Shown piece by piece: positions 1 through 64,000 of a DNA stretch of 64,000 bases (the stretch's first letter is position 1; every line of letters begins with the position of its first letter). Made by a program: the position numbers and the translations under genes. The stretch is taken from assembly GCA_035533755.1 (NCBI GenBank), contig DATLTC010000009.1, forward strand, positions 1 to 64,000, in the 5' to 3' direction. A model generated the notes under the pieces. It had not been told where the DNA came from. It did not search any database and was given only the letters and a program-made list of their open reading frames with translations. This DNA comes from Gemmatimonadaceae bacterium (GTDB lineage: Bacteria; Gemmatimonadota; Gemmatimonadetes; Gemmatimonadales; Gemmatimonadaceae).

Positions 1-237
1 TACGGCAAGGTGCTCAGTCGTCCCGGCCTCGATCTCGCGCGCCGCGAGGTCTGCATCGTGGCGGCGTGCGCGGCGGCGGGCCAGGACCGCCAGTTGCACT
101 CGCACCTGCACGGTGCGCTCAACGCCGGCGTGGCGGCTCCCGCGGTCACCGCGGCGCTCGACGCGCTGGATGGTCTCATTCCGCCCGGGCGCCTGGAAAC
201 AGCGCGGCTACTCTGGGCGCGCGTGCAGGGGAAATAG
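1..237 (+). CDS. Carboxymuconolactone decarboxylase-like (AhpD/CMD fold) protein, C-terminal part
   Basis: The reading frame is open from the first base, so the gene begins outside the window and only the last 78 residues are visible. They carry the helical CMD signature: an Arg-Glu pair followed by a hydrophobic helix, then Gln-Leu-x-Ser-His and a small-residue helix ending Leu-Asn-Ala-Gly-Val. CMD-fold proteins include decarboxylases and AhpD-type peroxidase partners. No CxxC pair is seen in the visible part, so redox activity is not supported. The stop lies 2 bases before the obg start, so the two are probably co-transcribed. The fold is fairly safe; the specific reaction cannot be told. 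Confidence 0.6.
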   Translation, partial: YGKVLSRPGLDLARREVCIVAACAAAGQDRQLHSHLHGALNAGVAAPAVTAALDALDGLIPPGRLETARLLWARVQGK

Positions 238-239
238 GC

Positions 240-1259
240 ATGTTCATCGATCGCGCAGTGGTGAAAGTCGAAGCGGGCACCGGCGGCTCCGGCCAGACGT
301 CGTTCCGCCGCGAGAAGTTCGTCCCCATGGGTGGGCCCGACGGCGGCGACGGCGGACGCGGCGGCGACGTCATCGTCCAGGCCGACTCCAACCTGTCCAC
401 GCTGCTGGACTACACGTACCGCGACTTCTGGAGAGCCGAGCGCGGCGCGCACGGCGAGGGCTCCAACCGCACGGGGCGGTCGGGCGCCGACGTGGTCATG
501 CCGGTGCCGCCTGGCACGGTGATCCGGGATCTGGGCAGCGGCGAGCTGCTCGGCGAGGTGCTGGCCGACGGCGACACGCTCATCGTGGCCAAGGGCGGCC
601 GCGGCGGCAAGGGCAATGCGTTCTTCGTCACCGCCACGCACCAGTCGCCGCGCGAATGGCAGCCGGGCGAGGAGGGCCAGGCGCGCACGCTGGAACTCGA
701 ACTCAAGCTCATCGCCGACGTGGGGCTCGTGGGCCAGCCGAATGCCGGCAAGTCCACGCTGTTGTCGGTCATCTCGGCTGCCCGTCCAAAGATCGCCGAC
801 TATCCGTTCACCACCCTCGCGCCCAACCTCGGCGTGGTGCCGCTGAGCGGGCAGCGCACGTTCGTGGTGGCCGACATTCCGGGCATCATCGAGGGCGCGC
901 ACGAGGGCAAGGGGCTGGGGCTGCAGTTCCTGCGCCACATCGAGCGCACCCGCCTGCTCGCGTTCCTCGTGCCCATCGATTCCATGGATTGGCAGGCGGA
1001 GTACGACCAGTTGCGCGGCGAGGTGGCGGCGTATTCCCCGGCGCTGGCGCGGAAGCCCCACTGCGTGGTGTTCACCAAGATGGACCTCTGGGGCGACGAC
1101 CCGACGCCGGACCTCGACGCGCCGGAGGCATTCGGCGTGTACGCCATCAGCGCGGCCGCGCGCACGGGGCTCGAGTCCCTGCTCGCGGGCTGGTGGACCC
1201 AGATTCTCGATCTCAAGAAGCTCGGTGAGCGACGCCCGGAGCTGTCCGACCTCCCCTGA
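240..1259 (+). CDS. obg: GTPase Obg (ribosome assembly and stress GTPase)
   Basis: Obg-family GTPases bind the 50S subunit late in assembly. The 339-residue product has the Gly-rich Obg fold (about 1-158) and a G domain with P-loop GQPNAGKST (165-173), switch I around DYPFTT, and DIPG (212-215). The G4 motif reads TKMD (279-282) instead of the usual NKxD. G5 is Ser-Ala-Ala near 305. There is no C-terminal OCT domain, giving a short Obg. I chose the ATG at 240 because AGGGGA sits 7 bases upstream and because residues from there match the family N-terminus; upstream starts would run into the preceding gene. The gene overlaps dprA by 35 bases. Confidence 0.95.
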   Translation: MFIDRAVVKVEAGTGGSGQTSFRREKFVPMGGPDGGDGGRGGDVIVQADSNLSTLLDYTYRDFWRAERGAHGEGSNRTGRSGADVVMPVPPGTVIRDLGSGELLGEVLADGDTLIVAKGGRGGKGNAFFVTATHQSPREWQPGEEGQARTLELELKLIADVGLVGQPNAGKSTLLSVISAARPKIADYPFTTLAPNLGVVPLSGQRTFVVADIPGIIEGAHEGKGLGLQFLRHIERTRLLAFLVPIDSMDWQAEYDQLRGEVAAYSPALARKPHCVVFTKMDLWGDDPTPDLDAPEAFGVYAISAAARTGLESLLAGWWTQILDLKKLGERRPELSDLP

Positions 1260-2289
1260 AGCGCGCGCCGCGCTCGCGCTCTCGATGATCGACGGCATCG
1301 GGTGCGCCACGTTCCACGAATTGATCGAGCGATTTGGCTCCGCGGCGCGGGCGTTGGATGACGCGGCGCTGCGCGGACGCGCCGCCGAGGCCTTCGCATC
1401 CGCCGACGCGGCGCTCGTCGATGCGGCTCGTTTCGGCATGACGCTGTACGTGCACGGCGACCCGGCGCTGCCGGTGGGCCTTCGCGATCTCCCCAATCCG
1501 CCGCCGGTGCTCTGGGCCATGGGCGAGCGCGCGCTGCTGCGCGAGATGCCGCGCGTGGCCATCGTGGGCACGCGGCGCGCCACGGCGTACGGCGAGCGGA
1601 TCACGCGCGCGCTCGCGGGCGCGTTCGCGCGCGCCGGGGCGTGCGTGGTGAGCGGGATGGCGCGCGGCATCGACGCCGCGGCGCATCGCGCCGCCCTCGA
1701 GGCCGGCGGCTGCACGATCGCCGTCCTCGGCACCGGCGCCGACATCGCCTATCCGGTGTCCAACCAGATGCTGCACGCCGAGATCGCCAGCAAGGGACTG
1801 CTGCTCTCCGAGTATCCGCCCGGCGAACGGGCCAACGGGGGGTCGTTTCCACGGCGCAATCGCGTGATCGCCGCGCTGGCGGCGCTCACGATCGTGGTCG
1901 AGGCCGGGCGGCGCAGCGGCGCGCTCATCACCGCCAGCGACGCCACCAATCTCGGCCGCGCCGTGGGCGCGGTGCCCGGTCCCATCGATCAACCGCAGAG
2001 CGAGGGCACCAACCTCCTCTTCCGCGACGGCGCGCACCCCATCACGTCGGTGGAGGACGCGCTGGCGCTCCTCGGCCTCACCCGGGCGGTGCGGCTGCCA
2101 CAGGTCGTTCCTGGCGGGGACGCGGCCCGTGTGTGGGATGCCCTGGCCGATGGCGAGATCGCGCTCGACGCGCTCTGCGCCCGCGTCGCCCTCCCGGCCG
2201 ATCGCTGCCTCGCGGCCGTGACGGCGCTGGAACTCGGCGGCGCCGTGGAGTGCGCCATCACGGGCGAGGTGCGCCGGCGCATCGGCTAG
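1225..2289 (+). CDS. dprA: DNA processing protein DprA (Smf)
   Basis: DprA binds single-stranded DNA and loads RecA during natural transformation. The 354-residue protein has a helical N-terminal region, then the Rossmann-like DprA core starting near residue 112 with VAIVGTRRAT. The conserved segments SGMARGIDAAAH, GTGADIAYP, FPRRNR and GALITAS follow. The C-terminal 55 residues look like the winged-helix-type domain. The GTG start at 1225 lies inside obg; an ATG at 1285 would drop 20 residues and is the alternative. Its presence fits a lineage able to take up DNA, but no competence pilus genes are in the window. Confidence 0.93.
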   Translation: MSDARSCPTSPEARAALALSMIDGIGCATFHELIERFGSAARALDDAALRGRAAEAFASADAALVDAARFGMTLYVHGDPALPVGLRDLPNPPPVLWAMGERALLREMPRVAIVGTRRATAYGERITRALAGAFARAGACVVSGMARGIDAAAHRAALEAGGCTIAVLGTGADIAYPVSNQMLHAEIASKGLLLSEYPPGERANGGSFPRRNRVIAALAALTIVVEAGRRSGALITASDATNLGRAVGAVPGPIDQPQSEGTNLLFRDGAHPITSVEDALALLGLTRAVRLPQVVPGGDAARVWDALADGEIALDALCARVALPADRCLAAVTALELGGAVECAITGEVRRRIG

Positions 2290-2331
2290 TGGGGCAAACG
2301 TGCGGCCGCCCGATGCGATCCCGGCCTCCGG

Positions 2332-2337
2332 TATATT
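2332..2337 (+). promoter_or_regulatory. Possible -10 box of a leaderless hemW promoter
   Basis: TATATT lies 5 bases before the GTG start of hemW in the short gap after dprA. No good -35 is visible 16-18 bases upstream, so this is suggestive only. The same hexamer is used before hrcA and tRNA-Gly in this window. Confidence 0.35.
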
Positions 2338-2342
2338 CCGGT

Positions 2343-3470
2343 GTGCCGCCGCGCCATCTCTACGTCCACGTGCCCTTCTGCGCCAGGCGCTGCTCGTACT
2401 GCGACTTTGCCATCGCCGTGCGGTCCCGCGTGCCGGTGGACGACTACGTGCGCGCGGTGGCCGAGGAGTTGGCGTTGCGGCACCCCGATGCGCCCGAGTG
2501 GTCGCTCGACTCGCTCTATTTTGGCGGAGGCACGCCGTCCAAGCTGGGCGGCACCGGCGTGGCGCGCCTGCTCGACGCCGTCCGCCAACGGGTGGCGCTC
2601 GCGCCGGCTGCTGAGGTCACGCTCGAGGCCAACCCCGAAGACGTCTCGCCCGACGCGGCGCGGGACTGGGCCGGCGCCGGCGTCACGCGGATCTCGCTGG
2701 GCGCGCAGTCGTTCGACGATCGCGCGCTCGCCTGGATGCACCGCACGCACGACGCGCAGGCCATCGGCCGCGCCGTGGACGCCGCGCGCGCGGCCGGCAT
2801 CGAGAACCTGTCGCTCGATCTGATCTTCGCGCTGCCCGAATCGGTGGAGCGCCATTGGACGCGCGATCTCGCGAGCGCCCTGGCACTGGAGCCCACGCAC
2901 CTCTCACTCTACGGACTCACCGTGGAGCCCGCCACGCCGGTGGCGCGGTGGCGCGACCGTGGCCAGCTCCGCGAGGCGCCGGAAGAGCGATACGAGCGCG
3001 ATTTCCTCACCGCGCACGACACCCTGGCGGCGCGCGGATTCACGCACTACGAGGTGTCCAACTTCGCCCGTCCGGGTCGAGAATCGCGCCACAATTCCGC
3101 CTACTGGACGGGCGTGCCGTACGCAGGCGTCGGCCCGTCGGCCCACGCGTTCGACGGCGACCGCCGGCGGTGGAACCTGTCCCCCTACGCGGCCTGGATG
3201 GCGCGGATCGCCGATCGGGCTGACCCCATCGACGCCGACGAACTGCTCACGGCGGACAATCGAGCGGTTGAAGCGGTGTATCTGGGGTTGCGGACGGCAC
3301 GGGGATTGCAATTGATGGAGGGCGAGGCCGGCCGACTGCAGCCATGGCTGGAGTCCGGGTGGGCCACCGTGGATTCGGCGGGAGTGCTGCGGCTGACCGC
3401 GGTTGGATGGATGCGCTTGGACGCCCTCACCGAACACTTGACCAACCTTCGAAGTCGTTACTATATTTGA
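2343..3470 (+). CDS. hemW: Radical SAM HemW (heme chaperone, HemN-like)
   Basis: HemW is a radical SAM relative of oxygen-independent coproporphyrinogen oxidase that binds and delivers heme. The motif C-x3-C-x2-C falls at Cys13, Cys17 and Cys20, matching the HemW/HemN [4Fe-4S] signature followed by Asp-Phe. FGGGTPS, ANPED and SLGAQSF follow as in the family, with a C-terminal HemN domain. The GTG at 2343 is preferred because a -10-like TATATT lies 5 bases upstream and the family N-terminus LYVHVPF begins just after. ATG 2313 would add 10 residues but precede that box. HemW versus true HemN cannot be fully settled from sequence alone. Confidence 0.88.
   Translation: MPPRHLYVHVPFCARRCSYCDFAIAVRSRVPVDDYVRAVAEELALRHPDAPEWSLDSLYFGGGTPSKLGGTGVARLLDAVRQRVALAPAAEVTLEANPEDVSPDAARDWAGAGVTRISLGAQSFDDRALAWMHRTHDAQAIGRAVDAARAAGIENLSLDLIFALPESVERHWTRDLASALALEPTHLSLYGLTVEPATPVARWRDRGQLREAPEERYERDFLTAHDTLAARGFTHYEVSNFARPGRESRHNSAYWTGVPYAGVGPSAHAFDGDRRRWNLSPYAAWMARIADRADPIDADELLTADNRAVEAVYLGLRTARGLQLMEGEAGRLQPWLESGWATVDSAGVLRLTAVGWMRLDALTEHLTNLRSRYYI
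3438..3467 (+). promoter_or_regulatory. Promoter of hrcA-dnaJ operon, inside hemW end
   Basis: TTGACC (3438-3443), an 18-base spacer and TATATT (3462-3467) form a near-consensus sigma-70 promoter. The -10 box overlaps the last Tyr-Ile codons of hemW. The expected transcription start falls at or next to the hrcA ATG at 3475, so the mRNA should be leaderless. No CIRCE inverted repeat is present. Confidence 0.75.
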
Positions 3471-3474
3471 ACTT

Positions 3475-4518
3475 ATGGCCGTCGAGCAACTGAGTCCCAG
3501 AGAACGGAGCGTGCTTGAAGCCGTGATCCGGACGTACGTCGAGACTGCCGAACCGGCGGGCTCGCGCACGCTCTCGCGGCGCTTCGGGCTGGGTGTGTCT
3601 CCGGCCACCATCCGGAACACGATGAGCGACCTCGAAGACAAGGGGTTCCTCGCTCACCCGCACACATCGGCGGGCCGGGTTCCCACGAACAAGGCCTACC
3701 GCGCGTTCGTGGATTCGCTGCTCGTGCGGAGCCCCGTGGCGGTCATCGAGCAAGGCCGTCTGGCCGAACAGATCGGGCGCGCCGACTCGCCCATCGAGAC
3801 GATCCTCCGCCGCGCGGCGCAGAGCCTGGGCGTGCTGGCGCAGGAGCTGGGCGTGGCGCTCGGGCCGAGTCTGGCCAAGACGCTGCTGCGCAGTCTCGAC
3901 CTGGTGCGCGTGAACAGCGAGCGGTTGCTGATGGTGCTGCAGCTTGAAGGCGGGGTGGCGCGCACGGTGTTCGTGGAGGTTCCGGGCGAGATTGCCGACG
4001 GCGTGCTCGCCGAGGTCACGGCGGTGCTCAACGAGCGGCTGGCCGGCCTGTCCCTCGATCAGATCAGCGCGTCGGTGGGTTCGCGGCTGCGCGACTCGTC
4101 GGCCGGCGCCGACGCGCGCGTGCTGCTCAACATCTTCGTGCAGGACGCGGAACTGCTGTTCGACGCCGCGCTGCCGCTCACCGAGGGCGCGGTGGTGCTC
4201 GGGCAGGCCTCGGTGCTCGCCGAGCAGCCGGAGTTCTCGGCGGCCGATCGCATGCGGCGCCTGCTCGACCTCACGCAGAGTCCGCAGTCGCTCGCCGACG
4301 CGATCCGCGCGCGGCCGCACGCCCCCGGCATCTCGATCACGATCGGAACCGAGCATGCCGATCCGCGACTCGAGGAGTTCACCGTGATCACGGCGGAGTA
4401 CCACGCCGGCTCGCTCGCCGGCGTGATCGGCGTGATCGGCCCCACGCGCATGTCGTACGACAAGGTGATCGCGCTGGTGTCGCATACCTCGCAACTGCTC
4501 ACCGACCTGCTCGACTGA
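3475..4518 (+). CDS. hrcA: Heat-inducible transcription repressor HrcA
   Basis: HrcA represses chaperone genes by binding CIRCE operators and responds to free GroEL. The 347-residue product has the N-terminal winged helix (about 1-75) with SPATIRNTM and the conserved HPHTSAGRVP segment, followed by the GAF-like HrcA domain and a C-terminal region with GPTRMSYDK. Length matches the family (about 340-350). It starts 4 bases after hemW, from its own promoter, and leads directly to dnaJ 9 bases downstream. No CIRCE site lies in front of it, so its targets (likely groESL or grpE-dnaK) would be elsewhere. Confidence 0.95.
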   Translation: MAVEQLSPRERSVLEAVIRTYVETAEPAGSRTLSRRFGLGVSPATIRNTMSDLEDKGFLAHPHTSAGRVPTNKAYRAFVDSLLVRSPVAVIEQGRLAEQIGRADSPIETILRRAAQSLGVLAQELGVALGPSLAKTLLRSLDLVRVNSERLLMVLQLEGGVARTVFVEVPGEIADGVLAEVTAVLNERLAGLSLDQISASVGSRLRDSSAGADARVLLNIFVQDAELLFDAALPLTEGAVVLGQASVLAEQPEFSAADRMRRLLDLTQSPQSLADAIRARPHAPGISITIGTEHADPRLEEFTVITAEYHAGSLAGVIGVIGPTRMSYDKVIALVSHTSQLLTDLLD

Positions 4519-4527
4519 GATCCTTTC

Positions 4528-5667
4528 ATGGCTGATTTCTATTCCGTGCTCGGCGTGCCGCGCACCGCGTCGGACGACGACATCAAGAAGGCATATCGCA
4601 AGTTGGCGATGACGTACCACCCCGACCGCAACGCGGGGGCCAAGGACGCCGAGGAGAAGTTCAAGGAGATCACCGAAGCGTACGACGTGCTGCGCGATCC
4701 GCAGAAGCGCGCCGCGTACGACCGGTACGGCGAGGCGGGACTGCGCGGCGGCGGTGGCGGGGCCGGCTTCCATCACGTGGACCTCTCCGAAGCGCTGGGC
4801 ATCTTCATGCGCGACTTCGGGCTGGGCGGGTTCGAGGAGCTGTTCGGCGGCGGCGGCCGCTCGGGGGGCAGCGTTCGCACCGGCGCCGACGTGCGCATCG
4901 AGATTCCGCTCACGCTCGAAGAAGTGGCCGGCGGCGTCGATAAGAAGGTGGTGGCCAAGCTGCTCGATACCTGCGATCAGTGCAGCGGCACCGGTGCCGA
5001 ACCGGGCACGCGCGTGGAGACCTGCGCGAGCTGCGGCGGCGCCGGCGAAGTGCGGCGCGCGCAGCGCTCGTTCTTCGGCCAGTTCCTGACCGTGGTGCCG
5101 TGTCCCACCTGCAAGGGCGAAGGCACGATCATCCAGTCGCCGTGCAAGAAGTGCCGCGGCGAAGGACGCGTGCGCGGCGAGCGTGAGCTGGCCATCCAGA
5201 TTCCCGCCGGCGTGGCCACCGGCCAGTACATGACCATGCGCGGCATGGGGAATGCCGGGGCGCGCGGCGGCACGCGCGGCGACGTGCACGTGGTGTTCGA
5301 GGTGGCGGAGGATCCTCGCTTCGAGCGCGACGGCGAGGATCTCTACACCGAGGTGCTGGTCACCTATCCGCAACTCGTGCTCGGCGCCGACATCCTGGTG
5401 CCCACCGTCGCGTCGAGCGTCTCGCTGCGCGTGCCGGCCGGCACGCAGAGCGGTCAGGTGTTCCACCTCAAGGGGCGCGGCCTCCCGCGGGTGAATGCCG
5501 GCGGCACCGGCGACCTGCACGTGCGCGTGCAACTCTGGACGCCCGATCGGCTCACCGACGACGAGGAGCGGATCATCACGGAACTCGGCACCGTGCAGAA
5601 GAGCGTGCCGATGGGTGGTCGGGAGAAAGGCTTCTGGAAGAAGATGAAAGAAGCGCTGGGCGCGTGA
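4528..5667 (+). CDS. dnaJ: Chaperone protein DnaJ
   Basis: DnaJ is the co-chaperone that stimulates DnaK ATPase. The 379-residue protein begins with a J domain holding HPD at 31-33, then a Gly-rich linker (about 70-115). Four CxxCxGxG zinc repeats follow, starting at about residues 149, 166, 192 and 206, and then the substrate-binding C-terminal domains. This is a full type I DnaJ. It lies between hrcA and prmA, as in many hrcA-(grpE-dnaK)-dnaJ-prmA operons, but grpE and dnaK are missing here and must be located elsewhere. The stop overlaps the prmA start codon as GTGA. Confidence 0.96.
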
Positions 5668-6485
5668 GCTGGACCACCGTGCGGGTGCGCTCCCGCTCGC
5701 GCCGCGACGCCGTGCTGGCGGCGCTGTTCGGAGCCGGCGTGGGCGGCGTGCACGAGGACGGCGACAGCTTCGTCACCCAGGTGGACCACACGCTCGATGC
5801 CGTCGCGCTCACGGCCGCGGTCCGCGCGGCCGATCCCGCCGCGACGATCGAACTGGCGCCGCTCGACAACGTGGACTGGGCGGAGGAGTGGAAGCGCGGT
5901 GTGCGGGCGCATACGGTGGGCGCGCTCACGGTGGCGCCGCCGTGGCTGGCCGCGGCTTCCGACGGCGCGCGCACGATCGTGATCGAACCCGAGATGGCGT
6001 TCGGCACCGGCGAGCACGCCACCACGCGCGGGGTGCTGGCGCTGATGCAGGGCGTGGTGCGGGCCGGGGACCTGGTGGCCGATCTGGGGTCGGGGAGCGC
6101 CGTGCTCGCGATCGCCGCCGCCAAGCTCGGCGCGCGGGGCGTGGCCGCCATCGAGATGGACCCCGACGCGATCGGGAACGCGGAGGCGAACGTGGCTCGC
6201 AATGCGGTGGGTGATCGCGTGCGCGTGATCCTCGGCGACGCGGGGCAGCTCCTGCCGCTCGTCGCGCCGGTGCAGCTGGTGCTCGCGAACATTCTCTCGT
6301 CGGTGATCCGCCCGCTGCTGCCGGCGATCGGCGCTGCGCTGGCGCCCGGGGGGCACGCCATCTTCAGCGGCATTCTCCTCACGGAGCGCGACGAACTGTT
6401 GGCGGCGCTCGGGGCGTCGGGCTGGCGGGTGACCGCCGAACTCGTGGAGGACGCATGGTGGAGCGTGGCGGTGGCGCGACCGTAG
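5664..6485 (+). CDS. prmA: Ribosomal protein L11 methyltransferase PrmA
   Basis: PrmA methylates ribosomal protein L11 using S-adenosylmethionine. The 273-residue product has a short N-terminal substrate-recognition domain, the linker motif [20 protein letters not shown], and the Rossmann methyltransferase domain with [13 protein letters not shown] (near 139). NILSSVI is the later motif. The usual Gly-Ser-Gly of motif I is slightly altered (GSGSAV). GTG at 5664 overlaps the dnaJ stop by 4 bases, implying coupling. Order dnaJ-prmA-rsmE is a common conserved arrangement, which strengthens the call. Confidence 0.92.
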
Positions 6486-7186
6486 CGACCTTCTTTGTCG
6501 AGACCGCGCCGGTGATCGGTGCGGTCTTGGTGCTGGCCGAAGCGGCGGCGCGGCACGCGCGCGTGCGGCGGCTCGAGGCCGGCGACCCGGTGCGTCTGGC
6601 GGATGGGGCGGGCACGATCGCCGCGGGATCCATCACGCGGATGGACCACCGGGCCGTGGAGGTGTCGGTGACGGCGTGCGCGATGGTGGAGCGGGCGGCG
6701 CCGTTGACCCTGCTCGTGCCCGTGGCCGATCGCGACCGGATGCTGTGGCTGGCCGAGAAGGCCGCCGAATTCGGCGTCACGGCATGGCGGCCCGTGGTAT
6801 ATGCGCGCTCGCGGAGCGTCTCGCCGCGCGGAGAGGGCGCCGGGTTCGACGCCAAGGTCATGGCGCGAATGATCGGCGCGCTGGAGCAGTCGGGCGGGGC
6901 ATGGCTGCCCCGGATCCATGCGGCCTGCGGGCTCGATGCGGCGATCGATGCCTGCGGTTCCGCGCAGCGATTCGTGCTCCATGCGGGTGGCGCCGCGCTC
7001 ACCGCGCTGGGCCCGTTCACCGACACGGCGGTGGCGGTGGGGCCGGAGGGCGGCCTGGAGGCCGAAGAGCTCGCGCTGCTGGAGGCGCGCGGCTGGCGCG
7101 CCGCGTCGCTGGGGAATACTACTTTGCGATTCGAGACCGCGGGCGTCGCCGCGGCGGCGATCGTCCGCGCCACGCAGGGTCGCTGA
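6455..7186 (+). CDS. rsmE: 16S rRNA m3U1498 methyltransferase RsmE
   Basis: RsmE is a SPOUT methyltransferase acting on U1498 of 16S rRNA. The 243-residue product has the N-terminal PUA-like part (about 15-80) with the H-A-R-V-x-R segment, and the trefoil-knot domain. The knot holds AVGPEGGLE and LGNTTLRFETA, the latter a variant of the usual LG-x-x-ILR-x-ETA. Its start overlaps prmA by 31 bases. ATG 6455 is taken; in-frame starts slightly downstream are possible. Membership of the rRNA/ribosomal-protein modification pair with prmA is consistent. Confidence 0.92.
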   Translation: MVERGGGATVATFFVETAPVIGAVLVLAEAAARHARVRRLEAGDPVRLADGAGTIAAGSITRMDHRAVEVSVTACAMVERAAPLTLLVPVADRDRMLWLAEKAAEFGVTAWRPVVYARSRSVSPRGEGAGFDAKVMARMIGALEQSGGAWLPRIHAACGLDAAIDACGSAQRFVLHAGGAALTALGPFTDTAVAVGPEGGLEAEELALLEARGWRAASLGNTTLRFETAGVAAAAIVRATQGR

Positions 7187-7203
7187 TCGAACCGGGAGGC
7201 CGG

Positions 7204-7545
7204 ATGTCCGACAACTGTCTGTTCTGCCGCATCGCGCGGCACGAGATTCCGTCCGCGGTCGTGGTGGAGAACGAGCAGTACCTGGCGTTCCGCGACGTGC
7301 ACCCGCAGGCGCCGGTGCACATCCTGGTCATTCCCAAGGCCCACGTCGAATCGCTCAACGCGGTCGGCGATTTCGCGATCGTCGGCAAGATGACGCAGCT
7401 GGCCACCGAGATCGCGGAGCGGGAAGGCATCGCCGAGCGGGGGTACCGCGTGGTGATGAACACCAACGCCGACGGGGGGCAGTCGGTGTTCCACCTCCAT
7501 CTGCACCTGCTGGGCGGCCGGTCGCTGGGATGGCCGCCGGGGTGA
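7204..7545 (+). CDS. HIT-family (histidine triad) nucleotide-binding protein
   Basis: HIT proteins (HinT type) hydrolyse adenosine phosphoramidates. The 113-residue protein starts with the family-typical DNCLFCRI and ends with the catalytic histidine triad His97-x-His99-x-His101 in HLHLHLLGG. The start ATG has GGGAGG about 8 bases upstream. It follows rsmE by 17 bases and is the last gene of the hrcA operon. The kinase gene on the other strand ends 4 bases beyond its stop. Confidence 0.93.
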   Translation: MSDNCLFCRIARHEIPSAVVVENEQYLAFRDVHPQAPVHILVIPKAHVESLNAVGDFAIVGKMTQLATEIAEREGIAERGYRVVMNTNADGGQSVFHLHLHLLGGRSLGWPPG

Positions 7546-7549
7546 GGTG

Positions 7550-9454
7550 CTAGGCCGGCGTGCTCGCGATCTCGCGCGGGAACGCCAGGTGCCGTTCGAT
7601 CTCGTCGCGCGCCGCGAGCAGCCGCTCGACCTCGCGCGACACCTCGGCGGCGATGTTGAGGTGCGTGGTGAGCCCCTCGACCGTGGCCGACCCGGCGTGC
7701 AGGCGCAGGAGATTGAGCCGGATGGTCTCGAGCGCGCCCACGGCCTCGGTGAGTTTGTCGTGGATGGTGTCGCGCATGGCGCGGATGTCGGCGTAGGCCT
7801 CGGCGGCGCCGCCGTCGGGCGCGGCGGCCAGCGCTTCCTGCAACTCGTTGTACTGCGCGCGCAGGCGCTGCGCGTCGTCCTGGAGGCGCGTGAGCACGCG
7901 GGGCAGGTTGCCCAGCGCCGCGCGCGTCTCCCGGGGCAGGGTCTCGAACAGGTGCTCGGCGGCCAGGCCGAGCGCGAGTTCGGTGGCGCGGTGCGTCATC
8001 ACCGACGTCACCTGCTGCCGGCCCGTGAACCGCCGGGCGACGCCGAACAGCAGGCGTCCGATGCGACCCGTCCATACGCGTTTCCAGAAGGCGCTGTCGG
8101 CGTCGTCGCGTTCCTGGACGGCGGCCAGGTACCCGATGGTCGCGAAGAAGGTGCCGATGCTCGAAATGGAGAACACCGGGATCCCCAAGTAGGGGAACTC
8201 GAACGGCCGAAACGCGGAGGCCAAGATACCCGCCGCCGACGCCCCCGCGGTGATGCCGAATGCCTGCGCCGCCCGGCGGAGGAGTTTCTCGTACCGCGCC
8301 AGCCCCAGCCCATATTGGCCCGCGCGCTCCTCGCGCGCCTGGTCCAGTTCCGCCTGAAATGCCGGACCGATGTCGGACTGCGCGAACCCCAGCCGCAGCA
8401 TGCGCCGCGCCGCGTTCACGAGATACGCGATGGGCGTGCCGATGCCGACCACGGCCATGGTCGTGTACGCCGCCGTGGGCCCGAACAGATACGACACGCC
8501 CACCGTCGCGCCGAGCAGCGCGAACGGAAAGAGAATCGTGCCCGGCCCGTTCAGGCGGCCCCAGTCCTTGGCAAAGGCGCGCATCGCCACCGGCAGCTCG
8601 CGCCGTTGCTCCAGCGCCGCGTCCAACTGCTCGGCCAGCGCCTCGCCGGTGGGCGGGCGGTGCGCCGGGTCCTTGGCCAGGCAACGGTCCACGAGCGCGG
8701 CGATCTTTCGTGATACGGGAATACCCATGGACGACAGGGCCGGTGCCGGCTCTGTCACCTGCCGGGCCAGCACCTCGGTGGGGGTCTTGCCCTCGAACGG
8801 CAGTCGTCCGGTGAGCGCGTAGAACGTCGTCGCGCCGAGCCCGTAGAGATCGCTCCGGCCGTCCAACTCCTGGCCCAGCACCTGCTCCGGGCTCATGAAT
8901 TCCGGCGTGCCCGAGATGCCGTCGCCCGCGGCGTCGGCGCCCACGGCGGCGATGCCGAAGTCTGCCACCAGCACCCGGCCCGTGCCCGACTCGAGCAGGA
9001 TGTTGTCGGGCTTCACATCGCGATGCACGAGTCCGTGGGAATGCGCGTGGGCGAGTGCCCAGGCCGCGTCGCGCATGATGCGGGCCGCGTCGGAGCTCGA
9101 CAGGGGGCCGTGGGTGCGCACGCGCTCGGCCAGCGTCTCGCCGTCCACGTAGGCCATGGCGTAGAACACGAAGCCGCCACTGTCGTCCACGGCGTGGATC
9201 GGGATGATGTTCGGGTGCGACAGCTTGGCCGCGAGTCGGGCCTCGCGCAGGAAGCGGTCGCGGAGGGCGGGGTCGCTGGCCTTGTCCGGCGGCAGGAGTT
9301 TGATGGCCACCGGCCGGTCGAGGTGCACCTCGCGGGCCAGGTAGACGATCCCCATGCCGCCGCGGCCCAGTTCGTGGTCGATCGAATAGCGGCCGGCCAG
9401 CGCGAACTGGAACGCAACGAACAGCGGATCGGCGGGGGAGCCGGGCGTGCTCAT
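7550..9454 (-). CDS. Membrane Ser/Thr protein kinase with C-terminal coiled coil
   Basis: This is a eukaryote-like (Hanks) kinase. The kinase domain fills about residues 20-285, with G-loop GRGGMGIVYLA (30-40), Lys52, HRD (144-146), DFG (165-167) and activation-loop GTPEFMSPEQ. All catalytic residues are present. After the kinase come about four hydrophobic segments in two hairpins (about 300-350 and 430-460) and then a charged, heptad-rich tail of about 100 residues. There is no PASTA or other recognised sensor domain. The ATG at 9454 is preferred over GTG/ATG codons upstream because TATACT lies 5 bases before it. It diverges from rpsU. Substrate unknown. Confidence 0.88.
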   Translation of the reverse strand: MSTPGSPADPLFVAFQFALAGRYSIDHELGRGGMGIVYLAREVHLDRPVAIKLLPPDKASDPALRDRFLREARLAAKLSHPNIIPIHAVDDSGGFVFYAMAYVDGETLAERVRTHGPLSSSDAARIMRDAAWALAHAHSHGLVHRDVKPDNILLESGTGRVLVADFGIAAVGADAAGDGISGTPEFMSPEQVLGQELDGRSDLYGLGATTFYALTGRLPFEGKTPTEVLARQVTEPAPALSSMGIPVSRKIAALVDRCLAKDPAHRPPTGEALAEQLDAALEQRRELPVAMRAFAKDWGRLNGPGTILFPFALLGATVGVSYLFGPTAAYTTMAVVGIGTPIAYLVNAARRMLRLGFAQSDIGPAFQAELDQAREERAGQYGLGLARYEKLLRRAAQAFGITAGASAAGILASAFRPFEFPYLGIPVFSISSIGTFFATIGYLAAVQERDDADSAFWKRVWTGRIGRLLFGVARRFTGRQQVTSVMTHRATELALGLAAEHLFETLPRETRAALGNLPRVLTRLQDDAQRLRAQYNELQEALAAAPDGGAAEAYADIRAMRDTIHDKLTEAVGALETIRLNLLRLHAGSATVEGLTTHLNIAAEVSREVERLLAARDEIERHLAFPREIASTPA

Positions 9455-9459
9455 GCGCC

Positions 9460-9465
9460 AGTATA
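9460..9465 (-). promoter_or_regulatory. -10 box of kinase gene (minus strand)
   Basis: Read on the minus strand this is TATACT, 5 bases before the kinase ATG at 9454, predicting a leaderless transcript. The -35 candidate is poor (TGGTGT with a 17-base spacer), and it overlaps the -35 of the rpsU promoter on the other strand. Confidence 0.45.
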
Positions 9466-9479
9466 CCATCCCCCCTCCA

Positions 9480-9509
9480 TTGACACCAGACCAACTATGC
9501 CGCTAAGCT
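9480..9509 (+). promoter_or_regulatory. Promoter of rpsU-yqeY
   Basis: TTGACA (9480-9485), an 18-base spacer and TAAGCT (9504-9509) give a start near 9516 and a leader of about 50 bases before rpsU. The promoter overlaps that of the divergent kinase gene. Confidence 0.7.
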
Positions 9510-9566
9510 TAAGGGCTACGCACACTTATCCGGCGCCGCAAACGCCATGAAGGGGGGAGAGACCTT

Positions 9567-9755
9567 TTGTCGGAAGTCATCATCCACGACGATGAAAACT
9601 TCGAGCGCGCGCTCAAGCGCTTCAAGAAGAAGTGTGAGAAGGCGGGTATTCTGTCGGATCTGCGCAAGCATCGTCACTATGAGAAGCCGAGCGAGCGCCG
9701 CAAGCGCAAGATGAACGCGGCGATCCGCAAGAACCGCAGGAGCCGTTCCTCGTAA
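9567..9755 (+). CDS. rpsU: 30S ribosomal protein S21
   Basis: S21 is the small basic protein near the anti-Shine-Dalgarno end of 16S rRNA. The 62-residue product is highly basic, with [19 protein letters not shown] and the KPSERRKRK segment typical of bS21, ending in an Arg/Lys/Ser-rich tail. The start is a TTG at 9567; a very strong purine run AGGGGGGAGA (9551-9560) precedes it and no ATG or GTG is available in frame near it. The stop overlaps the yqeY start in TAATG. Confidence 0.95.
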
Positions 9756-10198
9756 TGTCCGCCCTGATGGCTCGATTGCAGAGCGATCTCAACGCGTCGC
9801 GCAAGGCATTGAACAAGCCGGCGACGTTGTTGCTCGGAACGATCATCTCCGACGTCAAAAATCGCTCCATCGAGCTGCGCCGCGACCTCACGGACGACGA
9901 CGTCATCGAGGTCCTCCGGCGAGGCATCAAGCGGCGGCGCGAGTCGATCGAGATGTTCACCGCCGGCAAGCGCGACGAGTTGGCGGACAAGGAACGCGCC
10001 GAGGTGGCACTGCTGGAACTGTACCTCCCGGCGTCGATCGATCCCGAAGAGATCCGCACCGCGGTGCGGGCCGCGATTGCGGCCGGTGCCGCCAACGTGG
10101 GCGCCGTGATGGCGAAGGTCATGCCGCAGTTCAAGGGTCGGGCCGAGGGCAGCACGATCAATGCGATCGTACGCGAGGAACTCGCCCCGAAGGAGTGA
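9755..10198 (+). CDS. yqeY: GatB/YqeY domain-containing protein
   Basis: YqeY is a stand-alone version of the C-terminal tRNA-recognition domain of the amidotransferase subunit GatB. The 147-residue protein shows the helical GatB/YqeY pattern with TLLLGTIISDVKNRSIE, ELYLPASIDPEEI and GAVMAKVMPQFKGRAEGS. It starts one base inside the rpsU stop codon, and rpsU-yqeY adjacency is common in bacteria. Function in vivo is poorly known; tRNA binding is a family-based inference. Confidence 0.92.
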   Translation: MSALMARLQSDLNASRKALNKPATLLLGTIISDVKNRSIELRRDLTDDDVIEVLRRGIKRRRESIEMFTAGKRDELADKERAEVALLELYLPASIDPEEIRTAVRAAIAAGAANVGAVMAKVMPQFKGRAEGSTINAIVREELAPKE

Positions 10199-10223
10199 CG
10201 GTGCTAGCCAACGCAGGTTCCGG

Positions 10224-10260
10224 AACCCGAATGGGCGGCTCTCCCCGCCCGTTCGGGTTT
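10224..10260 (+). terminator. Strong hairpin ending rpsU-yqeY
   Basis: A 15-base-pair stem (10224-10238 with 10245-10259, one G-U pair) closes a 6-base loop. Only three T residues follow, so it may act as an intrinsic terminator of modest strength or as an RNA 3-prime stabiliser. Confidence 0.7.
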
Positions 10261-10284
10261 CGTGTCCGGGCCCGGTAGGGCGGC

Positions 10285-12681
10285 GTGAACGCGCACGCCC
10301 TGGGGGTCCTCGAATTTCCCCGCGTCCTCGATCTGGTGGCCGATCGGGCGACGTCGGCGCTGGGCGCCGCGCGCGTGCGCGCGCTCACCCCCGTGACCGA
10401 CCGCCCCTGGCTCGACGCGGAGCACGCGCGCGTGGCGGCGGTGCGTGGCCTGCGCGAGGGCGAGCAGCCCTGGTACCCGGAGCCGGTGCCCGATGCCGCG
10501 GCCGCGCTCACCCGCCTGCGCGTGGCCGGCAGCCGGTGGTCGGCCGCCGAACTGCGCGATGGCGCGCTGCTGCTGCGTTCGTCGCGGCGCACCCGCGACG
10601 CACTGCAGGAACCGAGGCGTCCCGCCGTGGCCCGCGCCGTGCTGGCGCCGTTCGTGCCCCGCCTGGTGGACCAGCGCGCCGTGGAGGACGCCATCGAGCG
10701 CACCTTCGACGAGGACGGCGAGGTCCGCGACGACGCGTCGCCGGAGCTCCACCGCCTGCGGCGCGAACTTCGCAAGTCCGAAGGCGAGCTGGTGCGGATC
10801 CTCGAACGCGCGATGGCGCAACTGGCGCCGCACCTGCGGCCCGTGGATCTCTCGATCACCGTGCGCAACGGCCGCTATGTGATTCCGGTGCGGCGCGAGG
10901 GACGCGGCGCGGTGGGCGGCATCGTCCACGATGCGTCGGCCAGCGGCGCCACGCTGTTCGTGGAGCCGCCGGCGGCGGTGGAGTTCGGCAACCGCCTGCG
11001 CGAACTCGAAGCCGACGCGCAGGAGGAAGTGGAGCGGATCCTCGCCGCGCTCACCGAGCGCGTGCGCCCGTTCGCCGACGCCATGATCGAGGCCCTCGCC
11101 GCCCTCACCGAGCTCGATGCGCTCTACGCGCGGGCGCGCTTCGCCGACGAATTCGACTGCGCGAGCGCCACGCTCGTGCCCGCCGGCGAGGGATTCGACG
11201 TCGTGCGGGGCCGCCACCCGCTGCTCGTGGCGCAGGGCATCCCGGTGGTCGCGTTCGATCTGGCCATGGGGCCCGGGGAGCGCACGCTGCTCGTATCCGG
11301 CCCCAACACGGGCGGCAAGACGGTGTTGCTCAAGGCGCTGGGGCTCATCTCGGCGCTCGCCCAGAGCGGCATCCCGGCGCCCGTGGGGCCGGCATCGCGC
11401 ATCGCCGTGGTGGACGACTTCTTCGCCGACGTGGGCGACGAGCAGTCCATCGAGGCCAGCCTGTCCACGTTCAGCGCCCACATGAAGAACCTGGCCGAGA
11501 TCGTGCGCCACGCCACGCCCGACTCGCTGGTGCTGATCGACGAACTGGGCTCGGGCACCGATCCGCAGGAGGGCGCGGCGCTCGGCTGGGCGATTCTCGA
11601 GGCGCTCACGCGCCGCGGCACCACGACGCTGGCCACCACCCATCTGGGGACGCTCAAGGAGTTGGCGGGCCAGGAACGCGGCGTCATCAACGCGTCGCTG
11701 CAGTTCGACGCCGTGGCGCTCGCGCCCACCTACCGTCTCGTGAAGGGCATCCCCGGGCGCTCGTACGGCATCAGCATCGCGCGCCGTCTCGCGATGCCCG
11801 AAGCCATCGTGGCGCGCGCCGAGGAACGCATCCCGCAGAACGAGCGCGACACGTGGGACCTGCTCGAACGCCTCGAAGCGCGCGAGACGGACCTCGAGGC
11901 GCGCGAAGCGGAGACCACGGCCGTGCTCGACGACGCGCGGCGTCGCGTGGCGGAGCTGGCCCGTCGGGAGCACGCGGTGCACGATCGCGAACGCCAACTC
12001 GAGCGCGCGTCGCGCCAGGAGGCGCGGCGCTATCTGCTCGATGCGCGCCAGGAGATCGAGCGCGCGATCCGCGATCTCAAGCAGTCGGGCGCCGAGGCGG
12101 TGGAGGAGGCGGGACGCGAGGCGCGGCAGCGCGCCGAGCGCCTGGCCACCGACCAGGCGCAGGCGCTGCAGGCACTCGATGCGGCCGAGGCGCGGGAGTC
12201 GCGCGCGCGGCGGGCGGGGGCAGGCGCCGGCGCGGCGCCGCTCATCGCCGGGGCGCGTGTGGCGGTGGGCACGCTGGACGGGAAGCCGGGCCGGATCATC
12301 GATCTCCGCGACGCCATGGCGGTGGTGGCGGTGGGGTCGCTGAAGCTCACCGTCCCCGTGACCTCGCTGGCCCCGTTGGGGGACCAGGAGCCGCCGGAGG
12401 TGGGGGTGGGCTGGCACGGTGACCTCCCCGAAGCGCATGCGCCGAGCGAGATTGATCTGCGAGGGATGCGAGCCGATGAAGCGGAGAGCCTGGTCATGCA
12501 AGCGATCGATGCGGCGGTGCGCGCCGACCTGCGGATGCTCCGCATCATCCACGGCAAGGGCACGGGCGTGCTGCGCGAGCGCGTGGCCGAGATGCTGAAG
12601 AAGGATCCGCGCGTGCGGAGCTTCCGCCTGGGCGCCTGGAACGAGGGCGGGGCGGGCGTCACGATGGCCGATCTCGCATGA
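10285..12681 (+). CDS. mutS2: Endonuclease MutS2 (ribosome-rescue/anti-recombination MutS paralogue)
   Basis: MutS2 lacks the mismatch-recognition domain and carries an Smr nuclease domain; it is linked to suppression of recombination and to splitting of collided ribosomes. The 798-residue product has the MutS core, an ATPase with Walker A GPNTGGKT (near 340) and Walker B LIDELGSGTDP (near 417). A long charged coiled coil (about 515-650), a KOW-like segment and the C-terminal Smr domain (about 720-798, with DLRGMRADEA and HGKGTGVLR) follow. The GTG at 10285 begins shortly after the yqeY terminator. Its stop overlaps the dnaG ATG by 4 bases. Confidence 0.95.
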   Translation: MNAHALGVLEFPRVLDLVADRATSALGAARVRALTPVTDRPWLDAEHARVAAVRGLREGEQPWYPEPVPDAAAALTRLRVAGSRWSAAELRDGALLLRSSRRTRDALQEPRRPAVARAVLAPFVPRLVDQRAVEDAIERTFDEDGEVRDDASPELHRLRRELRKSEGELVRILERAMAQLAPHLRPVDLSITVRNGRYVIPVRREGRGAVGGIVHDASASGATLFVEPPAAVEFGNRLRELEADAQEEVERILAALTERVRPFADAMIEALAALTELDALYARARFADEFDCASATLVPAGEGFDVVRGRHPLLVAQGIPVVAFDLAMGPGERTLLVSGPNTGGKTVLLKALGLISALAQSGIPAPVGPASRIAVVDDFFADVGDEQSIEASLSTFSAHMKNLAEIVRHATPDSLVLIDELGSGTDPQEGAALGWAILEALTRRGTTTLATTHLGTLKELAGQERGVINASLQFDAVALAPTYRLVKGIPGRSYGISIARRLAMPEAIVARAEERIPQNERDTWDLLERLEARETDLEAREAETTAVLDDARRRVAELARREHAVHDRERQLERASRQEARRYLLDARQEIERAIRDLKQSGAEAVEEAGREARQRAERLATDQAQALQALDAAEARESRARRAGAGAGAAPLIAGARVAVGTLDGKPGRIIDLRDAMAVVAVGSLKLTVPVTSLAPLGDQEPPEVGVGWHGDLPEAHAPSEIDLRGMRADEAESLVMQAIDAAVRADLRMLRIIHGKGTGVLRERVAEMLKKDPRVRSFRLGAWNEGGAGVTMADLA

Positions 12682-14504
12682 TCCCCGACGACGTCGTGGA
12701 GCGCGTGGCCGAGGCGGCCGACATCGTGCAGATCATCGGCGAGCACGTGAAGCTCAAGCGCGTGGGCACGCGATGGCGCGGGCCCTGTCCGTTCCACCAG
12801 GGCACGCACCCGAACTTCTCGGTCACGCCGGGCGGCGGCTACCGGTGCTTCTCGTGCGGCGAGACGGGCAGCGTGTTCACGTTCGTGCAGAAGCGGCTGG
12901 GGCTCGACTTTGCCGAGGCGGTGAAGTACGTGGGCGAGAAGTCGGGGGTCGAGGTGCGCGAGATGGCGCGGCGGCGCGAAGGGCCGGACCCCCGCGAGCC
13001 CCTGTGGGAGGTGAATGCGGCGGCGGCCGACTATTTCCGCCGCATGCTGTGGGAGAACGAGATGGGCGCCGCCGCCCGCGAGTATCTGGCGCAGCGCGAC
13101 GTGAACCAGGAGCAGGCCGACCCGTTCTCCCTGGGCTTCGCGCCGCGCGAGATCGGGCTCATGCGTGCCCACCTGCAGACGCTGGGCTTCGACGACGCGC
13201 GCCAGCTCGAAGCCGGATTGCTCGTGAAGAAGGAGGACGTCGAGGAACCGCGTCCGCGGTTCCGGGGGCGGCTGATGTTCCCGATCCTCGACGTGCAGGG
13301 GCGGGTGATCGCGTTCGGCGGCCGGATCATCGGCCAGGGCGAGCCCAAGTATCTGAACTCGGCCGAGTCTCCCACGTTCGTGAAGGGCCGCACGCTCTAC
13401 GGCCTGTCATGGGCCAAGAATGCGATCCGTCGTACCGACCGCGTGATCCTCGTCGAGGGCTACTTCGACTGCGTGCGCCTGATGATGGCCGGACTGGACG
13501 AGGTCGTCGCCCCGCTGGGCACGGCCCTCACCGAGCCGCAGGCGGATCTCCTGCGCCGGTACACCAAGAACGTCTTCCTGCTCTACGACAGCGACAGCGC
13601 CGGGCTCAAGGCCACCTTCCGCGCCGGCGACGAACTGCTGCGCCTGGGGATGGCGGTGCAGGTCGTGACCCTGCCCGACGGCGAGGACCCCGACACGTTC
13701 GTCAAGGCGCACGGCAAGGACCGGCTCGAGGAACACATCACCCACGCGATCGACGTCTTCGAACGGAAGATCCAGATTCTCGAACGGCACGGGTCGTTCG
13801 CCGATCTTCGGCGCAAGCGCCAGGCGCTGGACAAGCTGCTGCCCACGCTGCGCGCCGTGTCCGATCCGATCACGCGGGACCTGTACGTGGCCCGCACGGC
13901 CGAGGTGGCGGGCGTGAGCCGCGAACTGCTGGAGCGGGAGATCGGGCATGCCGCCGACACGTCCCGTGGGTCGCCGCCGGAGCCGCCGCCGCCGGATGAT
14001 TTCGACACGTCCCGCCAGCCCGAACCGCCGCGGCGCATGCCGCGCCGTGACGTCCGGCGGACCCCAGGGGTTAGGACAGAGTGGGAACTCGTGCATGTGA
14101 TGTTGCATCAACGGACGTATGTTGAATCGGTGGCGGAGCGCATCGGACCCGAGGAATTCCGGGAACCCGCGCTGCGCGCGATCTACGCCAGGCTCGTCTC
14201 CACCTCGGCCGATGCCACGGTGGACGACCTCGCGGCGGGACTCGATGAGGATGCGAGCGCGATGCTCGAATCGCTTCTCGCCGAGGTGGGAGGGTTGGAG
14301 GATGTCGGACGTACCATCCAGGATTGCTTGGCCACGCTGCAGATCCAGCAGCTGCATGAAGCGATGCGGGAAATCGACCGCCAGCTTCCGCTGGCGGCAG
14401 GCTCGGAGCAGGACGAGCTGATGCTGCGCAAGAAACAACTGTCGGACGAGTGGCGCTCACTGGGCGGGCGCGGCTGGAAGTCGTTCGGCGGGACACGCTC
14501 ATGA
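12678..14504 (+). CDS. dnaG: DNA primase DnaG
   Basis: DnaG makes RNA primers at the replication fork. The 608-residue protein has the N-terminal zinc finger (Cys37, His40, Cys57, Cys60), with Gln-Gly in place of the frequent Glu-Lys after CPFH. The TOPRIM catalytic core follows with VILVEGYFD and LLYDSDSAG, and GEPKYLNS precedes them. The linker near 430-465 is Pro/Arg-rich, and the last part is a helical domain probably binding DnaB. ATG 12678 overlaps the mutS2 stop. No rpoD or dnaB lies next to it here, unlike the classic rpsU-dnaG-rpoD order, although rpsU is 3 kb upstream. Confidence 0.95.
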   Translation: MIPDDVVERVAEAADIVQIIGEHVKLKRVGTRWRGPCPFHQGTHPNFSVTPGGGYRCFSCGETGSVFTFVQKRLGLDFAEAVKYVGEKSGVEVREMARRREGPDPREPLWEVNAAAADYFRRMLWENEMGAAAREYLAQRDVNQEQADPFSLGFAPREIGLMRAHLQTLGFDDARQLEAGLLVKKEDVEEPRPRFRGRLMFPILDVQGRVIAFGGRIIGQGEPKYLNSAESPTFVKGRTLYGLSWAKNAIRRTDRVILVEGYFDCVRLMMAGLDEVVAPLGTALTEPQADLLRRYTKNVFLLYDSDSAGLKATFRAGDELLRLGMAVQVVTLPDGEDPDTFVKAHGKDRLEEHITHAIDVFERKIQILERHGSFADLRRKRQALDKLLPTLRAVSDPITRDLYVARTAEVAGVSRELLEREIGHAADTSRGSPPEPPPPDDFDTSRQPEPPRRMPRRDVRRTPGVRTEWELVHVMLHQRTYVESVAERIGPEEFREPALRAIYARLVSTSADATVDDLAAGLDEDASAMLESLLAEVGGLEDVGRTIQDCLATLQIQQLHEAMREIDRQLPLAAGSEQDELMLRKKQLSDEWRSLGGRGWKSFGGTRS

Positions 14505-14520
14505 TCGGGGAGACCGGCTC

Positions 14521-15225
14521 GTGCATCAGGACGTCGTGATTCTGTTGGAGGTGCAGCAAGAAGACGCGGTGATCTTCGCGCTCGAGGACAAGCTCGCCGC
14601 CCTGGCGCCGCGATTGGCGGCCCTGGAGGCCGACACGCAGCGGGCCGAGCAGGCGCTGGCCGAGGCCACCGCCGCCACCGAGGGAGAGGAGAAGCGCCAG
14701 CGGGACATCCAGTTCCGCATCGAGCAGCACCGGGAGTTGCTCAAGCGCCACGAACAGGTGCTGAACACGGTCACCTCCCCGCGCGAAGCCGCCGCGGCGG
14801 TGGCCCAGACCGAGCAGGCGCGCCGCATGCTCGCCGACGACGAACGCGAGATCGGGGCCATCAACACCCGGCTCGTCGAACTGCGGGCGCACGCCGCCGA
14901 CCGCGCCAAGGGCGTCGAGGCCACGCGCGCGGCGCAGGCCGAGGCCCGCGAGACGCTGGCGTCCGATCGCAAGGCGTTGACGGGCGAACTCGAGGGGGCG
15001 CGCGGCCAACGCGACCAGAAGGCGGCCCGGATCTCGCGGTCGCTCATGGCGCGCTACGATCGCATCCAGAGACGGCAGCGCTCGGTGGCCCTGTTCGCGC
15101 TCCATGGCCCATCGTGCGGCAACTGCGACACCATGATCCCCATGCAGCGGCGCAACGTGATGCTGGGCACGGGCGCGCCCGAGGTCTGCGAGGGGTGCGG
15201 CGTGCTCCTCTACGCGGGCGATTGA
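14521..15225 (+). CDS. Coiled-coil protein with C-terminal C4 zinc ribbon
   Basis: A 234-residue protein. Residues about 10-180 are almost entirely charged helix, predicted to form two antiparallel coiled-coil arms. The end carries CGNC (199-202) and CEGC (223-226), a C4 zinc ribbon. This is the architecture of the widespread zinc-ribbon family sometimes annotated as nucleic acid-binding; its function is not established. GTG 14521 has GGGGAGA about 8 bases upstream. It sits 16 bases after dnaG and just before recJ, hinting at nucleic-acid work, but that is inference from neighbours. Confidence 0.85.
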   Translation: MHQDVVILLEVQQEDAVIFALEDKLAALAPRLAALEADTQRAEQALAEATAATEGEEKRQRDIQFRIEQHRELLKRHEQVLNTVTSPREAAAAVAQTEQARRMLADDEREIGAINTRLVELRAHAADRAKGVEATRAAQAEARETLASDRKALTGELEGARGQRDQKAARISRSLMARYDRIQRRQRSVALFALHGPSCGNCDTMIPMQRRNVMLGTGAPEVCEGCGVLLYAGD

Positions 15226-15227
15226 TG

Positions 15228-15256
15228 TTGTTGGGGCGCCGGACCAGGCCTAACTT
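15228..15256 (+). promoter_or_regulatory. Promoter of recJ operon
   Basis: TTGTTG (15228-15233), a 17-base spacer and TAACTT (15251-15256) lie just after the zinc-ribbon gene. The recJ GTG at 15263 is 6 bases beyond the -10, so the expected start site coincides with the start codon. Confidence 0.6.
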
Positions 15257-15262
15257 TCCGGC

Positions 15263-16984
15263 GTGACTCCTCCTGACACCCGGCTGCGCCCTCGCAGCCG
15301 CTGGGTGATGCCGCCCGACCCTGATCCCGATGCCGTGGCGGCGCTCGCGGAAGCGCTGCGCCTTCCGGACGCCGTGTGCCGGCTGGTCGTGGGCCGCGGC
15401 TACGCCGATCCGGAGCTTGCCAAGCGGTTCCTCCGGCCACGGCTGGAACACCTGCACGAGCCGTCCACCCTCCTCGACCTCGATCGAGCGGTCGAACGCC
15501 TGGTCCAGGCCATCCGGGCCGGCGAGACCATCCTCGTCCATGGGGACTACGACGTGGACGGGATGTGCTCCACGACGATCATGGTCAAGACCCTGCGCTC
15601 GCTCGGCGGCCGCGCCGAGCCCTTCATCCCGCAGCGGCTCAAGGACGGCTACGATCTCACCGACGTCGGCGTGCGCGCCGCCCTGGACATCGGCGCGCGG
15701 GTCGTGGTCACCTGCGACTGCGGCACCAGCGCCGTGGGGCCGGTGACCGCGCTGCAGGACGCCGGCGTGGACGTGATCATCACGGACCACCACCTGCCCG
15801 GCGGCCCACTGCCGCCGGCCTTCGCCGTGATCAATCCCAAGCGGGCCGGCTGCCCCTCGGTGGACAAGGACCTGGCCGCCGTCGGCGTGGCGTTCAAGCT
15901 CGCGCTCGCCCTCGTGCGCGCGTTCGGCGCCAGCGAGAACCGCGTGCTCGAGCTGCTCGACCTCGTGGCCCTGGCCACGGTGGCCGACATCGCGCCGCTG
16001 CGGGGCGAGAACCGGGTGCTCGTGCGCTACGGACTGCGGTTGCTCTCGGACACCCGCAACGTTGGCCTGCGCGCCCTCATCCGCGCGGCGGGCCTCGACC
16101 ACAAGCCCCTCACCGCCGGCCGCGTGGGGTACATCCTCGCGCCGCGGCTCAACGCCGTCGGACGCCTCGACCGGGCGCTGCGCGGCGTCGAACTGCTCAT
16201 GACCGAGAGCGAGGCCGACGCCAACCGGCTGGCGCGGGACTTCGAGGAACTGAACGCGCGGCGCCAGGAGATCGATCGCCGGACGCTCGACGAGGCGCGG
16301 CGCATGGTCGAGCGCCTGGACCTCGACGCGACGTACGGCCTCGTGCTGGCGGGTGAGGGATGGCACGCCGGCGTGATCGGCATCGTGGCGTCGCGCCTGG
16401 TCGAGGAGTTCGGGCGTCCCACGATCCTGATCGCGCTCGACGGGGACGAAGGCAAGGGATCGGGGCGGTCCATCTCGCCGTTCGACCTCCATGCCGGAAT
16501 CGGCGAGTGCCGCGACCTGCTCATCCGGTTTGGCGGCCACCGCGCCGCGGCCGGCGTGACGATCGCTCGCGACCAGGTGCCGGCGTTCGCCGAGCGCTTC
16601 AACGCCGTGGCGCGGCGGTCGTTGTCGGCCGACGACCTGGTGCCGGAGATCCGCGCCGATCTCGAGCTGCCGTTCGATGCGGCCACCGAGGATCTGGAGG
16701 CGCTGCTGCGCCACCTGGAGCCGTTCGGCGCCGGCAATCCCGCGCCGGTGCTCGTGTCGCGCGGCGTGACGCTGGCGGGGCCGCCGCGCACGGTGGGCAA
16801 GGACGGGCTTCGGCTCCTGCTCAAGAGCGGCGGCCACTCACTGACGGCGATCGGATGGGGCATGGGCCCGCGGCGGGGCGAGCTGGACGTGGGACGTCCG
16901 GTGGACGTGGCGTTCCGCCTCGATCGCGACGAGTGGAACGGGGAGTCGCGCCTGCAGGCACGCCTCGCGGACTTCCAGGGCTGA
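15263..16984 (+). CDS. recJ: Single-stranded-DNA-specific exonuclease RecJ
   Basis: RecJ degrades single-stranded DNA 5-prime to 3-prime in recombination and repair. The 573-residue product has the DHH phosphoesterase motifs: HGDYDVDG (near 94), the metal-binding CDCGTS, and TDHHLP (near 174). A DATVADIAPL-type segment (here LATVADIAPL), the DHHA1 motif GSGRSI, and the C-terminal OB domain containing FGAGNPAPV follow. The GTG start is supported by the promoter box 6 bases upstream. The next gene starts 2 bases after its stop. Confidence 0.95.
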   Translation: MTPPDTRLRPRSRWVMPPDPDPDAVAALAEALRLPDAVCRLVVGRGYADPELAKRFLRPRLEHLHEPSTLLDLDRAVERLVQAIRAGETILVHGDYDVDGMCSTTIMVKTLRSLGGRAEPFIPQRLKDGYDLTDVGVRAALDIGARVVVTCDCGTSAVGPVTALQDAGVDVIITDHHLPGGPLPPAFAVINPKRAGCPSVDKDLAAVGVAFKLALALVRAFGASENRVLELLDLVALATVADIAPLRGENRVLVRYGLRLLSDTRNVGLRALIRAAGLDHKPLTAGRVGYILAPRLNAVGRLDRALRGVELLMTESEADANRLARDFEELNARRQEIDRRTLDEARRMVERLDLDATYGLVLAGEGWHAGVIGIVASRLVEEFGRPTILIALDGDEGKGSGRSISPFDLHAGIGECRDLLIRFGGHRAAAGVTIARDQVPAFAERFNAVARRSLSADDLVPEIRADLELPFDAATEDLEALLRHLEPFGAGNPAPVLVSRGVTLAGPPRTVGKDGLRLLLKSGGHSLTAIGWGMGPRRGELDVGRPVDVAFRLDRDEWNGESRLQARLADFQG

Positions 16985-16986
16985 TC

Positions 16987-17505
16987 GTGCGCATCGTGGC
17001 CGGCAAGTGGCGCGGGCGCCGCATCAAGGCGGCGGATGACGAGCGGGTGCGCCCCACGGCCGACCGCGTGCGCGAAGCGTGGATGAGCATCATGAGCCCG
17101 TGGCTTCCCGATGCGCGCGTGCTCGACCTGTTCGCCGGCTCGGGCGCGTTGGGGCTCGAGGCGCTCTCGCGCGGGGCGGCCGAGGCCCACCTGGTGGAGA
17201 GTGCGGCGCCCTGCCTGCGGGCCATCCGGGAGAACGCCGATGCGCTGGGAGCGGGCGATGCGGCGGTGATCCACCGGGCCGATGCCCTGCAATTCGCGGC
17301 CGGGCTGGAGCCGCACGCCTTCGACGTCGCGTTCGCGGATCCGCCGTACGGCCAGGGGCTGGCCTCGCGCGTGGCCGAGGCCTGGCTCGCCGTCCCGTTC
17401 GCCGACCTGCTCGGCGTGGAGCACCGCCGGGACGAGGTGCTGCCGGGCGAGGGAACGCGGCGCGTGTACGGCGACACCGTGATCACGATCTTCCGGGCCG
17501 AGTGA
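16987..17505 (+). CDS. rsmD: 16S rRNA m2G966 methyltransferase RsmD
   Basis: RsmD methylates G966 of 16S rRNA. The 172-residue product opens with RIVAGKWRGRRI, typical of the family. It has the RPTADRVREAW segment, the SAM-binding VLDLFAGSGALGLEALSRG and the catalytic DPPYGQG (near 118). The GTG at 16987 follows recJ by 2 bases. rsmD followed by coaD is a very common bacterial pair, which supports both calls. Confidence 0.94.
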   Translation: MRIVAGKWRGRRIKAADDERVRPTADRVREAWMSIMSPWLPDARVLDLFAGSGALGLEALSRGAAEAHLVESAAPCLRAIRENADALGAGDAAVIHRADALQFAAGLEPHAFDVAFADPPYGQGLASRVAEAWLAVPFADLLGVEHRRDEVLPGEGTRRVYGDTVITIFRAE

Positions 17506-17611
17506 CGGTGGGCGGCGCGCGCACGGCGTGCTATCATTACGGCGGATCGCGCCCGGCGGCCCGCAGGACCCGGCCGGTGCGGGCGGCGGTGACCTTCACG
17601 CCCTGGACTCC

Positions 17612-18097
17612 ATGACGCGCATCGCCATCTACGCCGGCAGTTTCGACCCGGTCACGCGGGGCCACGAAGACCTGATGCTGCGCAGCCTCGGGTTCGTGGA
17701 CCGGCTGATCGTGGCCGTGGCCACGAACGTGGCCAAGGAGCCGCTGTTCTCCGTGGCCGAACGCATGGCGCTCATCCGCGAGTCGGTGGGCGACGAGCCG
17801 CGCATCGACGTGCGCGAATTCTCGGGGCTCCTCGTGGACTTCGCGCGGGACGCCGGCGCCACGCTGTTCATTCGCGGCCTGCGCGCCGTGAGTGATTTCG
17901 AATACGAGTACCAGATGGCGCTCATGAACCGGCATCTCTCGCCGAATCTCGAGACGGTGTTCATGGTCCCGTCGCTCGACACGACGTACATCAGCGCCAG
18001 CCTGGTGCGCGAGATCGCGCGGTTCGGCGGCGACGTGAGCGGCCTCGTGCACCCGTCGGCGGCCGCGGCCCTGCGCCGGAAGTTCGCGGGGCGATGA
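17612..18097 (+). CDS. coaD: Phosphopantetheine adenylyltransferase CoaD
   Basis: CoaD makes dephospho-CoA from phosphopantetheine and ATP. The 161-residue protein has [10 protein letters not shown] with the nucleotidyltransferase T/HxGH site at 15-18, [14 protein letters not shown], and the ISASLVRE end motif (usual ISSTxxRE). Length matches the family. ATG 17612 is chosen by homology; the open frame upstream adds unrelated residues. A TATCAT box at 17532-17537 could give a separate start with a 70-base leader, but no -35 supports it. The gene overlaps pta by 4 bases. Confidence 0.95.
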
Positions 18098-19125
18098 GCT
18101 TTCTGGCGGGCGTCCAGGCCCGCGCGACGGCGGTGCGCAAGCGGATCGTCTTTCCCGAGACCGCCGACCCCCGGACGCTGGACGCGGTACGGGCGCTCGC
18201 CGCGCAACGAGTGGTGGAGCCGCTGCTGGTGCTCGACCCCGACGCGCCGGCGTCGCACGCCGCGGTCCGCGGCGTGGGAGGCGAGGTGCTGGATCCGGCG
18301 CGGGACCCGCGGGCCGACCAGATCGCGCAGCTGTTGTACGCGGCCCGGCACGAAAAGGGGATGACCGAGGCCGAAGCGGCGCGTCTGGCCCGCACGCCAC
18401 TGTACTTCGCCGATGGGATCGTGCGGCTGGGCCATGCCGACGGTTGCGTGGCCGGCGCCTGCCACACCACCGCCGACGTGCTGCGGGCGTCGCTGGCGCT
18501 CGTCGGGCCCGCCCGGGGCGTGCGGACGGTGTCCAGCGCGTTCTACATGGTGGTGCCGCCCTTCCGCGGCCCGGGGGCCGAGGAAGTGCTCACGTTCACG
18601 GACTGCGCCGTGGTGCCGTACCCCAACGCGGAGCAGCTGGCCGACATCGCAATGGCGGCGGCCGGCGACCGGCGCCGGATCGTGGGCGACGAGCCCGTGG
18701 TGGCGTTCCTCTCGTTCAGCACCCGGGGAAGCGCCGGAGGCCCGAGCGTGGATCTGGTGCGCAGCGCGGTGCAGCTGGCGCGCCGCCGCGCCCCCGGGAT
18801 GGCCATCGACGGGGAGATGCAGGGCGACGCCGCCCTCGTCGCCGCGGTGGCGGCGGGGAAGCTGCCCGGGAGCGCCGTCGGCGGCCGCGCCAACGTGCTG
18901 GTGTTCCCATCGCTCGATGCGGGTAATATTGCCTATAAGCTGGTGCAACGCCTGGCCGGCGCCGAGGCCGTGGGGCCGATCGTGCAGGGCCTCAAACGAC
19001 CGTGCAGCGATCTCTCGCGCGGCGCGACGAGTGATGACATCTTCCATGTAGCGGCCGTGACGGCCCTGCAGGCACACGACGGCGCCCCGGATCCGGCGCC
19101 GGACCCCGAGGAGAGGACGGCATGA
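18094..19125 (+). CDS. pta: Phosphate acetyltransferase (Pta, PTA/PTB domain only)
   Basis: Pta interconverts acetyl-CoA and acetyl phosphate. The 343-residue protein is the short form with only the phosphotransacetylase domain. It starts [20 protein letters not shown] and contains [49 protein letters not shown] and [13 protein letters not shown], all hallmark segments. A phosphate butyryltransferase is the alternative, but [11 protein letters not shown] and the final [12 protein letters not shown] favour Pta. No ackA is adjacent. It overlaps coaD upstream and the STAS gene downstream, joining CoA metabolism to a signalling module. Confidence 0.9.
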
Positions 19126-19454
19126 GCTTCACGATCACGAAGCAGGGCGATGTCTCCATCGTCGAGATCGACGGCCAGTTGATCGTCGGCAACCGCCAGG
19201 AACTGAAGCAGAAGATGCTCGAGGAGCTCGAGGGCGGCGCCCGCAAGCTGCTCGTGGACTTCTCCAAGACGGGATACATCGACAGCTCCGGACTCGGGGT
19301 GCTGGTGTCCCTGTCCAAGCGGATTCGCGAGCAGGGCGGGGAACTGCGCCTGGCCGCGCTCAACGACGATCTGCGGACGCTGTTCGAGCTCACCAAGCTG
19401 GATACGCTGTTCCAGATCGCCGAGACGCGCGCCCTGGCCCTCGCGAGCTTCTGA
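19122..19454 (+). CDS. STAS-domain anti-sigma factor antagonist (SpoIIAA/RsbV-like)
   Basis: A 110-residue single STAS domain. The phosphorylation loop reads DSSGLGVL with Asp54, Ser55 and Ser56; one of these serines is the expected site phosphorylated by the RsbW-like kinase encoded next. In the known families the unphosphorylated antagonist frees a sigma factor or other target from the kinase. It overlaps the pta stop by 4 bases and precedes the kinase gene by 25 bases. Together with the two following genes it forms a complete partner-switch cassette. Target unknown. Confidence 0.92.
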
Positions 19455-19479
19455 GCCGCCGGTTCCCTTCGACGCCGAA

Positions 19480-19938
19480 GTGACGTTGCGGCAGATGTCT
19501 GGTGGCCGGGATCCACGCCCGGAGGCGCATGTCCTCGAGTTCGAGTTTCCCAGCGACGTGCGATTCATCGAGCGCGTCGTCGAGGCCGTGCGCGCGGAGT
19601 GCAAGGTCATGCGCTACGCCGAACGCCATATCACGCTCAACGTGCCCGTGGCCCTGACCGAGGCGCTGGCCAATGCCATCCTGTGCGGCAACGGCGACGA
19701 CCCGGAAAAGTCGGTGCGCGTGCGGGCCCACGTGGGGAGCACCCGGCTCGTCATCGAGGTCACCGACGAGGGCCTCGGCTTCGATCTCGCTGCGTGCGCC
19801 GTGGATCCCACCACGCCCGATCGCCTGGAGCACGAGGACGGGCGCGGCCTCTTTCTCATGCAGAAGCTCATGGACCACGTGGAGCGCGTCGAGGCCCAGC
19901 GCGGCAACGTGGTCCGCATGACCCTGCACCGCGCCTGA
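19480..19938 (+). CDS. RsbW-like anti-sigma factor / serine kinase (HATPase)
   Basis: A 152-residue GHKL ATPase of the SpoIIAB/RsbW type. The N box has Glu61 and Asn65 (TEALANAILCGN) but Cys69 stands where a His is usual. G1 is DEGLGFD (96-102) and G2 is GRGLFLMQ (121-128). Such proteins bind sigma factors and phosphorylate the STAS antagonist. GTG 19480 is used; ATG 19495 is possible. The stop overlaps the phosphatase ATG. No sigma factor gene is linked, so the bound target may be a sigma factor encoded elsewhere or a non-sigma effector. Confidence 0.87.
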   Translation: MTLRQMSGGRDPRPEAHVLEFEFPSDVRFIERVVEAVRAECKVMRYAERHITLNVPVALTEALANAILCGNGDDPEKSVRVRAHVGSTRLVIEVTDEGLGFDLAACAVDPTTPDRLEHEDGRGLFLMQKLMDHVERVEAQRGNVVRMTLHRA

Positions 19939-21527
19939 TGTCCGACCTCACCTCGGTACTCACCGCGTTCAAGGAGGCCACGCGCTGCGACGCCGCGGTG
20001 TGGGTGGAGCCCCGGGCGGGCGGGGCGCCGGAATGCGAAGCGGCCACGTACCGCGCCCCGCCGCTCGATCGATGGCCGGGGCCGGTGGAGGGCGCGCAGT
20101 CCGTGAGGACCCCCGGCGGCCAGGCGCTCATCGCCGCCGTGCCCGGACCGCGCCACGCGTGGATCCTCGTCGGGCCCTCGCCCTCCAGCCGCGCCGCCCT
20201 CGAGACGCACCTCCGCTTCCTGCTGCCCGTCGTCTCGCACTTTCTCCAGGCCTCCCTCGAAGTCGAACACGCCGCCAGCGAACTCGCCGAGCGCTACGAG
20301 GAGATCAACCTCCTCTACACGATCGGCGAGATCCTCGGCCGCACGGTGGCGCTCGAAGAGGCGGCGCACACCATCCTCACCGAGATCAGCGAGACGGTGG
20401 GCGCGCGCCGGGCCACGGTGCTGGTGTACGATGCCGCGGGTCGGGAACTGCGCGTCGTCGCCGCCCTCGGCGCCCGGCCGGCCGCGCTGCCGTCGATCGC
20501 CGTGGACGATGCGTGCAGCGTCACGGCGCGGGTCTTCCGGACCATGCACCCGGAGATCGTCGAGGCCGGCGACTCGCCGTGCCCGCAGGAGGTGGAGCAT
20601 CGTGAGGGCGCGCTCCTCTCGGTGCCGATCATGTGGAGCACCCCGCGCGGCGCCGAGCCGCTGGGCGTGGTCAACCTCTCGGGGCGGCGCGGCGGGCAAC
20701 CGTTCTCCGCCGGCGACCAGAAGTTGATCGCCGCCATCGCCACGCAGATCGGCACCGCCATCCAGAACACCCGGCTCGTGCGGGCGTCCGTGGCCCAGCA
20801 GCGGCTGTCGCACGAGATGCAGCTGGCGCACGACCTGCAGATGAAGCTGCTGCCGGGCGGCGCGGCGCTGGGGGCCGACGCCGACGCCGCGGCGCGCGTG
20901 GCGCCGGCCGAGAGCGTGGGCGGCGATCTGTACAATCTGTTCCGGCTGGGGCGCGGGCGCGTGGGCGTGCTGCTCGGCGACGTGTCGGGGCACGGCTACC
21001 AGGCGGCGCTGATCATGGCGCTGGTGATGAGCGCGTCGGCCATCCACTCCAAGACGACGGCCGATCCGGGGGAGATGCTCAACGCGCTGCTCGCCTCGCT
21101 GCGCGACGAGTTGATCGCCACCGAGATGTTCGTGTCGGCGTTCTACGCCGTGATCGATCGCAACGGCGGGACGTTGCGCTACGCCAACGCCGGGCACGCC
21201 TCCTCGTTCGTGGTCCACGCCGACGGCACCGTGGACCGGCTGCCGGCGCTCGATCCGCCGCTGGGCCTCACGGCGGACTCGCCCAGCTCCGCGCGGCGCA
21301 AGTGGGACGCGGCCGGCGACGTGCTGCTCCTGTTCACCGACGGGGTGAGCGACGCGCGCAACCGCGACGGCGAGCGGTTCGGGGAGGAGCGGGTGATCGA
21401 GATCGCGCGTCGCTACCGCACCGAGGCGTCGGGCGCCATCGTCGAGCGGGTGTTCAAGGCGGTGGATCGGTTCCTGCGCGGCGTGCGGGCCCGCGACGAC
21501 CTGACCGTCGTCGTGCTGCGCAGTTGA
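19938..21527 (+). CDS. GAF-domain PP2C phosphatase (SpoIIE/RsbU-like)
   Basis: A 529-residue soluble phosphatase expected to dephosphorylate the STAS antagonist two genes upstream. The N-terminal 115 residues are unassigned. A helical linker leads to a GAF domain (about 130-275) beginning after YEEINLLYTIGEILG. The PP2C domain (about 310-529) has the metal-binding GGDLYN, GDVSGHGYQAAL, YANAGH and LFTDGVSDA motifs, so it looks active. No membrane segment is seen, so the signal is probably a cytoplasmic ligand of the GAF domain. ATG 19938 overlaps the kinase stop codon by one base. Confidence 0.92.
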   Translation: MSDLTSVLTAFKEATRCDAAVWVEPRAGGAPECEAATYRAPPLDRWPGPVEGAQSVRTPGGQALIAAVPGPRHAWILVGPSPSSRAALETHLRFLLPVVSHFLQASLEVEHAASELAERYEEINLLYTIGEILGRTVALEEAAHTILTEISETVGARRATVLVYDAAGRELRVVAALGARPAALPSIAVDDACSVTARVFRTMHPEIVEAGDSPCPQEVEHREGALLSVPIMWSTPRGAEPLGVVNLSGRRGGQPFSAGDQKLIAAIATQIGTAIQNTRLVRASVAQQRLSHEMQLAHDLQMKLLPGGAALGADADAAARVAPAESVGGDLYNLFRLGRGRVGVLLGDVSGHGYQAALIMALVMSASAIHSKTTADPGEMLNALLASLRDELIATEMFVSAFYAVIDRNGGTLRYANAGHASSFVVHADGTVDRLPALDPPLGLTADSPSSARRKWDAAGDVLLLFTDGVSDARNRDGERFGEERVIEIARRYRTEASGAIVERVFKAVDRFLRGVRARDDLTVVVLRS

Positions 21528-21535
21528 GCGGCCGC

Positions 21536-22354
21536 GTGCCCGGCGACCGGCCGCGCCGCGCACCCGGGGCGCTCCCGCCGGTGCGGAAGAGCCTGGGCCA
21601 GCACTTCCTGCACGACGCCCGCGCGCTCGATCGCATCGTCGCCGCCCTCGAACTGACGGGGGCCGAGACGGTGCTCGAGATCGGACCGGGACGCGGCGCG
21701 CTCACCGATCGGCTCGTGCCGTTGGCCCGGCGCCTGGTGCTGATCGAATACGATCGCGCGTTGGCCAACTTGCTGCGCCAGCGGTACGCCGCCGTGCCGT
21801 CGGTGGAGGTGGTGGAGGCCGACGTGTTGGCCACCGACTTCGGCGCGCTCGCCGGCGGACCGTACGTCCTCGTGGGCAACGTGCCGTACTACATCACGAC
21901 GCCGATCCTCTTCCAGGCGCTGGAGCGTCCTCGGCCGGATCGCGCCGTGTACCTGGTGCAGCGGGAGGTGGCCGAGCGGATCGTGGCGGCGCCCGGTTCG
22001 CGCATCTACGGCGCGCTGTCGGTGAACATCCAGGCGGTGGCCACGCCGGAGATCGTGGCCCGGGTGCCCGCGGGGGCGTTCCGCCCCGCGCCCAAGGTGG
22101 ACAGCGCCATCATCCGGATCGTGCCGCGCCCCGATCCGGTGATCGGACCGGGCGACGAACCGCGGTTCCGGGCGCTGGTGCAGCAACTGTTCGGCATGCG
22201 GCGCAAGCAACTGCGGCGCGGCGTGCGGTCGGTGGCGTCGCTCGACGTCGCCCATGCCGACGCGGCGCTCGCCGCCGCGGGCATCGATCCAGAAGCGCGC
22301 CCCGAGACCCTCGCGCCCGGCGCCTTCGCGGCGCTGATGCGCGCGCTGTCCTAG
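21536..22354 (+). CDS. rsmA: 16S rRNA dimethyladenosine transferase RsmA (KsgA)
   Basis: RsmA dimethylates A1518 and A1519 of 16S rRNA. The product has KSLGQHFLHD, the SAM site EIGPGRGALTDRL, EADVL and the catalytic GNVPYYITTPI, followed by FRPAPKVDSA and the C-terminal helical domain with LFGMRRKQLRR. GTG 21536 gives 272 residues; GTG 21581 directly before KSLGQHFL or TTG 21524 are alternatives. It ends on CTAG, whose complement is the rex stop, so the two convergent genes overlap by 4 bases. Confidence 0.94.
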   Translation: MPGDRPRRAPGALPPVRKSLGQHFLHDARALDRIVAALELTGAETVLEIGPGRGALTDRLVPLARRLVLIEYDRALANLLRQRYAAVPSVEVVEADVLATDFGALAGGPYVLVGNVPYYITTPILFQALERPRPDRAVYLVQREVAERIVAAPGSRIYGALSVNIQAVATPEIVARVPAGAFRPAPKVDSAIIRIVPRPDPVIGPGDEPRFRALVQQLFGMRRKQLRRGVRSVASLDVAHADAALAAAGIDPEARPETLAPGAFAALMRALS

Positions 22355-22974
22355 TCGCGGTTGGTCAGCGCGAACGAGAGCCCTTCGAGCTCCATCGCCA
22401 TGTTCACCGTCTTCACGGTGATGTCGGCCGGCACCTGGATCTGGGTGGGCGCGAAGTTGAGGATCGCCTTGATCCCGGTGCGGACCACCCGGTCGGCCAC
22501 CCGCTGCGCATGCTCCTCGGGCACGGCGAGCACGGCGATGTCGGGGTGGTCGCGATGCACGTCGCGCTCCAGATGCGCGATGTCGCGCACCACCACGCCC
22601 TCGAGATCTGTGCCGACGATGCCGGGGTCGTTGTCGTAGGCGGCGATGATCACGAACCCCCGCTGCCGGAACCCGTGATGCCGGGCCAGGGCGGCGCCGA
22701 TCTTGCCGGCGCCGACGATGATCACGCGCCATTCGCGCAGGAGGCCGAGAATCTGGCGCAGGCGTCCGGCCAGCTCCGGAACCGAATAGCCCAGGCCGCG
22801 CTTGCCGAACGAGCCGAAGAACGACAGGTCTTTGCGGACCTGGGCGGAGGTGGTCCCCCCGCGTTTGGCCAGCTCCTGACTGGAGATCGTCAACAAGCCC
22901 CGCGCCTCGAAGTCTTCGAGGAACCTGAGATAGGCGGACAGCCGCCGAACCGTAGAATCGGCAATGCGTTTCAC
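22351..22974 (-). CDS. rex: Redox-sensing transcriptional repressor Rex
   Basis: Rex senses the NADH/NAD+ ratio and represses fermentation and respiration genes when NADH is low. The 207-residue protein has an N-terminal winged helix (about 10-75) with TISSQELAKRGGTTSAQVRKDLS as the helix-turn-helix region. The Rossmann domain carries GAGKIG (88-93) and AAYDNDP, and the C-terminal domain-swapped helix follows. A perfect Rex operator lies 12 bases before its start, so it should repress itself and perhaps the divergent arginine deiminase gene. Confidence 0.96.
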   Translation of the reverse strand: MKRIADSTVRRLSAYLRFLEDFEARGLLTISSQELAKRGGTTSAQVRKDLSFFGSFGKRGLGYSVPELAGRLRQILGLLREWRVIIVGAGKIGAALARHHGFRQRGFVIIAAYDNDPGIVGTDLEGVVVRDIAHLERDVHRDHPDIAVLAVPEEHAQRVADRVVRTGIKAILNFAPTQIQVPADITVKTVNMAMELEGLSFALTNRD

Positions 22975-22986
22975 TGTGCTGGGGCG

Positions 22987-23006
22987 CTTGTGAATTCATT
23001 CACAAG
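22987..23006. promoter_or_regulatory. Rex operator
   Basis: CTTGTGAA and TTCACAAG form perfect 8-base arms around a 4-base centre. This matches the known Rex consensus TTGTGAA-N4-TTCACAA exactly. It is 12 bases upstream of the rex start and 54 bases upstream of the divergent arginine deiminase ATG, so it can serve both genes. Confidence 0.95.
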
Positions 23007-23049
23007 ATAAGCGCCGGCCCACGGCTGCACCAGCCATCGGGGCGCTGGT

Positions 23050-23055
23050 TAGGTT
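23050..23055 (+). promoter_or_regulatory. Possible -10 box of arginine deiminase gene
   Basis: TAGGTT lies 5 bases before the ATG at 23061, in the spacing seen for other apparent leaderless genes here. No clear -35 is seen, so confidence is low. The Rex operator would sit about 44 bases upstream of this box. Confidence 0.3.
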
Positions 23056-23060
23056 AGGGC

Positions 23061-24296
23061 ATGCCCGTCCACGTGTCCTCCGAAATCGGTCGGTTGCGCG
23101 GCGTTCTGGTCCATACGCCGGGCCGTGAATTGCTCGCCGTCACCCCCAGTACGCGCGAAGACTACCTCTACGACGACATCATCGACGCCGAGGCCGCCCA
23201 GCGCGAGCACCGCCGGTTCATCGCCCTCCTGGAACGGTTCACCCCCGTCTATCAGGTGCGCGACCTGCTGCAGGACGTGCTCGGCAACGCCGCGTCGCGC
23301 GACCTGCTCATGCGCGCCGCCATGGACGTCGTGCCGTCGGAGCCGCTGGCCCGCGACATCACCGCCCTCGCGCCGGACGCGCTCACGCGCATGCTGGTGG
23401 AAGGGCGCGAGGACGAACCGGGGCCGCTGGCCAAGGCGCTCAACGAGCCCGGCTACACCCTGCCGCCGCTGCCCAACCTGTTCTTCACGCGCGACAGCGC
23501 GATGGTGGTGGGCGACCACGCGCTCGTGGGCTCGATGCGCTACGGCATCCGGTGGCCCGAAGAGCTGATCATGAAGTCGCTGTTCACGCATCATCCCGCG
23601 CTGGCCAACGCGGGGATCCTGTTCGACGGCGCCGCCGAGCGCCGCACCAACCACACCCTCGAGGGCGGCGACGTCCATCCGCTGCGCCGCGATCTCGTGG
23701 TGATCGGGTTCAGCGAGCGGTCGAGTCCGGCGGCGATCGATCAACTGGCGTCGCTGTTCTTCGCGCAGACGCCGGTCACGGACATCATCGTGGTCGTGAT
23801 GCCCAAGCAGGACACCGCCATCCACCTCGACATGATCTTCACCCAGGTGGACCGCGAACTGTGCGCGGTGTTTCCGCCGCAGTTCATCGGATCGGAGCGG
23901 CTGAGCGTGTTGCACTGGCACAAGGGCCACAGCCACCTGCGCGAGATGCCGAACATGTTCGCCGCGCTCGAGGCGTGCGAGATGCCCATGGAGCCGATCT
24001 TCTGCGGCGGCGACCGGCGCACGTCGCAGGAACGGGAGCAGTGGGCCTCGGGGTGCAACTTCGTGGCGGTGAGCCCGGGCGTGGTGCTGTCGTACCAGCG
24101 CAACGACGCCACGCTGCGCGAGATGGAGCGCATGGGGTTCGAGATCATCCCCGGCGTGTCGTTTCTCACCGGGCAGTCGCCGCTCACCGACGGACGACGC
24201 GCCGTGATCACCTTCGAGGGTTCGGAGCTGGTGCGGGCCGGCGGCGGGGCCCGGTGCATGACCTGCCCGGTGCTCCGGGACGACCCGTGGGCGTGA
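23061..24296 (+). CDS. arcA: Arginine deiminase
   Basis: Arginine deiminase converts arginine to citrulline and ammonia. The 411-residue protein has the guanidino-modifying-enzyme residues: FTRD (142-145), EGGDVHPL, the HLDMIFT histidine/aspartate segment, and the nucleophile Cys399 in GGGARCMTCPV. The usual end motif is RCMSMP, so Thr-Cys replaces Ser-Met and adds a second Cys at 402. Length is typical. There is no arcB, arcC or arcD next to it, so ATP recovery by the full pathway is not shown here. It diverges from rex across a Rex operator. Confidence 0.88.
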   Translation: MPVHVSSEIGRLRGVLVHTPGRELLAVTPSTREDYLYDDIIDAEAAQREHRRFIALLERFTPVYQVRDLLQDVLGNAASRDLLMRAAMDVVPSEPLARDITALAPDALTRMLVEGREDEPGPLAKALNEPGYTLPPLPNLFFTRDSAMVVGDHALVGSMRYGIRWPEELIMKSLFTHHPALANAGILFDGAAERRTNHTLEGGDVHPLRRDLVVIGFSERSSPAAIDQLASLFFAQTPVTDIIVVVMPKQDTAIHLDMIFTQVDRELCAVFPPQFIGSERLSVLHWHKGHSHLREMPNMFAALEACEMPMEPIFCGGDRRTSQEREQWASGCNFVAVSPGVVLSYQRNDATLREMERMGFEIIPGVSFLTGQSPLTDGRRAVITFEGSELVRAGGGARCMTCPVLRDDPWA

Positions 24297-24940
24297 TGCG
24301 CGGCACGAGCCGGTTGGCGCGGCTGTCGTACGTGGTCGTGGACGTGGAGACCACGGGCACCTCGCCGCGCGCCGACGATCGGGTCACCGAATTCGCCGCC
24401 GTCGTCGTGCGCGACGGGCAGGTGCAGGAGACGTTCCAGACGCTGCTCAACCCGGAGCGCTCCATCCCCCAGTACATCACCCGCCTCACCGGCATCTCGT
24501 GGGGCATGGTCAAGGACGCGCCGCGGTTTCGCGACGTGAGCGCCGAGGTGCGGGCGTTCATGGCCGATCACGTATTCGTGGCCCACAACGCGCCGTTCGA
24601 CTGGGGATTCGTGGGCATGGAGATGGAGCGCGCCGGCGAGGCGCCGCTCGACAACGCGCAGCTGTGCACGGTCCGTCTGGCGCGGCGCCTGCTCGCGCAC
24701 CTGCCGCGGCGGTCGCTGGATCACGTCACGGCGCACTACGGCATCGCGATCGACGACCGCCACCGCGCGTTGGGGGACGCCGTCGCCACGGCGCACGTGC
24801 TCATCCGGCTGCTCGACGACGCGTTCGCCCGCGGATGCGACACGTGGGATGACCTCGAGGGGCTGCTGCACCCCGCCACGAGGACCGGGCGCCGGTGGTC
24901 GGCGTTTCCGCGCTCCGCCAACGACGACCGTTCGGCATGA
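24296..24940 (+). CDS. DEDDh 3-prime-5-prime exonuclease (DnaQ/epsilon-like)
   Basis: A 214-residue protein of the RNase T/DnaQ family. Exo I is VDVETTG, Exo II is HNAPFDWGF and Exo III is HRALGDAVAT, giving the four acidic residues and catalytic His of the DEDDh class. It could be a stand-alone polymerase III epsilon-type proofreader or a repair exonuclease; sequence alone does not decide. The ATG overlaps the arginine deiminase stop by one base. It also overlaps the following hydrolase gene by 4 bases. Confidence 0.88.
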   Translation: MRGTSRLARLSYVVVDVETTGTSPRADDRVTEFAAVVVRDGQVQETFQTLLNPERSIPQYITRLTGISWGMVKDAPRFRDVSAEVRAFMADHVFVAHNAPFDWGFVGMEMERAGEAPLDNAQLCTVRLARRLLAHLPRRSLDHVTAHYGIAIDDRHRALGDAVATAHVLIRLLDDAFARGCDTWDDLEGLLHPATRTGRRWSAFPRSANDDRSA

Positions 24941-25812
24941 CCGTGGAACCGCGGATCGAGACCCGCACCGTGGGCAAATGGAAGGTCCACGCCATCCAGG
25001 CGGGCGGACAGCGGCTGGACGGCGGCGCGATGTTCGGCGTCGTGCCCAAACCGCTCTGGGAACGCCGGATTCCGGCCGACGAGCGCAACCGCATCCAACT
25101 CGGCATGCGGTGCCTGCTCGTGGAGCACGAGCGCGGGTTGGTGCTGATCGACAACGGGCTGGGCAACAAGGAGTCGGCCAAGTTCCACGAGATCTACGGC
25201 GTGGAGAACGCCGGCGCCGGAGGGCGCACCTGGCTGGACGACGCGCTGGCGCAGCTGAAGGTGGCGCCGTCGGACATCACGATGATGATCGACTCGCACC
25301 TGCACTTCGATCATGCCGGCGGCAACACGTACGTGGACGCCGAAGGGCAGGTGCGGCTGAGCTTTCCGCGGGCGCGCTACGTGGTGCAGCGTGCCGAGTA
25401 CCAGTGGGCCACGCACACCAACGAGCGCACGGCGGCCAGCTACTTCGCGCACAACTTCGCGCCGGTGATGGAGGCCGGCCGCCTGGAGTTGGTGCAGGGG
25501 GAGGTCGAGATCATCCCCGGCGTGCACCTGATGCCCACGCCGGGCCATACGCCGGGGCACCAGGCCGTGCGGCTCGCGTCGGGCGGCGAGACGGCGATCT
25601 TCCTGTCGGATCTGGTGCCGACGGCGGCGCACCTGCCGCTGCCCTGGATCATGGGCTATGACGTGGAGCCGTTGGTGACGTTGGAAACCAAGCGGCGGCT
25701 GCTCAAGACGGCCGCCGAGCAGCGGTGGCTGCTGGTGTTCGTGCACGACGCCGTCAACGCGTGGGGCCGGGTGGTCCACGACGGGAAGGGCTACGCCTTC
25801 GAGGCCCCGTAG
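24937..25812 (+). CDS. Metallo-beta-lactamase-fold hydrolase
   Basis: A 291-residue protein with the metal-binding signature His121-x-His123-x-Asp125-His126 (HLHFDHAGG), then a TPGHTPGHQ motif and a C-terminal HDAVNAWG segment supplying a late His. The overall pattern resembles quorum-quenching-lactonase/MBL hydrolases of about 290 residues, but the substrate is unknown. ATG 24937 overlaps the exonuclease stop (ATGA); an upstream GTG at 24895 is possible but would overlap more. It ends 30 bases before the infC promoter. Confidence 0.8.
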   Translation: MTVEPRIETRTVGKWKVHAIQAGGQRLDGGAMFGVVPKPLWERRIPADERNRIQLGMRCLLVEHERGLVLIDNGLGNKESAKFHEIYGVENAGAGGRTWLDDALAQLKVAPSDITMMIDSHLHFDHAGGNTYVDAEGQVRLSFPRARYVVQRAEYQWATHTNERTAASYFAHNFAPVMEAGRLELVQGEVEIIPGVHLMPTPGHTPGHQAVRLASGGETAIFLSDLVPTAAHLPLPWIMGYDVEPLVTLETKRRLLKTAAEQRWLLVFVHDAVNAWGRVVHDGKGYAFEAP

Positions 25813-25841
25813 CGACGGGCGGCGTGTGACCCGCGGCGCAC

Positions 25842-25870
25842 TTGACGCCTGAGGTGGCGAGGCCTAACTT
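25842..25870 (+). promoter_or_regulatory. Promoter of infC-rpmI-rplT
   Basis: TTGACG (25842-25847), a 17-base spacer and TAACTT (25865-25870) lie in the gap after the hydrolase gene. The start is expected near 25877, giving a leader of about 180 bases. Confidence 0.75.
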
Positions 25871-25876
25871 CAGGCA

Positions 25877-26056
25877 TTACAACTTGGTAAGTGAAACGAC
25901 GGGCTGTCGTTTCCACCCTCTGGCCCTTCGCCTCGGCGTTGGTGCGCTACAGGAGTCCAGGCCGGTTTGCCGCGTCACTCGAGTATCGAGTGCGGGCGCC
26001 GTCGTGCGGACTCTCGGTGGGTCCGCATTTTTTTTCTTCAGAACGAGGGCTTTGCC
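25877..26056 (+). promoter_or_regulatory. infC leader with predicted transcription attenuator (L20-leader-like)
   Basis: The leader holds three stems: an 8-pair hairpin (25893-25900 with 25906-25913), a 6-pair hairpin (25976-25981 with 25987-25992), and a terminator (26005-26035). The segment 25952-25958 can instead pair with 26008-26014 (6 Watson-Crick pairs plus one G-U), which destroys the terminator arm and would act as an antiterminator. Attenuation of this operon by ribosomal protein L20 is known in Bacillus; here L20 as ligand is inferred from operon content. Confidence 0.7.
26005..26035 (+). terminator. Intrinsic terminator in the infC leader
   Basis: A 7-pair GC-rich stem (26005-26011 with 26021-26027), extendable by two inner pairs, is followed directly by eight T residues (26028-26035). 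It lies 21 bases before the infC start codon, so it must be bypassed for expression, as expected of an attenuator. Confidence 0.85.
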
Positions 26057-26572
26057 ATCCAGGACACGACGAAGCGCGTGCGGGTCAACCGCCAGATCCG
26101 CATCAGCCCGCTACGCGTCATCGGCGCCGACGGTTCACAACTCGGGATCCTCGAAGTGGACGCCGCGCTCCGCATGGCCGAAGAGTTGGGGTTGGATCTG
26201 GTCGAAGTCGCCCCGACGGCGCGGCCCCCGGTGGTCCGGATCATGGACTACGGGAAGTACAAGTTCGAGATGGCCAAGCAGGCGCGGGTGGCGAAGAAGA
26301 AGCAGCACGTGATCGAGCTCAAGGAGGTCAAGTACCGCCCGGGCATCGACGATCACGATTTCGACACCAAGACGCGACACGCGCGCCGGTTCCTGGAAGA
26401 GAAGAACAAGGTCAAGGTGACCATGATGTTCCGTGGTCGCCAGGTCACGCATCCCGAGCTCGGCCAGGCCGTGCTGGAACGCGTGGCGACGTCCCTCGCC
26501 GACATCGGCAAGATCGAGAGCGCGGGGCGACTGGAAGGGAAGTCGATGACGATGATCCTCACACCGAAATAG
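26057..26572 (+). CDS. infC: Translation initiation factor IF-3 with ATC start
   Basis: IF-3 keeps ribosomal subunits apart and proofreads initiation. The 171-residue product has the N-domain ([14 protein letters not shown]) and C-domain with [14 protein letters not shown], and ends TMILTPK, a usual length for IF-3. No ATG, GTG or TTG lies in frame at the right place. An ATC at 26057 has GAGGG 7 bases upstream and begins the family N-terminus. IF-3 genes in other bacteria use rare ATT/ATC/ATA starts for self-control. An in-frame ATG at 25967 would place translation across the terminator hairpin and is unlikely. Confidence 0.9.
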
Positions 26573-26583
26573 GTCAGCAGTCC

Positions 26584-26781
26584 ATGCCAAAGATGAAGAC
26601 CCACAAGGGTGCCGCGAAGCGCTTCAGCCTCACCGGAACCGGCAAGGTGAAGCGCAACAAGGCCAACAAGAGCCACATTCTCACGAAGAAGACGTCCAAG
26701 CGGAAGCGCCGCCTGCGCCAGTCGGGGCTCATTGCCACGAATGGCGAGGTGAAGAACATCAAGCGCCTGCTGCAGGCGTAA
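26584..26781 (+). CDS. rpmI: 50S ribosomal protein L35
   Basis: A 65-residue, highly basic protein starting [20 protein letters not shown], the bL35 signature, with a Lys/Arg-rich centre. The ATG is 11 bases after the infC stop. Its place between infC and rplT is the conserved bacterial order. Confidence 0.97.
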
Positions 26782-26793
26782 GGAGAGAGACCC

Positions 26794-27156
26794 ATGCCTC
26801 GCGCCGTATCGAACGTACCGCGCCTCAAGCGCAAGAAGCAGATCATGAAGGCCGCCCGCGGCGGCTTTGGCGCCCGCAGCAAGCTGTGGAAGGCCGCCAA
26901 GGAAAATGTCGAGCGCGGCTGGAAGTATGCGTACCGGGATCGCAAGAACAAGAAGCGCGACTTCCGGCGCCTGTGGATCACGCGCATCAACGCCGGCGCG
27001 CATCAGCACGAGCTGACGTACGCCACGTTCATCAACGGCCTCAAGAAGGCCGGCATCGAAGTCAACCGGAAGATCCTCGCCGATCTCGCCGTGCACGACC
27101 CCGCGGCGTTCGCGGCGCTGGCCGACAAGGCGCGCTCCGCGTTGAACGCAGCGTAG
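26794..27156 (+). CDS. rplT: 50S ribosomal protein L20
   Basis: A 120-residue bL20 protein with [31 protein letters not shown] and the [10 protein letters not shown] segment. L20 binds 23S rRNA early in assembly and, in other bacteria, represses its own operon by binding the leader mRNA. AGGAGAGA sits 7 bases before the ATG. A hairpin follows the gene, separating it from pheS. Confidence 0.97.
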
Positions 27157-27177
27157 GTTTGTAGTCCTGCGACTCCA

Positions 27178-27212
27178 CGGCGGCAGCGCGACCTCGGTCG
27201 CCGCTGCCGCCG
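27178..27212 (+). terminator. Hairpin after rplT
   Basis: Eleven base pairs, a one-base bulge and five more pairs close a 2-base turn, followed by a weak T-rich tail (TCCGCTTT). It probably reduces read-through from the infC operon into pheS. No promoter is evident between it and pheS, so partial read-through is likely. Confidence 0.6.
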
Positions 27213-27240
27213 TCCGCTTTGGCCCCATCCCGCGCTCCCG

Positions 27241-28290
27241 ATGCCTCTTCCCGATCCGCCCACCCTCCGCGACTACGCCGACCAGATCGGCCGGATGGCG
27301 TCCGCCGGCCTCGCCGCCATCGGCGACGCGGCCGACCTCGACGCGCTCGAGGCCGCGCGCGTGCAGGTCCTCGGCGACCGCCGCGGCGAGATCCTCGAAT
27401 TCCAGCGCGCCCTCGGGGCGCTGCCGCGGGACGAGAAGCCCGAGGCGGGCAAGCTGTTCAACACCGTCAAGCGCCAGCTCGAGCAGGCGCTGGACGAACG
27501 GCGGACCGAACTCTCCCTGGCGTCCGCCGCTTACCAGCGGCCGCGCGACCTCACCATGCCCGCCCGCCACGAGTGGCGCGGCGCCGCCCATCCGGTCACG
27601 CGCGTCATCGACGAGATCGCCGGCATCTTCCGCGAGCTCGGCTTCACCATCGCCCTCGGGCCCGAGGTCGAATCGGAGTGGTACAACTTCGGCGCGCTCA
27701 ACTTCCCGCCCGACCACCCGGCAATGGACATGCACGACACGCTGTACGTGGAGGGCGACGTGCTGCTGCGCACGCACACGTCGCCGGTGCAGGTCCGCAC
27801 CCTCCAGCGCTACGCGCCGCCCATCCGCATCCTCGCGCCCGGCAACGTGTATCGTCGCGACTTCTTCGACGCCTCCCATGCGCCGATGTTCGCGCAGATC
27901 GAAGGCCTGTGCGTGGACGAGGGGATCAGCTTCGTGGATCTCAAGGCCACGCTCGGGCATTTCGCGCGCCGCTTCTTCGGCGCCGCCAACGTGCGCTTCC
28001 GGCCCAGCTTCTTCCCGTTCACCGAGCCCTCGGCCGAGATGGACATCGAGTGCCAGCTCTGCCGCGGCGCCGGCTGCGCCGCCTGCAAGGGCACCGGATG
28101 GATGGAGATCCTCGGCTCGGGCATGGTGCACCCCGCGGTGCTCGAGGGCGCGGGGATCGACAGCGAGAAGTACACCGGGTGGGCGTTCGGCATGGGGCCG
28201 GCGCGTATCGCCCAGCAGCGCTACGGCGTGGGCGACATCCGCGTCTTCTACGATTCCGACGTCCGCTTTCTGGAGCAGATCGCCGAATGA
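27241..28290 (+). CDS. pheS: Phenylalanine--tRNA ligase alpha subunit
   Basis: The catalytic subunit that charges tRNA-Phe. The 349-residue protein has an N-terminal coiled-coil arm, then the class II core with HPVTRVIDEI, PDHPAMDMHDT, LLRTHTSPVQ, GNVYRRDFFDA, FRPSFFPFTEPSAE and the end motif GMGPARIAQQRYG. The C-x-x-C/CKGTGW insert of bacterial PheS is present. It starts 84 bases after rplT and overlaps pheT by 4 bases. Confidence 0.97.
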   Translation: MPLPDPPTLRDYADQIGRMASAGLAAIGDAADLDALEAARVQVLGDRRGEILEFQRALGALPRDEKPEAGKLFNTVKRQLEQALDERRTELSLASAAYQRPRDLTMPARHEWRGAAHPVTRVIDEIAGIFRELGFTIALGPEVESEWYNFGALNFPPDHPAMDMHDTLYVEGDVLLRTHTSPVQVRTLQRYAPPIRILAPGNVYRRDFFDASHAPMFAQIEGLCVDEGISFVDLKATLGHFARRFFGAANVRFRPSFFPFTEPSAEMDIECQLCRGAGCAACKGTGWMEILGSGMVHPAVLEGAGIDSEKYTGWAFGMGPARIAQQRYGVGDIRVFYDSDVRFLEQIAE

Positions 28291-30722
28291 ACGTCTCGTA
28301 CGCATGGCTGCGGGCCTTCGTCCCCTTCGATCAGACGCCGGCGCAGCTCCGGGATCTGATCACGGCGCACGTGGCCACGGTGGACGAACTGGTGCCCCTG
28401 CGCCAGGATCTCGCGGCGATCGTCGTGGCGCGCGTGGTCGAAGAGGCGCCGCATCCCGATTCCGACCACCTGCACGTCACGCGGGTGGACGACGGAAGCG
28501 GCGTGCTGCTCGATGTGGTCTGCGGCGCCGCCAACGTGACCGCGGGCAAGCTGTACCCGTTCGCGCGCACGGGCACCGTGATCCCCACCGGGCTCAAGCT
28601 CGAGAAGCGCAAGATCCGCGGCGCCGTGTCGGATGGCATGCTCTGCTCGGCCCGCGAATTGAAGCTCGGGGACGATCACGACGGCATCATGGAACTGGAT
28701 CTCGACGTACCGCCGGGCACCCCGCTCCTGCAGGCGCTCCCGCTGGGCGACACCCAACTGGTGATCGACGTGCTGCCCAACCGGCCCGATCTGCTCTCGC
28801 ATCTGGGCGTGGCGCGAGAGGTGGCGGCGGTCACCGCGCGCGCGCTGTCGTTGCCCGCCGTCGGCGGCGCGGCGCCGGTGTGGGACGCCGTGCCGCGCGT
28901 GGCCCATGAGGGCGTGACGGGCCACGTGGCCGTCCGCGTGCAGGACCCCGCGCTGGCGCCGCGCTACATGGGGTTGGTCATCCGCGGCGTGACCGTGGGG
29001 CCGAGTCCCGCGTGGTTGGTGGAGCGCCTGGCGAGCGTGGGCAGCCGGTCGATCAACAATGTGGTGGACGCCAGCAACTACATCCTGCACGAGTTGGGGC
29101 AGCCCACGCACGCGTTCGATCTCGCCAAGCTCGCCGGCGGCACCGTGATCGTGCGCGCGGCACGCCCCGGAGAGACGCTCGTGACGCTCGACGGCGTGAC
29201 CCGCACGCTCGACGGGACGATGACCGTGATCGCCGACGCCGAGCGGGCGCAGGCCGTGGCCGGTGTGATGGGGGGCCGCGACAGCGAGGTCACCGACAGC
29301 ACCACGGACCTGTTCCTCGAGGTGGCGGTGTTCGATCCGGCCGGCACCCGCCGCACGCGGCGCGCGCTCGGCCTCAGCACCGATGCCAGCTATCGGTTCG
29401 AGCGCGGAGTGGACTCCGCGCTGCCGCCGATGGCAATCGAGCGCCTGGCGCAGATCATTCTGGCCGTGGCGGGCGGGCAGGTGGCCGGTCCGCCGGTGGA
29501 CGTGCTCGATGCCGTTCCGCAGCCCCGGGCGATCACGCTGCGCTCGTCGCGCCTGGCCAAGGTGCTCGGCGCGCGCGTGCCGGGCAGCGAGGCTGGCGGC
29601 CTGCTGTCGGGCATCGGGTGCACGGTGGAACTCGACGCCGGCGGCGGGGAACTGCACGTCGTGCCGCCGTCGTGGCGGCGGGACCTCGTGGCCGAGATCG
29701 ACCTCATCGAAGAGGTGGCGCGGCTGCGCGGCTATGACTGGTTCCCGGCGGAGATCCGGCCGTTCCGGCCGGGCACGTCGCCGGATGATCCGGTCTGGGT
29801 GCAGGCGGGCCGCGTGCGGCAGGGGCTCGTGGCGCGCGGACTGCTCGAGGCGCGGCCGATGCCGTTCACCAAGGGCGCGTCCGAGGGATTCGTGCGCGTG
29901 CAGAATCCGTTGGCCGAGGATGAGCCCTACCTGCGCCGCGACGTGCTGGATTCGCTGGCGCGGCGCGCCGAGTCGAACCTGGCGCACATGCAGGGCAACG
30001 TCCGCCTGTTCGAGATCGGCTCGGTGTTCGAGCCGTCCGGCGGGGCGCTGCCGCGCGAGATCGTCCGTGCCGGCGCGTTGGTGATGGGCGACCGCCATCC
30101 CGCCCACTTCGATGCGCCGCGCGCGCAGCGATTCGACGAGTGGGATGCCAAGGGCCTCGCCGAGCAACTGGCGCGCGACGCGTACCCCGGTGTGCCGGTG
30201 GCGATGGTGCCCGCCGAGGGTGAATGGCTCTGGCGGGTGACGGCCGATGGGGCGGACGTGGGCGGCGTGCGCCGCGTGGCACTGGACGCGCCGGTGTGGG
30301 CCGCGCCCGCGTTCGGCGTGGAGATCGCGCTCGCCGAGATGCCCAACGCGCCGGTGGCGCCGGAGGGGCGCAACGCCCACGGCGAGGCGCCCGGCGCCGA
30401 GGTGCGCCGGTGGCCAAGGTACGAGCCGCTGCCCACCACGCCGGCTGCCGAATTCGATCTGGCGCTGGTCGTGCCGGCCGGCGTGTCGGCGGCGCAGATC
30501 GAGCAGGTGATCCGGGGGACCGCCGGCGAGCTGTTGGAGCGGCTGCACCTGTTCGACGAATACATGGGCACGGGGCTGCCCGACGGCACGCGCAGTCTGG
30601 CCTGGCGCTTGACGTTCCGCCATCCGGAGCGCACCCTACGCGATAAGGAAATCGAAGGCCGTCGCGCCAAGATCCTCAGCGCACTCGAGAGCGAACTCAA
30701 TGTCCGACCGCGAACGTCCTGA
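28287..30722 (+). CDS. pheT: Phenylalanine--tRNA ligase beta subunit
   Basis: The 811-residue beta subunit shows the N-terminal tRNA-binding OB domain (about 39-150, with HPDSDHLHV), the B3/B4 editing domain with SRSINNVVDASNYI and GQPTHAFD, and the B5 DNA-binding-like domain. The core pseudo-catalytic part includes VPPSWRRDL. It ends with the FDX-ACB anticodon-binding domain (TRSLAWRLTFRHPERTL). ATG 28287 overlaps the pheS stop. Its end overlaps the small coiled-coil gene by 23 bases. Confidence 0.97.
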   Translation: MNVSYAWLRAFVPFDQTPAQLRDLITAHVATVDELVPLRQDLAAIVVARVVEEAPHPDSDHLHVTRVDDGSGVLLDVVCGAANVTAGKLYPFARTGTVIPTGLKLEKRKIRGAVSDGMLCSARELKLGDDHDGIMELDLDVPPGTPLLQALPLGDTQLVIDVLPNRPDLLSHLGVAREVAAVTARALSLPAVGGAAPVWDAVPRVAHEGVTGHVAVRVQDPALAPRYMGLVIRGVTVGPSPAWLVERLASVGSRSINNVVDASNYILHELGQPTHAFDLAKLAGGTVIVRAARPGETLVTLDGVTRTLDGTMTVIADAERAQAVAGVMGGRDSEVTDSTTDLFLEVAVFDPAGTRRTRRALGLSTDASYRFERGVDSALPPMAIERLAQIILAVAGGQVAGPPVDVLDAVPQPRAITLRSSRLAKVLGARVPGSEAGGLLSGIGCTVELDAGGGELHVVPPSWRRDLVAEIDLIEEVARLRGYDWFPAEIRPFRPGTSPDDPVWVQAGRVRQGLVARGLLEARPMPFTKGASEGFVRVQNPLAEDEPYLRRDVLDSLARRAESNLAHMQGNVRLFEIGSVFEPSGGALPREIVRAGALVMGDRHPAHFDAPRAQRFDEWDAKGLAEQLARDAYPGVPVAMVPAEGEWLWRVTADGADVGGVRRVALDAPVWAAPAFGVEIALAEMPNAPVAPEGRNAHGEAPGAEVRRWPRYEPLPTTPAAEFDLALVVPAGVSAAQIEQVIRGTAGELLERLHLFDEYMGTGLPDGTRSLAWRLTFRHPERTLRDKEIEGRRAKILSALESELNVRPRTS

Positions 30723-31005
30723 CACCGCCGCCTTCCAGGAGCTCGACGCGCTGGTGCGCAGCCTGGGCGACGAACTGGCGTCGATGCGCCGCCGCGCGCT
30801 GCTCGCCGAAGCGCGGCTCAAGGAATTGGAGTCGACGGCGAGTGACGGCCCGGTGCAGCCGCGGCTGGCCGACCGCATCGCCACGCTCGAGCGCGAGAAC
30901 GCCCGGTTGCGCGAGCGTCTCGACCAGGCCAAGGAACGGTCCAAGGTGATGCTCGACCGGGTGCACTTCCTGCGCCAGCAGGCGCAGACGCGGGGTGAGC
31001 GATGA
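30700..31005 (+). CDS. Small coiled-coil protein upstream of ZapA
   Basis: A 101-residue, strongly charged helical protein, predicted as one long coiled coil with heptad Leu/Ile spacing from about residue 15 to 95. It has no recognised catalytic motif. It overlaps pheT by 23 bases and zapA by 4. Position before zapA suggests a partner in FtsZ-ring assembly, in the manner of ZapB, but there is no sequence proof. The gene is supported by tight overlaps on both sides and codon pattern. Confidence 0.75.
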   Translation: MSDRERPDTAAFQELDALVRSLGDELASMRRRALLAEARLKELESTASDGPVQPRLADRIATLERENARLRERLDQAKERSKVMLDRVHFLRQQAQTRGER

Positions 31006-31298
31006 GCGGCGCCAAGCAGTCGGTCAAGGTGACGATCGTGGGCGAGGAGTACACGATCCGCAGCGACGTGTCGCCCGAGACGACGCGGGCGATCGCCAAG
31101 CATCTCGACACGGCGATTCGCGACGTGATGCACAGCGGCAAGGTGCTCGACGCGCAACGCGGGGCGATTCTCGCCGCGCTGCAGATCACCAACGAATTGT
31201 TCGAGGCGCGCCAGAGCGCGCAGGACCTCGCAGAGTCGATGACGGCTCTCAGCGCCGACGTCCGCCGGTGGTTGCCGCCGGCCAAGCGCGGGGCCTGA
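31002..31298 (+). CDS. zapA: Cell division protein ZapA
   Basis: ZapA bundles FtsZ filaments at mid-cell. The 98-residue protein starts with KVTIVGEEYTIRSD, the family signature, followed by SPETTRAIAKHLDTAI and a C-terminal helix with AALQITNELFEAR. Length is right for ZapA (about 85-110). It starts inside the stop of the small coiled-coil gene. In many bacteria zapA lies near pheT or rny; here pheST precede it and rny is 6.7 kb on. Confidence 0.92.
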   Translation: MSGAKQSVKVTIVGEEYTIRSDVSPETTRAIAKHLDTAIRDVMHSGKVLDAQRGAILAALQITNELFEARQSAQDLAESMTALSADVRRWLPPAKRGA

Positions 31299-31371
31299 TC
31301 CAAGCCGAGTTGCCCCGCGGCCGTCCGGCGTCAAATCGCGATACCTCCACCGTTCCCCCCGGAGGTCGTGC

Positions 31372-32148
31372 ATGGATCCGGTGTATGCGGTTCTGCAGGC
31401 AGGGACGTCGTCCCTGTCGTTTGGCTTCGTCGATTACCTGACGACCATCAGCGCCATCGGCGTGATCACGATGGCGCTCATCCAGACGGCCAAGGACATG
31501 CTCCCCATTCGCCGCTGGTACCAGCGCCGGCGGTTCCGCGCCTGGCTGGCGGACGGGGTGCGCGAAGCGGCCGTGCCCGATCGGTCGGCGGTCCTGTTCG
31601 GGCAGCCCGCCGGTCGCCAACAGCCTGATGCCGCGGCCGCCGAAGCGCGGCTCGTGTCGCTGGCCACCGACGGCGACGCCCACGCCCTGTACGATCTGCC
31701 CATCGAGCAGATGTGCGGCCAGATCAATGCCGCGCTCCAGGTGGTGCTGGAGTATCCCGCGGACGATCCGAATCTCGTGGCGATCGTCGGTTCGCGCGCC
31801 AGCGCCGCCGATCTGGCGATGCTGATCGGCGTGGCCAACGGGGCCATGAATTCCGCGACCGCGCGCACGCCGGAGGTGAGCGCCGCCAAGGCCCGCGTGA
31901 TGCACCAGTTCCAGCGGGCCATCGACGCGTTCCAGATCGCCGTGAGCTACCGGTGGAAGATGTCGTTGCAGATCGCCTCGTTGGTGCTGTGCGGCCTGCT
32001 CACCTACGCGGCGTTGCTACTGCGCTTCCACGTAGGCACGAGTTACGTGGGCGGCGTGGGGGCGGTGGTGATCGGCGCGGTGCTGGCGGGATTCCTGGCG
32101 CCCGTGGCCAGGGATCTGACGGCGGCCGTGCAGGGGCTGCGGAAGTAG
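31372..32148 (+). CDS. Uncharacterised three-TM membrane protein
   Basis: I do not recognise the family. The 258-residue product has one hydrophobic segment near the N-terminus (about 19-40) followed by the basic stretch RRWYQRRR. A soluble middle of about 140 residues is predicted mostly helical, and two hydrophobic segments near the C-terminus (about 197-217 and 225-246) end in a short cytoplasmic-type tail. GGAGG sits 8 bases before the ATG. It is 73 bases after zapA and only 2 bases before the hydrolase gene, so the two form an operon and probably act together. Confidence 0.75.
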   Translation: MDPVYAVLQAGTSSLSFGFVDYLTTISAIGVITMALIQTAKDMLPIRRWYQRRRFRAWLADGVREAAVPDRSAVLFGQPAGRQQPDAAAAEARLVSLATDGDAHALYDLPIEQMCGQINAALQVVLEYPADDPNLVAIVGSRASAADLAMLIGVANGAMNSATARTPEVSAAKARVMHQFQRAIDAFQIAVSYRWKMSLQIASLVLCGLLTYAALLLRFHVGTSYVGGVGAVVIGAVLAGFLAPVARDLTAAVQGLRK

Positions 32149-32150
32149 CC

Positions 32151-33050
32151 GTGACGGCCGCGCTGCCGGAACTGAGCGTGCGCCAGCCCGCGTGCGACTC
32201 GGGCGGGCCGGTGGTGGACGTGCACGGCACGCTGCCGCCCGCCGGCGGCGCCGTGTTGCTGCTCGTGCACGGGTACGCCAACTCGGCCGCCGCGGCCCGC
32301 GACTCGTGGCGCGCGTTTCTGGACGGCATCGCGGCCGTCCAGATCGGCGGCTGGATGCCGCGCAATCCCACGGGCGTGCAGTGGCCGGGCGACGAGCCGA
32401 TCGCCGGGCTCAACCAGGCGTCATATCCGCTCAAGATCGGCGTGTCACGCGACGCCGCGCGGCGGATGGACGTCTACCTGCGCGCGATGGCCGGACCGGG
32501 CGGCGCACCGCTCACGCTGTCCGTCGTTGCGCACTCGCTGGGTTGCCGCCTGGCCGCGGAGCTGCTCGAATGTCTCGCGCAGCCCCCGGCGCATTCCGTG
32601 GTCGTGGATCGCGTGGTGTTCATGGCGGCAGCGGTGCCCACCGACCGCGTGGATCGCGGCCAGGAACTGCGCGGGGGCGTCGATTGGGCCGGCGGGATCT
32701 GCGCCCTGTATTCCGAGGGTGACCCGGTGCTGCGCCTCGCATTCCCGATCGGCGAGACGGTGGGCGGCGATGGGTTCTTCCCGACCGCGGTGGGGCGTCA
32801 CGGCGGCCCTGGGGCCACCTGGATGGTCACGCAGCAGATGGCGCACGGCGGGAACCTGTACGCGCACAGCGACTACTGGGCGGGCATCGAGTCCGCGGCC
32901 GCCGCGGCTGCCTTCTTCTGGATTCCCGTCGCGGCATCCGTCGCTGCGCGGGGCCTGCCGGCGCATGGGCTGCCGGAGGTGACCGCGATTCCCATTCGCG
33001 GCACGCCCAGTCGCGCGATCGCGGCGCGGCCGTTGGCGGCCGGCGGCTGA
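32151..33050 (+). CDS. Alpha/beta hydrolase (DUF900-like), function unknown
   Basis: A 299-residue protein with the alpha/beta-hydrolase oxyanion motif HGY (40-42) and nucleophile elbow AHSLG with Ser129. A C-terminal NLYAHSDYW may supply the catalytic His. The region LLLVHGYANSAAAA and VVAHSLGCRLAAELL resembles DUF900-type hydrolases. No signal peptide is evident. GTG 32151 lies 2 bases after the membrane-protein gene stop. Its substrate is unknown; a lipid or ester substrate at the membrane would fit its partner but is only inference. It meets korB tail to tail with a 6-base gap. Confidence 0.78.
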   Translation: MTAALPELSVRQPACDSGGPVVDVHGTLPPAGGAVLLLVHGYANSAAAARDSWRAFLDGIAAVQIGGWMPRNPTGVQWPGDEPIAGLNQASYPLKIGVSRDAARRMDVYLRAMAGPGGAPLTLSVVAHSLGCRLAAELLECLAQPPAHSVVVDRVVFMAAAVPTDRVDRGQELRGGVDWAGGICALYSEGDPVLRLAFPIGETVGGDGFFPTAVGRHGGPGATWMVTQQMAHGGNLYAHSDYWAGIESAAAAAAFFWIPVAASVAARGLPAHGLPEVTAIPIRGTPSRAIAARPLAAGG

Positions 33051-33056
33051 GGGCGG

Positions 33057-34112
33057 CTACCGATACTCGTTCTGCAGTTCCTGGAGCGCGGCGTTGCCGG
33101 GGCAGAGCGTCGAGTAGGGCAGTTCCACCAGCGGTTGCTGCACGGTGCGGCTCAGCGCGTGCATGTCCTTGGCGCCCTCGTCCAGGTAGAGCAGCCCGGT
33201 GACCACTTCGCCGCGTTCCTGATGCGCGCGCACGTGCGCGTACGCGGCATCGCGGTTCGTGGGATCGTACGCCTCGTCGGTTTTCCGGAACCGCACCACG
33301 CTGCCGTCGTGCATCGTCACCGACATCGCGGCGCCGGCGCCGTCCGGCGTCCTGATCTCCTTGCGCATCGGCACGAAGTCCACGGGGGCCAGATCCTCGT
33401 AGTGCTCGCGCGTGTACCGGTAGCTCTTGGTGGAGCCCACATGATCGTTGAAGCTCACGCACGGCGAGATGACGTCGATGAGGGCGAATCCATTGTGCCG
33501 CAGGCCCGCCTTGAGCATCGGCACCAGGTGGGCCTTGTCGCCCGAGAATCCCCGGGCCACGAAGGTGGCGCCGAGACTGAGCGCCAGGAGCACCGGATCG
33601 ATGGGCCGCTGGTCGTTGGATTCGCCCTTCTTGGACGTGGAGCCGACGTCGGCCGACGCCGAGAACTGCCCCTTGGTGAGCCCATACACGCCGTTGTTCT
33701 CCAGCACGTAGAGCAGATTGACGTTGCGGCGGATGGCGTGGCTCAACTGGCCCAGGCCGATCGACAGCGAGTCGCCGTCGCCCGAGATGCCGATGTACGT
33801 GAGGCCGCGGTTGGCCGCGTTGGCGCCCGTGGCCAACGCGGGCATGCGGCCGTGCACGCCGTTGAAGCCGTGCGACTGGCGCATCATGTACGCGGTCGTC
33901 TTGGATGAACACCCGATGCCGCTCATCTTGGCGGCGCGATGGGGCGGAACATCCAGCTCCCAGAACGCCTGGATGAGCGCGGCGGTCACCGAATCGTGCC
34001 CGCATCCGGCGCACAGCGTGGACATCGATCCCTCGTAGTCGCGCCGCGTGAGACCCAGCGCGTTCTTGGGCAGCGAGGGATGGGTGACCGGAGGTTTGGT
34101 GATCGACGTCAT
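33057..34112 (-). CDS. korB: 2-oxoacid:ferredoxin oxidoreductase beta subunit (KorB-like)
   Basis: The thiamine-diphosphate half of a 2-oxoacid:ferredoxin oxidoreductase. The 351-residue protein has CAGCGH (34-39), GIGCSSKT, the TPP/Mg motif GDGDS (111-115) with NNGVYG (139-144), and SPCVSFND. This is the two-subunit (alpha-gamma fused, beta) type, most like 2-oxoglutarate enzymes, although 2-oxoacid choice cannot be read from sequence. The start codon overlaps the korA stop by 4 bases. The usual separate delta ferredoxin subunit is absent; Fe-S centres in the upstream gene may take that role. Confidence 0.9.
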   Translation of the reverse strand: MTSITKPPVTHPSLPKNALGLTRRDYEGSMSTLCAGCGHDSVTAALIQAFWELDVPPHRAAKMSGIGCSSKTTAYMMRQSHGFNGVHGRMPALATGANAANRGLTYIGISGDGDSLSIGLGQLSHAIRRNVNLLYVLENNGVYGLTKGQFSASADVGSTSKKGESNDQRPIDPVLLALSLGATFVARGFSGDKAHLVPMLKAGLRHNGFALIDVISPCVSFNDHVGSTKSYRYTREHYEDLAPVDFVPMRKEIRTPDGAGAAMSVTMHDGSVVRFRKTDEAYDPTNRDAAYAHVRAHQERGEVVTGLLYLDEGAKDMHALSRTVQQPLVELPYSTLCPGNAALQELQNEYR

Positions 34113-35908
34113 ACCGCGGCTCCCTGCAGGTGTTGCGTCACGCCGTTCACCACTGTCCGCGCGGTGAGCGGCAGCCCGCCGTAATCGAGAATGGGAATCA
34201 TGTGGTCGCGCGGCACGCCGGTCTCGAGGGTGAGCAGCGAGCGGAGCTGCGCATCGCGGTTCTGCTCCACCACGAACACGAGTTCGTGCGCATTGAGGAA
34301 CTCCGCGACCGGTGCATCGAACGGGAACCCGCGGATGCGCATGTAGTCGGTCGCGATGCCCTGGGCCCGGAGGCGGTCCACGGCTTCGAGCACGGCGGCG
34401 TGGCAGCCGCCGATCGAGACGATGCCGATCTCGGCGTTGGCCTGGCGCCGGAATTCCGGCGCCGGCACGGCGCTGGCGGCCCCGTTGATCTTGCGCGCCA
34501 GCCGGTCCACCACCTCCAGGTACTCGGCGGAATCCTCGGTGTACACGCCGTGCTTGTCGTGTCCCGATCCGCGGGTGAAGTACGCGCCCTTCGGGTGCAC
34601 GCCGGGCAGCGTCCGGGCGGTGATCCCGTCGCCGTCCACGTCGACATAGCGGGAGAACTTGGTGATCCGTTCCAGGTCGTCGGCCGACAGCACCTTGCCG
34701 CGGTCGGGCACATAGGCATCGTCCCACGTGAGGCGCGGCACCATCCAGTCGTTCATCCCGATGTCGAGGTCGGAGACCACGAACACCGGCGTCTGATAGC
34801 GCTCGGCGAGGTCGAAGGCATCGCGCGCCATGTAGAAGCACTCCGCCGGATCGGACGGGTAGAGCGCGATGTGCTTGGTGTCGCCGTGCGAAGCGTAGGC
34901 GATGGCCATCAGATCGCCCTGCTGCGTGCGCGTGGGCATGCCGGTGGACGGCCCCGTGCGCTGGATGTCGAAGAAGACCGACGGGACCTCGGCGTAGTAC
35001 GCCAGCCCGATGAACTCCTCCATCAGCGAGATGCCCGGGCCGGAGGTGGAGGTGAAGGCGCGGGCGCCCGCCCAGCCGGCGCCGATCACCATGCCGGCGG
35101 CGGCCAACTCGTCCTCGGCCTGGATCATGGCGTATCGACGTTCGCCGGTGGCCGCGTCCACGCGGTACTGCTCGCAGAACCCCTTGAAGCCTTCCATGAG
35201 CGACGTGGACGGGGTGATCGGATACCAGGCCCCGACCGTGGCGCCGGCGTAGACGCAGCCGAGCGCGGCGGCCGTATTGCCGTCGATGACGATCGCGCCG
35301 GCGGTTTCGTGCATCCGCTCGAGCCGGAACGGAAGCGGGTGCGCAAAATGCGCGGTGGCGTAGTCGTGGCCGAGCGCGATGGCCCGGAAGTTCGCGTCGA
35401 GCAGCGAGCGCTTCTTGGAGAACTTCTCGCGCAGCATCTCGCCGATCACGTCCATGTCGATGTCGAGCAGCGCGGCGAGCGTGCCGGCGTATGCGATGTT
35501 CCGCAGTAGCGTGCGGTTGCGGTCGCCTTCGAAGTTCTGCACGCACAGCTCGCCGAACGGCACGCCGAGGATGGTGATGTCGTCGCGCCGCAACTCGGGG
35601 TCCAGCGGCCAGGTGGCGTCGTACACCAGGTATCCGCCCGGCCGCACCGACGCCACGTCCCGGGCGTAGGTGGACGTGTTGAGCGCCACCATCAGGTCGA
35701 TCTGCTCGGGGCGCGCGGTGTAGCCGTCCTTGCTCACCCGGATTTCGTACCAGGTGGGAAGTCCCTGGATGTTGGACGGGAAGATGTTCTTGCCGGTGAC
35801 CGGGATCCCCATCCGGAAGATGGCCTGCATGAGGAGGCTGTTGGCGCTCGCCGAGCCCGTGCCGTTGACGGTGGCCATCTTGAAGGCGAAATCGTTGACG
35901 CCGCTCAT
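34109..35908 (-). CDS. korA: 2-oxoacid:ferredoxin oxidoreductase alpha subunit (gamma-alpha fusion, KorA-like)
   Basis: A 599-residue fusion. Residues about 10-195 are the gamma domain, starting NGTGSASANSLLMQA. From about 205 on is the alpha (pyrimidine-binding) part with YPITPS (229-234), QAEDELAAAGMVIGA and TSTSGPGISLMEE, followed by the C-terminal domains with VSIGGCHAAV. This order matches 2-oxoglutarate/2-oxoacid:ferredoxin oxidoreductases such as mycobacterial KorA. ATG 35908 overlaps the stop of the FAD/Fe-S gene upstream, so all three genes are coupled. Confidence 0.92.
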   Translation of the reverse strand: MSGVNDFAFKMATVNGTGSASANSLLMQAIFRMGIPVTGKNIFPSNIQGLPTWYEIRVSKDGYTARPEQIDLMVALNTSTYARDVASVRPGGYLVYDATWPLDPELRRDDITILGVPFGELCVQNFEGDRNRTLLRNIAYAGTLAALLDIDMDVIGEMLREKFSKKRSLLDANFRAIALGHDYATAHFAHPLPFRLERMHETAGAIVIDGNTAAALGCVYAGATVGAWYPITPSTSLMEGFKGFCEQYRVDAATGERRYAMIQAEDELAAAGMVIGAGWAGARAFTSTSGPGISLMEEFIGLAYYAEVPSVFFDIQRTGPSTGMPTRTQQGDLMAIAYASHGDTKHIALYPSDPAECFYMARDAFDLAERYQTPVFVVSDLDIGMNDWMVPRLTWDDAYVPDRGKVLSADDLERITKFSRYVDVDGDGITARTLPGVHPKGAYFTRGSGHDKHGVYTEDSAEYLEVVDRLARKINGAASAVPAPEFRRQANAEIGIVSIGGCHAAVLEAVDRLRAQGIATDYMRIRGFPFDAPVAEFLNAHELVFVVEQNRDAQLRSLLTLETGVPRDHMIPILDYGGLPLTARTVVNGVTQHLQGAAV

Positions 35909-37683
35909 GACGCGCTCCGGCCGGCGTACGCCGTGATGAGGTCGAACCGCTGCATGTCCCAGGCCGCCGTGGGGCAGCGTTCGGCGCACAGGCCGCAGTG
36001 CAGGCACACGTCCTCGTCCTTCACCATGAGACGGCTGGTCTGTGGCAGCGGGGCAGAGACGTACAGGTCCTGCTGCAGGTTGACGGCCGGCGCCGAGAGG
36101 CGGGTGCGCAGATCCGCCTCGGTGCCGCCGTCGGGGGTGATCGTGAGACAGTTCACGGGGCACACGTCAACGCAGGCGTCGCACTCGATGCACAGCGCGG
36201 CGGAGAACTGCGTCTCGATGTCGCAGTTGAGACAGCGTTGCACCTCGCGCGCCGTCTGCTCCGGCGTGAACCCGAGCTCGACCTCCACCGACACGTCGGC
36301 AAAGCGCTTCACGAGCTCCTCGTGCTGCATGGCGGCGCGCGGCGACGGATTGTAATCGTTGTGGTAGCTCCAGGCGTGCATCCCCATCTTGGAGCTGACG
36401 AGGTTCATGCCGTCGGCCGGCCGCTCGGCAACCGGCACGCTCTGGCAGTGGTTGTGGATCGAGATCGCCGCCTGGTGGCCATGCTCCACGGCCCAGATGA
36501 TGTTCTCGGGGCCCCACGCCGCGTCGCCGCCAAAGAACACGCCGGCGCGCGTGGACTGGAAGGTCTTCCGGTCCACGATCGGCATGTCCCACTTGGCATC
36601 GAAGTCGATGCCGAGGTCGCGTTCGATCCAGGGAAACGCATTGTCCTGGCCGATGGCGAGAATCACGGCGTCGCAGGGGATGATCACGGTGTCGAGCAGC
36701 GTGCTCGTCTGACGGCCGTTCTCTTCGGTCCACTGCAGGCGCTCGAACTCCATCCCCACGAGCCGGCCCTGCTCGACCACGAAGCGCTTGGGGGCATGGT
36801 TCTCGATGATCTCGATGCCTTCCTCTTCGGCATCCTCGAGTTCCCAGGGCGACGCTTTGAAATAACGGCGGGAGCGGCGGGCCACGACCTTGATGTCCGT
36901 GCCGCCCAGTCGCCGGGACGTGCGGCAACAGTCCATCGCCGTGTTGCCGACGCCGATGATGAGCACGCGGGGTTCGATCTTCTCGATGTGACCGAAGTGC
37001 ACGGACCCCAGCCACTCGATGCCGATGTGCACGCTGCCGGTGTCCCAGCGTCCCGGGATGTCCAGTTCCTTGCCTCTGGGCGCGCCGCTGCCTACGAACA
37101 CGGCGTCGTAGCGTTCGTCGAGGAGCGCCTTCATGCTCTCGACCGGCGTGCCGTACCGGATGTCCACGCCCATGTCCAGGATGTTGCCCACCTCGTCGTC
37201 GAGCACGTGGGCGGGCAGCCGGAACGCCGGAATGTTGAAACGCATCAACCCGCCGGCCTGCGTGAGCTTCTCGTAGATCACGCACTCGTAGCCCAGCGGC
37301 ATGAGATCGTTGGCCACGGTGAGCGACGCCGGACCGGCACCCACGAGCGCCACGCGCTTGCCGTTCTTCTGTTCGGGGATTGCCGGCAGACGGTCGTGGA
37401 TGTCGTCGCGGAGATCAGCGGCCACGCGTTTGAGGCGGCAGATGGCCACCGGCTTGCCGTCCACGCGGCCGCGGCGGCACGCGGGTTCGCAGGGCCGGTC
37501 GCAGGTGCGACCGAGGATGCCGGGAAACACGTTCGACTCGCGGTTGAGCATGTACGAGTCCGTGTACCGGCCCTGCGCGATCAATCGGATGTATTCGGGT
37601 ACGTTCGTGTGGGCGGGGCAGCCCCACTGACAGTCGACGACTTTATGGTAGTAACGCGGGTTGGCGACGTCCGTCGGGTGCAT
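35905..37683 (-). CDS. GltD-like FAD/NAD(P)-binding oxidoreductase with ferredoxin domain
   Basis: A 592-residue protein. The N-terminus has Cys18, Cys22 and Cys61, Cys65, Cys69, like the Fe-S region of glutamate-synthase small subunits. A first Rossmann fold has GAGPAS (115-120) for FAD and a second has GVGNTAMD for NAD(P)H. FGGDAAWGPENIIWAVEHG closes the FAD site. The last 110 residues hold CIECDACVDVCP and CLHCGLCAERCP, two [4Fe-4S] clusters. It likely passes electrons between NAD(P)H and the KorAB pair. ATG 37683 has GAGGAA upstream; a GTG at 37728 would add 15 residues. Confidence 0.85.
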   Translation of the reverse strand: MHPTDVANPRYYHKVVDCQWGCPAHTNVPEYIRLIAQGRYTDSYMLNRESNVFPGILGRTCDRPCEPACRRGRVDGKPVAICRLKRVAADLRDDIHDRLPAIPEQKNGKRVALVGAGPASLTVANDLMPLGYECVIYEKLTQAGGLMRFNIPAFRLPAHVLDDEVGNILDMGVDIRYGTPVESMKALLDERYDAVFVGSGAPRGKELDIPGRWDTGSVHIGIEWLGSVHFGHIEKIEPRVLIIGVGNTAMDCCRTSRRLGGTDIKVVARRSRRYFKASPWELEDAEEEGIEIIENHAPKRFVVEQGRLVGMEFERLQWTEENGRQTSTLLDTVIIPCDAVILAIGQDNAFPWIERDLGIDFDAKWDMPIVDRKTFQSTRAGVFFGGDAAWGPENIIWAVEHGHQAAISIHNHCQSVPVAERPADGMNLVSSKMGMHAWSYHNDYNPSPRAAMQHEELVKRFADVSVEVELGFTPEQTAREVQRCLNCDIETQFSAALCIECDACVDVCPVNCLTITPDGGTEADLRTRLSAPAVNLQQDLYVSAPLPQTSRLMVKDEDVCLHCGLCAERCPTAAWDMQRFDLITAYAGRSAS

Positions 37684-37766
37684 GCAGCTCTTTTCCTCGC
37701 ACACAGGTTGGCTGGAGTTTCGCGGCACAGGAAGGTGATTGCAAGCCGGTGCGTGCGGAAGTCACA

Positions 37767-37795
37767 TTGCCTTTTCCTTCGCGCGGCCGTAGCTT
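37767..37795 (+). promoter_or_regulatory. Promoter of rny operon
   Basis: TTGCCT (37767-37772), a 17-base spacer and TAGCTT (37790-37795) predict a start near 37802. The 284-base gap between the divergent GltD-like gene and rny otherwise holds only the leader described next. Confidence 0.6.
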
Positions 37796-37801
37796 ACCGT
37801 T

Positions 37802-37967
37802 CAGTAGTCATCCGACCCGTAGGTCCAAGTGCGCTTAGGAGTTAGCTCGCCCCGCGTCATGCCCTTCGTCGGCGTGTCGCCGGAACTGCAGCGGCGAGCG
37901 CACCCTGCGAGTCCTGGTCGTCCCTGGTTCCGCGGGCCCCCTGTCCGCGGTGGAGCATAGATTCCAG
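37802..37967 (+). promoter_or_regulatory. Long structured leader before rny
   Basis: About 165 bases without a credible gene. Visible stems include a 7- to 8-pair arm (37829-37836 with 37896-37903), a GACC-CGTA-GGTC tetraloop hairpin (37814-37825) and CCGCGG arms separated by 9 bases near 37930-37950. It may be an autoregulatory 5-prime leader of rny or a separate small RNA. A 6S RNA was considered but the hallmark long rod with central bubble could not be built by eye. Confidence 0.4.
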
Positions 37968-39551
37968 ATGAACGTTCCCGCGATCCTCGCCGCGCTTGGC
38001 GCATTGTTGCTTGCGTCGCCGGCGTTTTTCATTGTAGGTCGGCGGCAGGGGCGTGCGGCGGAGCTGCGGCGCCAGGCGGAGGCCAAGGCCACCGCCCAGG
38101 AGTTGGCCAAGCGCGTGGTGGACGACGCCGAGCGCGAAGCCGAAAATCTCCGCAAGAGCGCGATCGTCTCCGGCAAGGAAGAGATGATCAAGCTGCGCGA
38201 GACCTTCGAACTGGAAGCGCGCGGGCGCCGCGAGGAAGTGGAGCGCGAGGAACGGCGCATCGAGGAGCGGGAGGCCGTGCTCGATCGCAAGTTCGACGCC
38301 CTCGATCAGCGCGACAAGGATCTGAGTCGGCGGCTGAGTGAATTCGGCCGCCGCGAGAAGGGCGTGATCCAGCGCGAGCAGGACCTCGAGAAGCTGATCG
38401 GCGAGGAACGCCGCCGGCTCGAGCAGTTGGCCGGCATGTCGGCGCAGGACGCCAAGGGCGAACTCATCCGCCGCATGGAAGAGGAGGCCCACGCCGACGC
38501 CGCCAACCGCATCCGCGAGATTCGCGAGACGGCGCGGCGCAACGCCGAGCGCGAAGCCAAGAAGATCGTGGCCCTCGCCATCCAGCGCATCGCCGCCGAT
38601 CACACGGCCGAGAGCACGGTGTCGGCGGTGGCGTTGCCCAACGACGAGATGAAGGGCCGCATCATCGGGCGCGAAGGGCGCAACATCCGCGCCTTCGAGC
38701 TGGCCACGGGCGTGGACGTGATCATCGACGACACGCCCGACACGGTGGTCGTCTCGTGCTTCGACCCGATCCGCCGCGAGATCGCGCGGCTCGCGCTCGA
38801 GAAGCTCGTCGCCGACGGGCGCATCCACCCCGGGCGCATCGAGGAAGTGGTCAACAAGTCGCGCAAGGAAGTGGACACGCAGATCATCGAGTTCGGCGAG
38901 GAGGGCGCGTACGAGGCGGGGGTCCACGGACTGCACCCGGAGCTGATCAAACTCGTGGGCCGCATGCACTGGCGCACCAGCTATGGGCAGAACATCCTGC
39001 AGCATTCCAAGGAAGTGGCGTGGCTGGCCGGCATCATGGCCGCCGAGTTGGGGCTGGACGTGGCAATGGCCAAGCGCGGCGCGCTGCTCCACGACATCGG
39101 CAAGGTGCTCACGCACGAGCACGAGGGCACGCACGTGCAGCTGGGCGTGGAGGTGGCCACGAAGTACGGTGAGAATCCGCTGGTCGTGAACTGCATTGCC
39201 GCCCACCACGACGACGTGCCGCACGAGACCGAGATCTCGGTGCTCGTGCAGGCCGCCGACGCGATCTCGGGATCGCGGCCGGGGGCCCGGCGCGAGGCGT
39301 TCGAGACCTACGTGAAGCGGCTGGAGGGGCTGGAGCGGATCGCGTCCAGCTACAAGGGCGTGGAGCGCGTGTTCGCCATCCAGGCCGGGCGGGAGGTGCG
39401 CGTCATCGTGGCCCCCGACCAGGTGGACGATCCGCGCATGGCCACGTTGTCGGAGGAGATCGCGCGCCGGATCGAGGCCGAGTTGCAGTACCCCGGGCAG
39501 ATCAAGGTCGTGCTCATTCGCGAGACGAGGGCGGTGGACTTTGCCAGATAA
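37968..39551 (+). CDS. rny: Ribonuclease Y
   Basis: RNase Y is a membrane-bound endoribonuclease that starts mRNA decay. The 527-residue product has an N-terminal hydrophobic anchor (about 4-25), a long coiled coil (about 25-190), and a KH domain with [15 protein letters not shown]. The HD domain carries HxxxV and GALLHDIGK (HD pair), and the end matches the family. ATG 37968 is used; a GTG at 37950 adds six residues. It heads a long run rny-folD-xseA-xseB-ispA-dxs-nadK-recN. Confidence 0.95.
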
Positions 39552-40443
39552 CACGCTGGCGCGGGGCGTGCTGATCGACGGCGTCGCCCTCGCCAAGAAG
39601 ATCCGGGAACGCGTGGCCGAGGAAGCGGCCGCGCTGACGGCCCGCGGCCTCACGCCGGGCCTGACGGTGGTGCTCGTGGGCGACGATCCGGCGAGCGCCG
39701 TGTACGTGCGTTCCAAGGGACGCGCGTCGGAGGAGGCGGGCATCGCGTCCGACACCATCCGGCTGCCGGCCACGACCTCGGAACGCGATCTGCTCGCGCT
39801 CGTGGACCGGCTGAACGCCGATCGCACCGTGCACGGCATCCTCGTGCAGATGCCGCTGCCCAAGCACATCGACCCCGACGTCGTGATCCGCCGCATTGAC
39901 CCCGAGAAGGACGTGGACGGGTTCCACCCGTACAACGTGGGACTGCTGCTCACCGGCTCCAAGGAGGGCTACGCTCCCTGCACGCCGGCCGGCGTGATGG
40001 CCATGCTGCGCGCCTACGGCGTGGAGACGCGGGGCGCCAACGTGGTGGTCGTGGGCCGCAGCAACATCGTGGGCAAGCCGATGGCGGCGCTCCTCGTCCA
40101 GGCGGGCGCCGACGCCGACGCGACGGTCACGGTGTGCCATTCACGCACGCGCGATCTGGCCGAGCACACCCGCCGGGCCGACATCATCATCGCCGCCGTC
40201 GGACGCGCCCACCTCATCACCGCCGACATGGTGAAGCCGGGCGCCGTGGTGATCGACGTCGGCATGAATCGCCTGGCCGATGAGACGGCGCCCAAGGGCT
40301 ACCGCCTGGTGGGGGACGTGGATTTCGAGGGCGTGAAGCAGGTGGCGGCGTTGATCACTCCGGTGCCGGGCGGTGTGGGGCCGATGACGATCGCGATGTT
40401 GCTCCAGAACACGGTGCGAGCCGCGTTCCGCGCGCTCGGCTGA
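39541..40443 (+). CDS. folD: Methylenetetrahydrofolate dehydrogenase/cyclohydrolase FolD
   Basis: FolD oxidises methylene-THF and hydrolyses the product to formyl-THF. The 300-residue protein has [57 protein letters not shown] and [15 protein letters not shown], all FolD signatures, with the active Lys in YVRSK. The TTG start at 39541 overlaps the rny stop by 11 bases; a GTG at about residue 10 is a fallback but would trim conserved sequence only slightly. Confidence 0.95.
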
Positions 40444-41684
40444 TGCCCCGCGGGCGCGAGCCGCGCGGATCGGGCGCGGGCGGCTTTGACCTGTTCGAGG
40501 CGCCGGCCGACGCCGCGGGGATGATCGCGCCCGATGCGGCGCCGGGTGAGCGCGCCGAGACGGCGATCCCGGTCGCCCTCCTCACCCAGACGGCCAAGGC
40601 CGTGATCGACGGAGCCTTCTCGCCGCTCTGGGTGCGCGGCGAGGTCAGCGATTTCAAGGCGCACCGCAACGGCCACTGGTACTTCTCGCTGCGCGACGCG
40701 TCGGCGCAGATCCGCTGCGTGGTCTGGGCGCGCGACCAGCGCGGCATTCCGGCGGCCCCGGACGACGGGATGCTGGTCTCGGCGCTGGGCCAGCTCACGG
40801 TGTACGCTGCGCGCGGCGAGATGCAGTTCGGGATCCGCCGCCTCGAAGCGGCGGGCGACGGGCTCTGGCGCAAGGCGTTCGAGCAGACGCGCGCCCGGCT
40901 CGAAGCCGACGGACTGCTGGCCCCGGAACGCAAGCGCCCCATCCCGCGCTATCCGCGCCGTATCGCCGTGATCACGAGTCCCACCGGCGCCGCGCTGCAC
41001 GACATCACGGCCGTGATCCGGCGGCGCGCCCCGGGCGTGGAGGTGGTCGTCATCCCCGCCGCCGTGCAGGGCGAGACGGCGCCCGCCGAATTGTGCGCCG
41101 CGCTCGACCGGCTGGCGCGGTGGGGCGACGCCGACCTGCTGATCATCGGACGCGGCGGCGGCGCGCGCGAGGACCTCTGGGCGTTCAACGACGAGGCCGT
41201 GGCCCGCGCCCTGGCCGCCTGTCCGCTGCCCACGATCTCGGCGGTGGGCCACGAGGTGGACGTGACGATCTGCGACCTCGTGGCCGATCTGCGCGCGCCC
41301 ACGCCGAGCGCGGCGGCCGAGGCCGCCGTGCGCGCGGTGAGCGAGTTGGCCACGGAGGTGCGGCTGCTCGGCGCGCGCCTCCGGCGCGCCGTGGGGTCGC
41401 GACTGGATGTGTCGGCGCTCCGGCTGCAGCGCGCGGGGCGCGCGATGCACGGGCGCGCGTCGCGCGCCGTCGAGCGTCGGCGCGCCCGGATGCAGGCCCT
41501 GGCCGGCCGGCTCGATGCGCTGAGCCCACTGGCCACGCTGGAGCGCGGCTATGCCGTGGCCCGCGACCCGTCGGGGCGCGTGCTGTCGTCGGCGGCGCAG
41601 TTCACCCCGGGATCGACGTTCGATCTCACGTTGCGCGACGGCCGGGTCGGCGCCCGCGCGATCGACATCCAGGAGCGCGCATGA
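40443..41684 (+). CDS. xseA: Exodeoxyribonuclease VII large subunit
   Basis: The large subunit of exonuclease VII. The 413-residue protein has the N-terminal OB fold (WVRGEVSDFKAHRNGHWYFSLRD), the catalytic-domain segments AVITSPTGAALHDI, IIGRGGGAREDLWAFNDE, ISAVGHEVDVTICDLVADLRAPTPSAAAE, then a helical region and the end DGRVGARAI. It starts one base inside the folD stop and overlaps xseB by 4 bases. A charged N-terminal tail of about 45 residues is longer than usual. Confidence 0.95.
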   Translation: MPRGREPRGSGAGGFDLFEAPADAAGMIAPDAAPGERAETAIPVALLTQTAKAVIDGAFSPLWVRGEVSDFKAHRNGHWYFSLRDASAQIRCVVWARDQRGIPAAPDDGMLVSALGQLTVYAARGEMQFGIRRLEAAGDGLWRKAFEQTRARLEADGLLAPERKRPIPRYPRRIAVITSPTGAALHDITAVIRRRAPGVEVVVIPAAVQGETAPAELCAALDRLARWGDADLLIIGRGGGAREDLWAFNDEAVARALAACPLPTISAVGHEVDVTICDLVADLRAPTPSAAAEAAVRAVSELATEVRLLGARLRRAVGSRLDVSALRLQRAGRAMHGRASRAVERRRARMQALAGRLDALSPLATLERGYAVARDPSGRVLSSAAQFTPGSTFDLTLRDGRVGARAIDIQERA

Positions 41685-41893
41685 GTTTCGAGACGCGGCT
41701 GCAACGGCTGGAGGACATCGTGGCCGAACTGGAGGGCGATACGCTCGACCTCGCGCGCGCCCTCGCCCTGTTCGAGGAAGGCATCGCCTGTCTGCGCGAC
41801 GCCACGGCCGAGCTCAGCAAGGCCGAAGCCCAGGTCCAGCGGCTGGTCGAGCGCGCCGACGGCACGTTCGAGGTCACCGACCTGCGTGACTGA
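41681..41893 (+). CDS. xseB: Exodeoxyribonuclease VII small subunit
   Basis: A 70-residue helical protein with FETRLQRLEDIVAELEGDT and LFEEGIACLRDATAELSKAE, the XseB pattern. It binds the large subunit encoded just before it. ATG 41681 overlaps the xseA stop (ATGA). The end overlaps the following prenyltransferase gene by 8 bases. Confidence 0.93.
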   Translation: MSFETRLQRLEDIVAELEGDTLDLARALALFEEGIACLRDATAELSKAEAQVQRLVERADGTFEVTDLRD

Positions 41894-42779
41894 CACCCGG
41901 CCGGAATTCGCCGCTGATCGAGCGGCGGTGGATGCGGCGCTCGGGGTGCTCACCGACCGCGAGACCCGTCCGCTGGCCGGCCCGGTGGGCGACGCCATTC
42001 GCTACAGCCTCGAAGGGGGCGGGAAGCGGCTGCGCGGGGTGCTGTTCCTGGCCGGCTACCGGGCGGCGGGCGGACGCGGGGACGCCGCCGGCCTCGCGGC
42101 GGCCATCGAAGTGGTGCATGCGTACTCGCTCGTGCACGACGACCTCCCGTGCATGGACGACGACGACATGCGGCGCGGCCGGCCCACGGTGCATCGCGTC
42201 TTCGGCGTGGCCGCGGCAACGGCAGCGGGCGTGGCCATGGTGCCGCTCGCGGCCCGGGCTGCGGCCCAGGCGGCTCGCGACATGGGGCTCGCTCCGGCCC
42301 TGGGGCAACGCATCGTCCAGGAACTCATGCGCGCGTCCGGGGCGGGGGGGATGATTGGCGGGCAGTTGCTCGATCTCGAAGGGGAGGGGCGCTCCCTGAC
42401 CGTGGCCGATCTGGAGCGCATCCACCGGGCCAAGACGGGCGCGCTGATCGCGGCGTCGGTCAAGCTCGGCGGGCTGGCCGCGGGCGCCGCGCCAGACGCC
42501 ATGGCGGCCCTCGATCGGTTCGGCTCGAGCGTGGGGCTGGCGTTCCAGATCGCCGACGACGTGCTCGACGTGACGGCGACCACCGACGAACTGGGCAAGA
42601 CGGCGGGCAAGGACGTGGCGTTCGGCAAGAGCACCTACCCGGCGCTGCTGGGCGTGGAGGGAGCGGTGGCCAGAGCGGACGCGCTGGTCGGCGAGGGGTG
42701 CGCGGCGCTGGCCCGGGCCGGTCTGCTCACGGCGGAACTGGACGGCCTGGCGCGGTTCATCATCGCCCGCCGATCGTAG
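41886..42779 (+). CDS. ispA: Polyprenyl synthetase (farnesyl/geranylgeranyl diphosphate synthase)
   Basis: A 297-residue trans-prenyltransferase that condenses isopentenyl diphosphate with an allylic diphosphate. It has GGGKRLRG, the first Asp-rich motif DDLPCMDDDD (85-94), HRAKTGALI and the second Asp-rich segment FQIADDVLDV. The chain length of the product (C15 or C20) cannot be fixed from these motifs. GTG 41886 overlaps xseB. The xseB-ispA-dxs order is common and ties it to the MEP isoprenoid pathway. Confidence 0.92.
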   Translation: MTDTRPEFAADRAAVDAALGVLTDRETRPLAGPVGDAIRYSLEGGGKRLRGVLFLAGYRAAGGRGDAAGLAAAIEVVHAYSLVHDDLPCMDDDDMRRGRPTVHRVFGVAAATAAGVAMVPLAARAAAQAARDMGLAPALGQRIVQELMRASGAGGMIGGQLLDLEGEGRSLTVADLERIHRAKTGALIAASVKLGGLAAGAAPDAMAALDRFGSSVGLAFQIADDVLDVTATTDELGKTAGKDVAFGKSTYPALLGVEGAVARADALVGEGCAALARAGLLTAELDGLARFIIARRS

Positions 42780-42787
42780 TACCTTTG

Positions 42788-42793
42788 TACAAT
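42788..42793 (+). promoter_or_regulatory. Possible -10 box before dxs
   Basis: TACAAT, 23 bases before the dxs ATG in the only sizable gap (37 bases) of this operon. No -35 is visible at the right distance, so it is a weak internal promoter at best. Confidence 0.3.
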
Positions 42794-42816
42794 AGCCAGG
42801 CCAGAATCCGAGCCTC

Positions 42817-44715
42817 ATGACCATTCTCGATCGCATCCAATCGCCCGCCGACGTCCGCGCCCTCAGTCGTGCCGACCTGAATACGCTGGCCGACGAGATG
42901 CGCGCCCGCCTCATCGACGTGTGCTCCCGCACGGGAGGCCACATCGGCGCCGGCCTCGGCGTGGTGGAACTCACGATCGCGCTGCACGCGGTGTTCGAGA
43001 CGCCGCGCGACCAGCTCGTGTGGGACGTGGGCCACCAGGGGTATCCGCACAAGCTGCTCACCGGGCGCAACGATCGGATGGAGACCCTGCGCAAGGAAGG
43101 CGGGATCTCGGGATTCCTCAAGCGCAGCGAGAGCGAGTACGATGTGTTCGGCGCGGGGCATGCGGCCACGGCCATCTCCGCCGCGCTCGGCGTGGCCGCG
43201 GGCCGCGACATCCGTGGGGACGACTACAAGGTCGTCGCGGTCCTCGGCGACGGCGCGCTCACGAGCGGCCTGGCCTACGAAGGGCTGAACAATGCCGGCC
43301 ATTCCGACCGCGACATCGTGGTCGTGCTCAACGCCAACGAGATGTCCATCGCCCCCAACGTGGGCGCGATGTCCAAATACCTGAATTCGGTGCAGCGCAA
43401 TCCGCTGTACAACCGGCTACGCACGGCGATCGGCGACATCGTGGACAAGGCGCCGGGACCGCTGGCCGGCATGGGCGCGTGGGTCAAGAAGTGGGAGGAG
43501 AGCGTCAAGTCGTTCCTCACGCCCGGCGTGCTGTTCGAGGAGTTGGGGTTCCGCTACTTCGGCCCCATCGACGGACACGACATCGGAACCCTGCTCGACA
43601 CGTTCACGGCGGTCCGCAACATGTCCGGTCCGCGGCTCGTCCACGTGATCACGCAGAAGGGCAAAGGCTACCCGGCCGGCGAGCACTCGGCGGGCGAGAA
43701 GTGGCACGCGCTTCCGCCCGGGCACGATCCGTCCACGGGCAAGCCGCTCAAGGCATCCACCGGCAATCCGGCGTACACCACGGTGTTCGGCAAGGGGTTG
43801 GCCGCGATCGCCGAAGCGGATCCGCGCGTGGTGACGATCACGGCGGCGATGCCGAGCGGCACCGGGACGTCGTTCGTGGCCAGCGCCGTGCCCAGCCGGT
43901 TCTTCGATGTCGGCATCGCCGAGGGCCACGCCGTGACGTTCGCGGCGGGGCTCGCCACGCGCGGCCTGCGCCCGGTGGTGGCGATCTACTCCACGTTCCT
44001 GCAGCGCGGATTCGACAACATCATCCACGACGTGGCCATCCAGTCGCTCCCCGTGGTCTTCTGCATGGACCGCGCCGGCCTGGTCGGCGAGGACGGCGAG
44101 ACGCACATGGGCCTGTACGACATCGCGTATATGCTCACCGTGCCGAACATGACCGTCACCGCGCCGCAGGACGGGCGCGAGATGCTCGGCCTGCTCCGCG
44201 CCGGGTTGGAGCACGATGGGGGGCCGTTCTGTTTGCGGTACCCGCGCGCCGCCGTGCCCGACGACACGCCGCCCGTGCAGGACATCGCGTCCGTGCCCTA
44301 TGGCACCTGGGAAGTGCGGCGGCACGGCGCCGACGTGGCGATCCTCGCCGTCGGCACCATGGTGCAGTCGTCGCTCGACGCGGCCGACGTGCTGGCCGCC
44401 GAAGGGCTCCACGTGACGGTCGTCAACTGCCGCTTCCTCAAGCCGTACGATGAAGTGACGCTGGCCGCGGTGCTCGCCGACCACAAGCAGGTGCTCGTGG
44501 TGGAGGAGGGCACGGTGGTCAACGGATTCGGCGCCTACATGACCGCGATCATCGAGCGGCACGATCCGGCGGTGCGGGTGGACACGCTGGGCGTGCCGGA
44601 CCGCATCATCTACGCGGCGCCGCGGAACAAGCAACTCGAGATCTGCGGGCTGACGCCGGAGGGCATCGCCGAACGCGTGCGGGCCCTGCACGGGAGCGAG
44701 GCGATGGCCCGGTGA
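42817..44715 (+). CDS. dxs: 1-deoxy-D-xylulose-5-phosphate synthase
   Basis: Dxs makes DXP from pyruvate and glyceraldehyde 3-phosphate, the first step of the MEP pathway. The 632-residue protein has GGHIGAGLGVVELT, VWDVGHQGYPHKLLTGR, the TPP motif GDGALTSGLAYEGLNNAG, YFGPIDGHD, RFFDVGIAEGHAV and DRAGLVGEDGETHMG. All are standard Dxs segments including the catalytic His and Glu. It overlaps nadK by 4 bases. With ispA upstream it places isoprenoid synthesis in this operon. Confidence 0.97.
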   Translation: MTILDRIQSPADVRALSRADLNTLADEMRARLIDVCSRTGGHIGAGLGVVELTIALHAVFETPRDQLVWDVGHQGYPHKLLTGRNDRMETLRKEGGISGFLKRSESEYDVFGAGHAATAISAALGVAAGRDIRGDDYKVVAVLGDGALTSGLAYEGLNNAGHSDRDIVVVLNANEMSIAPNVGAMSKYLNSVQRNPLYNRLRTAIGDIVDKAPGPLAGMGAWVKKWEESVKSFLTPGVLFEELGFRYFGPIDGHDIGTLLDTFTAVRNMSGPRLVHVITQKGKGYPAGEHSAGEKWHALPPGHDPSTGKPLKASTGNPAYTTVFGKGLAAIAEADPRVVTITAAMPSGTGTSFVASAVPSRFFDVGIAEGHAVTFAAGLATRGLRPVVAIYSTFLQRGFDNIIHDVAIQSLPVVFCMDRAGLVGEDGETHMGLYDIAYMLTVPNMTVTAPQDGREMLGLLRAGLEHDGGPFCLRYPRAAVPDDTPPVQDIASVPYGTWEVRRHGADVAILAVGTMVQSSLDAADVLAAEGLHVTVVNCRFLKPYDEVTLAAVLADHKQVLVVEEGTVVNGFGAYMTAIIERHDPAVRVDTLGVPDRIIYAAPRNKQLEICGLTPEGIAERVRALHGSEAMAR

Positions 44716-45593
44716 TTCGCCTCGGCGTGATCGGGCATCGCGGGTACGCCGAGGCGGGCCTCGGCGCGGTCCTGCGCACGCTGGGCCAGATCGCGCCGGG
44801 CTTGGGGCTCGACCTGTATGTCGAATCCGATCTGCGCGACGACGGCGCGTTGGGCGCCGTGCTCGAGGATCCGTCGCAGCTCGATGCGCTGGTGACGCTG
44901 GGCGGCGACGGCACGCTGCTCCGCGGCGCCCGGCTGCTCGAGGGCCACCAGGTCCCGATCCTCGGGGTGAACCTGGGGCGGCTCGGGTTCCTCACCGGGT
45001 GCCCGTCCGACCAGTTCGAGACCGCGCTCATGCGATTCGCGCGCGGCGACTACACCGTGGAGACGCGCATCGCCCTGCACGGCGCGGTGCTCGACACGTT
45101 CGGCCGGTCGCGGCAGGAGTGGTTCGCGCTCAACGACATCGTGCTCCACAAGGGCGGGTTCGCGCGCGTCGTCACGCTGCGCGTGTCGGCCAACGAAGAG
45201 ACCGTGGCCAGCTACGCCGCCGACGGCGTCGTGATCTGCACGCCCACCGGTTCCACGGCGTATTCGCTGTCGGCGGGCGGCCCGATTCTCTTCCCGACGC
45301 TCGAGACGCTGCTCGTCACGCCGGTGTCGGCGCACGCGCTGGCCATCCGGCCGGTGGTGCTGCCCGCCGACTCCGTGGTCACGGTGCAGTCGGAAGGTGG
45401 TCCCGAGGAGTTGCTGGTCACGGTGGACGGCCAGGCGGGCACGTCGTTCGCTCCGGGCGAGACGTTGCGCGTGCGCCGCGCGGCGCACGGCATCGGGATC
45501 GTGCGGTTCCCCGGGAGCAGCTTCTTCTCCACGCTTCGGCAGAAGCTGGGCTGGGGCGGGCTTCCCGAGCGGGATCAGTCGCCGGCATGCTGA
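44712..45593 (+). CDS. nadK: NAD kinase
   Basis: NadK phosphorylates NAD to NADP. The 293-residue protein has the GGDGTLLRGAR loop, LGVNLGRLGFLT, VLNDIVLHKG-type segment (here ALNDIVLHKGG) and DGVVICTPTGSTAYSLSAGGPI. GTG 44712 overlaps the dxs stop. recN starts 7 bases before its end. The trio dxs-nadK-recN is widely conserved. Confidence 0.95.
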   Translation: MIRLGVIGHRGYAEAGLGAVLRTLGQIAPGLGLDLYVESDLRDDGALGAVLEDPSQLDALVTLGGDGTLLRGARLLEGHQVPILGVNLGRLGFLTGCPSDQFETALMRFARGDYTVETRIALHGAVLDTFGRSRQEWFALNDIVLHKGGFARVVTLRVSANEETVASYAADGVVICTPTGSTAYSLSAGGPILFPTLETLLVTPVSAHALAIRPVVLPADSVVTVQSEGGPEELLVTVDGQAGTSFAPGETLRVRRAAHGIGIVRFPGSSFFSTLRQKLGWGGLPERDQSPAC

Positions 45594-47293
45594 TCGAACT
45601 GCGCATCCGCAACTTCGCCATCATCGAGTCGCTGTCGCTGCCGCTGTCGCCCGGGTTCAACGTGTTGTCCGGCGAGACGGGCGCCGGCAAGTCGATCATC
45701 GTCGGCGCGCTGGGGCTGTTGCTCGGGGAGCGCGCCAGCGCCGATCTCATTCGCACGGGCGCCGAGCGCGCGACGGTGGAGGGGGTGTTCGACGTGGCCG
45801 ACCAACCCGGCATCCGCGCGCTGCTCGACGCCCACGGCATCGAGATGGACGATACCCTGGTCGTGCTCAAGCGCGAGGTGGCGGCGGGCCGGGCCCGCGC
45901 CTGGGTGAACGGCTCCACCGTCACGACGGGGGTATTGGCCGAGATCGGCCGGCTGCTCGTGAACCTCCACGGGCAGCACGAGGCGCAGGCGCTACTCGAC
46001 GCCGAAGCGCAGCGCGCCATCCTCGACGCGTTCGGGGGAGCCGCCGGCGACGCGGCGGCCGCGCGTGATGCGTTCGCCGCGGTGCGTGACGTGCGCCACG
46101 AAATCGCCGACCTCGAACAGCGGACGGCGGCGGCGCAGAAGCGTGCCGACTATCTGCGGCACGTGGCCCAGGAGATCGACGACGCCCGGCTCGTCGACGG
46201 CGAGGACGCGCGGCTGGAGGAGGAGGCCAACCGGCTGGAGAACGCCGACGAACTGCGGGCCCTCGGCGCGTCGGCACTCGGGGCGCTCACCGGCGATGAG
46301 CAGGGCCTGCTCGGCCAACTCGGCGCGCTCGAACGCGTGCTGCACCAACTGCAGCGTGTGGATCCGTCGCTCGGCCGCCTGCAGGAATCATACGATAGTG
46401 CGTATTACGCGCTCGAGGCGGTGGCGCGCGAGCTCGAGCAGTACCAGGAGGCGGTGGACCTCGACCCGCAGCGCCTCGACGAGGTGCGCCGCCGCCGGGA
46501 TCTGCTGTTCCGCCTGGTCAAGAAGTACGGCCCCACGCTCGCCGACGCCGTGCGGCAGGGACGTGACGCGCGTCGCGAATTGGATCTCGTCGATTCGTCG
46601 GGCATCGACCTGCGCGCCCTGCGGGAGCGCGAGGGCGCCGCCGTGAAGCGCCTCGACCAGGCCGCCGGCGCGCTGTCCCGGAAGCGCGCCGCGGCGGCGT
46701 CGCGTCTGGCGACCGCCGTGGACGCGGTGCTCCCCGCGCTCGGCATGGCCGACGGCCACCTGGAAGTGCGCCTCGCCCCGCGCGCCGCCGTGGGCGCCGA
46801 GGGAGCGGAGGACGTGGAGTTCCGCGTGTCGCTGAACGTGGGCCACGAGGCGCGGCCGCTGTCACGCGTGGCGTCGGGCGGCGAATTGAGTCGCGTGATG
46901 CTGGCGCTCAAGACCATCCTCGCCGGCCTCGATCACGTGCCCACGCTCGTGTTCGACGAAGTGGACGCGGGCATCGGAGGCCGCGTCGGCCTCCAGGTGG
47001 GCGACACGATGCGCCGCGTGGCCGGCACCCATCAGGTGTTCGCGATCACGCACCTGCCCCAGATCGCCGCGCGGGCCCACCACCACATCCGCGTCAGCAA
47101 GGACGCCAGAGGGGGCGTGACCACGGCCGGCATCGCGGTGCTGGACGGCGAAGCGCGCGTGGCCGAGATCGCGCGCATGCTCGGCGGCGATCCCGAGAGC
47201 GCGGTGAGCCGCGCCCATGCCGCCGAGTTGCTCGATGCGGCGGCCGCCGCGCCGCCGCTGGCCGATCGCAAGCGGACGACGCGCCGCTCCTGA
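45587..47293 (+). CDS. recN: DNA repair protein RecN
   Basis: RecN is an SMC-like protein in double-strand-break repair. The 568-residue product has Walker A GETGAGKS (29-36), two long coiled-coil arms in the middle, the ABC signature VASGGELSRVMLALK, Walker B VFDEVDAGIGGR and ITHLPQIAARA. ATG 45587 overlaps nadK by 7 bases. It ends 6 bases from the stop of the convergent outer-membrane-type gene, leaving no room for a terminator. Confidence 0.96.
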   Translation: MLIELRIRNFAIIESLSLPLSPGFNVLSGETGAGKSIIVGALGLLLGERASADLIRTGAERATVEGVFDVADQPGIRALLDAHGIEMDDTLVVLKREVAAGRARAWVNGSTVTTGVLAEIGRLLVNLHGQHEAQALLDAEAQRAILDAFGGAAGDAAAARDAFAAVRDVRHEIADLEQRTAAAQKRADYLRHVAQEIDDARLVDGEDARLEEEANRLENADELRALGASALGALTGDEQGLLGQLGALERVLHQLQRVDPSLGRLQESYDSAYYALEAVARELEQYQEAVDLDPQRLDEVRRRRDLLFRLVKKYGPTLADAVRQGRDARRELDLVDSSGIDLRALREREGAAVKRLDQAAGALSRKRAAAASRLATAVDAVLPALGMADGHLEVRLAPRAAVGAEGAEDVEFRVSLNVGHEARPLSRVASGGELSRVMLALKTILAGLDHVPTLVFDEVDAGIGGRVGLQVGDTMRRVAGTHQVFAITHLPQIAARAHHHIRVSKDARGGVTTAGIAVLDGEARVAEIARMLGGDPESAVSRAHAAELLDAAAAAPPLADRKRTTRRS

Positions 47294-47299
47294 GCGCGG

Positions 47300-48961
47300 C
47301 TACTCGCCGCGCCGGTAGTACAGGCGGATCTGGATCTGATCGCGGAACGTCTTGGGCATGCGCTGGGCGCCGCCCAACGCTTCCACGTGTGTGAACGAGA
47401 TGTCGATCGGCAGCTTGGACTTTCCGCGCTCATACTCCGTGACCGTGGAGAAGGTGACGCCGAACCCGGCAGCGTGCATCGTCCCCGGGGCGCTCGTGAC
47501 GCCATCGAACACCGCGACCGGCGTGGCCGCGTCGCCTGCCGCCCCCGCCAACAGGCTGCCGTAGTCGTTGGCCGCCACGTGGCGATAGTCGTACGTGCCG
47601 TACACACCGAACAGGTCGGTCACCTGCCACCGCGGTGCCACTTCGACGGCCAGCACCGCGCCGGGCTTGTACGGATAGGCGTCCGAGGTGGACGGGGGGA
47701 ACGGCGCCCCGTACGCCAGCGGGAATGCGCCGGTCTTGGTCTGGCCGAGCGGCTGCGTGAACTCGGCGTTCACCGCGAGCCCGAGGCGCGGCCCGTGCTG
47801 CACGTAGGTGGCCAGCCGCGCCGCGACCGCCGACGTGCCGCGCCCGGTGGCGATGTCGAGCGGGTTGCTCGCGCTCGCCAGTTGGCCCGTGGGCAGGCGG
47901 TAGGTGCCGGTGATCGTGGCCCGCGCGTGCCATGTCCTGGCCCGCGCGGCCGCGCTCGAGTCCGCGAATCCGTCCAGCAGCATCACCGTGGAGCTCAATT
48001 CCAGATCGCCCATCCCGATGCGAATCACGCTGCTGAGCGAGTCGATGCCGGCCACGCCCGGCTGGTGCAGCAGGGATTGCAGGTCGCCGGAGCCCACCAC
48101 GGCGCCGGCGGCGGCCGGCGTGGAGGTGATCAGCGGCCCCGCGCCGAGGAAGGCGCGGAACGAGGAATCGAGTTGCGTGAGGCGCGTGCGGATGGCCAGG
48201 TCCGCGGTGCTGCCCGTCACCGGCACCACCGCCGCGCCGCGCTGCTGCGTGCTGGCGCCGTACACCGCGCCGAAGGTGGACCCGAACTGCGTCGCGCTCT
48301 GGAGCAGCGTCGTCACGTCCTGCGAACGGGAGAGGATCACCCCGCAGTTCGGATTGGCGGCGGGATTGGCCTGGCAGCTCTGGAGGGTGGCCTCGAGACT
48401 GGTCGCGGCGGTGAGCAGCTGCGCCACGACGGCGCTGTCCCTGGCCAGGGCGCCGAGGTTCACCGCGGCCGGATTCAGCCCCACGTTGCCCTCGGTGCCC
48501 AACGGGTTCACGCGCAGCAGGAAATCCGTGCGCGTGCGGACCAGCGGCAGCATGACGCCGAGCGTGATGCGGTGCGTGAGGCCGTATTCCACCTGGATCG
48601 GCGTGACCACGATGCGCGCGTCGGCCACGCCCCGGGTCAGGCCCAGCGACAGCCGGAACGGGGCGCCGGTGAGCGACTGGATGGCATTCTGGGCACCGGT
48701 CAGCGCGGGCAGTTGGGCCACGCCAAGGGAATCGAAGCTGAACTCGGCGCCCAGCGGGATCGTGGGCTTGGCGCTGCCCGCGGGGGCGAACCGGGAGTCG
48801 AAGCGTGTCCACGCGGTGATGGCGCGGAACCGGAAGACGCCCTTGGGAACGACCGTCGCGTCGTCGAGGTGCCCGAGCCCGGCCTGGGCTCGGGCGGGGC
48901 TCGGGGCGGCGGCCAGGAGCACGAACAGGAAGCAGGCGGAAACGGCGCGCGTGCGATGCAT
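47300..48961 (-). CDS. Secreted outer-membrane-type beta-barrel protein, function unknown
   Basis: A 553-residue protein with a clear signal peptide (about 1-26, basic start, hydrophobic core, cleavage after ALA-like PARAQA). The rest alternates short hydrophobic strands and Ser/Thr/Gly-rich turns, typical of an outer-membrane barrel, and ends in aromatic-rich IQIRLYYRR. A Cys pair (CQANPAANPNC) sits near 185-195. I do not recognise a named family. It diverges from the glycosidase-like gene and converges on recN. Confidence 0.72.
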   Translation of the reverse strand: MHRTRAVSACFLFVLLAAAPSPARAQAGLGHLDDATVVPKGVFRFRAITAWTRFDSRFAPAGSAKPTIPLGAEFSFDSLGVAQLPALTGAQNAIQSLTGAPFRLSLGLTRGVADARIVVTPIQVEYGLTHRITLGVMLPLVRTRTDFLLRVNPLGTEGNVGLNPAAVNLGALARDSAVVAQLLTAATSLEATLQSCQANPAANPNCGVILSRSQDVTTLLQSATQFGSTFGAVYGASTQQRGAAVVPVTGSTADLAIRTRLTQLDSSFRAFLGAGPLITSTPAAAGAVVGSGDLQSLLHQPGVAGIDSLSSVIRIGMGDLELSSTVMLLDGFADSSAAARARTWHARATITGTYRLPTGQLASASNPLDIATGRGTSAVAARLATYVQHGPRLGLAVNAEFTQPLGQTKTGAFPLAYGAPFPPSTSDAYPYKPGAVLAVEVAPRWQVTDLFGVYGTYDYRHVAANDYGSLLAGAAGDAATPVAVFDGVTSAPGTMHAAGFGVTFSTVTEYERGKSKLPIDISFTHVEALGGAQRMPKTFRDQIQIRLYYRRGE

Positions 48962-49039
48962 GCGGTGAGGCGAGTCGCTGGGGTGAAGGCGCGAGCTTAT
49001 TATCCTACCGGACAACCCATCAAAGCTAACCTCTACACC
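48962..49039. promoter_or_regulatory. Divergent promoter region, barrel gene / glycosidase-like gene
   Basis: On the plus strand TAACCT (49027-49032) is 7 bases before the GTG at 49040. On the minus strand TAGCTT (complement of 49023-49028) could serve the barrel gene with a leader of about 50 bases; AGGATAATAA (complement of 48997-49006) is another AT-rich candidate. No convincing -35 is seen for either. Confidence 0.35.
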
Positions 49040-50827
49040 GTGCCCCTGTCTTCGCTCCCCATTCCGCGCGTGCCGTGGCAGATCACCGGCAACCATTGGC
49101 TCGCCTTGCCGTGCATCCATCCGGCCACCGGAGCCATCCATGCCGTGGGCGTCCTGCACCGCGGTGCTCGCGCGGCCGTCGAGTTCGCGGGGGACGCCGG
49201 CTTCGTGGACGGCGACGGCCCGCCGCTGCTCCGGCCGACGTTGGTGATCGATGGCGTGGCGCAGGACCTGTCGGCGGCGCCGATCGCGTGGGAACGCGCC
49301 CTGGGCTGGCTGCCCACGTTCACCTGCCAGGCGGGGCCGCTGCTCCTGCGCGGCACGGCGTTCGCGCCGTTCGGGCGCGACGCCGACGTGGCCGGCGCCG
49401 TGTACGCGGTGTCGCTGGAGAATCGCTCCGATCGCGCGTGCAGCGTGCGCATCGGACTCGATGGGGTGCTGGGTCACCGCCAGTTGCGCGTGCGCACGCC
49501 GCGTCCGTTCGCCGACGGGCATCGCGCCACGATCGCCGGGGACGTCGTACTGCTCGATGGCCGCGCCGAGCCCGGGCTCGTGGCGATGGCGGTGGGCGCC
49601 GACGGGGACGCCGCCCTGGAGGTGCAGGAGGGCGACCACCCCCGGTTCTCGCTCGTCCGCACCCTGGAGCTCGCGCCGGGGGGCCAGGAGCAGGTCGCGT
49701 TCTACCTCGCGGCCGGTCCGGAGCGCGACGGCGCCCAGGCCTCGGTGTCCGTCCTCAGGCGCCGCGGCTGGCGCGCCCTCCTGGCCGAGACGCGCGACGC
49801 CATCCAGTCGCTCGAACAGTCCACCGGCAGCGAGGCCACGGACCGCCTGATCAACCGGAACCTGCTGTTCGCGTACTTCTACGGCGTGGGCCGGGCCCTC
49901 GACGACGCGCACTACTATTTGATGCGAACGCGCGCCCCGTGGCACGGGGCAGGGGTGACGGTGCGCGACTGGGAGGCGCTCACCTGGACGATCCCCGCCG
50001 TCCAGCTCGCCGATCCCACCCTGGCCCGCGAGCTCATCCTCCGCATGTGCGAGCTGCACGGGTATGCGCCCGGCCGCGGCGTGCACTATCTGGACGGGAC
50101 GCTGTTCGAACCCGGCTTCTCGCTCGAAGGGGCGGCGTCGTACCCGCTCGCCGTGGAGCGCTACATCCGCGACACGAATGACGAACGCATCGTCGACGAG
50201 CCGGTGCTCGCCGATACGCTCTATCTCGCGCACGACGAACTGGCGGGCCGGCGCGACCACGACCGGCCGCTGTATTCCACCGAAGTCGGGCCGTCGGGCG
50301 CGCCCATCGCCTACCCGTATCCGCTCCACGGCAACGCGGTGGTCGCGATGGCGCTCGACGTCCTCCGCCGTACGCTCGACGAAACGACGGCGCATGACGT
50401 GCAGGATCCCGCGGCCGTGCGCGCCGCGCTGCGCCGCCACTTTCTCAAGTCGAGCGAGGGCGCGCAGGTGTTCGCGTCGTCCATCGACATGGCCGGCGAG
50501 GCCTCTCTGCTCGACGATCCGGCGGGGTCGGCACTCTGGCTGCCGCTGTATGAATTCGTGGAGCGGCACGACTCCGACTACCGGCGCACCGCCAAGGCGA
50601 TGGGCGTCCCGGCCGCCGAACTGGCGCAGCGCTGCGCGCGGCTGATCGGCCCCGACGCGCAGGCGGCACTGCGGTGGTTCCGCCGGGCGCCGCTCGACGG
50701 CGGGTTCGCCGCCGCCCTGGTGGACGACGACGGCCGGGCCACGGCGAACGGCGGTGACGCGTCGCTCTCGGGTCTCGTGGCGTGGAGCATCTGGTACGCC
50801 GTGCACGCCCTCGGCGAGCAGCCCTGA
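49040..50827 (+). CDS. Six-hairpin glycosidase-like protein
   Basis: A 595-residue protein. The N-terminal 270 residues are beta-rich, and from about 270 on it looks like an (alpha/alpha)6 barrel with WEALTWTIPAVQLAD, HGYAPGRGVHYLDGTLFEPGF and PLYSTEVGPSGAPIAYPYPLHGNAV. This resembles glycogen-debranching or GH-type six-hairpin enzymes, but the exact family and catalytic acids cannot be assigned by eye. No signal peptide is seen, so it should be cytoplasmic. GTG 49040 is chosen since the box TAACCT lies 7 bases upstream and no open upstream start has support. Confidence 0.65.
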   Translation: MPLSSLPIPRVPWQITGNHWLALPCIHPATGAIHAVGVLHRGARAAVEFAGDAGFVDGDGPPLLRPTLVIDGVAQDLSAAPIAWERALGWLPTFTCQAGPLLLRGTAFAPFGRDADVAGAVYAVSLENRSDRACSVRIGLDGVLGHRQLRVRTPRPFADGHRATIAGDVVLLDGRAEPGLVAMAVGADGDAALEVQEGDHPRFSLVRTLELAPGGQEQVAFYLAAGPERDGAQASVSVLRRRGWRALLAETRDAIQSLEQSTGSEATDRLINRNLLFAYFYGVGRALDDAHYYLMRTRAPWHGAGVTVRDWEALTWTIPAVQLADPTLARELILRMCELHGYAPGRGVHYLDGTLFEPGFSLEGAASYPLAVERYIRDTNDERIVDEPVLADTLYLAHDELAGRRDHDRPLYSTEVGPSGAPIAYPYPLHGNAVVAMALDVLRRTLDETTAHDVQDPAAVRAALRRHFLKSSEGAQVFASSIDMAGEASLLDDPAGSALWLPLYEFVERHDSDYRRTAKAMGVPAAELAQRCARLIGPDAQAALRWFRRAPLDGGFAAALVDDDGRATANGGDASLSGLVAWSIWYAVHALGEQP

Positions 50828-50832
50828 TCTTC

Positions 50833-50862
50833 TTGTCGCCCGCCACGGGCGGCGGCTATATT
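50833..50862 (+). promoter_or_regulatory. Promoter of tRNA-Gly
   Basis: TTGTCG (50833-50838), an 18-base spacer and TATATT (50857-50862) end 8 bases before the tRNA. The spacer contains a CGCCCG/CGGGCG hairpin that may also end the upstream transcript. Confidence 0.65.
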
Positions 50863-50870
50863 GGGGGCAC

Positions 50871-50943
50871 GCGGGAATAGCTCAGTTGGTAGAGCACAAC
50901 CTTGCCAAGGTTGGGGTCGCGGGTTCGAGTCCCGTTTCCCGCT
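50871..50943 (+). tRNA. tRNA-Gly (anticodon GCC)
   Basis: The 73-base cloverleaf has a 7-pair acceptor stem (50871-50877 with 50936-50942), a D arm with GTTGGTAGA, anticodon GCC at 50904-50906 in a TTGCCAA loop, and a T arm with GTTCGAGT. The CCA end is not encoded. Confidence 0.97.
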
Positions 50944-50966
50944 CTGTACCGGGATGATGTAGAATG

Positions 50967-50992
50967 GGGAGCGGCTTCGGCCGCTCCCTTTT
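50967..50992 (+). terminator. Intrinsic terminator between the tRNAs
   Basis: A 9-pair GC-rich stem (50967-50975 with 50980-50988) with a TTCG tetraloop, followed by TTTT. It ends the tRNA-Gly transcript, so tRNA-Leu must have its own start or depend on read-through. Confidence 0.9.
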
Positions 50993-51002
50993 CATTTCCC
51001 CC

Positions 51003-51086
51003 GCCGGGGTGGCGAAACTGGTAGACGCGAGGGACTTAAAATCCCTTGGGAGCAATCCCATCCGGGTTCGAGACCCGGCCCCGGCA
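51003..51086 (+). tRNA. tRNA-Leu (anticodon TAA)
   Basis: The 84-base class II tRNA has a 7-pair acceptor stem (51003-51009 with 51079-51085), an anticodon stem AGGGA/TCCCT with TAA at 51037-51039, a long variable arm (GGGAGCAATCCC) and a T arm with GGTTCGAGA. CCA is not encoded. This reads the rare UUA codon in a GC-rich genome. Confidence 0.97.
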
Positions 51087-51221
51087 TTGATGGCACCGCG
51101 TGAGCCCACGCTCGGCAGGTAACCGCCGCGTCGCGACGTTGCCTGGTCCCTCCGCTCGAACCGCCGCCAAGAAATTGTGTACAACGGGTGGATCCGCAGC
51201 GTTCCCTTCCTATTTTTCGTC

Positions 51222-52022
51222 ATGCCTTGGCTCCTTCGTCATCCCATCTCCCGCGCGCTGGCAGCGGCTGCGCTGCTCGCGACGTGCGTGCCGATGTCGC
51301 TCTCGGCCTCTCCTGTGCCCAAGCAGCCGCCCCACCCGCCCAAGCTCTGGCGGGGGAGCGCCCTCGCCAACGCCAGCATCTTCTTCGGCAATACGTCGCA
51401 GCAGGTGCTGGGCGCCGATGGCAAGCTGGCGCGCGTGGATTCGGCCCTGGCGGTGGCCGCCGAGCTCCAGACGCTCTACGGCGAGGCGTCGCTGGGCACC
51501 GGCCCGCGCACCGTCACCAAGCGCACATGGATGGGCACGCTCACCGCGAATGCGCAGCCGCTGGCGCCGGTGTCCACCTTCGTCACTACGACCTTCGAAT
51601 CGAGCCTCGAGAAGCGCATCGCGGCCCGGTACAGCTTTGGCGCCGGCGCCAAGTGGAACGTGGTGCGCCGCCACGACACGGACGCCAGCCTGAGCCTCTC
51701 GCTGTCGGCGGAGCGGACCAAGGCCCAGGACAGCACGGTGCACCTACCCGACGAGCGGCTGGCCCGCTGGTCCTGGCTCGCCAAGCTGCACCACGCTTTC
51801 GACGACCGGGTGGATATCTCTCACTCCACGTCGTGGCAGCCGAGCGCGAGCGGGGCGGCGCAGTTCCTCGTGTCGTCCAATACGCAGCTCCGCTACAAGA
51901 TGAACGGCACGGTCGGCCTGTCCATGAGCTTGACCGACAACTACGACAGCGGGGCCCTCACGCGCGGCGCCAGGTCATACAACGACGGGCAGATGCTGTT
52001 CGGCGTGACCGCGGGCTGGTAG
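51222..52022 (+). CDS. Secreted DUF481-like outer-membrane protein
   Basis: A 266-residue protein with a signal peptide (about 1-28, MPWLLRHPISRAL start, hydrophobic core, cleavage after LSA). The mature part has alternating strands and motifs (WMGTLTANAQ, FTTTFESSLEKRIAARYSFGAGAKWNV) like DUF481 barrels, and ends in an aromatic-type Trp. ATG 51222 is used; the frame extends to 51177 but that would bury the signal peptide. TATTTT lies 5 bases upstream of the ATG. Function unknown. Confidence 0.75.
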   Translation: MPWLLRHPISRALAAAALLATCVPMSLSASPVPKQPPHPPKLWRGSALANASIFFGNTSQQVLGADGKLARVDSALAVAAELQTLYGEASLGTGPRTVTKRTWMGTLTANAQPLAPVSTFVTTTFESSLEKRIAARYSFGAGAKWNVVRRHDTDASLSLSLSAERTKAQDSTVHLPDERLARWSWLAKLHHAFDDRVDISHSTSWQPSASGAAQFLVSSNTQLRYKMNGTVGLSMSLTDNYDSGALTRGARSYNDGQMLFGVTAGW

Positions 52023-52103
52023 ACACGGCGGGGGCGGCGGCCGTCGAAGCGGTCGTCGTGTTTCCGGGACGCGATGGCATCTCCCGCCGCGCGCCCAACC
52101 TGA

Positions 52104-52109
52104 TAACTT
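52104..52109 (+). promoter_or_regulatory. -10 box of the DAP/lysine cluster
   Basis: TAACTT lies 6 bases before the ATG at 52116, the same box and spacing as before recJ. No good -35 is visible. It would start the M20-asd-lysC-dapB-dapA-dapD-aroA-cmk run as a leaderless mRNA. Confidence 0.45.
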
Positions 52110-52115
52110 TGGCGC

Positions 52116-53111
52116 ATGACAGACGTCGTCGCGCTCGCCGCCGAGTTGCTCGCCCTGCAATCCACCAGCGGCGCCGAATCCAGCGCCGTTGATTTCGTGT
52201 CCCGCTGGCTGGTCGCCGGCGGGTGGGACGTGGAATTGCAGGAGGTGGCGCCCGGCCGCGCCAACGTCTGGGCGCGCCGCGCGGGACACGGCGTCACGCT
52301 GTCCACGCACCTCGACACCGTGCCCCCGTACGTCTCGCCGCGCCTCGAAGGCAATCGCCTCTATGGACGCGGCGCCTGCGACGCCAAGGGGATCGCGGCG
52401 GCGATGATGGTGGCCGCCGAGCAGCTGGCCGCCGACGGCGAGCTCCGCGTGGATCTGCTGTTCGTCGTCGGCGAGGAGAAGAATTCCGACGGCGCGCGCG
52501 CCGCCAACCATCTGCCCGCCACCAGCCGGTTCCTGATCAACGGCGAACCCACCGAGAGCAAGCTCGCCAGCGGCGCCAAGGGGTCGCAGCGCGTGGTCAT
52601 TCGCACGCGCGGTCGCGCCGCGCACTCGGCGTACGCCCACCTGGGCGAGTCGGCCATCGTGCCGATGCTGGCCCTGCTGCCCACGATCCACGAGATCCCG
52701 CTGCCGTCCGATCCCGTGCTCGGCGACACCACGCTCAATATCGGCACCATCCACGGCGGCACCGAAGCCAACATCGTGCCCGCCCTGTGCGAGAGCGAGG
52801 TGATGTTCCGGCTGGTGAACGATGTCGCGCCGCTACGCAAAGCGGTCGAGCGCTGGGCCAAGGGGCGGGCGGAACTCGACTGGGGTTCCCACATCCCGCC
52901 GCAGCGGTTCCATACGCTGCCCGGGTTCGACACCGCGCCCGTGGCGTACACCTCCGACATACCACTGCTCGATCGCTGGGGCACGCCGCTCCTGTTCGGT
53001 CCCGGTTCGATCACGGTGGCCCATACCCCCGATGAATACGTCGACGTCGCCGAGCTGCGCGGCGCCGTGGATACCTACGCGCGGATGGTGCGCGCCCTGC
53101 TCGAGACCTGA
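52116..53111 (+). CDS. dapE: M20 family deacylase, probable succinyl-diaminopimelate desuccinylase
   Basis: A 331-residue M20 zinc peptidase-family deacylase. Metal ligands are His65 and Asp67 (STHLDT), Asp89 (GRGACDAKG), Glu120/Glu121 (GEEKNSDG), a NGEPTE segment, and a final His in VAHTPDEYV. It is shorter than typical DapE (about 375) and resembles the LysK/ArgE-type short deacylases, so N-acetyl-lysine or acetyl-ornithine deacetylation is possible. DapE is preferred because asd, lysC, dapB, dapA and dapD follow and dapD uses the succinylase route. It is 10 bases before asd. Confidence 0.75.
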   Translation: MTDVVALAAELLALQSTSGAESSAVDFVSRWLVAGGWDVELQEVAPGRANVWARRAGHGVTLSTHLDTVPPYVSPRLEGNRLYGRGACDAKGIAAAMMVAAEQLAADGELRVDLLFVVGEEKNSDGARAANHLPATSRFLINGEPTESKLASGAKGSQRVVIRTRGRAAHSAYAHLGESAIVPMLALLPTIHEIPLPSDPVLGDTTLNIGTIHGGTEANIVPALCESEVMFRLVNDVAPLRKAVERWAKGRAELDWGSHIPPQRFHTLPGFDTAPVAYTSDIPLLDRWGTPLLFGPGSITVAHTPDEYVDVAELRGAVDTYARMVRALLET

Positions 53112-53121
53112 ACCCACCCGC

Positions 53122-54198
53122 ATGCCCCCCGCCGCCCCCTCGTCCAAGCGTTCCGTCGCCATCCTCGGTGCCACCGGCGCCGTGGGCCAGGCGTTCATCC
53201 GGCTGCTCGCCGATCACCCGTGGTTCGAGATCGGCGCCGTCGCGGCGTCCGAGCGCTCGGTGGGCAAGTCGTACGCCGACGCCGCCACCTGGGTGGGCGA
53301 CGACGCGATCCCGCCCCACATCGCCACGCTGCCGGTGCTTGCGTGTGATCCCGCGGCGGTCAAGGCTGACCTCGTGTTCTCGGCGCTCGACGCCGCGGCC
53401 GCCGGCGACGTGGAGCCGGCGTTCGCTCGCGCCGGACGGTTCGTGCTCAGCAACGCCAAGAACTACCGCATGGAACCCGACGTCCCGCTGGTGATTCCTG
53501 AGGTCAACCCCGGACACCTCGACGTGCTCGCGGCGCAGCGCAAGAACCGCGGCTGGACGGGCGCCATCGTGACCAACGGCAACTGCTCGGCCATCCCCGC
53601 GGCGATGGTGCTGGCGCCGCTACACGAGGCGTTCGGCGTGCGGCGCGTGATCCTGATGACCATGCAGGCCGTGTCCGGGGCGGGCTATCCCGGCGTGCCC
53701 AGCCTCGACATCCTCGGCAACGTGATCCCGTTCATCCGCGACGAGGAGCCCAAGGTCGAAGTGGAAGTGAACAAGATGCTCGGGACCGTCCGCGGCGGCG
53801 TGATCGCCCCGGCGTCGTTCGGGCTCAGCGCGCACACCAACCGCGTGCCCGTGGAACACGGGCACACGGTGTGCCTGTCCGTGGAATTCGACCGCAAGCC
53901 CACCGCCGACGAGGTCACCGCCGTGCTGCGCGAGTGGCGCGGCGCCGACGCGGCGCGTGGCCTGCCCACGGCGCCGGAGCGTCCCCTCATCATGCGCGAC
54001 GAACCCGACCGCCCGCAGCCGCGCCGCGACCGGATGGCCGGCAACGGCATGGCCCTCGTCGTGGGACGCGTGCGGCCCGATCCCGTCTTCCACATCAAGC
54101 TGGTGGCGATGGCGCACAACATCGTGCGCGGGGCCGCGGGGGCCTCGGTGCTCAACGCCGAACTGATGGTCGCGCGCGGCCTGCTGGATCGCCCGTGA
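53122..54198 (+). CDS. asd: Aspartate-semialdehyde dehydrogenase (archaeal/fungal type)
   Basis: Makes aspartate semialdehyde for lysine, threonine and methionine. The 358-residue protein has GATGAVGQ (16-23), SNAKNYRMEPDVPL, the catalytic Cys155 in TNGNCSA, MQAVSGAGYPGVPSLD and a HTNRVPVEHGHT segment. These mark the archaeal/yeast-type ASD rather than the E. coli type. The active-site motif reads NGNC where NPNC is usual. It overlaps lysC by 4 bases. Confidence 0.93.
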   Translation: MPPAAPSSKRSVAILGATGAVGQAFIRLLADHPWFEIGAVAASERSVGKSYADAATWVGDDAIPPHIATLPVLACDPAAVKADLVFSALDAAAAGDVEPAFARAGRFVLSNAKNYRMEPDVPLVIPEVNPGHLDVLAAQRKNRGWTGAIVTNGNCSAIPAAMVLAPLHEAFGVRRVILMTMQAVSGAGYPGVPSLDILGNVIPFIRDEEPKVEVEVNKMLGTVRGGVIAPASFGLSAHTNRVPVEHGHTVCLSVEFDRKPTADEVTAVLREWRGADAARGLPTAPERPLIMRDEPDRPQPRRDRMAGNGMALVVGRVRPDPVFHIKLVAMAHNIVRGAAGASVLNAELMVARGLLDRP

Positions 54199-55559
54199 TC
54201 GTCCTCAAGTTCGGCGGCACCTCCGTGGCCGACGCCGCCGCCATCCGGCGCGCGGCCGCCATCGTCGAATCGCGACGCGGCCGGGCGCCGATCGTCGTCG
54301 TCTCGGCGCTGGCCGGCGCCACCAATCTGCTGCTCGAGATCGCCGAGCAATCGTCGCGCGGGCAACTCATCCTCGCGCTGCGCAGCGTCGAAGCGCTCCG
54401 CCAGCGCCACCTGGATGTGGCCGAGGCGCTCCTCGGGGCGGGGCGCGAAGCGGCCGACGTGATGGCCGAGATGAGCGCCATGTTCGACGAGCTGGCCAGC
54501 CTCGCCGGCGCCCTCTCGGTGCTGGGCGATCTCACGCCGCGCAGTCAGGACGCCATCGCGTCGATCGGCGAGCAGCTGTCGTCGCTGCTGTGCACCGCGG
54601 CCTTCCGCCACGCTGGGCTCGCCGCCACGCACGTCGACGCCCGCCAGGTGATGATCACCGACGATCACTTCACCAAGGCCGAGCCCGAACCCGACGCGAT
54701 CGCCAACGCGGCGCTGCGCCACATCGCGCCCGTGGTGCACGCCGGCGAGATCCCGGTGCTCGGCGGCTTCATCGGCTCCAGCCGCAACGTCGGCGTGACG
54801 ACCACGCTGGGACGTGGCGGCGGCGACTACAGCGCGTCGCTGTTCGGGGCCGCCCTCCACTCCGAGGCGATCGAGATCTGGACCGACGTCGACGGCATGC
54901 TCACCGCCGACCCACGCGTCGTGCGCCGCGCGCGGCTCATCGAGCGCGTGGGATTCGATGAAGCGTCGGAGCTGGCCTCGTTCGGCGCCAAGGTGCTGCA
55001 CCCCAGCACGATCGCGCCCGCCGTGCGGCTCGGGATCCCCGTGTACGTGCTCAACTCGCGCAACCCGGCGTCCGCGGGCACGATGATCACGTTCGACGCG
55101 CCGCGCCGGCCCGTGACCGCGATCGCCGGCAAGAGCGGCGTGAGCCTGGTCAAGGTGCGTTCGCCCCGCATGCTGCTCACCGAGGGGTTCCTGCGCACCC
55201 TGTTCGACATCTTCGAACGGCACAAGACCTCGGTCGACGTCGTCGCCACCTCCGAGGTCTCGGTGTCGCTCACCGTGGACGACGCGTCGCACCTCGACGC
55301 GCTGATCGTCGACCTGCGATCGTTGGGCGACGTGGCCATCGAGCGCAACCGCGGCATCGTCGCCGTGGTCGGCGCCGGCCTGAGCGACGGCGGCGTCTCG
55401 ATGTCGCGCGCCCTGCTGGCGCTGGGCGACGTGCGCGTCCACATGCTGTCGTTGAGCGCCACCGGCATCAACCTCACGATCGTCGTCGACGACGAGCAGG
55501 TGAATCCGGTGATCCAACGCCTGCACGCCGAGTTCTTCGAAGGAGGACACGCGTCATGA
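54195..55559 (+). CDS. lysC: Aspartate kinase
   Basis: The first enzyme of the aspartate pathway. The 454-residue protein begins KFGGTSVADA, has GFIGSSRNVGVTTTLGRGGGDYSA, EIWTDVDGML and the SFGAKVLHPSTI segment. Two ACT domains follow (about 305-454) with VDVVATSEVSVSL, likely giving lysine feedback control. This is the monofunctional LysC/ThrA-kinase-like class. GTG 54195 overlaps asd; the end overlaps dapB by 4 bases. Confidence 0.94.
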   Translation: MIVLKFGGTSVADAAAIRRAAAIVESRRGRAPIVVVSALAGATNLLLEIAEQSSRGQLILALRSVEALRQRHLDVAEALLGAGREAADVMAEMSAMFDELASLAGALSVLGDLTPRSQDAIASIGEQLSSLLCTAAFRHAGLAATHVDARQVMITDDHFTKAEPEPDAIANAALRHIAPVVHAGEIPVLGGFIGSSRNVGVTTTLGRGGGDYSASLFGAALHSEAIEIWTDVDGMLTADPRVVRRARLIERVGFDEASELASFGAKVLHPSTIAPAVRLGIPVYVLNSRNPASAGTMITFDAPRRPVTAIAGKSGVSLVKVRSPRMLLTEGFLRTLFDIFERHKTSVDVVATSEVSVSLTVDDASHLDALIVDLRSLGDVAIERNRGIVAVVGAGLSDGGVSMSRALLALGDVRVHMLSLSATGINLTIVVDDEQVNPVIQRLHAEFFEGGHAS

Positions 55560-56260
55560 CGCGCCTGGCGATCATCGGCATGGGCAAGATGGGACGCGCG
55601 GTGGAGCAGCTCGCGCCCGAGCACGGATTCGACGTCGTGGCCCGCATCGACCGCGTGGGCGGCGACGCGCACGAGGTGACCTCCGAGACGCTCAACGGCG
55701 CCGAAGTGGCGGTGGAATTCACCAGCCCCGAGGCGGCGCCCGGCAACATCCGCGTGGCCGCGGCGGCGCGCTGTCCGATCGTCGTCGGCACCACCGGGTG
55801 GGACGCGCAGCGCGCCGACGTCGAGCGGTTCGTGACCGAGGTGGGCGGCGCCCTCCTCGCGGCGCCCAACTTCTCGCTCGGCGTGGCCGCGTTCACGCTC
55901 ACCGTCGAGGCGGCGGCCGCCGCCATGCGCCAGGCGCCGGGGTTCGACGCCCATCTCATCGAGACCCACCACGCGCAGAAGAAGGATGCGCCGTCCGGCA
56001 CCGCGCTCGCCCTGGCGCGCGTGGCGGCCGCGCAACTCGGACGCGACGTGCCGATCACCAGCGTGCGCACCGGCTCCGTGCCCGGCATCCACGAACTCGT
56101 ATTCGACGCGCCATTCGAGCAGATCCGGCTGGTCCACACGGCGCGCGATCGTCGCGTGTTCGCGGACGGCGCGCTCCGCGCCGCCCAATGGCTGGTGGGC
56201 CGGCGCGGCATCTTCACGCTCCGCGACGTGCTCACTTCCCCGGGGGATTCGCGCTCATGA
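55556..56260 (+). CDS. dapB: 4-hydroxy-tetrahydrodipicolinate reductase
   Basis: DapB reduces the DapA product to tetrahydrodipicolinate. The 234-residue protein has the GMGKMGRA nucleotide-binding loop, VEFTSPEA, PIVVGTTGW, APNFSLGV and the catalytic ETHHAQKKDAPSGTA. Length is at the short end of the family (E. coli 273). It overlaps lysC and dapA by 4 bases each. Confidence 0.95.
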   Translation: MTRLAIIGMGKMGRAVEQLAPEHGFDVVARIDRVGGDAHEVTSETLNGAEVAVEFTSPEAAPGNIRVAAAARCPIVVGTTGWDAQRADVERFVTEVGGALLAAPNFSLGVAAFTLTVEAAAAAMRQAPGFDAHLIETHHAQKKDAPSGTALALARVAAAQLGRDVPITSVRTGSVPGIHELVFDAPFEQIRLVHTARDRRVFADGALRAAQWLVGRRGIFTLRDVLTSPGDSRS

Positions 56261-57147
56261 CCGCAGGCAAACTCACCGGGTGCGGCACCGCGCTCGTCAC
56301 CCCGTTCACGGCATCCGGCGCGGTGGACGAGGATGCCCTCCGCCAGTTGGTGGAGTGGCAGATCGCCGAGGGCATCCACTTCCTCGTCCCCTGCGGATCC
56401 ACGGGCGAGGCGGCCACGATGACCGTGGCCGAGCACCGGCGCGTGGTCGAGATCGTGGTGCAGGAGGCCAACGGGCGCGTCCCGGTCGTTGCCGGCGCCG
56501 CGTCCAACGATACCGTCAAGGCCATCGCGCTATCCCGGGAGATGGAGGCGGTGGGGGCCACGCACCTGCTGCACGCCTCGCCGATGTACAACAAGCCGCC
56601 GCAGCGCGGCATCATCGCCCACTTCGAGGCGATCGCGCGCGCGACCAACTTGCCGATCGTCGTCTACAACGTGCCGGGGCGCACGGGCAGCAACATCGAG
56701 GCCAGGACCACCCTCGCCCTGTCCCGGGTGCCGCACATCGCCGCCGTGAAGGAGGCGTCGGGCAACCTCGCCCAGGTCACCGACATCCTCGCCGGCCGCG
56801 CCCGGTCGTTCAGCGTGCTCTCGGGCGACGACGAGTTGACGCTGGCGATGATGGTCGCCGGCGCCGACGGCATCATCTCCGTGATCTCCAACGCCACGCC
56901 CCGCCTCATGGCGCAGCTCTGCGAACGCGCGCTGGCCGGCGATTTCGCCGCGGCGCGCGAGCTGCACTTCACGCTGCTGCCGTGGATGCGCGCCGCGTTC
57001 GTCGAGTCCAATCCCCTCGCGGCCAAGGCCGGCCTCGCGATGATGGGTCGCATTCAGAACGTGCTGCGGCTGCCGCTCGTGCCGCTCGATCCCAAGCACG
57101 ACGCGACCGTGCGCGCCGCGCTCCAGCATGCCGGGGCGCTCGCGTGA
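56257..57147 (+). CDS. dapA: 4-hydroxy-tetrahydrodipicolinate synthase
   Basis: DapA condenses pyruvate and aspartate semialdehyde. The 296-residue TIM-barrel protein has GTALVTPF, VPCGSTGEAATM, the Schiff-base lysine in AVKEASGN, YNVPGRTG and SGDDELTL. ATG 56257 overlaps the dapB stop. It overlaps dapD by 4 bases. Confidence 0.96.
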   Translation: MTAGKLTGCGTALVTPFTASGAVDEDALRQLVEWQIAEGIHFLVPCGSTGEAATMTVAEHRRVVEIVVQEANGRVPVVAGAASNDTVKAIALSREMEAVGATHLLHASPMYNKPPQRGIIAHFEAIARATNLPIVVYNVPGRTGSNIEARTTLALSRVPHIAAVKEASGNLAQVTDILAGRARSFSVLSGDDELTLAMMVAGADGIISVISNATPRLMAQLCERALAGDFAAARELHFTLLPWMRAAFVESNPLAAKAGLAMMGRIQNVLRLPLVPLDPKHDATVRAALQHAGALA

Positions 57148-57998
57148 CGGCCACGCTCGCCGAACGCATCGACGCCCTGGCCGCCACGCCGCGCGATCTG
57201 CCGCTCGCGGCCGGCGCCGACGCCGTGGTGCGCGAGCTGCTCGACGCGCTCGAGATCGGCGCCGTGCGCGCCGCCGCGCGCGACGCCGGCGGCCGCTGGC
57301 AGGCCGTGCCGTGGGTCAAGCGCGGCATCCTGCTCGGCTTCCGGGCCGGGAAGATGGCCGACATGTCCATCCCGTCGGGTCCGGGTGCGCGATTCAGCTT
57401 CGTGGACAAGGACACCTTTCCGGCCCGCGCCTTCGACGTCGCCGACGGCGTACGCCTGGTGCCGGGCGGGTCCACCGTGCGCCGCGGCAGCTACCTCGCG
57501 CCCGGCGTCGTGTGCATGCCCCCGATGTTCGTCAACGTCGGCGCCTGGGTGGGCAGCGGCACGATGATCGACTCCCACGCGCTGGTCGGCTCGTGCGCGC
57601 AGATCGGCGAGCGCGTGCACCTGAGCGCGGCGGCCCAGATCGGCGGTGTCCTCGAGCCCGTGAACGCCAGCCCCGTGGTGATCGAGGACGACGTGCTCGT
57701 GGGAGGCAACTGCGGCGTGTACGAAGGCACGGTCGTGCGCGCGCGCGCCGTGCTCGCCGCCGGCGTCGTTCTCACGCGCGGGACGCCGGTGTTCGATCTC
57801 GTGCACGAGCGCGTGTACCGCGCCGCGCCCGATGCGCCGCTCGAGATCCCCGCCGGCGCCGTCGTCGTGCCGGGCGCCCGCGCGGTGAGCGGCGGATGGG
57901 GTGCCGGCCAGGGGTTGTCGCTCCAGGCGCCGGTGATCGTGAAGTACCGCGACGACAGGACCGACCTCGCCACGGCGCTCGAAGCGTGGCTGCGATGA
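57144..57998 (+). CDS. dapD: Tetrahydrodipicolinate N-succinyltransferase
   Basis: DapD succinylates tetrahydrodipicolinate, defining the succinylase branch of DAP synthesis. The 284-residue protein has a helical N-terminus and then a left-handed hexapeptide-repeat coil with MFVNVGAWVGSGTMIDSHALVGSCAQIG, LEPVNASPVVIEDDVLVGGNC. Its end GRSLSLQAPVIVKYRD-like part is GQGLSLQAPVIVKYRD. GTG 57144 overlaps dapA. The DapD family call is secure; a DapH acetyltransferase is ruled out by the ending and length. Confidence 0.93.
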   Translation: MTATLAERIDALAATPRDLPLAAGADAVVRELLDALEIGAVRAAARDAGGRWQAVPWVKRGILLGFRAGKMADMSIPSGPGARFSFVDKDTFPARAFDVADGVRLVPGGSTVRRGSYLAPGVVCMPPMFVNVGAWVGSGTMIDSHALVGSCAQIGERVHLSAAAQIGGVLEPVNASPVVIEDDVLVGGNCGVYEGTVVRARAVLAAGVVLTRGTPVFDLVHERVYRAAPDAPLEIPAGAVVVPGARAVSGGWGAGQGLSLQAPVIVKYRDDRTDLATALEAWLR

Positions 57999-58014
57999 CC
58001 GGCCGGGCGTGCCC

Positions 58015-59274
58015 ATGAAGGTCGGCGGCCGCGTGCGCGTACCGGGCGACAAGTCCATCTCCCATCGCGCGCTCATCCTCGCGGCGTTGGGATCCGGGCA
58101 GTCGCTGGTACGCGGCATCCTCGATTCCCACGACGTCCGGTCCACCGCCTCGGTGCTCCGCGCCATGGGCGTGGACGTGCCGGCGCTCGCCCCGACGATG
58201 GCCGTGAACGGCGTGGGCCTGGCCGGGCTGCGCGCCGCAGCGCGCGATCTCGACTGCGGCAACAGCGGCACCACCACCCGCCTCCTCGCGGGCGTGGCCG
58301 CGGCGCGGCCGTTCACCTCGCGCTTCGTCGGCGACGAGAGCCTGAGCCGCCGGCCCATGCGCCGCATCATCCGCCCGCTCGAAGCCATGGGCGCGCGCGT
58401 CCACTGCGAACGCGGCGACGGACTGCCCATGGTGGTGTACGGCGCGGCCCTGCGGCCCGTGGACTGGCGCAGCGAGGTGGCCAGCGCCCAGGTGAAGAGC
58501 GCCATTCTGCTGGCCGGACTCGTGAGCGGCGTCCGCGTGTCGGTCACCGAGCCGTTCCCGTCGCGCGACCACACCGAGCGCATGCTCTCGGCGCGCGGCG
58601 TGAACGTCCGCACCCGCGACGGTACGGTGACGCTCGAGCCCGTATCGGCGCTGCCGGCGGCGGAGGTGGACGTGCCGGCCGACCCATCGTCCGCCGCCTT
58701 CTTCGCAGGCCTCGCCGCCGTCGCCGACGCCGGCGACCTCGTGCTCGACGACGTCTGCGTGAATCCCACGCGCACCGGGTTCCTGCAGGTGCTGCGCCGG
58801 ATGGGGGCGCGCGTCGAGATCCTCGAGGAGGTCTCCCGCGGCGGCGAATCGGTGGCCACGCTGCGCGTCTCCGGGGGCGTCCTGCACGGCACCGACGTCG
58901 GTGGCGACGAGGTGCCGAGCATGATCGATGAGCTGCCGCTCGTCGCCTGCCTGGGCGCGCGTGCCGACGGCGTGACGCGCATCACCGGCGCCAGCGAACT
59001 GCGCGTGAAGGAGAGCGACCGCATCCGCACCGTGGTCGAGAACCTGCGTGCCCTGGGCGTGCAGGCGGAGGAGCTGCCCGACGGGCTCGTCGTGCACGGC
59101 ACGCGGGCGCCGCTGCGCGGGTCGGTGACCACGCACGGCGACCATCGCATCGCGATGGCGTTCGGCGTGCTCGGCGTCACCGAGGGGGCGGCGGTGCAGA
59201 TCGACGACCCGTCGTGCGTCGACGTGTCGTTTCCCGGGTTCTGGGACCTGCTGCGCCAGGTCGCGTCGGCGTGA
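58015..59274 (+). CDS. aroA: 3-phosphoshikimate 1-carboxyvinyltransferase (EPSP synthase)
   Basis: AroA adds enolpyruvate to shikimate 3-phosphate. The protein has VPGDKSISHRALIL, LDCGNSGTTTRLL, GDESLSRRPMRR, SAQVKSAILLAGL, DPSSAAFF, LKESDR-type (RVKESDRI) and GDHRIAMAF motifs. ATG 58015 gives 419 residues; a GTG at 58009 adds two. It follows dapD by 16 bases and overlaps cmk by 4. Aromatic synthesis is thus appended to the lysine cluster. Confidence 0.96.
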   Translation: MKVGGRVRVPGDKSISHRALILAALGSGQSLVRGILDSHDVRSTASVLRAMGVDVPALAPTMAVNGVGLAGLRAAARDLDCGNSGTTTRLLAGVAAARPFTSRFVGDESLSRRPMRRIIRPLEAMGARVHCERGDGLPMVVYGAALRPVDWRSEVASAQVKSAILLAGLVSGVRVSVTEPFPSRDHTERMLSARGVNVRTRDGTVTLEPVSALPAAEVDVPADPSSAAFFAGLAAVADAGDLVLDDVCVNPTRTGFLQVLRRMGARVEILEEVSRGGESVATLRVSGGVLHGTDVGGDEVPSMIDELPLVACLGARADGVTRITGASELRVKESDRIRTVVENLRALGVQAEELPDGLVVHGTRAPLRGSVTTHGDHRIAMAFGVLGVTEGAAVQIDDPSCVDVSFPGFWDLLRQVASA

Positions 59275-59963
59275 GCGCGGCCCGCGTGGTGATCGCGATC
59301 GACGGGCCCGCGGCGTCCGGCAAATCGTCCACGGCGCAGTGGGTGGCCGAACGCCTGGGCGTGCGCCACGTGGACTCGGGCGCGCTCTATCGGGCGCTCA
59401 CCGCGGCGGCGCTGCGCGCGGCCGGCGACCCCGACGCGTGGACCGAGGCCGATGTGCTCCGCCATGCGGGGCGCGTGGCGTTGGCGCCCACGGACCGGTC
59501 GTTCGACGCGGTGATCGACGGCGCGCCGGTGGGCGAGGAGATCCGGACCCCGGAGGTCACCCGGCACGTCTCGCTCGTGGCCGGCATGCCGGGCGTGCGG
59601 GCCTGGGTGAACGACCGCGTGCGCGCCGCCGCCCGCGACCACGACGTGGTGGTGGATGGCCGGGACATCGGGACGGCCGTGTTCCCCGACGCGCCGCTCA
59701 AGGTGTTCCTGGTGGCCGATCCCTGGGAGCGAGCCCGCCGGCGGCTGCTCCAGCGGCTGCAGCGGATGCCGGCCGAGGCCGAGATCGCCGAGGAGACCGA
59801 CCGCCTGGTGCAGCGCGACGCGCGGGATGCGACGCAATCGGTACCGGCGCGCGACGCGGTGGTGGTGGACACCACGTACCTCACACAGGAAGAGCAGGTG
59901 GAGCGAATCGTGGCGCTGGCCCGCGCCGTAACCCACCGCGACGACGTCACTTCCGGCGGTTGA
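59271..59963 (+). CDS. cmk: Cytidylate kinase
   Basis: Cmk phosphorylates CMP and dCMP. The 230-residue protein has P-loop GPAASGKSS (12-20), VDSGALYRA, the DGRDIGTAVFPDA segment and RDARDAT. GTG 59271 overlaps the aroA stop. The order aroA-cmk-rpsA is conserved in many bacteria, though rpsA here has its own promoter that begins inside the cmk end. Confidence 0.95.
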   Translation: MSAARVVIAIDGPAASGKSSTAQWVAERLGVRHVDSGALYRALTAAALRAAGDPDAWTEADVLRHAGRVALAPTDRSFDAVIDGAPVGEEIRTPEVTRHVSLVAGMPGVRAWVNDRVRAAARDHDVVVDGRDIGTAVFPDAPLKVFLVADPWERARRRLLQRLQRMPAEAEIAEETDRLVQRDARDATQSVPARDAVVVDTTYLTQEEQVERIVALARAVTHRDDVTSGG

Positions 59964-59988
59964 CGTCACGTACTATCCAAACTAGCTT
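59960..59988 (+). promoter_or_regulatory. Promoter of rpsA
   Basis: TTGACG (59960-59965), a 17-base spacer and TAGCTT (59983-59988) predict a start near 59995. The -35 overlaps the last codon of cmk. Confidence 0.75.
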
Positions 59989-59994
59989 TATAGG

Positions 59995-60107
59995 TTCTAC
60001 CCGCCTGGGTGTCTTCCGGGGTCTCCGGAAGCCGCGCCGTCGGGCCGTTCACCACCCTGCACCTCGCCGCGGCGAGTGATCAATCCGCGGAGCGTTGAGG
60101 AGACTTC
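59995..60107 (+). promoter_or_regulatory. rpsA leader, possible S1 autoregulatory site
   Basis: The 113-base leader has a perfect 7-pair hairpin (60013-60019 with 60025-60031) and a 14-base palindrome CTCGCCGCGGCGAG (60063-60076) that can form a 5-pair hairpin with a CGCG loop. The ribosome-binding sequence GAGGAG (60097-60102) lies 5 bases before the TTG start. Repression by S1 of its own leader is known in enterics; here it is inferred. Confidence 0.5.
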
Positions 60108-61955
60108 TTGACCCTTATGACTGAGCTCGAAACCACTACAACCGGCACGGCGACAACCTTGCGCGAGAAGCGTGATGCGCAGAAGGCGCAGTTGCGTCCG
60201 CTTGCCAACCGGCGCCCTGAGCTGTACGAGGAAGACGAGTATACGTCCGCCGACTACGAGCGGATGATGGATATGTACAACGGCACCCTGGCCTCGATCG
60301 AGGAAGGGGAGATCGTGAAGAGCAAGGTGCTCGAGATCCGCGACAACCTCGTGGTCCTCGACATCGGCTTCAAGTCCGAAGGCAGCGTGCCCCTCGAGGA
60401 GTTCAAGGACTATCCCGACCTCAAGCCCGGCGACGAGGTCGAGGTCCTCCTCGAGCACCTCGAGGACCAGGAAGGCTCGGTCGTCCTCTCCAAGAAGAAG
60501 GCCGACTTCATGCGGGTGTGGGAACGCATCCGCGTCGCCTACGAGACCGATCAGCCGGTGGAAGGCACGCTCATCAAGAAGATCAAGGGCGGCGTGGTCG
60601 TCGACCTCATGGGCGTGGACGCGTTCCTGCCGGGATCGCAGATCGCGCTCCGTCGCGTGCCCAACATCGACGAGCTGCTCGGCCAGAAGTTCGAGTTCAA
60701 GATCATCAAGCTCAACAAGCGCCGCCGCAACATCGTGGTCTCGCGCCGCGTGATCCTGGAAACCGAGCGCGCCGGCAAGCGCGAGAAGCTCATGAAGGAG
60801 CTGCAGAAGGACCAGGTGCGGAAGGGCGTGGTCAAGAACATCACCGACTTCGGGGCCTTCATCGACCTCGGCGGCGTGGACGGCCTGCTCCACATCACCG
60901 ACATGTCGTGGGGCCGCATCTCGCATCCGTCGGAGATGGTGCAGATCGGGCAGGAGCTCGAGGTCAAGGTGCTCGACATCGACTGGACGCGCGAGCGCAT
61001 CTCGCTCGGCCTCAAGCAGCTCCAGAGCTACCCGTGGAAGGATGTCGCCGAGAAGTATCCGGTGGGCACCCGCGTCACGGGCAAGGTGGTCAGCATCACC
61101 AACTACGGCGCCTTCATCGAACTCGAGCCGGGCATCGAAGGCCTGGTGCACATCAGCGAGATGAGCTGGACGCGCAACGTCCGCCATCCGTCCAAGCTCG
61201 TGTCCATCGGCGAGACGATCGAGGCGGTGGTCCTCAAGGTCGATCCGAACGAGGAGAAGATCTCGCTCGGCATGAAGCAGACCGAGCAGGATCCGTGGAT
61301 GGTGCTGCCGCTGCGCTACCCCGTGGGCACGCGCATCAACGGCAAGGTCCGCAACCTCACCAGCTTCGGCGCGTTCGTCGAGATCGAGCCGGGCATCGAC
61401 GGCCTGATCCACATCTCCGACATGAGTTGGACCAAGCGCGTCCAGCATCCGTCGGAAGTGGTCAAGAAGGGCGACGCGGTCGACGTCGTGATTCTCAACA
61501 TCGACAGCGAGAACAAGCGGATCTCGCTCGGCCTCAAGCAGGCCGAAGAGGATCCGTGGCTCCGCATCGGCGAGACCTACCCCGTGGGCACGCAGCTGCG
61601 GGGCACGGTCGTGCGGCTGATGGACAAGGGCGTGGTCGTCGACATCGGCAACGATATCGAAGGCTTCGTCCCGATCTCCCAGCTGTCGCCCACCGAGGCG
61701 CAGGTGAACAGTCCCGCCGACATCGTCTACGAGACGATGAATCTCGACATGCGCGTGCTCGAGGTGGATCCGATCCACCGCCGCATCGTGCTCGGCGTGA
61801 CCGACATCCCGGCGGAGCAGCCGCCGCGTCCGGAAACCCCGTCCAAGGTGCACACCGAGGGCGAGGAAGAGGTGGTGGTGCCGGCCGAGATCGTCGATAT
61901 CGAGGACGAGGAGGCGGCGCCGGTGGCCGAGCAGGAGCCGGCAGCCGAAGGCTGA
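60108..61955 (+). CDS. rpsA: 30S ribosomal protein S1
   Basis: S1 recruits mRNA to the 30S subunit. The 615-residue protein has a charged N-terminal region and six S1 RNA-binding repeats, with recurrent [23 protein letters not shown] and [20 protein letters not shown] type cores. The acidic tail (about 575-615) is Glu-rich. The TTG at 60108 is used because GAGGAG lies 5 bases before it; the ATG at 60117 would leave 14 bases of spacing. A strong terminator follows. Confidence 0.94.
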
Positions 61956-61978
61956 CCCTCCGTCGCTGCATCGCATGG

Positions 61979-62019
61979 CAACCCCGGTCGGGACGTTCCC
62001 GACCGGGGTTGTCGTTTTT
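61979..62019 (+). terminator. Intrinsic terminator of rpsA
   Basis: A perfect 15-pair GC-rich stem (61979-61993 with 61997-62011) and a 3-base loop are followed by GTCGTTTTT. It cleanly ends the rpsA transcript. Confidence 0.92.
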
Positions 62020-62101
62020 GGGCCGGCCGGCACGGGTGCGCCGCCGCTACCCTCCCGCGGCCGCATGGTTGTCCAGTCTGGAAGCTGGTGGGCCGGGAGG
62101 C

Positions 62102-62107
62102 TAGCTT
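62102..62107 (+). promoter_or_regulatory. Possible -10 box of acyl-CoA carboxylase genes
   Basis: TAGCTT lies 9 bases before the ATG at 62117, within the 97-base gap after the rpsA terminator. No -35 is clear. The rest of the gap holds nothing recognisable. Confidence 0.45.
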
Positions 62108-62116
62108 CTGCCCTCT

Positions 62117-63667
<1,551 letters not shown>

Positions 63668-63725
63668 CGCGCCCCGCCGTGGGTGCCGCGGCCGTGGCGC
63701 GCTGCATCCTCCCGCGCCCCCGCTG

Positions 63726-64000
63726 ATGTTCTCCAAAGTCCTGATCGCCAACCGCGGCGAGATCGCCGTCCGCATCGTTCGCGCGTGCCGTGAGCTGGGG
63801 GTGCGCTCCGTGGCCGTGTACAGCGATCCCGACGCCCGGGCCCCGCACGTGCGCGAGGCCGACGAGGCCGTCCACATCGGCGGCGCCGCGGCGTCGGAGA
63901 GTTACCTCGTGGGCGAGCGCATCATCGCGGCCGCCCATCGCACCGGCGCCCAGGCCATCCACCCGGGCTACGGCTTCCTGTCCGAACGCGAGTGGTTCGC
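63726..64000 (+). CDS. Biotin carboxylase / acyl-CoA carboxylase alpha subunit, N-terminal part
   Basis: Ninety-one residues are visible before the window ends. They begin [23 protein letters not shown] and contain [24 protein letters not shown] and [10 protein letters not shown], the biotin-carboxylase N-terminal domain. Whether the full protein is a short AccC or a longer alpha subunit with biotin-carrier domain cannot be told. The ATG at 63726 is supported by homology; the gap upstream (58 bases) shows no promoter. Confidence 0.93.

Follow-up and report, generated by a model that had tools for sequence, protein, structure and literature searches.

Where do the electrons of 2-oxoacid oxidation go when the genes of a KorAB-type oxidoreductase sit behind a gene for a GltD-like flavoprotein? 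This is the question raised by an operon in a 64,000-nucleotide stretch of Gemmatimonadaceae DNA (contig DATLTC010000009.1), hereafter called the window. Our analysis suggests that its three genes very probably encode one CoA-acylating 2-oxoacid:NAD(P)+ oxidoreductase, most likely a 2-oxoglutarate:NADP+ oxidoreductase (KGOR) of the kind described for Azoarcus evansii. Gene set, gene order, overlaps, domains, conserved cofactor residues and linkage are read from the sequence, and from these we infer the complex, its electron path and its oxidative direction. The operon spans window positions 33057-37683 on the minus strand, and its genes follow each other in the order GltD-like, KorA, KorB:

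37683-35905 (35905..37683), minus strand: GltD-like protein of 592 aa and 65.9 kDa, an oxidoreductase with FAD and Fe-S clusters that is predicted to hand the electrons to NAD(P)
35908-34109 (34109..35908), minus strand: KorA, fused gamma and alpha subunits, 599 aa, 65.4 kDa
34112-33057 (33057..34112), minus strand: KorB, subunit with TPP and a single [4Fe-4S] cluster, 351 aa, 37.8 kDa

The letters ATGA form a 4-base overlap at both the GltD-like/KorA and the KorA/KorB junction, so that the overlaps claimed in the earlier note are exact to the base; the same note had remarked that the usual separate ferredoxin subunit is missing, and indeed there is no separate ferredoxin gene within the cluster. 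Promoter and terminator scans at the operon gave no signal exceeding that of shuffled sequences. Its neighbours in the window (genes for RNase Y, FolD and exonuclease VII, and for two proteins without Pfam match) give no functional clue to the operon. Two adjoining genes at 31372-33050 on the plus strand, convergent with the operon, encode proteins of 258 aa and about 300 aa without Pfam match, the second of which, judged by eye, resembles an alpha/beta hydrolase.

The GltD-like protein carries the Pfam domains Fer4_20, Pyr_redox_2 and Fer4_7 and contains 22 cysteines in total. Its parts are the following:

37438..37632, minus strand: N-terminal half of a GltD-type Fe-S module with C18, C22, C61, C65, C69 and C82; matches the N-terminal domain of NfnL/NfnA
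36436..37362, minus strand: binding domains for FAD and NAD(P) (residues ~108-416; PF07992), with a fold match to GltD, NfnL, DPD and thioredoxin reductase
36850..36888, minus strand: VVARRSRRYFKAS, the loop that follows the second GxGNTAMD motif and a candidate site for the 2'-phosphate of NADP
36214..36306, minus strand: permuted CxxC helix (residues 460-490, with C484/C487), which completes the N-terminal Fe-S module according to the NfnL alignment
35962..36192, minus strand: 2[4Fe-4S] ferredoxin domain at the C-terminus, with C498/501/504/508 and C560/563/566/570 (PF12838)

Pfam domains and cysteine motifs, among them the two CxxCxxCxxxCP motifs of the ferredoxin domain, agree with the initial description of a GltD-like protein with N-terminal cysteines and a C-terminal two-cluster ferredoxin. 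This reading of the cysteines required one refinement, in that C484 and C487 lie outside the ferredoxin and match the N-terminal CxxC of NfnL. In phmmer alignments, residues 460-490 correspond to NfnL residues 19-48 (5jca, 5vj7), that is, to the CxxC helix located just upstream of the first cluster cysteines of NfnL, and residues 17-413 correspond to the remainder of NfnL. By this split alignment the protein is a circularly permuted GltD/NfnL, its helix shifted to a position after the flavin domain. The helix takes the same post-flavin place in NfnA/NfnABC (9n5u, 9bov) and in StnABC (8oh5), which argues that the GltD-type two-cluster module is complete; structural comparison with the NfnABC/StnABC chains covers model residues 17-490, with Z of ~30, rmsd of ~5 and 424-436 residues aligned. 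The six N-terminal cysteines, C484/C487 and all eight ferredoxin cysteines are invariant in 40/40 aligned homologues. At the position aligned with the NfnL glutamate that we take to be the fourth ligand of a cluster, the protein has a lysine, and the invariant C82 lies three residues away, suggesting that C82 may replace the glutamate as cluster ligand. The AlphaFold model has a mean pLDDT of 69, and much of its Fe-S parts falls below 50, which makes it too weak to judge cluster geometry or the role of C82. By fold and sequence, the nearest solved relatives are the NAD(P)-dependent NfnA, NfnABC, StnABC and NfnL. Judged by its conserved residues, the GltD-like protein holds every redox site needed to link KorB to NAD(P).

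The two other genes had been taken for the gamma-alpha fusion and the beta subunit of a 2-oxoacid oxidoreductase, an assignment borne out by POR and POR_N domains in KorA, where gamma and alpha are fused, and by a TPP_enzyme_C domain (PF02775) in KorB, whose cluster cysteines are C34, C37, C68 and C218. KorA scores 559.2 bits against TIGR03710 (2-oxoacid:acceptor oxidoreductase alpha; cut-off 482.75), and KorB gives a strong score of 211.8 bits, below the cut-off of 261.9, against TIGR02177 (PorB/KorB beta). The nearest solved relatives are two-subunit enzymes: KorA aligns to 5b46_A and 6n2n_A, KorB to 5b48_B and 6n2n_B, 6n2n being presumably the Magnetococcus enzyme. KorA keeps the YPITP motif and the carboxylate-binding Arg and has Ser in place of the alpha-subunit Asp468, and KorB keeps the beta-subunit Lys49 and Leu123, all of them residues whose roles were described in the broad-range Sulfolobus OFOR (5b46/5b48; PMC5020499). 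Taken together, the pocket residues would fit 2-oxoglutarate or a broad substrate range, without deciding between them. The same genome encodes a second OFOR cluster (L180, G000:C49, positions 3-8192, minus strand), composed of a KorA of 632 aa, a KorB of 318 aa, a 334-aa protein without Pfam match, an RnfB-like Fe-S protein of 284 aa and a long PFOR-like protein that runs off the contig. This second KorAB has no adjoining GltD-like gene, in contrast to the operon, and its cluster looks like a ferredoxin-type module.

Does the GltD-like gene belong with korAB? Among 60 relatives, the GltD-like orthologue occurs in 19 (own genome included) at an identity of at least 69%, the KorA orthologue occurs in the same 19 at no less than 67%, and the other relatives have neither, their best counterparts being distant homologues at ~35% identity or less. 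KorA adjoins the GltD-like gene in all 18 relative regions fetched, followed by KorB in every case except one, in which the contig stops short. Scanning GTDB genomes yielded 580 candidate relatives, from which 80 loci were kept, mostly from Alpha- and Betaproteobacteria (Bradyrhizobium, Phenylobacterium, Neoroseomonas, Roseateles, Aromatoleum buckelii); KorA is directly downstream of the GltD-like gene in 80/80, and KorB is there wherever the contig reaches. The linkage survey proposed beforehand as a check on the pairing thus found no exception, be it in the family (19/19, with joint absence elsewhere) or beyond. Strand and order are identical in the 83/83 complete triplets, which fall into two phylum-level groups. 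In the trees of all three genes, built from complete triplets, the window's lineage is a clade with support 1.0, and distances correlate among the trees at r 0.95-0.96 overall and 0.70-0.82 within groups. In a set of 49 long proteobacterial loci, the GltD-like gene, KorA and KorB are the only genes common to nearly all, and nothing else, ferredoxin genes included, is common to most. The arrangement is far beyond chance, and its unvarying linkage, the agreement of the trees and the lack of any other shared gene indicate that the three genes move together as a unit.

Some loci deserve a comment of their own. The largest gap among complete triplets, ~2.4 kb between KorA and KorB, is found in a Rhodopseudomonas MAG (L154, ~13584 to 16033). 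About ten Bradyrhizobium-type loci (L120, L135, L143, L155 and others) have, by eye, pqqB-, pqqC- and pqqE-like genes upstream of the triplet. Three Variovorax megaplasmids also match, and the two that were checked both carry the triplet.

The enzyme would probably work as follows. KorA and KorB would decarboxylate the 2-oxoacid on TPP to yield the acyl-CoA, and the electrons would pass from the [4Fe-4S] cluster of KorB to the GltD-like protein, which would stand in for the ferredoxin subunit and receive them at its C-terminal 2[4Fe-4S] domain. From there they would reach FAD through the two GltD-type clusters, one of them completed by the permuted C484/C487 helix, and FAD would finally deliver a hydride to NAD(P)+. 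Running in the oxidative direction, the complex would make NADPH alongside 2-oxoglutarate dehydrogenase, which makes NADH and is likewise encoded in the genome. The earlier note had proposed just such a role, a GltD-like protein that replaces ferredoxin and couples 2-oxoacid oxidation to NAD(P)H, and the linkage, the predicted redox sites and the A. evansii precedent speak for it. One of its arguments carries little weight, since it is well established that OFORs of alpha-beta type can do without an intramolecular ferredoxin (PMC5020499), which makes the missing ferredoxin subunit weak evidence for coupling. On the whole the idea of coupling appears well supported, yet it was already known.

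That the GltD-like protein should be an ordinary small subunit of glutamate synthase, or a stand-alone NAD(P)H oxidoreductase that is a mere neighbour of korAB, is very hard to credit: its core domains are those of GltD, but it has an extra ferredoxin domain and its linkage to korAB knows no exception. The GltD families themselves were rejected, all scores lying below cut-off (256.6 vs 471.75 bits for TIGR01316, 155.2 vs 447.7 for TIGR01317 and 201.2 vs 482.95 for TIGR01318). It is the genome's only Fer4_20 protein, and a search for the glutamate synthase large subunit (PF01645) gave no match in this 98%-complete genome and matches in 14/14 control genomes; a genome devoid of the large subunit argues against an ordinary GltD. 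As a separate matter, nitrogen assimilation may differ in an organism whose genome lacks a PF01645 protein. A wider role, in which the GltD-like protein also reduces free ferredoxin from NADPH or from KorAB, so that the complex becomes a hub between NADPH, 2-oxoacid and ferredoxin, seems unlikely to us: several other Fe-S proteins and the ferredoxin-type OFOR cluster in the same genome would suit it, but no ferredoxin gene is common to the loci examined, and Bradyrhizobium, Phenylobacterium and many other carriers are not known for anaerobic ring reduction.

As for the substrate, we lean towards 2-oxoglutarate as the main substrate; a complex with the same NAD(P) link that acts on another 2-oxoacid (of the pyruvate, branched-chain or aryl-glyoxylate type), 2-oxoglutarate being minor, is the less probable reading. 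SucA, the E1 component of 2-oxoglutarate dehydrogenase, scores over cut-off in 57/60 relatives, own genome included, which speaks for another acid; the Lys and Leu that KorB shares with the broad-range Sulfolobus enzyme point the same way, as does phenylglyoxylate:NAD+ oxidoreductase, which, as presented in PMC5109826, is an NAD-linked OFOR for another acid. Against this stand the sequence of KorA, far closer to TIGR03710 and to the Magnetococcus and Sulfolobus enzymes than to the PadG, PorA or IorA models, and the fact that the single relative of the kind to have been studied takes its name from 2-oxoglutarate. Identity with PadG and PadI can be dismissed for KorA and KorB at 60 vs 700 and 23.7 vs 700 bits, far below the cut-offs. 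SucA in so many relatives also rules out replacement of 2-oxoglutarate dehydrogenase as a general explanation of the operon, there being no sign that the dehydrogenase has been replaced. Nor does NADPH supply in place of glucose-6-phosphate dehydrogenase account for its distribution, zwf being found in 14/19 carriers vs 11/17 non-carriers of the family, without association; the transhydrogenase PntB is nearly universal.

As for the pyridine nucleotide, the loop behind the second GxGNTAMD motif comes in an ARRSR-type and an RSGFE-type, cleanly divided between lineages, possibly a switch between NADP and NAD or in affinity. In 38/38 sequences of the window's lineage it reads xARR[SGT]R. Among proteobacterial sequences the motif was found in 79, where it is of the VRSGF or VRSGY type, with VRSTF in one. 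NADP(H)-bound NfnL (5jca) carries YRRTRKEM at the loop position, and its RRTR makes NADP the better guess for the window's lineage, even if the motif alone is no proof, RR being present in NfnABC as well. NADP rather than NAD is the probable acceptor, and the proteobacterial form of the loop may differ in affinity or in cofactor.

What, then, is new? This kind of enzyme has been on record since 2003, for an anaerobic bacterium, and the same gene set is present, unstudied, across many other bacteria. As far as found in the literature, NADP-linked KGOR biochemistry comes from one anaerobic aromatic degrader, and the triplet occurs in a large set of proteobacterial loci, many of them from Bradyrhizobium, with the GltD-like gene present in 177 of the 395 sampled genomes of the window's phylum. 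The record of Aromatoleum aromaticum EbN1 annotates the triplet genes as 'FAD-dependent oxidoreductase' and '2-oxoacid:ferredoxin oxidoreductase', and metabolic models built on such annotation would send the electrons to ferredoxin, although these probably end up in NAD(P)H. Recognising the triplet alters the redox bookkeeping of the TCA cycle and provides a candidate second route of 2-oxoglutarate oxidation where 2-oxoglutarate dehydrogenase is dispensable. More speculative, and doubtful in our eyes, is an alternative to 2-oxoglutarate dehydrogenase that would tolerate oxygen, make NADPH and be in wide use by aerobes under particular conditions, or a bifurcating/confurcating 2-oxoacid oxidoreductase built on an NfnA-like permuted module.

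Among known systems, the two-subunit OFOR/OGOR enzymes (Magnetococcus 6n2n, Sulfolobus 5b46/5b48, Hydrogenobacter KorAB and M. tuberculosis KorAB) share the gamma-alpha fusion of KorA and a KorB with TPP and one [4Fe-4S] cluster; they differ in using free ferredoxin or an unknown acceptor, and no GltD-like third subunit is known for them. In M. tuberculosis extracts, the korAB-dependent 2-oxoglutarate activity reduced neither NAD+ nor NADP+ (PMC2773412), which is what a requirement for a dedicated flavoprotein would predict. NfnABC/StnABC (9bov, 9n5u, 8oh5) have the CxxC element after the flavin domain, as the GltD-like protein does, but are subunits of electron-bifurcating transhydrogenases with other partners and no OFOR subunits; identity with them was rejected on length (592 aa vs chains of 947-1178 aa) and on the OFOR subunits encoded here instead. 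Phenylglyoxylate:NAD+ oxidoreductase PadEFGHI of A. evansii, from the same superfamily (Hirsch et al. 1998, as cited in PMC5109826), resembles the proposed enzyme in delivering the electrons of a 2-oxoacid to a pyridine nucleotide and, by that account, differs in its five genes, its use of NAD and its aryl substrate.

The closest likeness is to the KGOR of A. evansii, which is linked to NADP and one of whose subunits is homologous to GltD (Ebenau-Jehle, Boll and Fuchs 2003, doi 10.1128/JB.185.20.6119-6129.2003, as cited in PMC10134865). Physiology is expected to differ between the two. The comparison is drawn from the description of KGOR in that citing source and from the EbN1 triplet, so that orthology to the purified enzyme is indirect; Aromatoleum is, we assume, the genus that now also holds A. 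evansii. The EbN1 triplet, from a close relative of A. evansii, has the same genes, order and 4-base overlaps and is 57/53/57% identical to that of the window, with VRSGF in the loop where the window has ARRSR. It lies on plasmid 2 (NC_006824.1; L096 4890-9594), a conjugative plasmid, near trb genes, and adjoins acyl-CoA dehydrogenase genes and a CBS-domain gene. The hallmark of KGOR of the A. evansii type, a GltD-like FAD/Fe-S subunit whose gene stands together with those of KorA and KorB, is found in the window, and an NADP-linked 2-oxoacid oxidoreductase with a GltD-homologous subunit, as the A. evansii enzyme is described in the citing source, is what we propose for the operon.
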